Source: an uncultured PS1 clade bacterium (GTDB lineage: Bacteria > Pseudomonadota > Gammaproteobacteria > PS1 > Pseudothioglobaceae). Taken from it: a stretch of DNA of 47,809 nucleotides. The translations under genes were made by a program, and so were the position numbers. The DNA lies in contig CALKDH010000100.1 of NCBI GenBank assembly GCA_938086805.1, forward strand, positions 1 to 47,809. Reading direction: 5' to 3'. Every line of letters starts with the position of its first letter. The first letter of the stretch is position 1. Positions 1 to 47,809 of the stretch are shown one piece after another. The notes under the pieces are model-generated. The model had not been told where the DNA came from. It was given only the letters and a program-made list of their open reading frames with translations, and did not search any database.

Positions 1-244
1 CACAAAAACTTTCTATCTCTTCCGCTGTTCCTGGCTCTTGCTTCCCAAATTGATTACAAGGGAAGCCAATAATTTCTAAACCCTCGTCTTTATATTCTTG
101 GTAAAGTTTTTCCAGGCCTTTGTAGTGATAGGTTAAACCACAATTGCTTGCAGTATTAACAATTAAAATAACTTTTCCCTCAAAGTTTTTAAATGAAACC
201 TCTTCTCCAGCGATTTTTTTAAAATTAAACTGATGTCTGCTCAT
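1..244 (-). CDS. Glutathione peroxidase, partial (runs off the left edge)
   Basis: Reverse-strand translation MSRHQFNFKKIAGEEVSFKNFEGKVILIVNTASNCGLTYHYKGLEKLYQEYKDEGLEIIGFPCNQFGKQEPGTAEEIESFC matches the GPx motifs NxASxCGxT and GFPCNQFGxQEPG. Confidence 0.95.
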   Translation of the reverse strand, partial: MSRHQFNFKKIAGEEVSFKNFEGKVILIVNTASNCGLTYHYKGLEKLYQEYKDEGLEIIGFPCNQFGKQEPGTAEEIESFC

Positions 245-345
245 TTCTAGATGTGTTATTTAACAATAATTATGATTGTACTCACTTCAAATTAATTTGA
301 AGTGTTTAATTGATGAAGATGGTGTGTTTGCTGACAGCAAAAAAT

Positions 346-420
346 TGGCTGGGATGGCAGGATTCGAACCTGCGAATGACGGGATCAAAACCCGTTGCCT
401 TACCACTTGGCGACATCCCA
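346..420 (-). tRNA. tRNA-Gln (anticodon TTG), CCA encoded
   Basis: Reverse complement TGGGATGTCGCCAAGTGGTAAGGCAACGGGTTTTGATCCCGTCATTCGCAGGTTCGAATCCTGCCATCCCAGCCA folds as a cloverleaf: acceptor TGGGATG/CATCCCA, anticodon loop TTTTGAT, T-loop GGTTCGAATCC. Confidence 0.97.
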
Positions 421-1251
421 ATTGTGTAATGGTGATGTATCTATTGCTTTTGCGACAAATCCAAACCATTTAGATGGTAATTCATCTTTTGCATTCAATG
501 CATCAATTTCATTTTCAAAGGTTACAAAGACACATGAGCCGGTACCTGTCATTCTTGCTTCGTCAATATGCTTTTTAGTTGAGTTTAGGTGCACAAGTGC
601 ATCTTTTATCTCGCTTTCCAAGTCAATTGCAGCATCCAAGCAATCATTGTGTGGATTTGAAACTAATGAAAAATCTGACATTTTCCTTTGTAGCGCAGAC
701 ATTGTCAATGCTTTGTGCCTGAATATTTCTTGAGTCGAGATTTGTTTTTTGATGGATACCACCAAATAGAAGTATCTTGGCAAAGACAAGGGAGAAAGAA
801 TTTCGCCAGTACCCTCGGCCCATGAACTTCTTCCATCAATAAATACCGGCACATCTGCTCCAAGTTCTTTTCCTAGTTCAATAAGTTTTGTTTTAGGTAA
901 GTTGATATCCCAGAGTTTATTTAGAGCAATCAGAGTTGTTGCAGCGTTTGAACTGCCGCCTCCTAATCCACCACCCGATGGAATTTTTTTTATGACTCCT
1001 ACGTCAACTCCATAGTTTGATGGCGCTAGTTGTTTTAACTTGAGTGCGCTTTGAATAATCAAGTCCTTTTCCAAGGGAATATTTTCATTACCCTGGGTAC
1101 GATTGATTTTCCCATCATTTCTGATATCAAAGTTTAATTCATCACAATAATCTAATAGTTGAAATATGGTTTGTAGGTTGTGATAACCATCATCTCTTTT
1201 TGAGATAATATGAAGAAATAAATTTACTTTGGCGGGTGATTGATATGTCAA
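400..1251 (-). CDS. ispE: 4-diphosphocytidyl-2-C-methyl-D-erythritol kinase
   Basis: GHMP kinase motif IPSGGGLGGGSSNAAT; N-terminal SPAKVNLFLHI; adjacent to tRNA-Gln. Confidence 0.96.
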   Translation of the reverse strand: MTYQSPAKVNLFLHIISKRDDGYHNLQTIFQLLDYCDELNFDIRNDGKINRTQGNENIPLEKDLIIQSALKLKQLAPSNYGVDVGVIKKIPSGGGLGGGSSNAATTLIALNKLWDINLPKTKLIELGKELGADVPVFIDGRSSWAEGTGEILSPLSLPRYFYLVVSIKKQISTQEIFRHKALTMSALQRKMSDFSLVSNPHNDCLDAAIDLESEIKDALVHLNSTKKHIDEARMTGTGSCVFVTFENEIDALNAKDELPSKWFGFVAKAIDTSPLHNWDVAKW

Positions 1252-1252
1252 T

Positions 1253-1795
1253 TTAGATTTTTATGAAATGCTCTCTGTAATGCTTTAACTCTTCGATAGA
1301 GTCGTAAATATCAGATAGCGCTAGGTGTCTTGATTTTTTAGAAGAGCTAGAAATGATTTCTGGCTTCCATCGGACTGCTAGCTCTTTTAGGGTCGATACA
1401 TCAATATGCCGATAATGAAAAAACTTTTCAAGATTAGGCATATAGTTGTATAAGAATCTTCTATCTTGGCATATTGAATTACCGCACATTGGCGAAACCC
1501 CAGAGTCGACATATTTTGATAGAAAATCAAGAGTTAGAGATTCAGCTTGAGAGATTGAAATATTACTTTCTTGAACTCTTTTAACTAAGCCAGAACGATT
1601 ATGCTGGTTCGTATTCCATTCATCCATTCCCTCAATAAGCTCATTCTTTTGATGAATTGCTAAAGAGGGCCCTTCATCAATAATATTTAGGTCGGCATCT
1701 GTCACAACTGTTGCTATTTCAATAATGACATCAGTTTCTGGAATTAATCCGGTCATCTCAAGGTCAATCCAAATAAGGTTTGTTTTTCTATTCAT
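1253..1795 (-). CDS. orn: Oligoribonuclease (DEDD exonuclease)
   Basis: N-terminus [12 protein letters not shown] and C-terminal [14 protein letters not shown] are typical of Orn. Confidence 0.97.
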
Positions 1796-1803
1796 GAATC
1801 AAA

Positions 1804-2820
1804 TTATCCATTGCTAGCTGAAATATAAGCATCCAGTTTATCCTGTGCACTTCCATTGGTTAATACTTCAGAAGCTTTATCTATTCCATTTTCTAAAGAG
1901 TTTACAAGTCCACTGACATAAATAGCGGCTCCCGCATTAAGCGCAATAATATCTTTAGCTGCACCCTCTTTGCCAGCAAAAGCATCATAAATTAATGCAA
2001 GAGATTCATTAGCATTTTCAGCCTTCAATTCTTCTAAGCTACCTGTATTTAATCCAAAATCATTTGGATGAACAGAGTAGGTCGAAACATCACCATCTTT
2101 TAGTTCAGCAACAAATGTTTTTTTAGCAATTGAGAATTCGTCTAGACCATCTTCGGAATGGACCACCATAACATGGCGCGAATCGAGACCCTTTAAAACA
2201 TTAGCAATCGGCTCAACTAAGTTTTTATCAAAAACACCCATAATTTGGTTTGGCGCTTTGGCTGGATTTGTCAAAGGACCCAATACGTTAAAAATTGTTC
2301 TTATTGCGAGCTCTTTGCGAGGCCCAATTGCATGTTTCATAGCGCTATGATGAGCTGGTGCAAACATAAAACCCACCCCAATCTCTTCAATACACTGACT
2401 AATCAATTCTGGATTTAAATTTAGATTGATACCAGCAGCTTCCAGTACATCTGCACTTCCAGATTTTGAGGATATTGAGCGATTTCCATGCTTTGCAACT
2501 CTTCCACCAGCCGCTGCAACTACAAAAGCTGAAGCTGTTGAGATATTGAAAAGACCGAGACCATCTCCTCCTGTGCCACAGGTGTCAACCAAGTACTCAT
2601 CGCTGCTTAATTTGACTGATGTGGCAAGATCTCGCATTACTTTTGCACTTGCAGTAATTTCCTCAATTGTCTCACCCTTCATTGAAAGACCAACAAGAAA
2701 TGCGCCGATCTGAGCATCAGTAGTTTGTCCTGTCATGATGCTATTCATGACATCATGCATCTCACTTTCATTCAAGTTTTGTCTTGAAATAACTGCTTTG
2801 ATTGCCTCATTTATATTCAT
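1804..2820 (-). CDS. trpD: Anthranilate phosphoribosyltransferase
   Basis: DTCGTGGDG and KHGNRSISSKSGSADVLEAAG motifs. Confidence 0.97.
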   Translation of the reverse strand: MNINEAIKAVISRQNLNESEMHDVMNSIMTGQTTDAQIGAFLVGLSMKGETIEEITASAKVMRDLATSVKLSSDEYLVDTCGTGGDGLGLFNISTASAFVVAAAGGRVAKHGNRSISSKSGSADVLEAAGINLNLNPELISQCIEEIGVGFMFAPAHHSAMKHAIGPRKELAIRTIFNVLGPLTNPAKAPNQIMGVFDKNLVEPIANVLKGLDSRHVMVVHSEDGLDEFSIAKKTFVAELKDGDVSTYSVHPNDFGLNTGSLEELKAENANESLALIYDAFAGKEGAAKDIIALNAGAAIYVSGLVNSLENGIDKASEVLTNGSAQDKLDAYISASNG

Positions 2821-2822
2821 AA

Positions 2823-4073
2823 CTATTGCCGACTCATTATTTGTTCAATTTCATCAATTTCTTTAGCTGCTTTTTGGGAGAGAACATGGTTTCCTGTATC
2901 AGTCACTAGAACATCATCTTCTATTCTGACTCCTATGCCCCAGTATTTAGGGTCAATTTTATCATCCCTTCGAATGTAAATTCCAGGCTCAACAGTTGTT
3001 ACCATGCCTCTTTTAAACTCACGGAACTCTTCATTAACTAATTTACTGCCTACGTCATGTACATCAAGTCCCAGCCAGTGCCCAGTGTTGTGCATATAAA
3101 ATTTAGTTAAATCCTCAGGCGATTTCATAATTCCTAACTTGATAAGACCATCCGTTATTATTTGACAGGCAGTTTCATGTGGCTTATTGGAGCTTATCCC
3201 AGGCCTAATTGATTTAATAGCCGATTTTTGCGCACTCAAAACAAGATCATATATCTCTCTTTGAGCATCACTAAACTTTCCATTAATCGGAAATGTTCTT
3301 GTAATATCTGAGGCATAGCCGTTAATCTCGCAACCTGCATCAATCAAAAGTAGATCCCCATTTTTCAGCTCTTTATTGTTTTCAGTGTAATGCAAAATGC
3401 ATGCATTTTCTCCACTTGCAACGATTGGAGGGTAGGAGTGTTCAGAGTTGCCATTCCTAAAATGTGAGTCAAACACAGAGGCAATATTATGCTCAAAAAG
3501 TCCAGGTATAGCCTCTTTCATTGCATTTATGTGGGCTTCAGATGCTAGGTCTGCTGCATCCTGCATATTTTTTACTTCTTCCTTGTCTTTTATAAGCCGC
3601 ATTTCTGAAACAAAAGGGTTCAAGGGTTTTAACCTATTTTCAAAAAGAGAATGAATACGTTTATTATGAATATTTGTGCTGGAATGGTCTTTCCAGCCTC
3701 CTCCTCCCGGTGCATCATAATAAATGGTAGAGCCTTTTTTAGTGTAGGAGTCAATATGATCAAAAAAAGTATCAATGTCATATGCCTGATTCACTAGCAA
3801 TATTTCTGGAGCAAGTTCAGTTCCTAGTCTGATTCCATTCCAAATCTCTTTGGTCTCGTCCTTTGGTCTCAAAAACATGACATAGCTATCTTTGCTAAAT
3901 ACAGCTATTGCATCGGGTTCTATAAATCCAGTGAGATACCAAAAATTACTATCCGGACGAAATGGATAAGTCACATCACTGTTTCTTTTTTGTTCGCTAT
4001 TGGTTGATACAATAACCACTGCATCATGACCCAACATGCTTAACAACTCCTCTCTTCTTTTTTGATGTATCAT
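2823..4073 (-). CDS. pepP: Xaa-Pro aminopeptidase (M24B)
   Basis: DAGCEINGYASDITRTFP, HNTGHWLGLDVHDVG and EPGIYI metal-binding motifs. Start trimmed from the ORF track to MIHQKRREELL at 4073 because the upstream extension overlaps divergent rsmE. Confidence 0.93.
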   Translation of the reverse strand: MIHQKRREELLSMLGHDAVVIVSTNSEQKRNSDVTYPFRPDSNFWYLTGFIEPDAIAVFSKDSYVMFLRPKDETKEIWNGIRLGTELAPEILLVNQAYDIDTFFDHIDSYTKKGSTIYYDAPGGGGWKDHSSTNIHNKRIHSLFENRLKPLNPFVSEMRLIKDKEEVKNMQDAADLASEAHINAMKEAIPGLFEHNIASVFDSHFRNGNSEHSYPPIVASGENACILHYTENNKELKNGDLLLIDAGCEINGYASDITRTFPINGKFSDAQREIYDLVLSAQKSAIKSIRPGISSNKPHETACQIITDGLIKLGIMKSPEDLTKFYMHNTGHWLGLDVHDVGSKLVNEEFREFKRGMVTTVEPGIYIRRDDKIDPKYWGIGVRIEDDVLVTDTGNHVLSQKAAKEIDEIEQIMSRQ

Positions 4074-4120
4074 TTTATTTGGTGTATTAATTCTTAGATA
4101 TACAACGCAAGAAAGATACC

Positions 4121-4837
4121 ATGAAAACGATACGACTTTACCAAAATACACCTTTTACTGAGGGTAAAACAGCTGAATTAGATAGTGATAATAGTCATCA
4201 TTTAAACAAGGTTTTACGATTTCCAGTCGGCAAAAATATTACAGTATTTAATGGTGACGGTTTTGATTACACAGCGTTAGTTCAAGGTGCCAAAAAAACA
4301 ACCAGCCTTAAAATCATTTCTAAGGCTAGAAATAATTCAGAATCAAAATTAGATTTAACTCTTGCTCAGGGGATTGCAAAAGGCGAAAAAATGGATTTTC
4401 TGATCCAAAAAGCCGTGGAATTGGGAGTCAAAAGAATAATACCAATGAAATTAGAGCGTTGTGTTGTTCGGCTAAGAGATGAAAAAGTTCAAAAAAAAAT
4501 TGATCATTGGCAAAAAATTGCTAACCATGCCTGTGAACAGTCAGGTCGTTCAGTTATTGTCACCGTGTCTGATCCAGTTTCGCTCGAAGGGTTATTAGAA
4601 GAGAGGAGCCACAATGGCTTTGTTTTGCACCACCGAGCACAAACCGGCCTTAGTCAAGTGCAGGAAACTTCAAATGCAACTATATTGATTGGGCCAGAAG
4701 GTGGCTTGACCGAAAAAGAAGTTAATGATTCTGAGTTTGCGGGATATCAGTCAGTCCATATTGGAAAGAGGGTTTTGAGAACAGAAACCGCTTCATTAGC
4801 AGCAATTGCTAATATGCAGTTGTTATGGGGAAGCTAA
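4121..4837 (+). CDS. rsmE: 16S rRNA (uracil1498-N3)-methyltransferase
   Basis: ILIGPEGGLTEKEV and LRTETASLAAIANMQ SPOUT knot motifs. Confidence 0.95.
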   Translation: MKTIRLYQNTPFTEGKTAELDSDNSHHLNKVLRFPVGKNITVFNGDGFDYTALVQGAKKTTSLKIISKARNNSESKLDLTLAQGIAKGEKMDFLIQKAVELGVKRIIPMKLERCVVRLRDEKVQKKIDHWQKIANHACEQSGRSVIVTVSDPVSLEGLLEERSHNGFVLHHRAQTGLSQVQETSNATILIGPEGGLTEKEVNDSEFAGYQSVHIGKRVLRTETASLAAIANMQLLWGS

Positions 4838-4855
4838 AAGGAAATAAAGAAAGTC

Positions 4856-5686
4856 CTAGTCAGTGTTGCCTAGTTCTTTACTGAGCTCCCGTGCACGGTC
4901 GTAGGCAGCTCTTGTTGCAGCTGCAACAATTCCCTCAAAGTTCTGATCTTGAAAGGTTTCGATTGCTGATTGCGTAGTTCCATTTGGTGATGTAACTTCC
5001 GCACGAAGTGTGCGCGAGTCTTTGCCAGAATTCGTCGCCATGATGCTTGCACCTAGACTGGTTTTGATACTCAAAGCATCAGCTGTATCTTCATCTAGAC
5101 CTAGGGCCATAGCGGCCTGCTTCATGGACTGCATCATTAAGAAAAAATAAGCGGGTCCACTGCCTGAAATCGCTGTAATTGCATCCAAGAGGTTTTCCTC
5201 ATTGACCCAAAAGCATTCTCCCACAGCAGATAACAACAAGTTTACTGATTCTTTTTGGATGTCATTGACGAGCTCATTTGCATAAAGACCAGTGACTCCA
5301 GACTGAAAAAGAGCAGGCGTATTGGGCATTGTTCTAACGAGTGCAAAGTCACCGCCAAGCCATCGATTAATATCTTTACTTTTGATGCCAGCTACAATGG
5401 AGACAAAGAGTTGATCTGATGAGGCTTTATTTTTGAGCTCATAGCAAACCACAGAGAGCACTTGAGGTTTAACAGCAAAAACGACAATATCACTGTAAGT
5501 TAATAATGAGACATTGTCAGGATGGGCAGTCACTCCTAGTTCAGAACTGCGTTTTTCTAGGAGCTCAGTATTGGCGTCACTAACATTAATATTTTTGGCT
5601 TCAAAGCCATCACTCAATAGCCCCTTAATAAGAGCATAGGCCATATTACCAGCGCCAATAAATCCAATGACTGTTTTGTTTTCCAT
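4856..5686 (-). CDS. proC: Pyrroline-5-carboxylate reductase
   Basis: IGFIGAGNMAYALIKGL; VRTMPNTPA; AISGSGPAYFF; EVTSPNGTT. Confidence 0.97.
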   Translation of the reverse strand: MENKTVIGFIGAGNMAYALIKGLLSDGFEAKNINVSDANTELLEKRSSELGVTAHPDNVSLLTYSDIVVFAVKPQVLSVVCYELKNKASSDQLFVSIVAGIKSKDINRWLGGDFALVRTMPNTPALFQSGVTGLYANELVNDIQKESVNLLLSAVGECFWVNEENLLDAITAISGSGPAYFFLMMQSMKQAAMALGLDEDTADALSIKTSLGASIMATNSGKDSRTLRAEVTSPNGTTQSAIETFQDQNFEGIVAAATRAAYDRARELSKELGNTD

Positions 5687-5752
5687 ATAAAATAACTTTG
5701 ATTTCAGTGCTTAATTCAATTCTACCAAAGTTGCAATAAATATAGAACATTA

Positions 5753-6421
5753 ATGACAATATTTCAGCCAAAACTAGTAATGATTGATGTTGATGGAACT
5801 TTGATTGATAGCGTCCCTGATTTGGCTTATTGTGTTGATCAGATGATGGTTGCTCTGAATATGCCATTAAGAGGGGAAGATACAGTTAGGCATTGGGTTG
5901 GAAATGGTGTCCCTAGGTTGGTGGAAAGGGCTTTGACGGGTGAATTGGATGGTTCTCCAAGTAAAGAGGTATTCGACAAAGCGTATCCAATTTTTTTAGA
6001 TTTGTACGCCCAAAATTCATCTGTTAGGTCTACTCTTTATGAAGGCGTGATAGAGGGCTTAGAGTATTTAAAATCTGAGGGCTACCTTTTAGGTTGCGTT
6101 ACAAATAAAGCCGAACAGTTTACTCATCCATTGCTTAAATCTTTAGGAATTTTTGACTATTTTGGGATAGTTATTTCAGGAGACACTTTAGAAAGAAAGA
6201 AGCCAGACCCAATGCCACTGATTCATGGTGCTGACTTTTTTAATGTTGAGCCCAACGAATGCCTAATGCTTGGCGACTCTGTTAGCGATGTGAAGGCAGC
6301 CAGAGCAGCAAATTTTCAAATTATTTGCATGTCATATGGCTACAATCATGGTAACAATATCGCTCATGAAAATCCTGATCTCGTGATCGATTCAATGAAG
6401 CAATTGCGAGACTACCTATAG
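5753..6421 (+). CDS. gph: Phosphoglycolate phosphatase (HAD superfamily)
   Basis: DVDGTLIDSVPDL, GCVTNKAEQF, KKPDPMPL, MLGDSVSDVKAARAA HAD motifs. Confidence 0.93.
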   Translation: MTIFQPKLVMIDVDGTLIDSVPDLAYCVDQMMVALNMPLRGEDTVRHWVGNGVPRLVERALTGELDGSPSKEVFDKAYPIFLDLYAQNSSVRSTLYEGVIEGLEYLKSEGYLLGCVTNKAEQFTHPLLKSLGIFDYFGIVISGDTLERKKPDPMPLIHGADFFNVEPNECLMLGDSVSDVKAARAANFQIICMSYGYNHGNNIAHENPDLVIDSMKQLRDYL

Positions 6422-7662
6422 TGAATATTGAAGAAAATCATATCTGGCACCCTTATGCCAATATCCCAAACAAGGTCCCAACATACCATGTAGAGAGTGC
6501 AGAAGGGGTTTACCTTAATTTCAAGAATGGGGTGAGCGTCATTGACGGTATGAGCTCTTGGTGGTGCATGATACATGGCTACAACAACCCCTATATAAAT
6601 GATGCCATTAAGTTTCAGATTGATCAAGTGTCGCACGTGATGTTTGGGGGTCTGACTCATCAACCAGCCATTGACTTATGTGAAAAGCTAATTAATTTAA
6701 CGCCCAAAGGCCTAGATAAGGTGTTTTTTGCCGATTCGGGCTCTGTCTCAGTTGAGGTGTCTTTAAAAATGGCAATTCAGTACTGGCAAAACAAAGGTCA
6801 TAAAGAAAAGTCATATTTTTTAACGCCCAGGGGTGGTTACCATGGCGATACTTTTGGCGCTATGAGTGTTTGTGATCCCAACAAAGGCATGCATCACCTT
6901 TTTAGTGAAGTTTTGCCGAAGCATTACTTTGTTATGCAACCTAAAGATCATAACACCGATGAGGCGCTCTCTGATTTAGAGTCTAGGCTGAGCAAAAGCC
7001 ATAAAAAAATTGCTGCTATGATTCTTGAGCCAATAGTTCAGGGCGCCGGAGGAATGAATATTTATGATGAAGATTACCTTAAAGGCGCTAGAGTATTATG
7101 TGACAACTTCAACGTCCTTATGATTGTTGATGAGATAGCCACTGGGTTTGGGCGAACAGGCGAGTTTTTTGGCTGTAATCATGCAAATATTTCTCCAGAT
7201 ATTATGTGCGTAGGAAAGGCTTTGACAGGCGGCTATATGACAATGGCTGCTGCCATAACTAACAAAGATATTTCTGAAACAGTAGGCGTACTAATGCATG
7301 GACCAACCTTTATGGCCAATCCTTTGGCCTGTTCTGCAGCGATTGCAAGTATTGATCTTCTGTTAACTAGCAACTGGAAACAAAGAGTCACCGAAATTGA
7401 AACGATTTTAAGAGATCAATTGATGCCCCTTAAGAATCATCAATCTATACTTGACGTCAGAATTCTTGGTGCAATCGGCGTAGTAGAGTTCAATGAGGAT
7501 TTGGACATGAAAAAAACTCAGGAGGAGCTGATAGAGTCTGGTGTTTGGCTCAGGCCTTATGGAAAGTTACTCTACACTATGCCACCCTTCGTAATATCAG
7601 ACGAAGAGTTGTTGGCTATTACTCAGGCTATGCGTAAGATTGTTGGCGACTCGTTAGAGTAA
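6421..7662 (+). CDS. bioA: Adenosylmethionine-8-amino-7-oxononanoate aminotransferase (GTG start, 1-nt overlap with gph stop)
   Basis: IWHPYANIP, GVSVIDGMSSWWCMIHGYNNP, PRGGYHGDTFGAMS, GKALTGGYMTMAA PLP-Lys motif. Confidence 0.96.
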   Translation: MNIEENHIWHPYANIPNKVPTYHVESAEGVYLNFKNGVSVIDGMSSWWCMIHGYNNPYINDAIKFQIDQVSHVMFGGLTHQPAIDLCEKLINLTPKGLDKVFFADSGSVSVEVSLKMAIQYWQNKGHKEKSYFLTPRGGYHGDTFGAMSVCDPNKGMHHLFSEVLPKHYFVMQPKDHNTDEALSDLESRLSKSHKKIAAMILEPIVQGAGGMNIYDEDYLKGARVLCDNFNVLMIVDEIATGFGRTGEFFGCNHANISPDIMCVGKALTGGYMTMAAAITNKDISETVGVLMHGPTFMANPLACSAAIASIDLLLTSNWKQRVTEIETILRDQLMPLKNHQSILDVRILGAIGVVEFNEDLDMKKTQEELIESGVWLRPYGKLLYTMPPFVISDEELLAITQAMRKIVGDSLE

Positions 7663-7667
7663 TTTAT

Positions 7668-9632
7668 CTATTCAACAGGGTCAATGTCAACAAACCATCG
7701 CACTGATGAGCTTACCTTGATAGTTTCTATATGCTGATAAAAAGTCTGAATTAATCTGCGAAGCTGTCCCCTATCTTCTGATTGTAAGTAAAGATTAAAG
7801 TAATAGTAGTCTGATTTCCGTTCAATTACTCCAGGAACTGGACCCCAAATTTCGACAGATTCAATCTCAATACTATTAATTAATTGGGCAACTTCATTCA
7901 AAAAATTCTCTGCTAAGTTTTTGTTTTTAGCATTCGCACAAATCAACGCTTGATGAGCAAAAGGTGGCAGTTTAGTATCTTTGCGCTCCAATAACAGGGT
8001 TTTAGCATATTCAATATAGCGCGAATCTTTTACGAAATTGAATATCGGATGATTAGGATAACGGGTCTGTATATTGACCTCTCCTTTATATTTCCCTCTT
8101 CCGCACCTTCCTGAAACCTGAACCAGCAGTTGAGCTAAATGTTCCGTGGCTCTATAGTCAGTTGACATGAGTCCAACATCGACATCTAAAATACCCACAA
8201 ATGCAAGGTTAGAAAAGTCATGGCCCTTAGCAAGCATTTGAGTTCCGATAATGATGCAGGGCTCACCTGAGTTGATTTTTTTCAAGTGAGTCGCAAAAGC
8301 TTTTTTCTTGCGCGTAGTATCTCTGTCAATTCTAATGACTTCGGTGCTTGGAAAGAAAGATTCTAGGTTTTCTTCCAGCCTTTCGGTTCCATAGCCCAGA
8401 ATTTTGAGCTCTTGACTGCTACAAGAAGGGCATGAAGATTCGGGAGATTTTTCTAATCCACAGTGGTGACACTTGAGTCGATTAATACTCCGGTGATATA
8501 CTAGCCTTGAGTCACAACTGGTGCACTCTGATTGCCAATCACACTCTCTACAATAGTATATTGGCGCATAACCTCTTCTGTTGATGAATAGCATGACCTG
8601 TCTGCTTTCTGAAAGGTGATGCTTTATTCTGGCAATGAGTGGCTTTGATAAGGGCTCTGAAGGTTGGCTTCTCATATCTATTAGATCAACGCTTGGCATG
8701 ATTGCTTCGCCAGGGCGAGAAGTCAGAGTTAGTCGAGCGAGTTTTTTTTCGATCACATTTTTTAGGGTTTCTAGAGAAGGTGTTGCGGTTCCGAGTATGA
8801 GTGGAACGTTGGCCAATTTAGCTCTCATAAAGCTGAGGTCCCTAGCAGAGTATCGAAAGTTTGATTGTTGTTTAAAGGAGTTGTCGTGCTCTTCATCCAC
8901 AATCACGAGTCCAAGATTAGGTATAGGTGTAAAAATAGCAGAACGAGTGCCAAGAATAACTTTTGCTTCACCATCCTTTGCCAGCAGATAAGCATCTTGC
9001 TTTTGCGTGTCATTGAGTTGGGAGTGAACTGCCACAACCTGACCCTCTATTCTCTGTTCAAAGCGTGAGATCATTTGAGGGGTTAGGCCTATTTCAGGAA
9101 CTAAAACAAGAACTTGCTTTCCTTTTTTTAAAAGTTGCTCCGTGATACTGAGGTAGACTTCGGTCTTGCCACTTCCAGTGACGCCGTGTAGCAAAAAGCC
9201 ATTAAACTCAGATGAACTCTTAAGCACTTCATTAATAGCAAAACTCTGTTCGTTAGTTGGCTGTATGTCAGTTGACGACACTTTGACTTCAGCTTCACTC
9301 GTCTTTTTGATTAGTGCTGGCTTACCATTTCTTAAGTTTTTTGGTATTGCATTGGATAGAACTTCGCCAATTGGGTGGTGATAATAGTTAGCAGACCAAG
9401 ATAAGAATTCAAGAATTTCCTTTGATAATAGTGCTTCATGATCTATTACCTCTTCAACTTCTCTCAATTTTGAAAAGCTGCTTTTGTGCTTGTGAGAGAG
9501 AACAATGCCTGTCACTTTTTTTGATCCAAAAGGAACTTTTACTCTTGAACCAATGCACACTTTTTCTTTACACAAATAATCAAACGTATTGTGCAATGGA
9601 ACCGGAATTGCAACTTCAGTGATTTGCATCAA
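7668..9632 (-). CDS. priA: Primosomal replication helicase PriA
   Basis: Walker A LLHGVTGSGKTEVYL, DEEHD, GTATPSLET, zinc-binding CxxC cluster (CRECDWQSECTSCDSRL...CPSC). Confidence 0.97.
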   Translation of the reverse strand: MMQITEVAIPVPLHNTFDYLCKEKVCIGSRVKVPFGSKKVTGIVLSHKHKSSFSKLREVEEVIDHEALLSKEILEFLSWSANYYHHPIGEVLSNAIPKNLRNGKPALIKKTSEAEVKVSSTDIQPTNEQSFAINEVLKSSSEFNGFLLHGVTGSGKTEVYLSITEQLLKKGKQVLVLVPEIGLTPQMISRFEQRIEGQVVAVHSQLNDTQKQDAYLLAKDGEAKVILGTRSAIFTPIPNLGLVIVDEEHDNSFKQQSNFRYSARDLSFMRAKLANVPLILGTATPSLETLKNVIEKKLARLTLTSRPGEAIMPSVDLIDMRSQPSEPLSKPLIARIKHHLSESRQVMLFINRRGYAPIYYCRECDWQSECTSCDSRLVYHRSINRLKCHHCGLEKSPESSCPSCSSQELKILGYGTERLEENLESFFPSTEVIRIDRDTTRKKKAFATHLKKINSGEPCIIIGTQMLAKGHDFSNLAFVGILDVDVGLMSTDYRATEHLAQLLVQVSGRCGRGKYKGEVNIQTRYPNHPIFNFVKDSRYIEYAKTLLLERKDTKLPPFAHQALICANAKNKNLAENFLNEVAQLINSIEIESVEIWGPVPGVIERKSDYYYFNLYLQSEDRGQLRRLIQTFYQHIETIKVSSSVRWFVDIDPVE

Positions 9633-9682
9633 ATAAAAAAGTTTTAGGGATAAAATAACTATTTTAGCAATATTAACTTGCC

Positions 9683-10123
9683 ATGGTAGTTATTCAAAAT
9701 ATCATAAATGATTTAAATGTTGACGAAGATAATCTTATCAAGGTATGTCAAGAATTTTTAAATGAGAATGCTTTAGAGGAATCAGAATTATTGATACGAC
9801 TTGTTTCTCCAGTTGAGATTCAAGTCCTTAATAAAGAGTACAGGAATAAAAATCAGGTTACCAATGTACTCTCTTTTCAGAGCGATATTCCAGATGAGGT
9901 CGAAGAGTCAATACTTGGTGATGTTGTTATTTGTGTCGACGTAGTGAGGGAGGAGGCACTATTTGGCAACAAAAAATTTGGAGATCACCTCACTCATATG
10001 GCAGTTCATGGCATTCTCCATTTGATTGGACATGATCATGAAGATATCACGTCAGCAAATAAAATGGAGTCAATAGAGATTGATTTTTTAGGCAAGCTTG
10101 GCATCAGCAACCCATACCTCTAG
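9683..10123 (+). CDS. ybeY: Endoribonuclease YbeY
   Basis: NKEYRNKNQVTNVLSFQSD and the metal-binding signature HMAVHGILHLIGHDHE. Confidence 0.95.
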   Translation: MVVIQNIINDLNVDEDNLIKVCQEFLNENALEESELLIRLVSPVEIQVLNKEYRNKNQVTNVLSFQSDIPDEVEESILGDVVICVDVVREEALFGNKKFGDHLTHMAVHGILHLIGHDHEDITSANKMESIEIDFLGKLGISNPYL

Positions 10124-10130
10124 AGCTATC

Positions 10131-10988
10131 TTAGCTAGTCTTTAAAAGCGTTGCCAGTTTTATTATGCTTTCTTCTTGTGGGTTGTTTTTTCTGTAAATG
10201 ACGCCAATATCTCTTTTAGCCTTAGTGGATTTTAGGTCTATATTTATATTTGGATAGTGACTCAGTACTCCAAAATCAATTGCCATTCTTGGTAAGAAGC
10301 TCACTCCAATATTCGTATCCACCATTGCAACAAGTGTAGAAATGCTTGTGCAAGAAAAGTTGGATATGTGTTTGCTGGAAATTTCATTGTTTTGTAAAAT
10401 GTGGGAACGAAGACAATGACCTTGTTCAAGCATTAATAAGGAGCCGTTATCAATTTCTTTTGATTTGCGATTTTTGTGTTGAATAAAATAGATTGGGTCA
10501 GCAAAGACTTGATAACTCTCAATATAATCTGGCAATTCATAGGGGAAAGCAAAGATTGCAAAATCGATATGAGCTTGATCAAGATTTTTAAGTAAGTTTT
10601 CACTAGTATCCTCTTTAAATGAAACTTTAAGTTTTGGATACGATTGAGTGATATTCGATAGAAAGTTTGGGAGAATATATGTAGAGATTGTTGGAATAAC
10701 ACCGATAGTAATTTCAGACTCAAAAAAATCAAGTTTTGAAGTACTAACTAATACATTCATCTCTGCCAAAACTGACTCCGCTTGCTGAGTAATACGATTT
10801 CCAGCTGATGTAAAGCGAACATTTTTGTTATCCCGCTCAACTAATTTGACTTGAAGATCGTTTTCGAGTTTTGAAATCCCGGCACTGAAAGTTGAAGCAC
10901 TGACAAAGCACTCCTTTGCCGCGTTAGAGAAGTGATTCGTTTTTTTTAGTGCAACGAGGTACTGTAAATTTTTAATTGAAGGTGTCAT
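10131..10988 (-). CDS. LysR-family transcriptional regulator, OxyR-like
   Basis: N-terminal HTH NLQYLVALKKTNHFSNAAKECFVSASTFSAGISKLENDLQVKLVER resembles OxyR; LLMLEQGHCLR matches the E. coli OxyR Cys199 region. Lacks the second canonical Cys (see findings). Confidence 0.85.
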   Translation of the reverse strand: MTPSIKNLQYLVALKKTNHFSNAAKECFVSASTFSAGISKLENDLQVKLVERDNKNVRFTSAGNRITQQAESVLAEMNVLVSTSKLDFFESEITIGVIPTISTYILPNFLSNITQSYPKLKVSFKEDTSENLLKNLDQAHIDFAIFAFPYELPDYIESYQVFADPIYFIQHKNRKSKEIDNGSLLMLEQGHCLRSHILQNNEISSKHISNFSCTSISTLVAMVDTNIGVSFLPRMAIDFGVLSHYPNINIDLKSTKAKRDIGVIYRKNNPQEESIIKLATLLKTS

Positions 10989-10991
10989 TTT

Positions 10992-11014
10992 TATATTCGT
11001 TTTTAACGAATATA
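10992..11014. promoter_or_regulatory. Perfect 10-bp inverted repeat TATATTCGTT-TTT-AACGAATATA; candidate LysR/OxyR-like operator
   Basis: Read directly from the sequence; lies 4 bp upstream of the LysR start codon in the divergent region with rubrerythrin. Confidence 0.6.
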
Positions 11015-11032
11015 ATATACAGTATTATTCAA

Positions 11033-11061
11033 TTTAACTTTATATAAATGAATGGTATGAT
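11033..11061 (+). promoter_or_regulatory. Putative sigma70 promoter for rubrerythrin operon: TTTAAC-17 bp-TATGAT
   Basis: Hexamers at 11033-11038 and 11056-11061, 17-bp spacing, upstream of the 11092 start. Confidence 0.45.
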
Positions 11062-11091
11062 GTTGGCTCATTTAAACAATCGGAGATAAAA

Positions 11092-11511
11092 ATGAATTTA
11101 AGTGGAAGTAAGACTGAACAATCATTAAAGGATGCATTTGCTGGAGAATCTCAAGCAAATAGACGCTATTTATATTTTGCAAATCAATGTGACGTTTTGG
11201 GAGAGCCAGATATGGCAGCTCTTTTCAGATCGACTGCTGAAGGTGAGACGGGTCATGCTCATGGCCATATGGAGCACCTAATTGAAGGTGGAGTGGGCGA
11301 TCCAGGTACTGATATGCCAGCCAAGGAAGTCAAAGACATGCTTGCAAGTGCGGTTCATGGTGAAACTCATGAGTACACTGACATGTACCCAGGCATGGCT
11401 AAAACTGCTAGAGAAGAAGGATTTGATGAAATTGCGGACTGGTTTGAAACCTTAGCGAAAGCAGAGCGTTCTCATGCAAACCGTTATCAAAAAGCATTAG
11501 ATAGTATGTAA
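11092..11511 (+). CDS. Rubrerythrin family protein (no rubredoxin domain)
   Basis: Ferritin-like EXXXR/EXXH signatures: [62 protein letters not shown]; no C-terminal CxxC pairs. Confidence 0.94.
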
Positions 11512-11517
11512 AGTCAC

Positions 11518-11546
11518 TGCTACCATAGATATAGTCTGTGGTAGCA
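11518..11546 (+). promoter_or_regulatory. Intercistronic stem-loop (12-bp stem, one G-U), not followed by a U-tract
   Basis: TGCTACCATAGA-tatag-TCTGTGGTAGCA between the rubrerythrin and Fe-S protein genes. Confidence 0.55.
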
Positions 11547-11570
11547 ATAAACCCTTAAAACTAATTCAAT

Positions 11571-12875
11571 ATGTCTAAATTTAAAGAAGGCAATTTAGAG
11601 GCTCCAACTCGTCACCCTCTAAATTGGAAAGCTAAAGATTTTTATGATGAAGATTCTCTCAATAATGAACTCGAGAGGGTTTTTGACATTTGTCATGGCT
11701 GTAGACGATGTGTAAGTTTGTGTCAGTCTTTTCCAACACTATTTGACTTGATTGATGAGTCCGAAACGTTTGAGGTGGACGGAGTCGATAAGGCTGATTA
11801 TAAAAAAGTTGTTGACCAATGCTATTTGTGTGACTTGTGCTACATAGCGAAATGCCCTTATGTGCCGCCACATGATTTCAATGTTGATTTTCCGCATCTG
11901 ATGCTTAGAGCAAAAGCAATACAGTTTAAAAAAGGCGAAACTAAGTTATCACACAAGGTGCTAACATCGCCGCAAAAGGTTGGGGCAATTGCATCTAAGC
12001 CAGTCATATCTCCTGTGGTTAACTGGTCAAATAAAAATAAAACTCTCAGAAAGATCACTCAAAAAGTACTTGGTGTTCATGAGGAGGCAGTTGTGCCAAC
12101 TTATCACACTAAAAGGTTGTCAAAGGTTTTTGTTGAAGAGAGCTCTGATAGTCAATTTAAGGTAGCGATTTTTGGAACTTGTTATGGTGAATATAATGAT
12201 CCAAAAACAGTTATTGATTTGGTCGATGTGTTGAGACACAACAATGTTGAAGTCAAGCTGATCAAAAAGACGCAGTGTTGTGGAATGCCCAAAATGGAGC
12301 TTGGAGATCTTGACTCAGTTGTCAAATATGCCAACGAAAATATTGACCCATTAATCGAGTTAGTCAATGATGGCTTCAAGCTTATCGCGCCTATACCCTC
12401 TTGCGTCTTGATGTTTAAGAATGAACTGCCAATGATTTTGCATGATAATGAGGACATTAAGGCCATCTCTGAAGCATTCTTTGATCCATTTGAGTATCTA
12501 TCCTTACTGATTGAAAGTAATCAGTTTGATGATAAATTTAAGGCAATTGATAAAGAAATTCTATATCAAGTGGCATGCCATCAAAGAGTCCAAAATATTG
12601 GGGCACACACAAAAAAAATCTTGGGATTAATTCCAGATTTAGACGTCAATATTGCTGAAAGATGTTCTGGCCATGATGGTACCTACGGAGTGAGAAAGGA
12701 AACACATACTTACTCGGTAAAAATTGGAATGCCGGTTGCAAAAAAAATTAATGATACTACCGATCTTGTTGTCAGTGACTGCGTCATGGCAGGTAACCAT
12801 GTTGCTCACATTGCTTCACAAGACATAGAGTCAATTCATCCAATTAGCTTGGTGAAGCTGGCTTATGGTTTATAA
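11571..12875 (+). CDS. (Fe-S)-binding protein, HdrD/GlpC-type with two CCG domains
   Basis: CHGCRRCVSLCQSFP and CYLCDLCYIAKCP 4Fe-4S motifs; CCGMPKMELGD and CSGHDGTYG cysteine-rich domain motifs. Confidence 0.9.
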   Translation: MSKFKEGNLEAPTRHPLNWKAKDFYDEDSLNNELERVFDICHGCRRCVSLCQSFPTLFDLIDESETFEVDGVDKADYKKVVDQCYLCDLCYIAKCPYVPPHDFNVDFPHLMLRAKAIQFKKGETKLSHKVLTSPQKVGAIASKPVISPVVNWSNKNKTLRKITQKVLGVHEEAVVPTYHTKRLSKVFVEESSDSQFKVAIFGTCYGEYNDPKTVIDLVDVLRHNNVEVKLIKKTQCCGMPKMELGDLDSVVKYANENIDPLIELVNDGFKLIAPIPSCVLMFKNELPMILHDNEDIKAISEAFFDPFEYLSLLIESNQFDDKFKAIDKEILYQVACHQRVQNIGAHTKKILGLIPDLDVNIAERCSGHDGTYGVRKETHTYSVKIGMPVAKKINDTTDLVVSDCVMAGNHVAHIASQDIESIHPISLVKLAYGL

Positions 12876-12897
12876 ACAAAATCTGAGGAAAATAATA

Positions 12898-13476
12898 ATG
12901 CTAGAAAGACAAGACCTATTAACTCTTGAAGAGTATGCAGAAAAGCGCTCATCTATCCGTCAGGAAACAATTCAAGTTAAAAAGCTTAGAGAAGTTCACC
13001 TGGGTAGTCACATCAGAATGATATTTGAAAACAAACAAACAGTCCAATATCAAATTCAAGAAATGCTTCGAATCGAGAAAATTTTTGAATCAAGTGAGAT
13101 ACAGGAAGAGCTTGATGTATACAATGCGCTCGTACCCAATGGCTCTAATCTTAAGGCCACAATGATGATTGAATATCCGGATGTTGCTGAGAGAGTTGTA
13201 GCTTTATCAAGGCTCATCGGTGTTGAAAAAAGTATTTATTTTCAGGTAGAGGGTCACGAAAAAGTCTTTCCAATTTGTAATGAAGATCTAGAAAGAGAAA
13301 CCGATGTAAAAACTTCAGCGGTCCACTTTATGAGATTTGAATTTGACCAAAATATGATTGCTGATTTTGTTTCTGGCTCCAATGTAAAGGTTGGGTCTAC
13401 GCATTCAAACTACGATTATGAAACCTCATTAGATTCAAAATCTCAAGAGGCATTAAGCGAAGATTTTAAAAGCTAA
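12898..13476 (+). CDS. DUF3501 family protein
   Basis: Similarity by eye to the DUF3501 pattern (RxxxxxxKxxRxxxLGxxxxxxFEN...YQIQEMLRIE) and its usual neighbourhood with rubrerythrin and a CCG Fe-S protein; start trimmed to MLERQDL at 12898. Confidence 0.8.
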   Translation: MLERQDLLTLEEYAEKRSSIRQETIQVKKLREVHLGSHIRMIFENKQTVQYQIQEMLRIEKIFESSEIQEELDVYNALVPNGSNLKATMMIEYPDVAERVVALSRLIGVEKSIYFQVEGHEKVFPICNEDLERETDVKTSAVHFMRFEFDQNMIADFVSGSNVKVGSTHSNYDYETSLDSKSQEALSEDFKS

Positions 13477-14654
13477 ATATTAGTCAAAACTTCAGACATT
13501 TCGCCTATAGATTCCATGGCTTTGAGACGACCATCGACATAATACATTCGTAATTTATCTCTTTCCCAAGGTGGAATGTTTGATTCCTGAAGAACTTTTT
13601 TAAGTGAGCTCGAGTGATCTTTGCCTTTGAGTTTTACCCGCTGTCCATCTTTTCTGAAGCGAACTTCAAGATTAGATAAGTGCTGTAGTTTTTTATAATA
13701 TGGGCATTGTAATTTCACACCTTCATGCTCAGTATCAAAGAAATATAATTCACCGTTATAGCGCCTTACTTCATAACAATGCCATTTTAAAAGGACTTGT
13801 GCATCACTTTTAGCACTCATTACTGTGAGTAATTCATCAAGTACTTTATTAGAAGGCATCAAAAAACCTCTTTGATTGATATAGAATCTAAGAACATTTG
13901 TAATTCTCTCCGAGGACAGTTTAATCAAACGATTGATTTGAATTTTATTATCAACTATGAGATTAAATTTAGCTATATCTATCTCAGCCAAATCATGCAA
14001 AAGAGTTAATGCTTCAGCCTGATGAGCAGCACTTCTCGAAATATTTTTGATCATACTCTCAAAGCTTATTTTTAATTTAGGAATCAGCTCAACTCTTAAT
14101 AAGTTTCTTTTGAATTGAGTGTTGTCATTAGTGTCATCTTCTACCCATTGCAATTGATGAGATGCCGCGTATTCAAAAATTTGTTGTTTGCCGATATTTA
14201 GCAGGGGGCGATATAAATTTGCCTGACCAAAGCGTTTTAATTTTGGCATGGAGGCAAGGCCTGCAACTCCACTACCTCTAAATAACTGTAGCAGTAATGT
14301 TTCAGCCTGATCATCTTGATGATGTGCAGTGCAAAGCACTTCATTCTTTGATAAATTAGATTTTAGTGCATTATAGCGACTTATCCTAGCATTTTCCTCG
14401 ATGTTAGATGATTTTTTAATATTTATATCGATACTCTTGAAGTTTATATTGTTATTCTTACAGAGCTCAAAACAGAATTTGGACCAATCATCACAGAATT
14501 TAGAAAGGTGATGGTTAATGTGAATCGCTCTTACATTTCCAGAGTAGTTTGAGCACAGATAATGAAAGAGAACAACAGAATCAATTCCACCACTTAAGGC
14601 AATAACAATTTTTTTACCTACTAAGTAGGGGTCTTTATTCGCTAAATCTTCCAA
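13473..14654 (-). CDS. tilS: tRNA(Ile)-lysidine synthase
   Basis: PP-loop [39 protein letters not shown]. Confidence 0.95.
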
Positions 14655-15585
14655 AGCTTAATAATTTTTCATGCCTCTGTTCTAATAGCTTTTCAATGGA
14701 AAGCTCTGATAAGTTTTTAAGCTCTTTAATCAGTGCTTTTTTTAGAAATTTAGAAGCTTTTTCTGGATCTCTATGGATTCCACCTAAAGGCTCAGGAATA
14801 ACTTTTTCAATTAACTTATTTTTCTTTAAATGTTTACTTGTTAGCTTAAGAGACTCGGCAGCAATTGGCGCCTTTGAAGCATCTTTATATAGAATAGAGG
14901 CGCAGCCCTCGGGTGAAATGACAGAATATATACTATATTCAAACATCATCATAGTGTCGCATAGTCCTATAGCAAGAGCACCACCTGAGCCACCCTCACC
15001 AATGACAACCGATAGAATTGGAGTCTTAAGGGTAGACATTTCAAAAAGATTTTTTGCAATAGCCTCACTTTGCCCCCTCTCCTCAGCGCCAATTCCAGGA
15101 TAGGCACCAGGTGTATCAATAAATGTAATAACCGGCAGATTAAACTTTTCTGCCATTTTCATAAGTCTGAGTGCCTTTCGATAACCCTCAGGCCGGGTCA
15201 TACCAAAATTATGATAAATTTTCTCTTTAGTTGATCGACCTTTTTGCTGACCAATAAACATAAATGTCAGATCATCGATTTTTGCAATACCGCCAATTAA
15301 AGAGTGATCATTCGCATATGCACGATCTCCACACAACTCGGTAAACTCATCAAAAATTTTATCAATATAATCGAGTGTGTAAAGTCTTTGTGGATGTCTA
15401 GCAAGTTGAGAAATTTGCCAGTCTGATAGAGAAGAGAATATTTTTTTTGTTAGTTGCTCACTTTTAGTTTTGAGAGAATCCATCTCTTTGGCAATATCGA
15501 CATCATCTTTGATACTCTCAAGAGCATCAATTTTATCTTCTAATTCTGCGATTGGCTGTTCAAAGTCTAGATAGTTAAGATTCAT
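14635..15585 (-). CDS. accA: Acetyl-CoA carboxylase carboxyltransferase subunit alpha
   Basis: [52 protein letters not shown]. Confidence 0.98.
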
Positions 15586-15651
15586 TTAGTGCACTTTATA
15601 CAGTTAAAAATTTAGTAATAATTATAGCAGATGCAATGTTTATAATCTTGT

Positions 15652-16260
15652 ATGGATTTAGTTACCTTAATTTCCCTGATAGTCGCAACCTTTGTTTATG
15701 CTATTTCACCTGGCCCCGGATTATTTGCTGTGTTAGCAGTATCAACTAGGTTTGGTCCAATACCAGCGGTATGGCTTTCACTGGGGCATACTATCGGAGA
15801 CATCATATACGTTTCGCTGGCTATGCTTGCATTGAATGCCTTGGCCGAAGTTATCAATAACAGCATGCTGTATGTGAAAATCTTAGGCGCATCATATTTA
15901 ATATTTATTGGATACCAGCAATTTCGCTCCAGGGGAGTCAGTTTTGAGCAATCAACTAAAAAGAGCTCAATCTTAAAGCTTTTAATAGCAGGTTTTATTG
16001 TTGGAGTAACAAACCCAAAAACGATTATTTTTTACTTATCTTTTTTACCAATCTTTGTTGATTTAAATAATCTAACAATAACAATCGAATTCCAGGTTCT
16101 CTTAGCCATTGGCTCAACTGTATTTTTCGTTTTAAGTCTGGCAAATATTTTAGGCATTAGACTAAGAAGGCATATTGAAAACCCTGGCACTATTAAAAGA
16201 GTCAATCAGGTGACTGGAGTAACAATGATATTTGTTGGTGTTTTTGTGGGACTATACTGA
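15652..16260 (+). CDS. LysE family translocator
   Basis: SPGPGLFAVLAVSTRFG N-terminal motif, six hydrophobic segments, GVTNPKTIIFYLSFLP. Confidence 0.9.
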   Translation: MDLVTLISLIVATFVYAISPGPGLFAVLAVSTRFGPIPAVWLSLGHTIGDIIYVSLAMLALNALAEVINNSMLYVKILGASYLIFIGYQQFRSRGVSFEQSTKKSSILKLLIAGFIVGVTNPKTIIFYLSFLPIFVDLNNLTITIEFQVLLAIGSTVFFVLSLANILGIRLRRHIENPGTIKRVNQVTGVTMIFVGVFVGLY

Positions 16261-16276
16261 ATAGCTGAGGAGACTA

Positions 16277-17176
16277 ATGTTTCAATCTGAGAAAACTATG
16301 ACGCTAATAATGCTTCTTGTTCCATTTGTTTGGGCACTTTCGGGGGTATCAGCAAAATATCTCTCCTTCTATATTAGTGAGGATGAGGTTGTCGTCTATC
16401 GATTTTTTTTATCAGCTCTTTCAACTTTCCCGCTATTGCTCTGGATGAAAATACCCATGAAAATTAGTCTCAAAAACTTTCTATTTTGTATTTTTTTAGC
16501 ACTCTTTCTGATTGGTAATTACAGAACCTATTTTATGGGTATGCAAAGAGGTGCAGTTGGTTTGGGCGCTGCTTTAGTGACAGTCTTGATTCCAATATTT
16601 GTGTACATAATAATGATCTTTTCAAAAAAATCAAAACCTATTCTAAAGGATTGGCTTGCACTTGCTATGGGGGTTACAGGAGTAGCTCTAATGCTAAATT
16701 TAGATCAAATGAATCTGGAAAAACTAGTAACTGGAGGAAATATTTATTTTGTTTTGGCTGCTTTAACCTATGCCATGTTTACCGTAGCAGCTTCATATAT
16801 GAGAAATATTCATGTTTTAACTATTAACTTCTATGTCTGCCTTTTAGGATTGTTGATTGATTGGAATCTAGCCTTTGATAGTAATCATCTGTCTTCATTA
16901 GGAGGAATGAATTATATCTTTTGGATTAATATTCTTTTTGTTTCAGTAATTGCTGGAACGGCAATTACGGCGGTTTACTATACAGGTTTGAGGATTATTG
17001 GCTCTAAGAAAAGTTCTGCTTTTTCGATACTCACTCCATTCTTTGCTATTGCGTTAGGCGCAATTTTCTTTGGTGAAGCGATTACATTTACTAATGCTGT
17101 TGGAGTTGTCATGGCCGTTTTGGCTCTGTTTGTTTTAAACGATTTGAAATTAAAAAATATGATTCCTTATAGGTAA
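16277..17176 (+). CDS. DMT superfamily EamA transporter
   Basis: Ten hydrophobic segments in two EamA-like repeats; LVPFVWALSGVSAKYLS ... GAIFFGEAITFTNAVGVVMAVLAL. Confidence 0.88.
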   Translation: MFQSEKTMTLIMLLVPFVWALSGVSAKYLSFYISEDEVVVYRFFLSALSTFPLLLWMKIPMKISLKNFLFCIFLALFLIGNYRTYFMGMQRGAVGLGAALVTVLIPIFVYIIMIFSKKSKPILKDWLALAMGVTGVALMLNLDQMNLEKLVTGGNIYFVLAALTYAMFTVAASYMRNIHVLTINFYVCLLGLLIDWNLAFDSNHLSSLGGMNYIFWINILFVSVIAGTAITAVYYTGLRIIGSKKSSAFSILTPFFAIALGAIFFGEAITFTNAVGVVMAVLALFVLNDLKLKNMIPYR

Positions 17177-17215
17177 GATATGATGCCTTATGGGCAAGGA
17201 TGAACTAAACTCAAT

Positions 17216-17824
17216 ATGGAAATAAATATTTTTTTAGTCCTTGGTGTTACTCTTTTCATTTTTGCAGTGACTCCTGGCCCAGGGACTCTAGCACTTCTTT
17301 CTATTTCTACTTCGAGAGGATTGGCATCAGCAATATTCTTTTCAATTGGAATGACGCTGGGTGATTTGTCTTATTTAATTATTGTCATTTTTTCTTTAAA
17401 TGCTCTCGCTGAAATGATTATCCCTGTTACAAATGCTGTGCAGTATTTCGGTGCCTGCTATTTATTTTATTTAGGTTATTCTCAATTCAGGGCTGGAAAG
17501 TTCAGAATGGATGATGATATTTCAGCACAATCGCATTTGAAAGAATTGTTGATGGGTTTCCTCTTGGCTGGAACTAATCCAAAGGTGATGATTTTCTATT
17601 TATCAGTCCTTCCATCTCTGATTGATCTCAATCAAGTGAGCTTATCTTATGGATTGAAAATTGTAGCTACAGTTGCCATTTCACTATTGATAGGCTTAGT
17701 GGTTATCGGTGTTCTAGGCAAAAAATTAAGACAGCTAATAAGTAGTCAAAAAATGGCTTTGAGGGTGAATAGGGCTTTTGGAGTAATAATGATTGGCGTT
17801 GGTTTTAGTCTTTTATATTTCTAG
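17216..17824 (+). CDS. LysE family translocator (paralogue of 15652-16260)
   Basis: TPGPGTLALLSISTSRGL and AGTNPKVMIFYLSVLPSLIDL motifs parallel to the upstream LysE gene. Confidence 0.9.
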   Translation: MEINIFLVLGVTLFIFAVTPGPGTLALLSISTSRGLASAIFFSIGMTLGDLSYLIIVIFSLNALAEMIIPVTNAVQYFGACYLFYLGYSQFRAGKFRMDDDISAQSHLKELLMGFLLAGTNPKVMIFYLSVLPSLIDLNQVSLSYGLKIVATVAISLLIGLVVIGVLGKKLRQLISSQKMALRVNRAFGVIMIGVGFSLLYF

Positions 17825-17832
17825 ACAGTTGA

Positions 17833-18027
17833 TTATTGGCTGTCAGCATCAATATCACGAGCCAACAAATCTTTCATGATTGCTGTTCTCATCTCATCAG
17901 AAAAATCAAACCAATCAAAAATTTCATTCATGTGACGTTTGCATCCAACACAGTAGTTGTTCTTATTATATTTACAAATACTGACACATGGGCTTTTGAT
18001 TTGTTTTAGTCTAGCTTGTTCACTCAT
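17833..18027 (-). CDS. DUF1289 domain-containing small cysteine-rich protein
   Basis: SPCVSICKYNKNNYCVGCKRHMNEIFDWFDFSDEM pattern. Confidence 0.88.
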   Translation of the reverse strand: MSEQARLKQIKSPCVSICKYNKNNYCVGCKRHMNEIFDWFDFSDEMRTAIMKDLLARDIDADSQ

Positions 18028-18067
18028 AACATGTTTTTTTGAAAAAGCATTTTAGTGTAGTTGTCAT

Positions 18068-20485
18068 CTACGAGCGGAGTTTTTCATTGTTATTATCGTA
18101 TGCAGCATTTAAAGAGACATGGCATTTTCGGCTACCTATTGAGGTTTCTACTCTGAGCTGTTTGCCCTCTGAGCAGTGACTTGGATTAAGATAGGCAAAT
18201 GCTATACTATGACCAACTCTGTAACCATAAGCTCCACTGGTAATGATTCCACTTAGTTCATCGCCATCAAAAACAGCCTCGTTTCCAAAACACTCTGCTG
18301 GAATGTCGTCATCAAAGATCAGGTAGGCTAACTTAGTTTCTAAACCTTTTGATTGGCGTTCATTGATATTATCAGAGCCAATAAAATTACGACTTAAATC
18401 TAGGAATCTATCCATTCCTGCTTCTAGCGCAGAAATCTCTTCGGTAAACTCTGCGCCATATGCCCTATACATTTTCTCAAGTCTCATGCTGTTAAAGGCC
18501 TGACCACCAAAATCCTTTAGGCCAAATGAAGACCCCATTTCAAATAAAGATTCATAGATAGAGATTAACTGCCAGCTTGGCATATGTAACTCCCATCCCA
18601 ACTCTCCAGCATACGAAACACGCATTGCAAAAACGTTTGCTGAATCGACCTTGATTGTTTTACAGCTTAGCCAAGAAAACCCAGTATTGCTGAGATCTTC
18701 TTGAGTGCACTGGCTAAGGACATTTCTGGCTTCAGGGCCAGTTAATAAAAGTCCACCCCATTCCTCTGTAAGGTTTTCTATTTTGACATCGAGGTCACCA
18801 ATGTGCCATTCAAGCCACTGATAATCCTTGACTTCGGAACCAATAGCTCCCATTAAAAGAAACTCTTCTTTACTAATACGACTTATAGTTTGTTCGGCTC
18901 TTATGCCTCCTTTAGGGGCATGAAATAGAGTTAAACCAATTCTTCCATCTTTTGTTGGTAGTTTATTACAAGACAATTTATCAAGGAACTCAAAGGCATC
19001 TTTACCTGTTATTTTAAATTTTGCCGTACCACTGATATCGGTGATACCACAAAAATTTTGAACCGCCATACATTCATCTTTGATGGCTTCATGGGCTTCC
19101 GTGTGAGCCCAGGATAATGTTTCGCCTCTTATATCCTCTGTTGCAAACCAAGAAGGTTTTTCATAGCCAGTGTTGACTATGTGAATTGCACCTTTTTGAG
19201 CTAAGATGGTATGGAGTGGGCTAACCCTTATTGGTCTTCCATGTGGGCGATTTTCATTCGGTGCCGCATAGGCATACATACGTTCATAGGACTCTATAGC
19301 CCTAGTTGTACAGTATTTTTTATCTGCCCACGTATCAAAGCGACGACTATCAAGAGAGGACATATTAAGTTCTGTTTGGCCATGAACCATCCACTGCGCC
19401 AAATATTTACCAATGCCTCCCTGAGCGATTCCAATACTTGCGCCACATAGATTCCAAAAGTTCTTAAGTCCCTTCGCTGGACCAACAAGAAGATTATCAT
19501 CAGGAGTGTGAGTAATAAGGCCATTGATAACTGTGCTAATTCCTACCTCTTTGAATAGAGGAAAAATATCCATACATCTTTCTAGCCATGGCATAAGTCT
19601 CTCAAGGTCTCCCTCAAATAGTTCCCTATCAAAAGACCAATCAACGCCATCTAGAGCCCATGGCTTAGAACCTCTAGTTTCATAAGGGCCAATTAAAAAA
19701 CCACTTCCTTCTTGTCTAATATACGAGGCTGCAACTGAGTCACGAGTCACCGGAAGCTCTTTAGAGAGTGCTGCAATTTCTGGATGACTATCTGTTATCA
19801 AATACTGATGCTGAAGGTTAACTAAAGGAACATAGGAGCCAACCATTGCCCCAACTTGAGGTGAAAAACAACCACCAGCATTGACAACGTGCTGAGCAAT
19901 AATATTGCCTTGTTCTGTAATGACCTCATATTCACCAGAGGGAAGAATATTGATATCAGTAACTCGATTAAAGTTACTTACCTCTGCTCCTGCTTTTTTA
20001 CCAAGCTGGGCTAATTGAGTAACAACTGTTGTTGGGTCAACATGACCATCATTTGGCGTGTATAAAATATTTCGGGCATTCGTGAAATCCATCATTGGAT
20101 TAATGACTGAAGCCTCTTCTTTTGAAACAAAATGCATTTCACAGCCAACATGATTTGCACGACTCAAGATATTTGTAAACCACTGTTCTTCAACTTCAGT
20201 ATGTCCAACCCTCAGTGAGCCAGTTTTATGGAAGGATGAGGGAAGTCCTGTTTTTTCAGGGAGTATTTCATCATAAAGCTTAATCGTATACTCATGTATA
20301 TTTGATAAAGTATGATTTCCGTTAAAGTTTGGACAAAGACCAGCTGCGTGCCACGTTGATCCACTCGTAAGTTCACCCTTTTCAATTAAAACTACGTCAG
20401 TCCAACCTTCAAGTCCAAGGTGATACATTAAATTAACCCCCAATGACCCTCCACCAATAATGACTACTTGAGCATGTGATTTCAT
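18068..20485 (-). CDS. FAD-dependent oxidoreductase with GcvT domain (dimethylglycine/sarcosine dehydrogenase-like)
   Basis: VVIIGGGSLGVNLMYHLGLEGWTDVVLIEKGELTSGSTWHAAG (DAO fold, covalent-FAD-type HAAG) plus a C-terminal GcvT-like region (SYAGELGWELHMP...GAYGYRVGHSIAFAYL). Confidence 0.88.
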   Translation of the reverse strand: MKSHAQVVIIGGGSLGVNLMYHLGLEGWTDVVLIEKGELTSGSTWHAAGLCPNFNGNHTLSNIHEYTIKLYDEILPEKTGLPSSFHKTGSLRVGHTEVEEQWFTNILSRANHVGCEMHFVSKEEASVINPMMDFTNARNILYTPNDGHVDPTTVVTQLAQLGKKAGAEVSNFNRVTDINILPSGEYEVITEQGNIIAQHVVNAGGCFSPQVGAMVGSYVPLVNLQHQYLITDSHPEIAALSKELPVTRDSVAASYIRQEGSGFLIGPYETRGSKPWALDGVDWSFDRELFEGDLERLMPWLERCMDIFPLFKEVGISTVINGLITHTPDDNLLVGPAKGLKNFWNLCGASIGIAQGGIGKYLAQWMVHGQTELNMSSLDSRRFDTWADKKYCTTRAIESYERMYAYAAPNENRPHGRPIRVSPLHTILAQKGAIHIVNTGYEKPSWFATEDIRGETLSWAHTEAHEAIKDECMAVQNFCGITDISGTAKFKITGKDAFEFLDKLSCNKLPTKDGRIGLTLFHAPKGGIRAEQTISRISKEEFLLMGAIGSEVKDYQWLEWHIGDLDVKIENLTEEWGGLLLTGPEARNVLSQCTQEDLSNTGFSWLSCKTIKVDSANVFAMRVSYAGELGWELHMPSWQLISIYESLFEMGSSFGLKDFGGQAFNSMRLEKMYRAYGAEFTEEISALEAGMDRFLDLSRNFIGSDNINERQSKGLETKLAYLIFDDDIPAECFGNEAVFDGDELSGIITSGAYGYRVGHSIAFAYLNPSHCSEGKQLRVETSIGSRKCHVSLNAAYDNNNEKLRS

Positions 20486-20499
20486 TTAACTATCCTTAT

Positions 20500-22083
20500 T
20501 TAAAGTGGCTTGCGACCAATGTTGTTTCTACTTAATTTAATATTGAATTTCTTCCGTATTTTTTGATCAATATCATCACTGATATGGCTTGGAAAATATT
20601 CAGATAAAAGTTCATTTTTTTTCTGGATTGCTTTTTCTAAAATAACAGGCTTACCCATATCAGCCCAATCATTTGGACTATCTCTATCGCTCAGTTCAGG
20701 GTAGATGTATTCACTTTGCATCACATCAATTGTTTGTTCTGAACCAAGATAATGAGCCTTGTCATTTAGACAAACATCTTTAATAGTTTCAAAGCAAAGA
20801 GACTCTTCGCTGTCATCACTAAAGCCTTTAGTCATTCTCATTGATGCTCCAAGTAAATCATTATCTAAAAGCAGACTTTCGGGGCAAGTTCCAAGGAGGC
20901 TTGCATACATGCCTGCAGATTCATAAACGATATTAGCTCCAGCGATTGCTGTTACGGCATGAGTTGAAGCTCTTTCAGATCCAGCTTGAAAGTCAGGAAA
21001 TTTTGAGTCAGTCATTCCAGCTGGTGTTCCAGTGGGTAGATTAAAATGATTTCCCATTTGAGCGCAAGCAGCAGATATTAAGCCTTGCTCTGGGGAGCCA
21101 CCACACATAGCACCAGTTCTCAGATCAGATACAAATGGCCATGTACCAAGAATAGCTGGAGCGCCAGGCTTAATAGCATTCACATAAACCAATCCACCTA
21201 GGCATTCAGCCCAAGCTTGAGAGACTACTCCAGGAAGTAAAGGTGGTGCAGTAGCTCCAGCCTGACCAGCTGAGAGCAATAAAATTGGCATACCACCCTC
21301 AACTCCAACACGAACACACTCTAACGATTCTTCCGCAAATTTCATTGGTGGCACTACGTGACAGTTACTCATACTCACAAAGGGTCTCTCTCTCCACTTC
21401 TCTTCACTACCAGCAATAATATGAAGCATTTCAAGTGCATCAGTTACATGTGAAGATTCTGTAAAGCTAACACCTGCATGTTTTTCAGTGCCCATTGCAA
21501 CACAATAAACTGAGTTTTGATCCATCTCTCTTGGGCTCTCGATATCTCTTAATACACATGTTCTTTGAAACATATGGATATGTTCACACTTATCAGCGAT
21601 CCTTGCCATATCATACAAATCTTGACTAACTGACTCTCTGTATTCGTTTTTTTCAGGATCGGCAATAAGAACTGCTGCGCCAGCAGTTGAAAAGTGGACT
21701 CTTGATCCACTAAGATCTAGATCGTGTTTTGGTGATTGACCAAATAGTGTTAGATTTCTTTGAGAGAGATTTATTGCTTTATCTACAATTTCTTTTGACA
21801 TTCGCAACCTTCCGTCATCACCAAGAGTTGCCCCAAAGGAAACACAGGTTTCTATACAATGAGGAGTCGCATCACCAAATCCAACCTCTTCAAGAATTCT
21901 ATAAATATTAGCTTCAATATCCAGAACCTGTTTATCACTAAGAGGCTTATATCTGCCTCCAATTTCTCCAGCATTTACTGGCTTTTCATCTTCTTTTAGT
22001 GGGGCATTTCTTAAAGCAATTCGAGCTTCTCTGCCACCTGATTTTCTTCTAGTCATGATCTTGGATTCAGTTTGAATATTCAC
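20500..22083 (-). CDS. Trimethylamine methyltransferase (MttB) superfamily protein, non-pyrrolysine
   Basis: RRKSGGREARIALRNAP N-terminus and CGGSPEQGLISAACAQMGNHFNLPTGTPAGMTDSKFPDFQAG typical of MttB/COG5598; ORF has no internal UAG. Confidence 0.87.
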   Translation of the reverse strand: MNIQTESKIMTRRKSGGREARIALRNAPLKEDEKPVNAGEIGGRYKPLSDKQVLDIEANIYRILEEVGFGDATPHCIETCVSFGATLGDDGRLRMSKEIVDKAINLSQRNLTLFGQSPKHDLDLSGSRVHFSTAGAAVLIADPEKNEYRESVSQDLYDMARIADKCEHIHMFQRTCVLRDIESPREMDQNSVYCVAMGTEKHAGVSFTESSHVTDALEMLHIIAGSEEKWRERPFVSMSNCHVVPPMKFAEESLECVRVGVEGGMPILLLSAGQAGATAPPLLPGVVSQAWAECLGGLVYVNAIKPGAPAILGTWPFVSDLRTGAMCGGSPEQGLISAACAQMGNHFNLPTGTPAGMTDSKFPDFQAGSERASTHAVTAIAGANIVYESAGMYASLLGTCPESLLLDNDLLGASMRMTKGFSDDSEESLCFETIKDVCLNDKAHYLGSEQTIDVMQSEYIYPELSDRDSPNDWADMGKPVILEKAIQKKNELLSEYFPSHISDDIDQKIRKKFNIKLSRNNIGRKPL

Positions 22084-22240
22084 AACATTTTGATACGAAA
22101 ATTAATCACTGTCAACTGTTTTTTTAAAGATAAATTTATAAGAAAATACGTTATGAAAATAGATGAAAATTAGACCCCCTTTCAGCATTTAGAATTGACA
22201 AAAATATAAGAATACTGTGATAGATAAATTATAACAAATG

Positions 22241-22262
22241 TTCTATTTTTGGAAAAATAGAA
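22241..22262. promoter_or_regulatory. Perfect 10-bp inverted repeat TTCTATTTTT-GG-AAAAATAGAA
   Basis: Read directly; centred about 52 bp upstream of the predicted start of the inositol operon. Confidence 0.5.
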
Positions 22263-22274
22263 AAATATAAATTC

Positions 22275-22297
22275 ATATATATAAATTGATGTATACT
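22275..22297 (+). promoter_or_regulatory. Promoter core of the inositol operon (ATATATATAAATTGATGTATACT, -10 TATACT), shared with the TRAP operon promoter
   Basis: 22/23 identical to 42521-42543; -10 hexamer 22292-22297. Confidence 0.6.
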
Positions 22298-22305
22298 AAA
22301 TTTCT

Positions 22306-22324
22306 TGAAGCAGGCTATGCTTCA
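22306..22324. promoter_or_regulatory. Dyad TGAAGC-N7-GCTTCA at the predicted transcription start; candidate operator of the RpiR regulator
   Basis: Perfect 6-bp arms located about 8 nt after the -10 hexamer. Confidence 0.45.
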
Positions 22325-22376
22325 TGTTTGATGTCAATTTTGATAATCATTTATATATAAATAGGAGAAAAACATT

Positions 22377-23339
22377 ATGTTTAAAATCTATAAAAACACT
22401 GCAAAAGTTTTTCTAGCAGTGTCTGTTCTTTTTGGGGCAACAATGTTTGGCAGTTCTGCCGCAGTTGCGTCTGGAGAGAAATTTGTGTTAATTAGCCATG
22501 CACCAGATTCTGATTCGTGGTGGAATACAATTAAAAATGCAATAGGAATTGCTGGTGAGCAAATGGGTGTCGATGTAGATTATCGCAACCCAACTACAGG
22601 AGATCTTGCTGATATGGCTCGTATTGTTGAGCAAGCTGCTGCAAGTAATCCTGATGGCATTATCGTAACGATTGCCGATTACGATGTTCTTAAAGGTCCG
22701 ATTACTTCAGCAATCGCTAAAGGAATTCCAGTTGTTACAATTAACTCTGGTACACGTGATCAGTCAGAAGCACTTGGTGCTTTAGCCCATATTGGGCAGC
22801 CAGAGTATGATGCTGGTTTTGGTGCTGGTAAGAGAGCAAAAGCTGCTGGAGCAACAAAGTTTTTATGTGTTAATCACTTTTTTACCAACCCAGTTTCAGT
22901 TGATCGTTGCCAGGGATATGCAGATGCACTTGGTGTAGACTTAGGTGATCAAATGATCGATTCAGGTCAAGATCCAACAGAAATTAAGAATAAGGTTATG
23001 GCTCATCTAAGATCACATCCTGATACAGATGCTATTCTTACTTTAGGTCCTACTTCTGCTCATCCAACTCTTTCAGCTCTGGATGATATGGGACGTTCAG
23101 GTGATATGTACTTTGGAACTTTTGATCTATCAGGTGAAATTGCTGCTGCTGTGAAGTCAGGTGTAATTTCATTTGCAATTGATCAACAACCATACTTACA
23201 AGGTTACCTGCCAGTAGTTTTCTTGACTAACATGTCAAGATATGGTGTTTGGCCTTCTGGTGCAATTAACTCTGGACCTGGATTTATCACTAAGAGTAAC
23301 ATTAGCTTAGTTGAGAAATACGCAGGTGTTTATCGTTAA
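22377..23339 (+). CDS. Sugar ABC transporter substrate-binding protein (ribose/inositol type)
   Basis: Signal peptide; periplasmic-binding-protein-type I fold with AASNPDGIIVTIADYDVLKGPITSAIAKGIPVVTINSG. Confidence 0.92.
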   Translation: MFKIYKNTAKVFLAVSVLFGATMFGSSAAVASGEKFVLISHAPDSDSWWNTIKNAIGIAGEQMGVDVDYRNPTTGDLADMARIVEQAAASNPDGIIVTIADYDVLKGPITSAIAKGIPVVTINSGTRDQSEALGALAHIGQPEYDAGFGAGKRAKAAGATKFLCVNHFFTNPVSVDRCQGYADALGVDLGDQMIDSGQDPTEIKNKVMAHLRSHPDTDAILTLGPTSAHPTLSALDDMGRSGDMYFGTFDLSGEIAAAVKSGVISFAIDQQPYLQGYLPVVFLTNMSRYGVWPSGAINSGPGFITKSNISLVEKYAGVYR

Positions 23340-23357
23340 AAGTTAGTTGATCTCAAT

Positions 23358-23401
23358 AATGCTACTCACTTCAAATTAAACGAGTGAGTAGCATTTTTTT
23401 T
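23358..23401 (+). terminator. Intrinsic terminator/attenuator-like hairpin between SBP and permease genes
   Basis: AATGCTACTCACT-tcaaattaaacg-AGTGAGTAGCATT followed by a T-run. Confidence 0.75.
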
Positions 23402-23432
23402 AAATCTCTTTGAAACTTCAGTGGATTAAATC

Positions 23433-24539
23433 ATGTCAGATGATATAAAGAATAACTCAAATCTTCGTAGTAATTTTAGAACAGTTATGCTTAGGCCAGA
23501 TCTCGGAGCTATTGTTGGTGTTATTTTAGTTTTCCTTTTCTTTTTTTTAGTGGCTCGTGATACAGGAATGTTTTCACTAGAGGGTTCAATGAACTGGGGA
23601 ATAGTTTCCTCTCAATTTATCATCATTGCAGTTGGCGCCTGTCTGTTGATGATTGCTGGAGAATTTGATCTATCTGTTGGCTCGATGATCGGTTTTGCTG
23701 GAATAGTTATTGCTGTAACATCAGTCGTTTGGGGTTGGCCAGTATGGTTAAGCATAATTTCTGCATTTGCTATATCGATGGCTATAGGAGCATTGATAGG
23801 CTATATAACAATTAGTACAAATCTACCTTCATTTATTGTGAGCTTAGCCTTTCTTTATATCTTAAGAGGCTTAACTATTTTTATTGCAATTATAAGTACA
23901 AAAAAAACAATCATTGGTGGCGTAACTGAGGTAGCTCAGGACGATTGGTTGGCTCCAATTTTTGGTGGAGAGATTTTCACTGGAGTATTTCAATGGCTTG
24001 CTGAACAAGGCATCATACAAACATTTGTAGCAGGAACAAAAGCTGGGCAGCCGGTTGTTTCTGGAATACCAATGATGATGGTTTGGGCTTTAGGACTTAT
24101 TGTTTTTGCTCATTTTCTATTAACAAAAACTCGTTTTGGAAATTGGATTTATGCTTCTGGCGGTGATGCACAAGCAGCAAAACATATTGGAGTTCCCGTT
24201 AACAGAGTCAAGATATTAATGTTTGTGTTTACAGCTTTTTGTGCAACTGTCTTCGCTACTACACAGGTAATAGAATTCGGATCAGCCTCGGCAGATAGGG
24301 GTGTCCTTAAAGAGTTTGAGGCAATTATTTCAGTAGTTATAGGTGGAGCTTTGTTAACTGGAGGCTATGGATCAGTTATTGGAGCCGCACTTGGTGCTGT
24401 AATATTTGGAGTAGTTCAACAAGGATTATTCTTTATTGGTGTAGAAAGCTCATTATTTAGAGTATTTCTAGGTGTACTTCTTTTACTGGCAGTAATACTT
24501 AATACACATGTTCGTAAGTTAATTACGGGGGCAAAGTAA
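23433..24539 (+). CDS. Sugar ABC transporter permease (ribose/inositol type)
   Basis: Multiple TM segments; AGEFDLSVGSMIGFAG and GGDAQAAKHIGVPVNRVKI motifs of RbsC-type permeases. Confidence 0.92.
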   Translation: MSDDIKNNSNLRSNFRTVMLRPDLGAIVGVILVFLFFFLVARDTGMFSLEGSMNWGIVSSQFIIIAVGACLLMIAGEFDLSVGSMIGFAGIVIAVTSVVWGWPVWLSIISAFAISMAIGALIGYITISTNLPSFIVSLAFLYILRGLTIFIAIISTKKTIIGGVTEVAQDDWLAPIFGGEIFTGVFQWLAEQGIIQTFVAGTKAGQPVVSGIPMMMVWALGLIVFAHFLLTKTRFGNWIYASGGDAQAAKHIGVPVNRVKILMFVFTAFCATVFATTQVIEFGSASADRGVLKEFEAIISVVIGGALLTGGYGSVIGAALGAVIFGVVQQGLFFIGVESSLFRVFLGVLLLLAVILNTHVRKLITGAK

Positions 24540-25303
24540 TGAGTATTTCACCTCTAATGGAACTTAATGATATTCATAAAAGCTTTGGAAATGTTGATGC
24601 TCTAAAGGGAGTTTCTATTTCTATAAATGCAGGAGAATGTCATTGCTTACTCGGCGACAATGGAGCTGGTAAGTCAACATTTATTAAAATTATGTCGGGT
24701 GTTCATCAACCGACAAAAGGCCAGATTAATATCAATGGAAAGCCAATAGAAATAAACAATCCACGTGAAGCAATAGACGTTGGAATCGCAACAGTTTATC
24801 AAGATTTAGCATTAATTCCTTTGATGTCCGTCTCACGTAATTTTTGGCTTGGCAGAGAGTTAACAAAAAAAGTTGGACCTGTTACGCTCATGGATTTTGA
24901 GAAATGTGATTCAATTTTGATGTCTGAGATGGATAAGATTGGAATTAAATTAAGGGACCCAAGTCAATCCATTGGGACTTTGTCAGGTGGCGAAAGACAA
25001 ACTGTTGCAATTGCCCGTGCAGTATTTTTCGGAGCTAAAATTTTGATTCTGGATGAACCAACATCAGCTCTAGGAGTATATCAAACTTCAAACGTTTTAA
25101 AAACGATAGAAAGAGTCCGGGAAAAAGGTGTTGCTGTTGTATTTATATCTCATAACGTTTCTCATGCGCTAGCTGTTGGTGATAAATTTACAGTTTTATC
25201 CAGGGGTGAAACTCTTGGAACTGCAAAAGCTGGTGAGATTGATTTTCAAGAATTACAACTCATGATGTCTGGCAACAAAGAATTGTCTGAACTAAAAAAA
25301 TAG
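24539..25303 (+). CDS. Sugar ABC transporter ATP-binding protein (single NBD)
   Basis: Walker A GDNGAGKST, signature LSGGERQ, Walker B ILILDEPTSALG. Confidence 0.95.
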   Translation: MSISPLMELNDIHKSFGNVDALKGVSISINAGECHCLLGDNGAGKSTFIKIMSGVHQPTKGQININGKPIEINNPREAIDVGIATVYQDLALIPLMSVSRNFWLGRELTKKVGPVTLMDFEKCDSILMSEMDKIGIKLRDPSQSIGTLSGGERQTVAIARAVFFGAKILILDEPTSALGVYQTSNVLKTIERVREKGVAVVFISHNVSHALAVGDKFTVLSRGETLGTAKAGEIDFQELQLMMSGNKELSELKK

Positions 25304-25312
25304 GAATGCATC

Positions 25313-26296
25313 ATGAATATATGTTTAATCGGGGCAGGTAGAATTGGAATTGTTCATGCAATTGCAATTGCTAGTGAAAAAAATGCAATTCTTCATTCAG
25401 TAGTAGATGTTAATGAATCAGCTGCTGAGTCATTGGCAAAAGAATATAGTGCTAAAGTTCTAAATATTAATGAAGCTTTTAGTAATATAGATATTGATGC
25501 TTATATTATTGCAAGTAGTACAGCAACTCATGCTGATTTAATAGAAAAGTGTTCTGAAGTTGGAAAGCCTGTTTTTTGTGAAAAACCAATAGATCTTAGT
25601 CTTGAAAGAGCCGAATCTTGTGCAAAATTGGTAGAGCAGAGCGGTATTGTCTGCATGCTCGGATTTAATAGAAGATTTGATCCCAATATGGCAAGCTTAA
25701 AAAGTAAAGTAGATTCTAATTTAATTGGCTCTGTTCAATCATTAGTAATTACCTCTCACGATCCTGCGCCACCTCCAATAGATTATATTCAAAGTTCTGG
25801 TGGGTTATTTCATGACATGATGATTCATGATTTTGATATGGCCTGTTGGATTTTAGATGACACTCCAGATAGCATCTATGTTTCAGCGGCTGCCAATAAT
25901 GAAGATATTAAAAAGGCAGGCGATGTAGATACTGCAAGTGTCATAATGAATATGAAAAAAGGTGCAATAGTCACTATTCTTAATGGTCGCCAAGCTTCCT
26001 TTGGTTATGACCAAAGAATTGAGGCTTTTGGTGAAAAAGGTATGCTACAGGTTAAGAATGAGTTAGAAGATAAAGTGGTTCTTAGTAATGCTGATGGTAT
26101 TAATCAATCTAAAGCTAAGCATTTTTTTTTAGAGCGCTATGAAAAGGCATACCATAATGAGCTCCTTCATTTCATGGAATCCTATCATTTAGGTGTAAAG
26201 CCAAGTGTAGATATTTCTGATGGAGTTCTTGCATTAAGAATCGCTGAAGCAGCAAAAAGATCTCTTAAATCTGGCCTGCCAGAAAATTTACAATAA
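25313..26296 (+). CDS. iolG: Inositol 2-dehydrogenase-like, Gfo/Idh/MocA family
   Basis: NICLIGAGRIGIVHA; PVFCEKPIDLSLE; GFNRRFDPN; GGLFHDMMIHDFDMACWI. Confidence 0.87.
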   Translation: MNICLIGAGRIGIVHAIAIASEKNAILHSVVDVNESAAESLAKEYSAKVLNINEAFSNIDIDAYIIASSTATHADLIEKCSEVGKPVFCEKPIDLSLERAESCAKLVEQSGIVCMLGFNRRFDPNMASLKSKVDSNLIGSVQSLVITSHDPAPPPIDYIQSSGGLFHDMMIHDFDMACWILDDTPDSIYVSAAANNEDIKKAGDVDTASVIMNMKKGAIVTILNGRQASFGYDQRIEAFGEKGMLQVKNELEDKVVLSNADGINQSKAKHFFLERYEKAYHNELLHFMESYHLGVKPSVDISDGVLALRIAEAAKRSLKSGLPENLQ

Positions 26297-26304
26297 GCAA
26301 TTGA

Positions 26305-27126
26305 ATGAGTGCCTCTAATATTAATGAATTAAATAATTTGTTACAAGAAAGTTATCCTTTATTGAGCAAGAAAATGAAGTTGATTGCTTTTTATATTATT
26401 GATCAGCCACAAAACCTAGCTATAAATACGCTTGCAGTCATTGCTAGAGATATAGGTGTTTTTCCATCTACATTAGTTCGTTTTGCCAAGCACTTTGGTT
26501 TCAGTGGTTTTGCTGAAATACAAGCCTTATTCAAAGTAAGAATCTCAGAAAGTACAATTAACTACAAACAACGAATTACTGATGTAAAAAATATTACTGA
26601 AAGTGACACAGTTACAAACTCCTCTAATATCTTTTATGATATTACAAAGAGAAATGTTACTGCGACTCAGCTGCTTGCTGAAAACACCGATATCGACCTA
26701 ATTGAAGATTCAGTTATAGCATTATGTGAAGCTAGTGAAGTTGTATTATGCGGCACAAATAGAGCTCAACCAGTAGCTAATTATTTTTACTATATGTTGA
26801 ACAATCTTGGTATTAGATGCAGAATTACTAATGATTCTAATGAGCTTGAAAACTTATCAAATTGGCTTGATGAAAAAACAGTATTTATAGCTATAACTTA
26901 TAATCCATATAATGAGAATACTACTCAAGCAGTAAAAACTGCCAAGAAAGCGAACTCAAAGATAATTCTGTTAACTGATACTGAGCTAAATCCAATTGCA
27001 CATCTTGCGGATTTTTTATTTAGTATTCACGAAGCTGAAATTCATACATTTAGGTCCTTAGGGGCAACGATGTGTTTAGTTCAAGCAATATGTATTTCAA
27101 TTGGCTATCATCAACAAGGAAATTAA
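26305..27126 (+). CDS. RpiR/MurR family transcriptional regulator (HTH + SIS)
   Basis: N-terminal HTH IARDIGVFPSTLVRFAKHFGFSGFAEIQ; SIS-like domain EVVLCGTNRAQPVANYFYYML. Confidence 0.92.
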   Translation: MSASNINELNNLLQESYPLLSKKMKLIAFYIIDQPQNLAINTLAVIARDIGVFPSTLVRFAKHFGFSGFAEIQALFKVRISESTINYKQRITDVKNITESDTVTNSSNIFYDITKRNVTATQLLAENTDIDLIEDSVIALCEASEVVLCGTNRAQPVANYFYYMLNNLGIRCRITNDSNELENLSNWLDEKTVFIAITYNPYNENTTQAVKTAKKANSKIILLTDTELNPIAHLADFLFSIHEAEIHTFRSLGATMCLVQAICISIGYHQQGN

Positions 27127-27927
27127 ATGTCATTATTAAGTCGACCAAAGCATAGTAAAGATAGTTGTTATCAAAAAATTACACCACAATCTGCAAATTG
27201 GGATTTTGTGGGTTTTGAAGCTCATGATCTCAAAGAATATGAGCTATTAGATTGGTTGGATGAGTTCAATGAGTGTTGTCTAGTGATTTTATCTGGAATT
27301 GCGAATATAAGTGTTGATGGGCAAGAGTTTAAAAATGTTGGAGAGAGGATGAGTGTTTTTGATAATATGAATCCTCATGCTGTATATGCTCCAAACAACA
27401 GCAAAATACAAATTACCGCTCAAACTAAATTGGAATTAGCAATTGCGATAGCTCCAGGGTTTGGTAACTTTCCAGCAAGACATATTAAGCCAGATGAAAT
27501 GTCTAGCGAGATAAGAGGCGAAGGGAGCAACAAGAGGTTTATTTGTAATATACTCCCAGAGCAAGAAAAGGCTGATAGTCTTCTTGTTGTTGAGGTCAAG
27601 ACTCCTTCAGGTAATTGGTCTAGCTACCCTCCTCACAAGCATGATTCTGACAATATTCCGGTTGAAACCTATTTAGAAGAAACATACTATCATCGAGTTA
27701 ATCCGCCACAAGGTTTTGCTTTTCAGAGAGTTTATACAGATGATTTATCTATTGATGAGACGATGGCAGTAGAAGATAAGTGTGTTGTTCTTGTTCCAAA
27801 AGGATATCATCCAGTAGGAGTTCCTCATGGATATGATTCCTATTATTTAAATGTAATGGCTGGGCCAAAAAGGCAATGGATATTTAATAATGATCCTAAC
27901 CATGAGTGGATGCTAGAGCAAAAATGA
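27127..27927 (+). CDS. iolB: 5-deoxy-glucuronate isomerase
   Basis: NWSSYPPHKHDSDNIPVETYLEETYYHRVNPPQGFAFQRVYTDD; KGYHPVGVPHGYDSYYLNVMAGP. Confidence 0.95.
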   Translation: MSLLSRPKHSKDSCYQKITPQSANWDFVGFEAHDLKEYELLDWLDEFNECCLVILSGIANISVDGQEFKNVGERMSVFDNMNPHAVYAPNNSKIQITAQTKLELAIAIAPGFGNFPARHIKPDEMSSEIRGEGSNKRFICNILPEQEKADSLLVVEVKTPSGNWSSYPPHKHDSDNIPVETYLEETYYHRVNPPQGFAFQRVYTDDLSIDETMAVEDKCVVLVPKGYHPVGVPHGYDSYYLNVMAGPKRQWIFNNDPNHEWMLEQK

Positions 27928-29840
27928 AGTCAATTGATATTATTTGTTTAGGTAGGGCGGCTGTAGACTTTTATGGTCAACAGATTGGCTCTAGTCTAGA
28001 AAATATGGGTAGTTTTGCTAAATATTTGGGGGGGTCATCCGCAAATATCGCTTATGGCTGCTCTAAACTTGGTCTTAATTCGGCAATGCTCACTCGTGTT
28101 GGAAATGAACATATGGGCCGCTTTGTTCGTAACGAATTAGAAAGTGTGGGTGTAGATACGTCTCATGTAATTACTGATAAGGAGAGATTAACTGGCTTAG
28201 TTGTTCTAGGAATTCAGAATAAAGAAACATTTCCACTTATTTTTTACAGGAAAGATTGTGCAGATATGGCAATCAGTGAAAAAGATTTCTCTAAAGATTT
28301 TATCGCTAGTAGTAGGTCATTGCTTATAACTGGAACGCATTTTTCATCAGATAGTACTTATCGAACGAGTATGAAAGCAATTGAATATGCAAAAGCTTCT
28401 GATACACAAGTTATTGTTGATATTGATTATCGTCCTGTACTCTGGGGTTTAACAGAGCTAGGTGATGGAGAATCTCGATTTGTTGCAAGCGACGATGTTA
28501 GTCAACACTTGCAAACAATACTTCCATACTGTGATCTGATTGTTGGAACTGAAGAAGAGATTCATATCGCTGGTGGAAGTGAGGATACTATTACTGCACT
28601 ATTAAAGATTAGAGAGTTGACTTCCTCAATTATTGTTTTAAAACTGGGCCCATTAGGATGCACTGTTATTACAAATAAAATCCCAGAAAGTGCAGATGAT
28701 TTCAAAGTGATACAGGGTAAGCAAGTAGATATTCTAAATGTTCTAGGTGCTGGTGATGCATTTATGTCAGGCTTTCTTCGTGGTTACCTTCGAGGGGAAA
28801 GTCTTGAAATAAGTGCTAATTATGCAAATGCTTCTGGCGCATTAGTAGTATCTCGTCATGGTTGCGCACCAGCAATTCCTGGTGAAGAAGAGTTACTATA
28901 CTATTTAGAAAATGCCACCAGAATACCTAATCCAAGCACAGATTTAACATTAAATCATCTTCATAGAGTTAGCTTTAGAGGCAAAGAGAATCCTGAGGTT
29001 TTTGGTTTTGCTTTTGATCATCGTAAACAGCTATTTGAACTTGCAACAAAGTATGGGGTAGATTCCAATAAAATCAATAAGATAAAAAACTTATTCATTA
29101 AGTCGACTCAAAAAGCTATTGAAAAATCCAATATCCCAGAAAAAAATATTGGCGTATTGATTGATGATACTTATGGAGAGGATGCGTTAAATTCAATTGC
29201 TGAAAAGTCATGGTGGATCGGCAGACCAGTAGAGCTACCAAGTTCAAGGCCTCTCAAGTTTGAGGGAGTGCAATCTATTGGTTCAAAGATACAATCTTGG
29301 CCACTAAATCATACTGTTAAGTGTTTATGTTTCTATCATCCAGATGATTCTGACGATCTAAAAAACAAGCAAGAACAAAAAATCAAAGAACTCTATTTTG
29401 CTTGTCTTCAAAGTGGCCACAAACTATTACTTGAAGTTATTCCACCTTTAGAGTTTGAGAATGATGAGGACACTATTCCAAAAATACTCCAAAGATTCTA
29501 TGACTTAGAAATAAAGCCTGACTGGTGGAAACTTCCTTCAATGAAAGACAATTCATGGACGCAAGTGAGTAGTATCATAAATACGAATGATCCACACTGT
29601 CAAGGTATATTATTATTAGGACTTTCTGCATCAATTGATACTGTAATAAGTTCATTTGCTGTGGCAGCAAAATATAGTATTTGTAGAGGTTTTACGGTAG
29701 GTAGGACAATTTTTTATGAGCCAGCTGAACTATGGATGCAAGAAAAAATCAATGATGATGAGCTAGTTGATTATGTATCAAAAAATTATACTGATTTGAT
29801 CAAAGCTTGGCAAAAATACAGGGAGGTGTTCCAGCAATGA
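27924..29840 (+). CDS. iolC: 5-dehydro-2-deoxygluconokinase fused to a C-terminal DUF2090 domain
   Basis: PfkB kinase VLGAGDAFMSGFLRGYLRGE; C-terminal FGFAFDHRKQLFELA... DUF2090-like region; start trimmed to ATGA overlap with iolB. Confidence 0.93.
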   Translation: MKSIDIICLGRAAVDFYGQQIGSSLENMGSFAKYLGGSSANIAYGCSKLGLNSAMLTRVGNEHMGRFVRNELESVGVDTSHVITDKERLTGLVVLGIQNKETFPLIFYRKDCADMAISEKDFSKDFIASSRSLLITGTHFSSDSTYRTSMKAIEYAKASDTQVIVDIDYRPVLWGLTELGDGESRFVASDDVSQHLQTILPYCDLIVGTEEEIHIAGGSEDTITALLKIRELTSSIIVLKLGPLGCTVITNKIPESADDFKVIQGKQVDILNVLGAGDAFMSGFLRGYLRGESLEISANYANASGALVVSRHGCAPAIPGEEELLYYLENATRIPNPSTDLTLNHLHRVSFRGKENPEVFGFAFDHRKQLFELATKYGVDSNKINKIKNLFIKSTQKAIEKSNIPEKNIGVLIDDTYGEDALNSIAEKSWWIGRPVELPSSRPLKFEGVQSIGSKIQSWPLNHTVKCLCFYHPDDSDDLKNKQEQKIKELYFACLQSGHKLLLEVIPPLEFENDEDTIPKILQRFYDLEIKPDWWKLPSMKDNSWTQVSSIINTNDPHCQGILLLGLSASIDTVISSFAVAAKYSICRGFTVGRTIFYEPAELWMQEKINDDELVDYVSKNYTDLIKAWQKYREVFQQ

Positions 29841-31693
29841 AAACCATAAGACTAACAATGACTCAAGCAATAGTTAGATATTTAGCATCCCAATTTATTG
29901 AGACTGATGAAGGTATTCAGCAAATATTTGCTGGTGTTTTTGCAATTTTTGGTCATGGTAATGTTGCTGGTATTGGACAAGCCTTGACTGAATCTCAGGA
30001 TAAACTACCAACCTATCGGGGTCACAGTGAGCAAGGTATGGTCCACTCAGCAATCGCATATGCAAAAGCCAATAATCGACAGAGAATGATGGCATGCACT
30101 AGCTCAATTGGGCCTGGAGCAACTAATATGGTAACAGCTGCTGCATTAGCTCATGTAAATCGATTGCCTGTTTTGTTACTTCCCGGTGATTACTTTGCAA
30201 GTCGAACACCAGACCCAGTTCTTCAACAATTAGAGGATTTTTCTGACCCAACAGTGAGTGTAAATGACTGCTTTAAACCTGTAAGTAGATATTTTGATCG
30301 AATCATGAGACCAGAACAAATTATTAATAGCTTGCCTGTTGCAATTCAGACACTGTTGGATCCTGAAAATTGCGGTCCAGTTACAATTTCATTGCCTCAA
30401 GATGTTCAGGCTGAAGCCTTTGACTATCCAGAAGAATTTTTCAAAAAACGAATACACACTATTCGAAAAATAAAAATTGATGATGATGAGTTAGCTCAAG
30501 TAATTGAAATTTTAAAAAATTCAAAAAAACCTTTGATAATTGCTGGTGGCGGTGTTCATTATGCTAATGCATGTAATTCACTTAAAGAGTTTTCAAAAAA
30601 ATATAAAATCCCTGTTGCAGAAACCTCTGCTGGAAAAGGAGCACTTGCTTGGAATCATCCTGGCTATGTTGGGGCTATTGGGGTTACCGGATCTAATGCA
30701 GCTAACAACCTAGCAAGACAGGCTGATACAGTTTTGGCCATTGGGACAAGATTAAATGATTTTATTTCAGGGTCAAGAGCCTTATTTTCTGATAAAAAAC
30801 TCATTCAATTAAATGTAGCAAGATTTGATGCTATTAAACATGATGCATACTCTTTATGGGGCGATGCAAATTTAGGAATAGACAAACTTGATGAACATCT
30901 CGGTGACTGGAAGGCATCACCAAATTGGTTTCAAGAGTCAGAAACAGAGGCTTCAAAATGGAATGACTATTACGAAGATATAACCTCTTTAAATAATCCA
31001 TCTAATAAGGAAGAAGATTTTCCTACAGATGCTCAGGTGCTTGGCGAGGTTAAGAGAAATGGAAAGGCAAGTGATATTGTAGTTTGTGCAGCTGGAAGTT
31101 TACCTGGTGAGCTTCATAAGCTATGGAGAACAGAGCAAATAGGTGGTTATCATTCTGAATATGGTTTTTCATGCATGGGGTATGAGATCGCAGGAGGGCT
31201 TGGTGTCAAAATGGCTCAGCCAGAAAGAGAGGTCATAGTCCTTGTTGGAGATGGGTCATACCTGATGCTCAATTCAGAGTTAGCAACCAGCGTAATGTTA
31301 GGTCAAAAAATAATAGCTGTAGTTCTCGATAACAGAGGCTTTTCATGTATTAATCGTCTTCAAAATGCAACAGGTAATCGCTCATTTAATAATTTGCTTA
31401 AAGACTGCAAAAGTTCAGATGATGGATACCCAGAAATTAATTTTGCAATGCACGCAAAATCTCTTGGTGCTAACTCAGAACATGTTGAGGATATAGATGA
31501 ATTGGCTTTAGCTCTTAAAAGGGCAAGGGCATCATCAAAGTCTTATGTTATTAGTATTGTAACTGACTCTCATAAGATAAGCCCTGAGGGAGGTTGCTGG
31601 TGGGAGGTTGCTGTGCCTGAGGTTTCCTCAAATGAAAAGGGTGATGAAGTTCTTAGTGCATATAAGAAATCAAAGACTAATCAGCCTTATTAA
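29837..31693 (+). CDS. iolD: 3D-(3,5/4)-trihydroxycyclohexane-1,2-dione acylhydrolase (ThDP-dependent)
   Basis: RLTMTQAIVRYLASQFIE, GHGNVAGIGQAL, ThDP site VGDGSYLMLNSELATS; start trimmed to 29837. Confidence 0.96.
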   Translation: MKTIRLTMTQAIVRYLASQFIETDEGIQQIFAGVFAIFGHGNVAGIGQALTESQDKLPTYRGHSEQGMVHSAIAYAKANNRQRMMACTSSIGPGATNMVTAAALAHVNRLPVLLLPGDYFASRTPDPVLQQLEDFSDPTVSVNDCFKPVSRYFDRIMRPEQIINSLPVAIQTLLDPENCGPVTISLPQDVQAEAFDYPEEFFKKRIHTIRKIKIDDDELAQVIEILKNSKKPLIIAGGGVHYANACNSLKEFSKKYKIPVAETSAGKGALAWNHPGYVGAIGVTGSNAANNLARQADTVLAIGTRLNDFISGSRALFSDKKLIQLNVARFDAIKHDAYSLWGDANLGIDKLDEHLGDWKASPNWFQESETEASKWNDYYEDITSLNNPSNKEEDFPTDAQVLGEVKRNGKASDIVVCAAGSLPGELHKLWRTEQIGGYHSEYGFSCMGYEIAGGLGVKMAQPEREVIVLVGDGSYLMLNSELATSVMLGQKIIAVVLDNRGFSCINRLQNATGNRSFNNLLKDCKSSDDGYPEINFAMHAKSLGANSEHVEDIDELALALKRARASSKSYVISIVTDSHKISPEGGCWWEVAVPEVSSNEKGDEVLSAYKKSKTNQPY

Positions 31694-31695
31694 CA

Positions 31696-32865
31696 ATGAA
31701 AGTAAAATCCCATCCATCAAACCATCAAGTTTATTTTAATGAATCTGATATTAATTATGATGAGTTGTCTAGCATCTGCTCTCAGAAGACTTTAAAAGAA
31801 CACTATCCACTTTCGGATTCAATTTCAAATAATGTTGTCATTTATGATGCGAAAGACTTTGTCTCATTTATTGGTAATACTGAACAAGAAATAAAATTGA
31901 AAACTGAAATGCATTATGTTTTAGAAAATGGACCAGGTGTATTTGTAATTCGAAATCTTTATAGTGAAGATGTTATAGATCAAAGTAATGTTATTTTTGC
32001 AAAGATTGTTAAAAAAGAAAGTGGTTCTAGTAATGATCACTTTGCCTCGGGAACTAATACTAGAATTTGGAATAGTTTTCAAAAGGTTGCCTTAGAAAAC
32101 GCAGATGCCTTTATCAATTATTATTCTAATGATTTAGTGAAGATAATTGCTGAATCTTGGTGTGGCCCTAATTCTCAAATGACAGCTCAGGTCAATATTG
32201 TAAGACCAGGGGGTGAAATGCAGAAGCCTCATCGGGATTATCATTTAGGCTTTCAAGAAAATGAAGTCGTTGAAAAATTTCCAATCTCAGTGCATCGACT
32301 TTCAAACTATCTTACTTTGCAGGGTGGCATAGCTCATACTGATATGCCTCTAGATAGTGGGCCTACAATTGTCTTGCCCTATTCACAACAATATGACTTA
32401 GGTTACTTGACATGGAGGGATTTAAGGTTTGGTGAATTTTTTAATCAATACTCAGTTCAAAATCCAATGTCTAAAGGCGATGGAATTTTTTTTAATCCTG
32501 CTATATTTCATGCAGCTGGATCAAACACAACAACTAATTTTCATAGAATAGGTAATCTTCTTCAGATCTCATCAGCCTTTGGAAAGACAATGGAGCATGT
32601 AGACTATTTTAAAATTATTACTCATATATATCCTTATCTTTTAAATCATAAAGCCCTCTCAAAGAGACTCATTGAAAATGTTCTTATTTGTGCTACAGAT
32701 GGATATGCTTTTCCGACAAATTTAGACTCTGATAAAAATTCTGATTCTAAACTTCAGGGTATGAGTATGTTTGAACTTACAAAGCAATCACTACTGGATT
32801 CAGTGAGTCCAAAAAAATTTAATTCTAAGCTTTTGGAGCACCAGCAAGTTAGGCTTGCTGGATAA
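31696..32865 (+). CDS. Phytanoyl-CoA dioxygenase (PhyH)-like Fe(II)/2-oxoglutarate oxygenase
   Basis: HxD motif in KPHRDYHLGFQ, distal His in FFNPAIFHAAGSNTTTNFHRIGNLLQ; length about 390 aa. Confidence 0.78.
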   Translation: MKVKSHPSNHQVYFNESDINYDELSSICSQKTLKEHYPLSDSISNNVVIYDAKDFVSFIGNTEQEIKLKTEMHYVLENGPGVFVIRNLYSEDVIDQSNVIFAKIVKKESGSSNDHFASGTNTRIWNSFQKVALENADAFINYYSNDLVKIIAESWCGPNSQMTAQVNIVRPGGEMQKPHRDYHLGFQENEVVEKFPISVHRLSNYLTLQGGIAHTDMPLDSGPTIVLPYSQQYDLGYLTWRDLRFGEFFNQYSVQNPMSKGDGIFFNPAIFHAAGSNTTTNFHRIGNLLQISSAFGKTMEHVDYFKIITHIYPYLLNHKALSKRLIENVLICATDGYAFPTNLDSDKNSDSKLQGMSMFELTKQSLLDSVSPKKFNSKLLEHQQVRLAG

Positions 32866-32892
32866 ATATAACTAACAATTTGGAGAAAATAA

Positions 32893-33795
32893 ATGAGTGT
32901 GAAAATTGGTGTTAGTCCGATATCATGGACTAATGATGATATGCCAGAACTCGGTCGTGACACTACAGTGGAGCAATGCTTGCAAGAGGGAAGACAGGCG
33001 GGATATCGTGGATTTGAATTAGGGGGTAAATGGCCTCGGGAAGTTTCAGTTCTTGAGCCTTTATTCAGGAAACATGATATGGATGTAGTTTCGAGTTGGT
33101 TTTGTGGAGGCTTGCTAAAAGACACTATTGAAGGTGAAATAGAAAGAATTACTCCACATATGCAGCTTTTAAAAGATCTTGGGACTGATGTCATCGTATA
33201 TTGTGAAATGGATTCCTGTGTTCATGGAGATATTGATTCGCCACTTTCTAAACGACCAATTCTGAACGATAACCAATGGATGCAATGGACTGAAAAATTA
33301 GATCAGTTGGCAAAATATACATTGTCTCATGGAATGAAACTTGCCTATCACCATCATATGGGCACAGTGGTGCAAATTGAAGAAGAGGTAGATAAATTAA
33401 TGGCAATGACCAGTAATGATTTAGGTTTGGTGTTTGATACGGGGCATTTTATTTATGCAGGGGCTGATCCATTGAGTGTTTATAAAAAACATAGTGATAG
33501 AGTTCTTCATATTCATTGTAAAGATGTTAGGGCAGATATATTAAATGATGCACTTGAGTCAGATTCAAGTTTTTTGAATGCCGTTCTAGATGGAGTTTAT
33601 ACAGTACCAGGGGATGGAATGTTTGATTTTCCTGAGCTCTTTAAAATGGTTAGCGAAAATGAATTTAAAGGATGGGTTGTGGTTGAGGCAGAGCAAGATC
33701 CTGCCAAAGCTCACCCATTAACTTATGTAACTATGGGCTATAAAAATATTGAAAGTTACTGCAATAAATTTGGAATTGAAATAGAGGAAAAATAA
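32893..33795 (+). CDS. iolE: Myo-inosose-2 dehydratase
   Basis: KIGVSPISWTNDDMPELG; GYRGFELGGKWP; YHHHMGTVVQ; DTGHFIYAGADP; HIHCKDVR. Confidence 0.96.
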   Translation: MSVKIGVSPISWTNDDMPELGRDTTVEQCLQEGRQAGYRGFELGGKWPREVSVLEPLFRKHDMDVVSSWFCGGLLKDTIEGEIERITPHMQLLKDLGTDVIVYCEMDSCVHGDIDSPLSKRPILNDNQWMQWTEKLDQLAKYTLSHGMKLAYHHHMGTVVQIEEEVDKLMAMTSNDLGLVFDTGHFIYAGADPLSVYKKHSDRVLHIHCKDVRADILNDALESDSSFLNAVLDGVYTVPGDGMFDFPELFKMVSENEFKGWVVVEAEQDPAKAHPLTYVTMGYKNIESYCNKFGIEIEEK

Positions 33796-34922
33796 TGAAA
33801 ACAATTGGTGTAGGAGTTATAGGGACAGCTTTTATGGGTAAGGCGCATTCAATTGCATATGCTGCTGCAGGAAGTGTTTTTGGTGATGGATTAAGGCCAC
33901 AACTTGAAATGATCTGCGACTACAATCCTGATAGGGCTGAGGTTATGAGAAAAGAGATGGGCTTCTCAAGATGTACTAGCTCATGGATGGAGTTGGTTAA
34001 TGATCCCAAAGTAGAGCTTATTTCAGTCTGTGTTCCAAATTCATTGCATAAAGAAATTTCTGTGGAAGCTTTAAAGCTTGGCAAACATGTATGGTGCGAA
34101 AAACCAATGTCAACCAATTTGTCTGACTCCGAAGCAATGCTTGCAGCAGCTCAAAAAGCAACAAGCTCTCAAACAATTTTAGGTTATAACTACACTCAAA
34201 ATCCAGCCGTTCAAAGCGCAAAAAAACTTATTGATGAAGGGGTGATCGGAAGAGTTATTGGTTTTTATGGTGTTTATGATGTGGATAACGAAGCAGATCC
34301 AGACAGGCCTCATTCGTGGCGAATGAGTCGTGAGGCATCGGGAACTGGTTCAAATGCTGATGTTATGTGTCATTTAGTTAGTATGGCTCATTATATGACA
34401 GGAAGCGAAATCACTCGATTGGTTGGAGATTATGATACTGTTCATAAGGAGCGATCAGATCCAAAAAACCCAGAGAAAATGCTAGTCGTTGATAATGATG
34501 ATGTTTGCACAGCCATGGCTCACTTTGAGAGTGGAATTAAGGGAACTCTGCGAGTAAGCAGGGTGGCTTGGGGTAGAAAGTGCGGTTTAAGCTGGGAGAT
34601 TCATGGATCACAAGGCATGATATGCCATGATCAAGAGCGTCTAAATGAGATTAAGCTCTACACTCGAAGTAAAGATCCAAGGCAAGAGGGCTTTAAAACT
34701 ATTTTGAGTGGCCCAGCTCAACCACCTTATGATGCATTTTTACCAAATGCTGGTCATAGTCTGGGTTATATTGATGTTAAAGTTTGTGAATTAAAACATC
34801 TTCTTGACGCTATTGAAACAGGTCAATCAGTTTGGCCTAATTTTTCTGATGGATTAAAAATTGAAAGAGTAATGGATGCTATCGATCGATCTGCCCTTTC
34901 AGGTCAGTGGATTGATGTCTGA
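33795..34922 (+). CDS. Gfo/Idh/MocA family oxidoreductase (second in operon)
   Basis: GVIGTAFMGKAHSIAYAAAG; KHVWCEKPMSTNLSDSE; GYNYTQNPA; HSWRMSREASGTGSNADVMCHLV. Confidence 0.9.
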   Translation: MKTIGVGVIGTAFMGKAHSIAYAAAGSVFGDGLRPQLEMICDYNPDRAEVMRKEMGFSRCTSSWMELVNDPKVELISVCVPNSLHKEISVEALKLGKHVWCEKPMSTNLSDSEAMLAAAQKATSSQTILGYNYTQNPAVQSAKKLIDEGVIGRVIGFYGVYDVDNEADPDRPHSWRMSREASGTGSNADVMCHLVSMAHYMTGSEITRLVGDYDTVHKERSDPKNPEKMLVVDNDDVCTAMAHFESGIKGTLRVSRVAWGRKCGLSWEIHGSQGMICHDQERLNEIKLYTRSKDPRQEGFKTILSGPAQPPYDAFLPNAGHSLGYIDVKVCELKHLLDAIETGQSVWPNFSDGLKIERVMDAIDRSALSGQWIDV

Positions 34923-35910
34923 AAAAATACAAAATATCATTTATAAAAAAACCAGAAAATGGAGTGCACTTGTTGTTGGAAGAGCTGGTCTTGATCTATA
35001 TCCACAACCATCAGGTTCAAAGACGAAGTTGGCAAAATCATTTGCAAGTGATGTTGGAGGATCTGGAGGCAATATAGCTATTGCAATGAAAAAGGCCGGA
35101 GGAAACATTGCACTCATTTCTGCACTTTCAGATGACCCAGTTGGTTTTTTTGTTAAGAATAGGCTTATTGAAGAAGGTATAGAAATTAATTTAATGCAGA
35201 CAACTCATGGTAACGAAAGAACAAGTCTAGCAATTGCTGAAGAGCGTCCAACTGATTGCGAAGTTGTAATTTATCGTAATAATCCAGCAGACCTTCAAAT
35301 TGTTTTTAATAAAAATATAGAGTTGGCAATTCTAAATAGTAGCAATCTAGTGGTTACTGGAACAAGTCTTATTGATGATCAGTCCAGAGAACAAGTGTTG
35401 AAAATGATGGATTTTGCAAAAAAAAATGAATGCAAAGTTTGGCTAGATTTAGATTACAGGCACTGGAATTGGCCTGATAAGAATACTACCCGGTCAGTAT
35501 ACCAAAAGGCAGAAAAGTTAGCACATGTAATAGTTGGAAATGAGGAAGAGTTTAATATTCTAAATAATGAGTTAGCCAATCAAATTAATCAATGTATCTC
35601 AAATAATCAAATAATGATTTTAAAGAAAGGAAAAAATGGATGCACCTTATTTTCTGGTGATTGTTATTTAACTTCAGGCATCTATAAACTTAAGGTTTTG
35701 AAGCCATATGGGTCAGGAGATGCCTTCCTAGGAAATTTAATAATGAATTATATGACTCATGGAGATTGGAAAAAGGCAACCGAGGCTGGCAGTGCTGCAG
35801 CGGCGATTGTCGTCTCCAAGCCTGGTTGTGCAAGTGCCATGCCATCAAATAAAGAAATAAAGTTATTACAAGATAGTGTATCGATTGAACCAAAAACAGA
35901 GTGGAGTTAA
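34915..35910 (+). CDS. PfkB-family carbohydrate kinase, IolC-like (second copy, no DUF2090)
   Basis: VVGRAGLDLYPQPSG; KPYGSGDAFLGNLIMNYMTHGDWKKATEAGSAAAAIVVSKPGCASAMP; start trimmed to 34915 overlapping the previous stop. Confidence 0.86.
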   Translation: MSEKIQNIIYKKTRKWSALVVGRAGLDLYPQPSGSKTKLAKSFASDVGGSGGNIAIAMKKAGGNIALISALSDDPVGFFVKNRLIEEGIEINLMQTTHGNERTSLAIAEERPTDCEVVIYRNNPADLQIVFNKNIELAILNSSNLVVTGTSLIDDQSREQVLKMMDFAKKNECKVWLDLDYRHWNWPDKNTTRSVYQKAEKLAHVIVGNEEEFNILNNELANQINQCISNNQIMILKKGKNGCTLFSGDCYLTSGIYKLKVLKPYGSGDAFLGNLIMNYMTHGDWKKATEAGSAAAAIVVSKPGCASAMPSNKEIKLLQDSVSIEPKTEWS

Positions 35911-35913
35911 AAA

Positions 35914-36753
35914 ATGCATATTCCTCAATTTGAGAATAATAATAAGCCTATCGTAGATTGTAACAGTGAGATAGTTCCTCTATGCTACTTCAATATAATT
36001 AAACTTTCTGCTGGAGAAGAGTTTAGCTATCAACTTAGCGGATATGAAACTTGTATCGTTCCTGCTACTGGAACCATTGATGTTGAAGTTGAGGGCCAAA
36101 CTTTTAAGGATGTTGGCAAGAGAAGCCATATTTGGGAAAGTGATCCTGAGGGAGTTTACATTCCAGTTAATATAAAAGTCAGATTGATATGTCATCATGG
36201 AAAGGCTGAAGTTTTTGTCTCTGGTGGAAAGCATAATGAAACATATGAGGCATTTGTGATTAGGCAAAATGATATTGATAAGGTTCAGTATGGTTCTGAC
36301 GATACAAAGACTCACAGAAAAATTAAACATATCTTAGGAAAAAATCCAGCTGGCAAAGTTGGAAAGTTATTGGTAAGTGAACTGTTTACTGTTGGTGAAG
36401 GTGGGTGGTCTGGATTTCCCCCTCACAAGCATGAGGCTGACATGCTTCCAGATGAGAGTAGACATAATGAAGTCTACAATTTTAGATTCAATCCATCAAA
36501 TGGCTTTGGTGCTCAGTTTTTAACGCCGGATGGTGAAGATTTTGGCCCTGTTTACCACGTGCGGGATGGATCAACTTTTATTTTTGATAAGGGCTACCAT
36601 CCCTGCGTTGCAGCCCCTGGCTTTGAGATGTATTACTTTACCATTTTGGCAGGTGAGAGCCAAAGGCCACTGCATATGAACTATCAAAAAGAGTATGCAT
36701 ATCAACTAAAAACTATTCCAGGTATGCAAGATATGCTTAATAAATTTAAATAA
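35914..36753 (+). CDS. 5-deoxy-glucuronate isomerase family protein (second iolB copy)
   Basis: GGWSGFPPHKHEADMLPDESRHNEVYNFRFNPSNGFGAQFLTPDGEDFG; DKGYHPCVAAPGFEMYYFTILAG. Confidence 0.9.
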   Translation: MHIPQFENNNKPIVDCNSEIVPLCYFNIIKLSAGEEFSYQLSGYETCIVPATGTIDVEVEGQTFKDVGKRSHIWESDPEGVYIPVNIKVRLICHHGKAEVFVSGGKHNETYEAFVIRQNDIDKVQYGSDDTKTHRKIKHILGKNPAGKVGKLLVSELFTVGEGGWSGFPPHKHEADMLPDESRHNEVYNFRFNPSNGFGAQFLTPDGEDFGPVYHVRDGSTFIFDKGYHPCVAAPGFEMYYFTILAGESQRPLHMNYQKEYAYQLKTIPGMQDMLNKFK

Positions 36754-37583
36754 TGTTGGCAAATTTAAAGGATATTTTATTGCCAGCAAAAGAAGAAGGT
36801 TATGCTGTAGCATGCTTCAATGTTTTTGGCTTCGAGGACTCAAGAGCTGTCATTGATGCTGCTGAGTCAAGAAATGCCTCAGTAATTCTTTCAATAAATC
36901 TTGATATGCGCCAATTCATGACTATGGATCAAATTATTGGCATGTTAAAACCTATGGCTGAAAGCGCTATGGTTCCAGTCTGTATTCATCTTGACCACAC
37001 TTATGAAGTTGATGTTGTAAAGCAAGCAGTAGATGCAGGATTTAATTCCGTAATGTTTGATGGGTCACAAATGTCCATAGATGAGAATATTACCTATATA
37101 AAGGATGTTGTTTCTTATGCGCACCAAAAAGGAGTATCCGTTGAAGCTGAAGTTGGATCAGTTCCTTATGCGTCTGGTAGAGATCATATTAAGTCTGAAT
37201 TAACAGAATTGTCTGAAGCTTTAGCAATGGAAAAAGAGGGTAAGCCTGATGCGTTAGCAATTTCAATTGGTAATGTTCATCGACTAGAGTCAGGCTCTGT
37301 AGAAATCAATATTGATCGTTTTAATGAGCTTGAAAAAGAGCTAAGCATTCCACTGGTAATTCATGGCACAAGTGGCATCAAGGAACAAGATATTGAAATG
37401 TTGTCTAAGCGCCACATTACAAAATTTAATGTTGGTACGGTCCTAAGAAAAAGTTTTGGTGACTCATTGCGATCTACATTAGAGTCTGACCCTGATCTAT
37501 TTGATAGAATTACAATAATGAAAAAAGTGATACCTGATTTGAAAGATACTGCCACAAAGGTTATTAGACTTCTTGGGCAATAA
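36753..37583 (+). CDS. Class II fructose-bisphosphate aldolase family (IolJ/GatY/KbaY type)
   Basis: AVACFNVFGFEDSRAVIDAAE; VPVCIHLDHTYEVDVVKQAVDAGFNSVMFDGS; VEAEVGSV; LVIHGTSGI; KFNVGTVLR. Confidence 0.9.
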   Translation: MLANLKDILLPAKEEGYAVACFNVFGFEDSRAVIDAAESRNASVILSINLDMRQFMTMDQIIGMLKPMAESAMVPVCIHLDHTYEVDVVKQAVDAGFNSVMFDGSQMSIDENITYIKDVVSYAHQKGVSVEAEVGSVPYASGRDHIKSELTELSEALAMEKEGKPDALAISIGNVHRLESGSVEINIDRFNELEKELSIPLVIHGTSGIKEQDIEMLSKRHITKFNVGTVLRKSFGDSLRSTLESDPDLFDRITIMKKVIPDLKDTATKVIRLLGQ

Positions 37584-37591
37584 AAAAGTAA

Positions 37592-38641
37592 TTATCTGGC
37601 TTCCTTAAGGCTTTTAATTACACTTTCTGTCTCATCCCAGTCTATGCACCCATCGGTCACTGATACTCCATATTTCATAATATCTTTGTTTTCTGGTATT
37701 TTTTGTTTACCTGAAAATAAATTACTTTCAAGCATCACTCCAAAAATCGATTCATTTCCCGACATGATTTGACTTTTAATATCCTCAATCACTCTGCCCT
37801 GATTTCTGTAATCTTGATGAGAATTATCATGGGAACAATCAATCATAATTCTCTCATTTAGTCCATTTTCTCTGAGGAGATTTTCACATTCTAGGACTGA
37901 TTCCTTATCATAGTTCGGTTTAATACCGCCCCTAAGTATTATGTGAGAGGATTTATTTCCTTTGGCTTTGAATGTTGAGATTTGACCTTCATCATTGATT
38001 CCTAAAAAACTTTGTGGTGAGGAGCATGCTTTTATTGCATTTACAGCCATGGATAAGTTACCATCCGTTCCATTTTTAAAGCCCACTGTCATTGAGAGTC
38101 CACTGGACATTTCTCTATGAGTTTGTGATTCAGTTGTCCTTGCTCCAATAGCACACCAGGAAATCAGGTCTGCAAGATATTGAGGGGTAATCGGATTAAG
38201 TGCCTCAGTTGCTGTTGGTATCCCTTGCTCTGCAAGCCAAGCCATAAGCTCACGCCCTTGTCGGAGACCTTTTTCAACATCCAGTGAATTGTCCATATCT
38301 GGATCACTAATCAATCCTTTCCATCCAACAGTGGTTCTTGGCTTTTCAAAATAGACTCTCATCATGATATAGAGTGATTCTTCAACTTCTTTCTGAAGTA
38401 ACTTTAATTTAAGAGCATATTCTTTAGCAGCATCAATGTCATGAATTGAGCAAGGACCCACAATTACTATAATTCTTTTGTCTCTGCCTAAAAAAATATC
38501 ATCTACAGTTTTACGACTGGTTAAAATGTTAGCTTTGCCGTGATCACTAACTTTGATTAGCTGCCTTAAATCAATGGGTGAAGTAATCACAGTTTCGCTT
38601 TCAATATTTTTATTGTGGATTTGATTAGTCATAACAGCCAT
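37592..38641 (-). CDS. 3-deoxy-7-phosphoheptulonate (DAHP) synthase, class I
   Basis: VIVGPCSIHD; MMRVYFEKPRTTVGWKGLISDPDMD; GARTTESQTHREMSSGLSMTVGFKNGTDG; HIILRGG. Confidence 0.96.
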   Translation of the reverse strand: MAVMTNQIHNKNIESETVITSPIDLRQLIKVSDHGKANILTSRKTVDDIFLGRDKRIIVIVGPCSIHDIDAAKEYALKLKLLQKEVEESLYIMMRVYFEKPRTTVGWKGLISDPDMDNSLDVEKGLRQGRELMAWLAEQGIPTATEALNPITPQYLADLISWCAIGARTTESQTHREMSSGLSMTVGFKNGTDGNLSMAVNAIKACSSPQSFLGINDEGQISTFKAKGNKSSHIILRGGIKPNYDKESVLECENLLRENGLNERIMIDCSHDNSHQDYRNQGRVIEDIKSQIMSGNESIFGVMLESNLFSGKQKIPENKDIMKYGVSVTDGCIDWDETESVIKSLKEAR

Positions 38642-38766
38642 GTTTTTTAGATGTGATGGATAATTTAAACATAAATAAAGAAATAGTTAAGAGTTAGATG
38701 ATAAAAAAATATTTATTTTTTTAATACTTGAATGCTGTATTAATCTTGATAATTTTTAATGAATAG

Positions 38767-39603
38767 ATGAAGGAAATAACAAAAAAAATACTATTATTTT
38801 CATTAGTCTTTCTTGTTGGATGTAGCTCTACAACTTTTATTTATAATCGGATTGACTTTTTGTTGCCATGGTATCTGGAGAGTTATGTTGATTTAAATCA
38901 AGAGCAAAGGCAGAATTTAAATGAATTGCTTGAGCCATTTTTTGAATGGCATAGGGAAGAAGAGTTGCCTATATATTCAGAAATGATAGGAGATTTAGAG
39001 CTAATTCTTGATGAAAAAATTGAGCTCTCTTCTATTGAATCTATTACTTATGATGTTGAACAAGCTTGGTTTCGTCTCGAAGATGAAATGATTTTGTGGG
39101 CTATACCGATGGCGCGTGATTTATCCAAAGAGCAAATTGAAGAATTTCTTCAGTCAATGCAATCCAAAACATTACAGAGTGAAAAAAAATATTTAAGTCG
39201 TAATTTGCAAACGTATCAAAATGATAACTACAAACGTATAAGAAAGAACTTGAGACGCTTTATAGGAGGTATGAATAAGGATCAGCTTGATCTTATTAGC
39301 TCTGCAAGTCAAGAGATGATTAGAGTTGATGATCAGTGGATTAATAATAGAAAGGCTCTTATTGAAAAACTCAGGTTGATTCTCAGGAGGGATGAAGGTT
39401 GGGAGTTAGCTCTAACAAATATTACGCATAGAGACGATTTGGTTTCAGACAATTATCGTAAAACTTACTCACATAATATCAAAATTAATCAGCAACTTTT
39501 TGTTGAGATTTTAAATTCAAGGACTGAAAAGCAAGATGAAAAACTTCGCACACAGTTATTGAGATACAAGACCGATATCAATAATTTAATTGCTAGAAAA
39601 TAG
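38767..39603 (+). CDS. DUF6279-like predicted lipoprotein
   Basis: Lipobox LVFLVGCSSTTFIYNRIDFLLPWYLESYVDLNQEQRQNLNELLEPFFEWHREEELP. Confidence 0.8.
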   Translation: MKEITKKILLFSLVFLVGCSSTTFIYNRIDFLLPWYLESYVDLNQEQRQNLNELLEPFFEWHREEELPIYSEMIGDLELILDEKIELSSIESITYDVEQAWFRLEDEMILWAIPMARDLSKEQIEEFLQSMQSKTLQSEKKYLSRNLQTYQNDNYKRIRKNLRRFIGGMNKDQLDLISSASQEMIRVDDQWINNRKALIEKLRLILRRDEGWELALTNITHRDDLVSDNYRKTYSHNIKINQQLFVEILNSRTEKQDEKLRTQLLRYKTDINNLIARK

Positions 39604-39606
39604 CTC

Positions 39607-40701
39607 CTACCAGCGCCTCTTCATTCTTCCTCTGAGTATATCCGAAACCCAGTTTAGAAATAGGCCAATGAAAGCCGCAGAGCAAAGCCATAATACTGGA
39701 AGTTTGCCCTCAGAGCCAAATATTACAGAGCGATAAGCACTGCCAATGGAGTCAAATGGAACAGAAGAGCCAATAAACTCAAGCCATTCTGGAGCTGCAT
39801 TCAGAGGAATCATTGTTCCGCTCAATGCTGATTGATAAAAAACAACTGGAAGGATAATCACCAGGGCTAAAAGACCAACTGTTGAGAATAAGCCGAGAAA
39901 AAACCAGCTTAGGCAAACGCATATGAACCATGCAAAGAGCCACGACATAAAAAACACTTCCCACTGCATTGTTGTTAAAGTAACGACCAATGCTAGAGTG
40001 AAGCTCGATACGCCCATCGTCATCACGGGTATAACAGTTCTGACATAGGCCCTGTTAAGCAGCGTCATTTGGTTGGTCGAAAGGAAGAGCAGCGCTGAGC
40101 CAACCATTGCTGAGAGCCATGTAATAAAGCTCATTACAAATGGAGCGGGGATTGAGGAGAGGCTTTGAGCCTCATAAAGGTTTTCAGATTCAATCTGAAT
40201 TGGCATTTCAGAGCTAGGTGTAATATTTTCAAGCTTTGCCATTCGAAGGTTGGATATGAAAGCTGAGAGGCCTAACTGAAAGGTTGATGGCAGTTGACTT
40301 GCAATTTGTGTTTCTGAAACCGTTAGGTGGTCGGAGATGATAACCTTAATATCAATATTACTTTTTCCTAATGCCTTCTCTGAAAAGTCTTCAGGAAAAA
40401 TTATCACTGAAGAGATTTCTCCATTAGATAAAGCGATTTTTGCTTTTTCAGAATCTTTGAATAATCCAACTCTAAACGGAAGCGATCTAGAGATAGCCTT
40501 AATGGCTTGTGTTGAAATCAAAGGAAAAGATGTTCCTGTATCGAGGTTAACTATTCCAAGTCTAAAGTTTGATGAAATCTTCTCGGGATCGTTCGGCGCA
40601 GTCAGACTAAATGTTGAAAAAATTAATGCAATGATTGTTGGGACAATAATAGCCGCTCTGAATAGTTTGCTGCGTCGAAAATCATTAATTGAAGAGGGCA
40701 T
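39607..40701 (-). CDS. ABC-2/YhgE-Pip-like membrane protein
   Basis: N-terminal TM then extracytoplasmic domain (FRLGIVNLDTGT...ALSNGEISSVIIFPEDFS) followed by a C-terminal hydrophobic cluster. Confidence 0.7.
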   Translation of the reverse strand: MPSSINDFRRSKLFRAAIIVPTIIALIFSTFSLTAPNDPEKISSNFRLGIVNLDTGTSFPLISTQAIKAISRSLPFRVGLFKDSEKAKIALSNGEISSVIIFPEDFSEKALGKSNIDIKVIISDHLTVSETQIASQLPSTFQLGLSAFISNLRMAKLENITPSSEMPIQIESENLYEAQSLSSIPAPFVMSFITWLSAMVGSALLFLSTNQMTLLNRAYVRTVIPVMTMGVSSFTLALVVTLTTMQWEVFFMSWLFAWFICVCLSWFFLGLFSTVGLLALVIILPVVFYQSALSGTMIPLNAAPEWLEFIGSSVPFDSIGSAYRSVIFGSEGKLPVLWLCSAAFIGLFLNWVSDILRGRMKRRW

Positions 40702-40740
40702 GAATCTAAATCAAATAAGATGAACAATACACAAACACAC

Positions 40741-42363
40741 CTACTTAGTCAAACTCGTATGACTATTGTTTAGAATCATTTCAGCAGCTTTTTCTGCAAT
40801 CATCATCGTTGGAGCATTTGTATTTCCTGAAACAAGTTCGGGCATTATTGACGCGTCAACGACCCGTAAGTTTTTGATACCATGAACTCTTAGCTGGTCA
40901 TCAACTACGCTCTCTTTGTCATGCCCCATTTTGCATGTGCCAACTGGATGATAAATACTCTGGCTATGATTTCTTGCAACCTCTAATAATTCATCATCAG
41001 AAGAGAAGGAGTTCCCAGGCACAAATTCATCGAGTATGTGTTCTTTGATTGAGTTTGCCTGTGCAATTTTTCTGGCAACCTTGATTGATTCTATCGCGAC
41101 TTTTCTGTCAGATTCAGTTGAGAGGTAATTTGGAATAATCGTAGGGAGATCTTCAGGGTTTGATGAGTTGATGGAGACTTCGCCTCTGCTTTCTGGTCTG
41201 AGGTTGCAAACTGACATTGTAAAAGCTGAGAATGGATGGACACCATCTCCCGGTTTATCTGCACTTAGAGGCTGCATATGAAATTGTATGTTTGGTCTTG
41301 AGCCATCCAAAGCGGTATTAGTGAAAGCAAAAACTTGACTCGCACTTAAGGTTAGAGGACCTGTTCTAAAGAGAATATATTGCACTCCAATGAGTGCTTT
41401 TTTCCACCATGTGTTTAGCTCATCATTAAGGGTTCTCGTATTTGTTTTATAAACCAGTCTGATTTGAAGGTGGTCTTGGAGATTCTTTCCAACTGCAGGA
41501 TTATGATGAATCGTTTTAATACCTAACTTGTTAAGTAAATCTTTATCTCCAATTCCTGAGAGCTGTAATATTTGTGGTGAACTAATTGCACCTGCTGATA
41601 ATATAACCTCTTTTTTCGCATGAATAGTTAGGCTAGCCTTTCTTTTATTTTGAATGCATTCAACACCAATTGCCTTGGAGCCATCAAATATGACTTTACT
41701 GATTTGAGTGCTAGTCATGATTGTTAAATTTTTCCTGGCTCTAACTTTGCGATTCAGAAATGAACGATATGAGCTCCTTCTGAATCCTTTATGCGTTGTT
41801 TGCTGAAAGTATCCAACACCCTCTTGTTTTTCTCCATTGCAATCTGCATTAAACGGGATACCAATCTCCTCAGAGGCCTTAATAAAAAGATCTGCTATTT
41901 TTCTTCTTAATCTTAGATTAGAAACTTTTAACTCGCCATCAACTCCATGATATTGATCTTCACCATTTTCTTGACATTCAAATTTTTTAAATAAAGGGAG
42001 CACCTCTTTGTATGACCACCCTTTGTTTCCAAGCTTCTCCCAATTATCATAGTCATGTTTATCACCTCTAATATAGAGAAGCCCATTAAGGGCGCTAGAG
42101 CCACCAAGAACCTTTCCTCTTGGCCAATCAATCCTTCTGTTATTTAACCCTTTGTCCTTTTCGAGCTGGTACATCCAATCAAATTTCGGATTGTTCATTG
42201 TTTTGAAGTAACCAACTGGAACATGAAGCCAAAGATTGTTATCTTTGCGCCCAGCTTCAATCAGTAGCACTCTATTCTCTGGGTCTGATGAGAGTCTATT
42301 CGCTAGCAAGCATCCCGCTGATCCAGCGCCAACAATAATGTAATCAAATTCCATAGACCTCAT
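40741..42363 (-). CDS. GMC family oxidoreductase (choline dehydrogenase-like)
   Basis: FDYIIVGAGSAGCLLANRLS; GGSSALNGLLYIRGDKHDYDNW; GAISSPQILQLSGIG; HPVGTCKMG; VVDASIMPELVSGNTNAPTMMIAEKAA. Confidence 0.94.
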   Translation of the reverse strand: MRSMEFDYIIVGAGSAGCLLANRLSSDPENRVLLIEAGRKDNNLWLHVPVGYFKTMNNPKFDWMYQLEKDKGLNNRRIDWPRGKVLGGSSALNGLLYIRGDKHDYDNWEKLGNKGWSYKEVLPLFKKFECQENGEDQYHGVDGELKVSNLRLRRKIADLFIKASEEIGIPFNADCNGEKQEGVGYFQQTTHKGFRRSSYRSFLNRKVRARKNLTIMTSTQISKVIFDGSKAIGVECIQNKRKASLTIHAKKEVILSAGAISSPQILQLSGIGDKDLLNKLGIKTIHHNPAVGKNLQDHLQIRLVYKTNTRTLNDELNTWWKKALIGVQYILFRTGPLTLSASQVFAFTNTALDGSRPNIQFHMQPLSADKPGDGVHPFSAFTMSVCNLRPESRGEVSINSSNPEDLPTIIPNYLSTESDRKVAIESIKVARKIAQANSIKEHILDEFVPGNSFSSDDELLEVARNHSQSIYHPVGTCKMGHDKESVVDDQLRVHGIKNLRVVDASIMPELVSGNTNAPTMMIAEKAAEMILNNSHTSLTK

Positions 42364-42402
42364 TTTCGATAAATTTTTTTTTCATAAAATATATAAATAT
42401 GA

Positions 42403-42426
42403 GTTATTTTTTTTAAAAAAAGTAAC
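42403..42426. promoter_or_regulatory. 24-bp near-perfect palindrome GTTATTTTTTTT-AAAAAAAGTAAC
   Basis: 11 of 12 arm positions complementary; in the GMC/TRAP divergent region. Confidence 0.35.
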
Positions 42427-42513
42427 CCTAAAATAAATATGATAATTATAGGTAAAACTTATGACTATCAGGTTACGAATAAAAAAATATAGATAAATTT
42501 TTTTAGAAATAGA

Positions 42514-42543
42514 TTGAAAGATATATATCAATTGATGTATACT
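42514..42543 (+). promoter_or_regulatory. Promoter of the TRAP operon: TTGAAA-18 bp-TATACT, containing the 23-bp element shared with the inositol operon
   Basis: -35 at 42514-42519, -10 at 42538-42543; 42521-42543 is 22/23 identical to 22275-22297. Confidence 0.6.
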
Positions 42544-42544
42544 G

Positions 42545-42560
42545 GCGTTTAGCTAAATGC
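42545..42560. promoter_or_regulatory. Dyad GCGTTTAG/CTAAATGC at the predicted TRAP transcription start; candidate operator
   Basis: 7 of 8 arm positions match; begins 2 nt after the -10. Confidence 0.4.
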
Positions 42561-42610
42561 GTAATTTTATTGTGTGTTTATCTATTAATGTTTAAAAATT
42601 AGGAGATTTT

Positions 42611-43705
42611 ATGTTTAAAAATAAAGTTGGTTTATTTGCTGCTGCATTAGTCGCGTTTAGTTCAAGCGCTATTGCTGATGGTAATATCCATTTGAAAGTA
42701 CAATCTGTATTAAACTCTACTGGTAGTGAAGTTGGCTATGTAAGAGATTTTGCAGAAGACGTTGCTGCCCTAACTGATGGCAGAGTAACAATTGAAGTTC
42801 TTCCAGGAGGCTCTGTTGTTCCTAACTCTGATCTAATTGATGCGGTTGACGCTGGTCTAATTGATGGCGGATTTGCATGGACTCACTACTGGTCTGGTAA
42901 GCATCCAGCTGCTATGCTGTTTGGCTCACCAATCGCAGGTGCAGGACTTGGAATTGACAACATCGCATGGCTATCATGGTTCCATAGTGCTGGTGGTAAA
43001 GAGCTCTACGACCAGTTATGGGATGAGATGGACTTGAATGTTGTTGGTTTGATGCTTCAGCCAGTTGGTCCAGAAGCGCTAGGTTGGTTTAAAGAGCCAA
43101 TTAACAGTATGGACGACTTCCGTAAGCTTAGATTCCGTGCTCCTCCAGGAATCCCAGGGCAAACCTATAAGGATATTGGTGTCGCAGCTGTAGCTATGGG
43201 TGGTGGAGATATTCTACCAGCACTTGAGAAAGGCGTAATTGACGCAGCAGAATGGTGCTGCCCAGAGCCAGATAGAGACTTTGGTTTCCAAAAGGTTCTT
43301 AAGTACTACTACTTGCAAGGACTTCACCAGAACGTTGTGAATGCTGACATGTATATCAACGGTGACAGATGGAATGAAATTTCTGCGCGTGACCAACATG
43401 CTATCCATGTAGCTGCAAGAGCAGCTAGACTGGACTCTATGTCAAATCGTATCTATGCTAACGGTATTGCTATGGCAGACTTGCTAGAGCAAGGCGTTCA
43501 GCTAATGGATACTCCGGAGGACTACTTTGTTGAGTTTATGGCTGCTGCAAATGCAACTCTTAATAAGTACTCTGATGAGAATGCATTTTTTGCAGAGGTT
43601 TGGGCTTCACAGAGAGATTTCGCTGAGAAAGCGGTTCCTTTCTGGTCAGGTGCTCAATCATCTAATGCTAAGTTAGGTTTAGCTTTTGCTGCAACTTTGA
43701 AGTAA
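42611..43705 (+). CDS. TRAP transporter substrate-binding protein (DctP/TakP-like)
   Basis: Signal peptide, RKLRFRAPPGIPGQTYKDIGVAAVAMGGGDILPALEKGVIDAAEW, KYYYLQGLHQ. Confidence 0.94.
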   Translation: MFKNKVGLFAAALVAFSSSAIADGNIHLKVQSVLNSTGSEVGYVRDFAEDVAALTDGRVTIEVLPGGSVVPNSDLIDAVDAGLIDGGFAWTHYWSGKHPAAMLFGSPIAGAGLGIDNIAWLSWFHSAGGKELYDQLWDEMDLNVVGLMLQPVGPEALGWFKEPINSMDDFRKLRFRAPPGIPGQTYKDIGVAAVAMGGGDILPALEKGVIDAAEWCCPEPDRDFGFQKVLKYYYLQGLHQNVVNADMYINGDRWNEISARDQHAIHVAARAARLDSMSNRIYANGIAMADLLEQGVQLMDTPEDYFVEFMAAANATLNKYSDENAFFAEVWASQRDFAEKAVPFWSGAQSSNAKLGLAFAATLK

Positions 43706-43730
43706 GTATAAATCGTAAGACTTGTAATGA

Positions 43731-43768
43731 AGTTGCCAATAGTGAATACTGTTGGCAACTTTTTTTTA
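43731..43768 (+). terminator. Intrinsic terminator after TRAP SBP gene
   Basis: AGTTGCCAA-tagtgaatactg-TTGGCAACT followed by TTTTTTT. Confidence 0.8.
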
Positions 43769-43777
43769 TCACAAGCC

Positions 43778-43825
43778 GGCTTTTTCTAACTTTGGGTTCT
43801 CCTTTATCCCAGAGTTAGAAAAGCC
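43778..43825. promoter_or_regulatory. Long stem-loop downstream of the terminator, between dctP and dctQ-like genes
   Basis: GGCTTTTTCTAACTTTGGG / CCCAGAGTTAGAAAAGCC: about 18 bp stem with one bulged U and one G-U, no following U-tract on + strand. Confidence 0.55.
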
Positions 43826-43911
43826 TTAATTATTTAGGGTTTTATTTTTAAAACGCTCTAGTTTTGTTACAATGGTGTAACGTTGAATAGTTTATAAATT
43901 AGGTGTAATTT

Positions 43912-44520
43912 ATGTCAGAGGAAGAAGATATTGGTAAATTAGATATTACCGATGAAATGATTGCAGAAGGCAGATCATACACTGGTGTAATGCCTGATGA
44001 TATGCCAAAAATGATGGCGAGAACTATCCTTGGTATTGACTGGTTTAGTCTCAAGGTTGGACAGATAGCCTGTTGGATTACAGTCCCCGTATTTTTATCG
44101 ATGTTTATTGAAGTGACTGGAAGACATTTTTTTAGTTCACCGACAATGTGGGCATATGATATTAGTAGGATGGGTGCGGGCGCAATGTTTATGCTTGGTG
44201 CTGGATATGCCCTTTCAAAAGGAGTTCATATTCGAGCAGACTTTATGTATCGTAACTGGTCTGTTAAGACACAAGCAACTATTGATTTAACGCTTTATTT
44301 ATTATTTTATTTTCCTGGGATTACTGGGGCTGCATGGGCTTGCTATAAATACGCCTATAAGTCTTGGTCACAAATGGAAAGAGGAATGGATACTGCGTGG
44401 ATGCCTCTAATGTACCCGATTAAGTCTATGTTGTTTATAGGCTTTGTATTTCTATTAATCCAAGGCATTTCTGAAACGCTTAAATGCATTTATGCTGTAA
44501 GAAATAGGAGATGGCCATGA
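43912..44520 (+). CDS. TRAP transporter small permease subunit
   Basis: Four TM segments; FIEVTGRHFFSSPTMWAYDISR...ALSKGVHIRADF. Confidence 0.9.
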   Translation: MSEEEDIGKLDITDEMIAEGRSYTGVMPDDMPKMMARTILGIDWFSLKVGQIACWITVPVFLSMFIEVTGRHFFSSPTMWAYDISRMGAGAMFMLGAGYALSKGVHIRADFMYRNWSVKTQATIDLTLYLLFYFPGITGAAWACYKYAYKSWSQMERGMDTAWMPLMYPIKSMLFIGFVFLLIQGISETLKCIYAVRNRRWP

Positions 44521-45833
44521 GTCCAGAAGTATTAGGCATTATCCTAATTTTAACAATGCTATTTGCCATATTTATTGGCTTTCCAATTTCATTCACTCTA
44601 ATATTTCTGGGCGTATTTTTTGGTTATCTGGGCTTTGGAGATCTTGTTTTCTATCTGATGACCTTCCAGTTTTCTGGGAGTATGCTCGAGCAAACTCTTG
44701 TAGCGATTCCTCTCTTTACCTTTATGGGAATTCTCATGGAGAAGGCAAATCTCATGGAGCGATTATTTACCTCCGTTCAGATGGCACTTGCCAGAACTAA
44801 AGGGTCTTTATTTGTTGCTGTTCTTTTTGTTGCTACTATCTTTGGAGCTGCAACTGGAATTGTGGGCGCTTCAGTCACTATTTTAGGAATCATGTCTGCC
44901 AAGACTATGAATCGATCAGGTTATGATGTGCGTCTAGCTGCAGGCTCTATTACGGCTGGTGGTACCCTTGGTATCTTGATACCTCCAAGTATTATGCTGG
45001 TTGTTATGGGGCCAATTCTAAACGTTCCTGTGACTGATTTATTTGCTGCTGCAATTGTTCCAGGATTGATGCTAGCGGCTCTATATACTGGTTATACGCT
45101 TATCAGGTGCCACTTAAATCCAGCTCTAGGCCCTGTTGTCCCTGAAGATTTGATACCTGATTCCATGAATGAGGTATGGAAAGAATTTTTTAAAGGCCTT
45201 GTTCCACCAGTACTTTTAGTGGGTGCATCTTTAGGAAGTATTTTGGCTGGTTGGGCTACTGCAACTGAAGGCGCTGCGATGGGTGCGGTTGGTGCAATTT
45301 TTCTGACTTTGGCTTATCGTAAGTTAACCTTTGAATCTTTTAGAAGTTCACTTTTAAAAACTTTAGAGATTACGACATTAATTATGGTGTTGGTTTGCGC
45401 ATCGAACTTTTTTGGAGCAGTCTTTTCGAGACTGGGAACTCCAACGATGATTACTGAGTTCTTAATGTTGCTTGATCTTCCGCCAACTGCCATTTTATTA
45501 ATAATTATGGCTTTGATTTTTTTACTGGCATGGCCACTGGAGTGGGTTCCAATTGTCTTAATTATTATTCCAATTGTCTTACCTCTTATAGAACAATTGG
45601 GCTTTAATCTAACTTGGTTTGGTATTCTGGTCGCTGTTAATCTGCAGACTGCTTGGCTTTCACCCCCTGTTGCTCTCTCAGCATACTTTCTCAAGGGAGT
45701 TGTTCCAGAATGGGACCTTTCAGATATCTACAGAGGAATGATGCAGTTCATGGTCATTCAGGTCATCGGATTGTCGTTAATCATTATCTTCCCGCAAATT
45801 GTTCTCTGGCTTCCAACATATTTGTATGGCTAA
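44511..45833 (+). CDS. TRAP transporter large permease subunit (DctM family)
   Basis: GFPISFTLIFLGV; GAATGIVGASVTILGIMSAKTMNRSGYD; GGTLGILIPPSIMLVV; about 12 TM segments. Confidence 0.95.
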   Translation: MAMSPEVLGIILILTMLFAIFIGFPISFTLIFLGVFFGYLGFGDLVFYLMTFQFSGSMLEQTLVAIPLFTFMGILMEKANLMERLFTSVQMALARTKGSLFVAVLFVATIFGAATGIVGASVTILGIMSAKTMNRSGYDVRLAAGSITAGGTLGILIPPSIMLVVMGPILNVPVTDLFAAAIVPGLMLAALYTGYTLIRCHLNPALGPVVPEDLIPDSMNEVWKEFFKGLVPPVLLVGASLGSILAGWATATEGAAMGAVGAIFLTLAYRKLTFESFRSSLLKTLEITTLIMVLVCASNFFGAVFSRLGTPTMITEFLMLLDLPPTAILLIIMALIFLLAWPLEWVPIVLIIIPIVLPLIEQLGFNLTWFGILVAVNLQTAWLSPPVALSAYFLKGVVPEWDLSDIYRGMMQFMVIQVIGLSLIIIFPQIVLWLPTYLYG

Positions 45834-45854
45834 ATTATTGAGTTTTAAGATTTT

Positions 45855-45881
45855 AAAAAAGGGCACAATGTGCCCTTTTTT
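45855..45881. terminator. Intrinsic (potentially bidirectional) terminator between convergent TRAP and GntR genes
   Basis: AAAAAA-GGGCAC-AAT-GTGCCC-TTTTTT. Confidence 0.9.
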
Positions 45882-45932
45882 ATTTTCTATATCAAGTTAA
45901 TTAAATTGAAATAAATTTAAGACGAATAAGTA

Positions 45933-46706
45933 TTAGATGGATTCACCAAAGGTGCTGTTTTGAGAATGAATATAGTCTATATCACTTGTATGAACAAACG
46001 AGGTTCTAAGTTCAATAGTGACATTATTGTATGTTTGGCCTATTCGATTGATTTTTAAGATAGGCGCATTGGGTTCAATATGTAAAAGCGTAGAAATTTT
46101 TTCATCCGCAGAGATCGCTTTGAGTTTTTCAGAACAATTAGTAATAAAAATATTGAATTTATTCTGATAGAGGTTGTAAATAGTATTTGCTCGGCCTTTA
46201 AAGATTTCTTCAGTTAGGCCAGGAAACTTGCTTTGTGGAATAATAATCTTATCAACAATATAAAACTTTTTATTTAGTCCAAGCTTATTGTAAATTTGAA
46301 AAACCGGACTCCCAGCGGGAAGTCCCAATTCAGCAGCTTGTGACTTAGTTGCTTTCTTTGACTCAAAAGAGATAAATTCAACATTAGGACTTTGTTTCTC
46401 ATCACTTCCATTAAGTGCAAAATGAAAATACTCAAAAAGAAAACTACTGTTGTCATGTTGAAATACGAAAGTGCCTAAGCCTTGTTTTCTGATAAGAAAG
46501 CCTTCCTTTTCAAGCATTCCAACGGCCTTTCGAATCGTTCCGATTGAAACGTTGAAAAGTTCTACTAGTGTTTTCTCATTGGGTATAAGCTGACCCGGCC
46601 TGAGCTCATCGCGATAAAGACAATTGAAAAGCTCATTTCTAATTTGAAGCCAGAGCGGAGTTTTACTGTCTCTATCAATGTCAAATTTTAGATCAGTAAT
46701 ACTCAT
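45933..46706 (-). CDS. GntR family transcriptional regulator (HutC/UTRA type)
   Basis: wHTH PLWLQIRNELFNCLYRDELRPGQLIPNEKTLVELFNVSIGTIRKAVGMLEKEGFLIRKQGLGTFV; UTRA-like C-terminus. Confidence 0.92.
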   Translation of the reverse strand: MSITDLKFDIDRDSKTPLWLQIRNELFNCLYRDELRPGQLIPNEKTLVELFNVSIGTIRKAVGMLEKEGFLIRKQGLGTFVFQHDNSSFLFEYFHFALNGSDEKQSPNVEFISFESKKATKSQAAELGLPAGSPVFQIYNKLGLNKKFYIVDKIIIPQSKFPGLTEEIFKGRANTIYNLYQNKFNIFITNCSEKLKAISADEKISTLLHIEPNAPILKINRIGQTYNNVTIELRTSFVHTSDIDYIHSQNSTFGESI

Positions 46707-46724
46707 AAATCTTTGTTTTATATA

Positions 46725-47735
46725 TTAAAAAGAGGGTTTTAAAATAACCTTCGCCGAGGCCATTGTACCATTATGTAAACTTTGAAATGCTAAATTAGTC
46801 TCGGACAAAGGCATCTCTTCAATCCATGAGAGATCCCCAAAGTCACCTTTTTCAATTGACACTAATGCTGACCTAAAATCTTCCATATTATAGGTATAGC
46901 AACCAATCAGTTTTATCTCTTGAAGTGTGATTTTGCGAATATCAATAGTGCTGCTCCAGCTCAGGAGGCCAACATTGACAACAGTGCCTCCTGCTCTAAC
47001 AGAAGTAATAGATAAAGCGTTTGTTTTCTCACTCCCTACGCAATCGATAACGACATCAAAACTATCTTCACTTACAGACTGATTGATTGGATTGACCGGA
47101 GTCACACCAACGTGCTCTTTAACGCATTGATGACGAGCTTCATTAGTCTCTAAAACTGTCATCTTGACTCCATGAGACTTGAGAAGAAGCGCTGCAAGTA
47201 AACCAATTGCTCCGGCACCAATAACTAATACATTACACTCACTAATTGGTTTGAAAGAGCCCTCTTTCGCTAAGTTGACGGCGTGGACAACGGTTGCTGC
47301 TGGCTCTGTCATTGCAACGTGATTCGAGTTCATCGAATTCGGTGCATGAATGAGACATTGGTTTGGTATGGTCATGTATTGAGCAAAAGCACCCTGCCTG
47401 CTCATACCAATCATATCTCTATCGCTACAAAGATTGTCCCTGCCTTGAAGACAGTACTCACATTTACCACAAGTGATTAGTGGGTTGCCAGTGACCTTTT
47501 GTCCTTTATGGACGCCTTCGACAATTTCACCACAGAATTCATGTCCAAGAATAAGTCCAGGATTCCTTCTTGGGTCCTTGCCATGAAATGCATGCATATC
47601 AGAGCCACAAATACCAACCGACTCAATTTTCAATAAAACATCGTCCTCTCGATCCAGTTGATTTGACTGATATTCAGGGAAAAAAGTCATTTCATTTGGC
47701 GCCGTATAAACCACTGCTTCCATTTTTTCTATCAT
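46725..47735 (-). CDS. Zinc-dependent medium-chain alcohol/polyol dehydrogenase
   Basis: GICGSDMHAFHG, GHEFCGEIVEG, CGKCEYCLQGRDNLC structural Zn loop, VLVIGAGAIGLLAALLLK Rossmann motif. Confidence 0.93.
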   Translation of the reverse strand: MIEKMEAVVYTAPNEMTFFPEYQSNQLDREDDVLLKIESVGICGSDMHAFHGKDPRRNPGLILGHEFCGEIVEGVHKGQKVTGNPLITCGKCEYCLQGRDNLCSDRDMIGMSRQGAFAQYMTIPNQCLIHAPNSMNSNHVAMTEPAATVVHAVNLAKEGSFKPISECNVLVIGAGAIGLLAALLLKSHGVKMTVLETNEARHQCVKEHVGVTPVNPINQSVSEDSFDVVIDCVGSEKTNALSITSVRAGGTVVNVGLLSWSSTIDIRKITLQEIKLIGCYTYNMEDFRSALVSIEKGDFGDLSWIEEMPLSETNLAFQSLHNGTMASAKVILKPSF

Positions 47736-47809
47736 GCTGCTGAAAACCCTCCATCTAAAAATATAGTTTGACCGGTGACATAGGAATTTGCGTCACTACA
47801 TAGGAAGAC
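47732..47809 (-). CDS. SDR family oxidoreductase, partial C-terminus (runs off the right edge)
   Basis: Reverse-strand translation ends FLCSDANSYVTGQTIFLDGGFSAA*, the SDR C-terminal signature; stop overlaps ADH start as ATGA. Confidence 0.9.
   Translation of the reverse strand, partial: VFLCSDANSYVTGQTIFLDGGFSAA

Follow-up and report, generated by a model that had tools for sequence, protein, structure and literature searches.

Inositol catabolism of the Bacillus type runs through IolG, IolE, IolD, IolB, IolC and IolJ, and the textbook pathway contains no oxygenase. Of the inositol modifications found in nature, methylation is the most frequent, and plants contain pinitol, ononitol and quebrachitol as abundant solutes; algae have further modified cyclitols. 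The kanamycin 2-oxoglutarate dioxygenase KanJ acts together with KanK on a cyclitol-containing molecule, as a PhyH-type oxygenase with a dehydrogenase partner. Catabolism of the rhizopine 3-O-methyl-scyllo-inosamine requires mocDEF (PMC10107442) and, according to a 1998 study as quoted in PMC6637203, a working myo-inositol pathway. FJS and human PHYHD1, two members of the PhyH superfamily, carry out the 2-oxoglutarate (2OG)-dependent demethylation of 2′-O-methyl nucleosides, with release of formaldehyde (PMC12709175). Among open-access papers (most subscription papers lie outside this coverage), we found no aerobic enzyme other than rhizopine MocDEF that returns modified inositols to the pathway, no description of the oxygenase family considered here, and no PhyH oxygenase presented as a regular accessory of inositol catabolism.

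The window, by which we mean the whole stretch of 47,809 nucleotides analysed, contains both an inositol operon and a PhyH-type oxygenase gene. An intact open reading frame of 389 aa with an ATG start (31696–32865, + strand) encodes a predicted PhyH-type Fe(II)/2OG oxygenase. It lies, as the first-pass annotation had proposed, between iolD (29840–31693, +; 3D-(3,5/4)-trihydroxycyclohexane-1,2-dione hydrolase; TIGR04377, 933 bits against a cut-off of 715) and iolE (32893–33795, +; myo-inosose-2 dehydratase; TIGR04379, 402 bits against 290). The spacing given there also proved exact: the iolD stop codon TAA occupies 31691–31693 and the oxygenase ATG begins at 31696, leaving a gap of 2 nt. At the other end, 27 nt (with ttggagaaaataa) separate the oxygenase stop codon from the iolE ATG at 32893. 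Upstream, all on the + strand, are iolC (27933–29840; bifunctional 5-dehydro-2-deoxygluconokinase/aldolase, PfkB plus DUF2090; NF047869, 836.8 bits against 600), iolB (27127–27927; 5-deoxy-glucuronate isomerase; TIGR04378, 345.6 against 205), an open reading frame in an IolR-like position that is kept in the genus (26305–27126; read from its sequence as an RpiR-type regulator, with no NCBIfam match), and iolG (25313–26296; inositol 2-dehydrogenase; TIGR04380, 389 against 355). IolB, C, D, E and G therefore all exceed their NCBIfam equivalog cut-offs and are transcribed in the same direction, and the oxygenase is a member of an inositol catabolic (iol) operon. It is also the single copy of its subfamily in its own genome (1.13 Mb in 126 contigs, 70% complete).

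The operon is preceded by an ABC importer (22377–25303, +) consisting of a substrate-binding protein (22377–23339), a permease (23433–24539) and an ATPase (24539–25303). The nearest solved chain to the substrate-binding protein is 4ru1, a CUT2-family monosaccharide-binding protein (E 3e-37); PDB sequence matches of this protein, and of the SDR partner described below, gave no functional identification. Downstream of iolE follow a second Gfo/Idh/MocA dehydrogenase (33795–34922, +), levoglucosan-dehydrogenase-like and under the NCBIfam cut-off of that family, and a second, divergent set of genes (34876–37583, +) for an IolC-like kinase (34876–35910), an IolB-like isomerase (35914–36753) and an IolJ-like class II aldolase (36753–37583). 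The IolC-like and IolB-like proteins of this set are 27% and 31% identical to those of the first, and both fall under their NCBIfam cut-offs (266.9 bits against 300 and 155.9 against 205, respectively). Four other loci (L072, L074, L114, L124) and, by annotation, probably a fifth (L139, Marinovum) have this set together with the PhyH gene, so that it may serve a different cyclitol or represent an alternative lower pathway. Divergent from the importer, on the − strand (18068–22083), lie two genes, one MttB-like (trimethylamine methyltransferase family) and one of the DMGDH/GcvT type; L022 has the pair too, and in more distant relatives it was not observed next to the operon.

The oxygenase matches Pfam PF05721 (PhyH) over residues 81–282 with an E value of 9.3e-23 (82 bits against a gathering cut-off of 22); no NCBIfam model covers its family. 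The HxD motif and distal histidine pointed out in the first-pass annotation are kept: H179-R180-D181 and H272, the predicted metal ligands, are invariant in 53 of 53 aligned homologues that are 38–90% identical to the window protein, and the same holds for R284, the predicted 2OG-binding residue, so that the third metal ligand and a candidate arginine are both in place. R284 stands 12 residues after H272, inside the 10–13 spacing of candidate 2OG-binding arginines, and aligns with an arginine of TlxJ; shifted by one residue, it falls near what we take to be the 2OG arginine of human PHYH. Invariance among the 53 homologues extends to D114, H115, N121, R123, N126, K130, T163, Q165, N167, Q209, H214, Q255, N287, Q290, S292, D344 and D346. 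The AlphaFold model, computed from an alignment of genome loci only, with plasmid-derived rows left out, has a mean pLDDT of 92 and a pTM of 0.91 and adopts the double-stranded beta-helix fold of 2OG dioxygenases. All of its 50 best PDB matches are Fe/2OG dioxygenases. Assignment to the PhyH-type Fe(II)/2OG dioxygenases is well supported by sequence and model; the matches are 12–22% identical, and none is near enough to indicate a substrate.

Two other readings of this protein were considered and rejected. A true phytanoyl-CoA hydroxylase does not fit the gene context, and kinship to PHYH is not close (phmmer against 2a1x gave a weak match of 35 residues, E 0.055). A phage origin was discarded because we found neither a viral relative nor a PHROG match. 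PhyH-domain proteins are numerous in genomes of the Thioglobus type: four of them (G000, G003, G006 and G017; 1.1–1.7 Mb) encode 7–9 each, a number per base far above that of the larger genomes checked.

Within the genus, an uninterrupted oxygenase is found in 10 of the 28 other genomes searched, at 63–91% identity and always between iolD and iolE. These loci include the SUP05 cluster and Candidatus Thioglobus (NCBI ranks: Pseudothioglobaceae). The same gene order and an open frame in ten further genomes indicate that the reading frame is not a product of chance. Full-length IolD at 78% identity or more is present in exactly the 11 genomes, our own included, that have an intact oxygenase; one other genome (G024) has only part of IolD, at the end of a contig. 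A further locus (L032, G018:C10, 3069–6657) has no iolD between iolC and iolE, and its oxygenase is divided between two reading frames; this broken copy reflects either gene decay or an assembly error. Two other gammaproteobacteria in the genus sample carry IolD at 49–58% identity and gave no oxygenase match, so that the gene is fixed in the Thioglobus-type operon and not in inositol catabolism generally.

Co-occurrence with IolD was then followed in a phylum sample of 318 other Pseudomonadota genomes, each at least 90% complete. IolD is present in 70 of the 318 and the oxygenase subfamily in 16, which belong to 12 genera; all 16 have IolD (Fisher p 7e-12, shared ancestry ignored). As a control, we took the 88 genomes of this sample that carry other PhyH proteins without the subfamily: IolD occurs in 25 of them (28%), and the difference from 16/16 has a p of 4e-8, again with shared ancestry ignored. 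Among 369 other Gammaproteobacteria, IolD accompanies the subfamily in five of six genomes (p 2e-7, shared ancestry ignored), and in the sixth the gene is flanked by iolB and a dehydrogenase gene, on a short contig that also carries iolE. The dependence of the subfamily on the iol pathway is family-wide. It holds even where the gene lies far from iol genes, as a peripheral feeder would predict. Conversely, 54 of the 70 IolD genomes of the phylum sample lack the subfamily, so the pathway can run in its absence; a peripheral funnel would be expected to show this pattern. Because the oxygenase is found almost only in genomes able to break down inositol, it probably turns a modified inositol into a form that the pathway can use.

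A scan of GTDB species genomes returned at least 573 confirmed relatives. The best 80 of these include Thioglobus, Erwinia, Pseudomonas, Leucothrix, Psychromonas, Zobellella, Enterovibrio and Commensalibacter as well as Streptomyces, Mycobacterium, Kribbella, Janibacter and deltaproteobacterial MAGs, while plasmid records add relatives in Pantoea, Rhizobium, Sinorhizobium, Caballeronia, Ruegeria, Paracoccus, Shinella and Tsukamurella. One plasmid record, CP090106.1 (L019), labelled S. meliloti pSymB, measures 3.7 Mb and includes bluB and a gene for acyl-homoserine-lactone synthase; it may in fact be the chromosome. The neighbourhood survey that the first-pass annotation had called for shows that linkage to iol genes recurs far outside the genus, the oxygenase lying beside iolB, C, D or E repeatedly in several gammaproteobacterial groups, Alphaproteobacteria, Actinomycetota and deltaproteobacterial MAGs. 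Such arrangements include iolG-B-C-D-PhyH (L113, L115), iolD-E-PfkB-IolB-IolJ-PhyH (L114), iolC-D-E-PhyH-iolB (L130), ABC-PhyH-iolB (L125, L126, L128) and iolD-E-Gfo-Gfo-PfkB-IolB-IolJ-PhyH (L074); iol genes and PhyH also stand together in Marinovum and Tsukamurella. In a second recurring context, the oxygenase is accompanied by a divergent LacI-type regulator and an SDR (NF004847/PRK06198), often with an IolG-like dehydrogenase. Core iol genes (B, C, D or E) lie within 10 kb of the oxygenase in 39 of 80 genome-contig loci among the matches listed, in 4 of 6 loci of the gammaproteobacterial sample and in 6 of 16 of the phylum sample. In the tree, loci with and without iol linkage are intermingled, and the linkage state changes at least 20 times. 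Five loci (L015, L103, L138, L141, L121) have genes for SSADH, an HpcH/HpaI-type aldolase and a hydroxyacid dehydrogenase near the PhyH gene, along with Gfo and ABC genes; these neighbours may form a side route for an acid derived from a cyclitol.

We propose that this PhyH subfamily feeds a modified inositol into the IolG-E-D-B-C pathway, and for the whole chain, O-demethylation included, we put the probability at roughly 0.4. Its parts differ in strength: the substrate is probably an inositol derivative and not a pathway intermediate, while O-demethylation as the reaction is a tentative choice. The enzyme would bind 2OG through R284 and Fe(II) through H179, D181 and H272, form a ferryl species and hydroxylate one C–H of the cyclitol, yielding succinate and CO2. 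With an O-methyl-inositol, the likeliest substrate class, the hydroxylated O-CH3 would give a hemiacetal that breaks down to free inositol and formaldehyde, and the inositol released would then be a substrate for IolG or a sister Gfo or SDR dehydrogenase. We favour this chemistry because the PhyH relatives FJS and PHYHD1 demethylate 2′-O-methyl ribose, so that removal of methyl groups from secondary ring ethers of small polyols does occur in this superfamily. The first-pass annotation had suggested that the enzyme opens a modified cyclitol, such as a pinitol- or ononitol-type methyl-inositol. The general idea is supported: of the refuting conditions given there, a lack of iol linkage elsewhere and a missing third ligand or 2OG-binding arginine were both examined and did not hold. 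O-demethylation of these particular compounds is plausible, with a precedent in the PhyH superfamily (PMC12709175); the present results would fit hydroxylation of a deoxy-cyclitol, deamination of an amino-inositol and ring oxidation or epimerisation as well. The many homologues that are not near core iol genes count against our proposal, and the need for an SDR of the PRK06198 family, a common partner of the oxygenase, is not obvious in a demethylation.

Nor do genes for handling C1 units or formaldehyde regularly accompany the oxygenase: they were found near it in only 2 of 130 loci (L117 and L135). In L117 (5860–10410), a glutathione-dependent formaldehyde dehydrogenase (FrmA) and an S-formylglutathione hydrolase (FrmB), both above their NCBIfam equivalog cut-offs, are divergent from Gfo-PhyH; the sister locus L116 gave no FrmA or FrmB match, and as support for formaldehyde release the L117 pair is weak and suggestive. 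In L135 (Peteryoungia), FolD-PurU stands beside the oxygenase, next to a MocDEF-type cluster. A cluster of MocD(EF), LacI, TIM-barrel, ABC and Gfo genes occurs with no annotated PhyH nearby in Rhizobium sp. SL42, R. rosettiformans and Pararhizobium, and includes PurU-FolD in both Rhizobium strains. We therefore withdrew the Peteryoungia FolD-PurU genes as independent evidence and rejected them as proof of C1 release, since they belong to a separate conserved MocDEF cluster. The rhizobial cluster itself, with a MocD-like desaturase, LacI, TIM-barrel, sugar ABC and Gfo genes, is conserved in L147, L149, L151 and L152, several of which add a MocE ferredoxin, a MocF-type reductase, a PanB-like protein, IolG and PurU-FolD; it looks like a complete module for the demethylation of methyl-inositol or rhizopine with its own C1 outlet.

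The scarcity of formaldehyde genes fits another reaction, namely hydroxylation of a deoxy- or C-methyl-cyclitol (quercitol and viburnitol types, algal cyclohexanetetrol, laminitol) at a ring or methyl carbon, to give an inositol that IolG or the SDR could oxidise. 2OG oxygenases most often hydroxylate unactivated carbons, such cyclitols are found in plants and algae, and the frequent SDR or Gfo partner would fit. We nevertheless consider this route unlikely, since we found no precedent for it in inositol catabolism and its substrates are less widespread than O-methyl-inositols. The SDR or Gfo partner does not decide the matter; it fits hydroxylation, deamination of an amino-inositol (see below) and ring oxidation or epimerisation alike. 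In the last of these, the ferryl species would abstract a ring C–H and either produce a ketone directly or, in the manner of SnoN or CarC, invert a centre, so that plain isomers such as chiro-, scyllo- or muco-inositol would reach 2-keto-myo-inositol. This would account for the iol dependence as well as the dehydrogenase, and SnoN-type epimerases are among the remote PDB relatives; SnoN (E 0.08) is, however, no closer than other PhyH enzymes, and organisms normally use NAD-dependent dehydrogenases and isomerases for such conversions, so we give this option little credence. We see just as little chance that the enzyme acts on a pathway intermediate or a damaged by-product (for example a diketo or deoxy compound), or that it has an unrelated role and entered the operon by chance. 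In the genus it is flanked by iolD and iolE, the genes of two enzymes that act on pathway intermediates, and this speaks for the former. Yet most IolD genomes do without the gene, and in many genomes it stands apart from the iol cluster with a LacI regulator and an SDR of its own; both facts point to a peripheral substrate, and the perfect co-occurrence with IolD in the phylum sample rejects mere chance placement.

Oxidative deamination of an amino-inositol such as scyllo-inosamine is a further candidate, in which the C–NH2 carbon would be hydroxylated to give an inosose and ammonia, with the SDR or Gfo protein as reductase. KanJ and KanK, an oxygenase of the PhyH type with a reductase partner, offer a model in the action of KanJ on kanamycin B, and the Peteryoungia gene adjoins a MocDEF-type cluster. 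A transcriptomic lead comes from Ensifer adhaerens OV14, in which nine genes are down-regulated at every time point with roots (PMC6637203, Table 1). Among them are OV14_RS14055, called a phytanoyl-CoA dioxygenase gene, and genes for IolG, IolC, a Gfo/Idh/MocA protein, a rhizopine-binding protein and sugar ABC components; the PhyH gene is left uncommented in that study. Its reported identities are 86% to S. meliloti and 78% to the A. tumefaciens complex (PMC6637203). In our data, the subfamily members of S. meliloti and A. tumefaciens share 76% identity, and five genomes of family f203, rhizobial by their sequence matches and picked as carriers of the subfamily, encode one to three PhyH genes each, one of which belongs to it. 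The fitting identities and the small number of PhyH genes per genome make it likely that OV14_RS14055 is a member. It nonetheless counts as a candidate, and inositol-responsive regulation explains the Ensifer transcriptome equally well. Given also that the marine Thioglobus, Streptomyces and Pseudomonas carriers reach far beyond rhizopine ecology, deamination appears quite improbable to us.

Feeding of a modified inositol into the pathway, the reading that we prefer, gives a gene annotated only as 'phytanoyl-CoA dioxygenase' a candidate role: travelling with IolD, it would mark an entry point for modified inositols in a family with at least 573 relatives among GTDB species genomes, in genera including Sinorhizobium, Pseudomonas, Pantoea and Streptomyces, which can be worked with in the laboratory. 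A misleading annotation is thereby corrected, and the fate of cyclitols becomes directly testable.

Compared with the described systems, the catalytic class and the inositol pathway are both already known; their regular pairing is the part for which the open-access papers covered gave no description. With the PhyH family (phytanoyl-CoA dioxygenase, TlxJ, SptF, EasH), the oxygenase shares the fold, the HxD...H triad, the distal arginine and PF05721. It differs in being at most 22% identical to the top structural matches, in having helical extensions at both termini and a length of about 390 aa, in its gene context (iol, LacI-SDR) and in extra invariant motifs (DHF..G.N.R.WN, HRD.HLGF, TLQ and Y.FP..LD.D). 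FJS and PHYHD1 resemble it in superfamily and in 2OG chemistry on a small polyhydroxylated molecule, and, should our proposal be right, in a reaction that turns a ring O-CH3 into OH and formaldehyde; their substrate is a nucleoside, a link to inositol is not mentioned in PMC12709175, and PDB sequence matches of the oxygenase up to E 10 included no PHYHD1 chain. The likeness to KanJ is limited by the setting of that enzyme in secondary metabolism and its action on an amino-sugar carbon. The operon holds the Bacillus-type pathway, with G, E, D, B and C at equivalog level, and adds to it the oxygenase and the second divergent IolB/IolC/IolJ set. MocDEF is comparable in that an oxygenase step on a modified inositol ahead of the iol pathway has been proposed for it, and in its LacI, ABC and Gfo neighbours; MocD, however, carries the annotation of a fatty-acid-desaturase-type protein and has a ferredoxin and a reductase of its own, whereas the oxygenase described here is of the PhyH/2OG type. 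A widespread 2OG oxygenase family that opens O-methylated (or otherwise modified) inositols, as a one-gene counterpart of the three-gene MocDEF, is a possibility that we put forward with reserve, and it would, on the same tentative footing, span Pseudomonadota, Actinomycetota and deltaproteobacterial MAGs among soil, plant-associated and marine bacteria.
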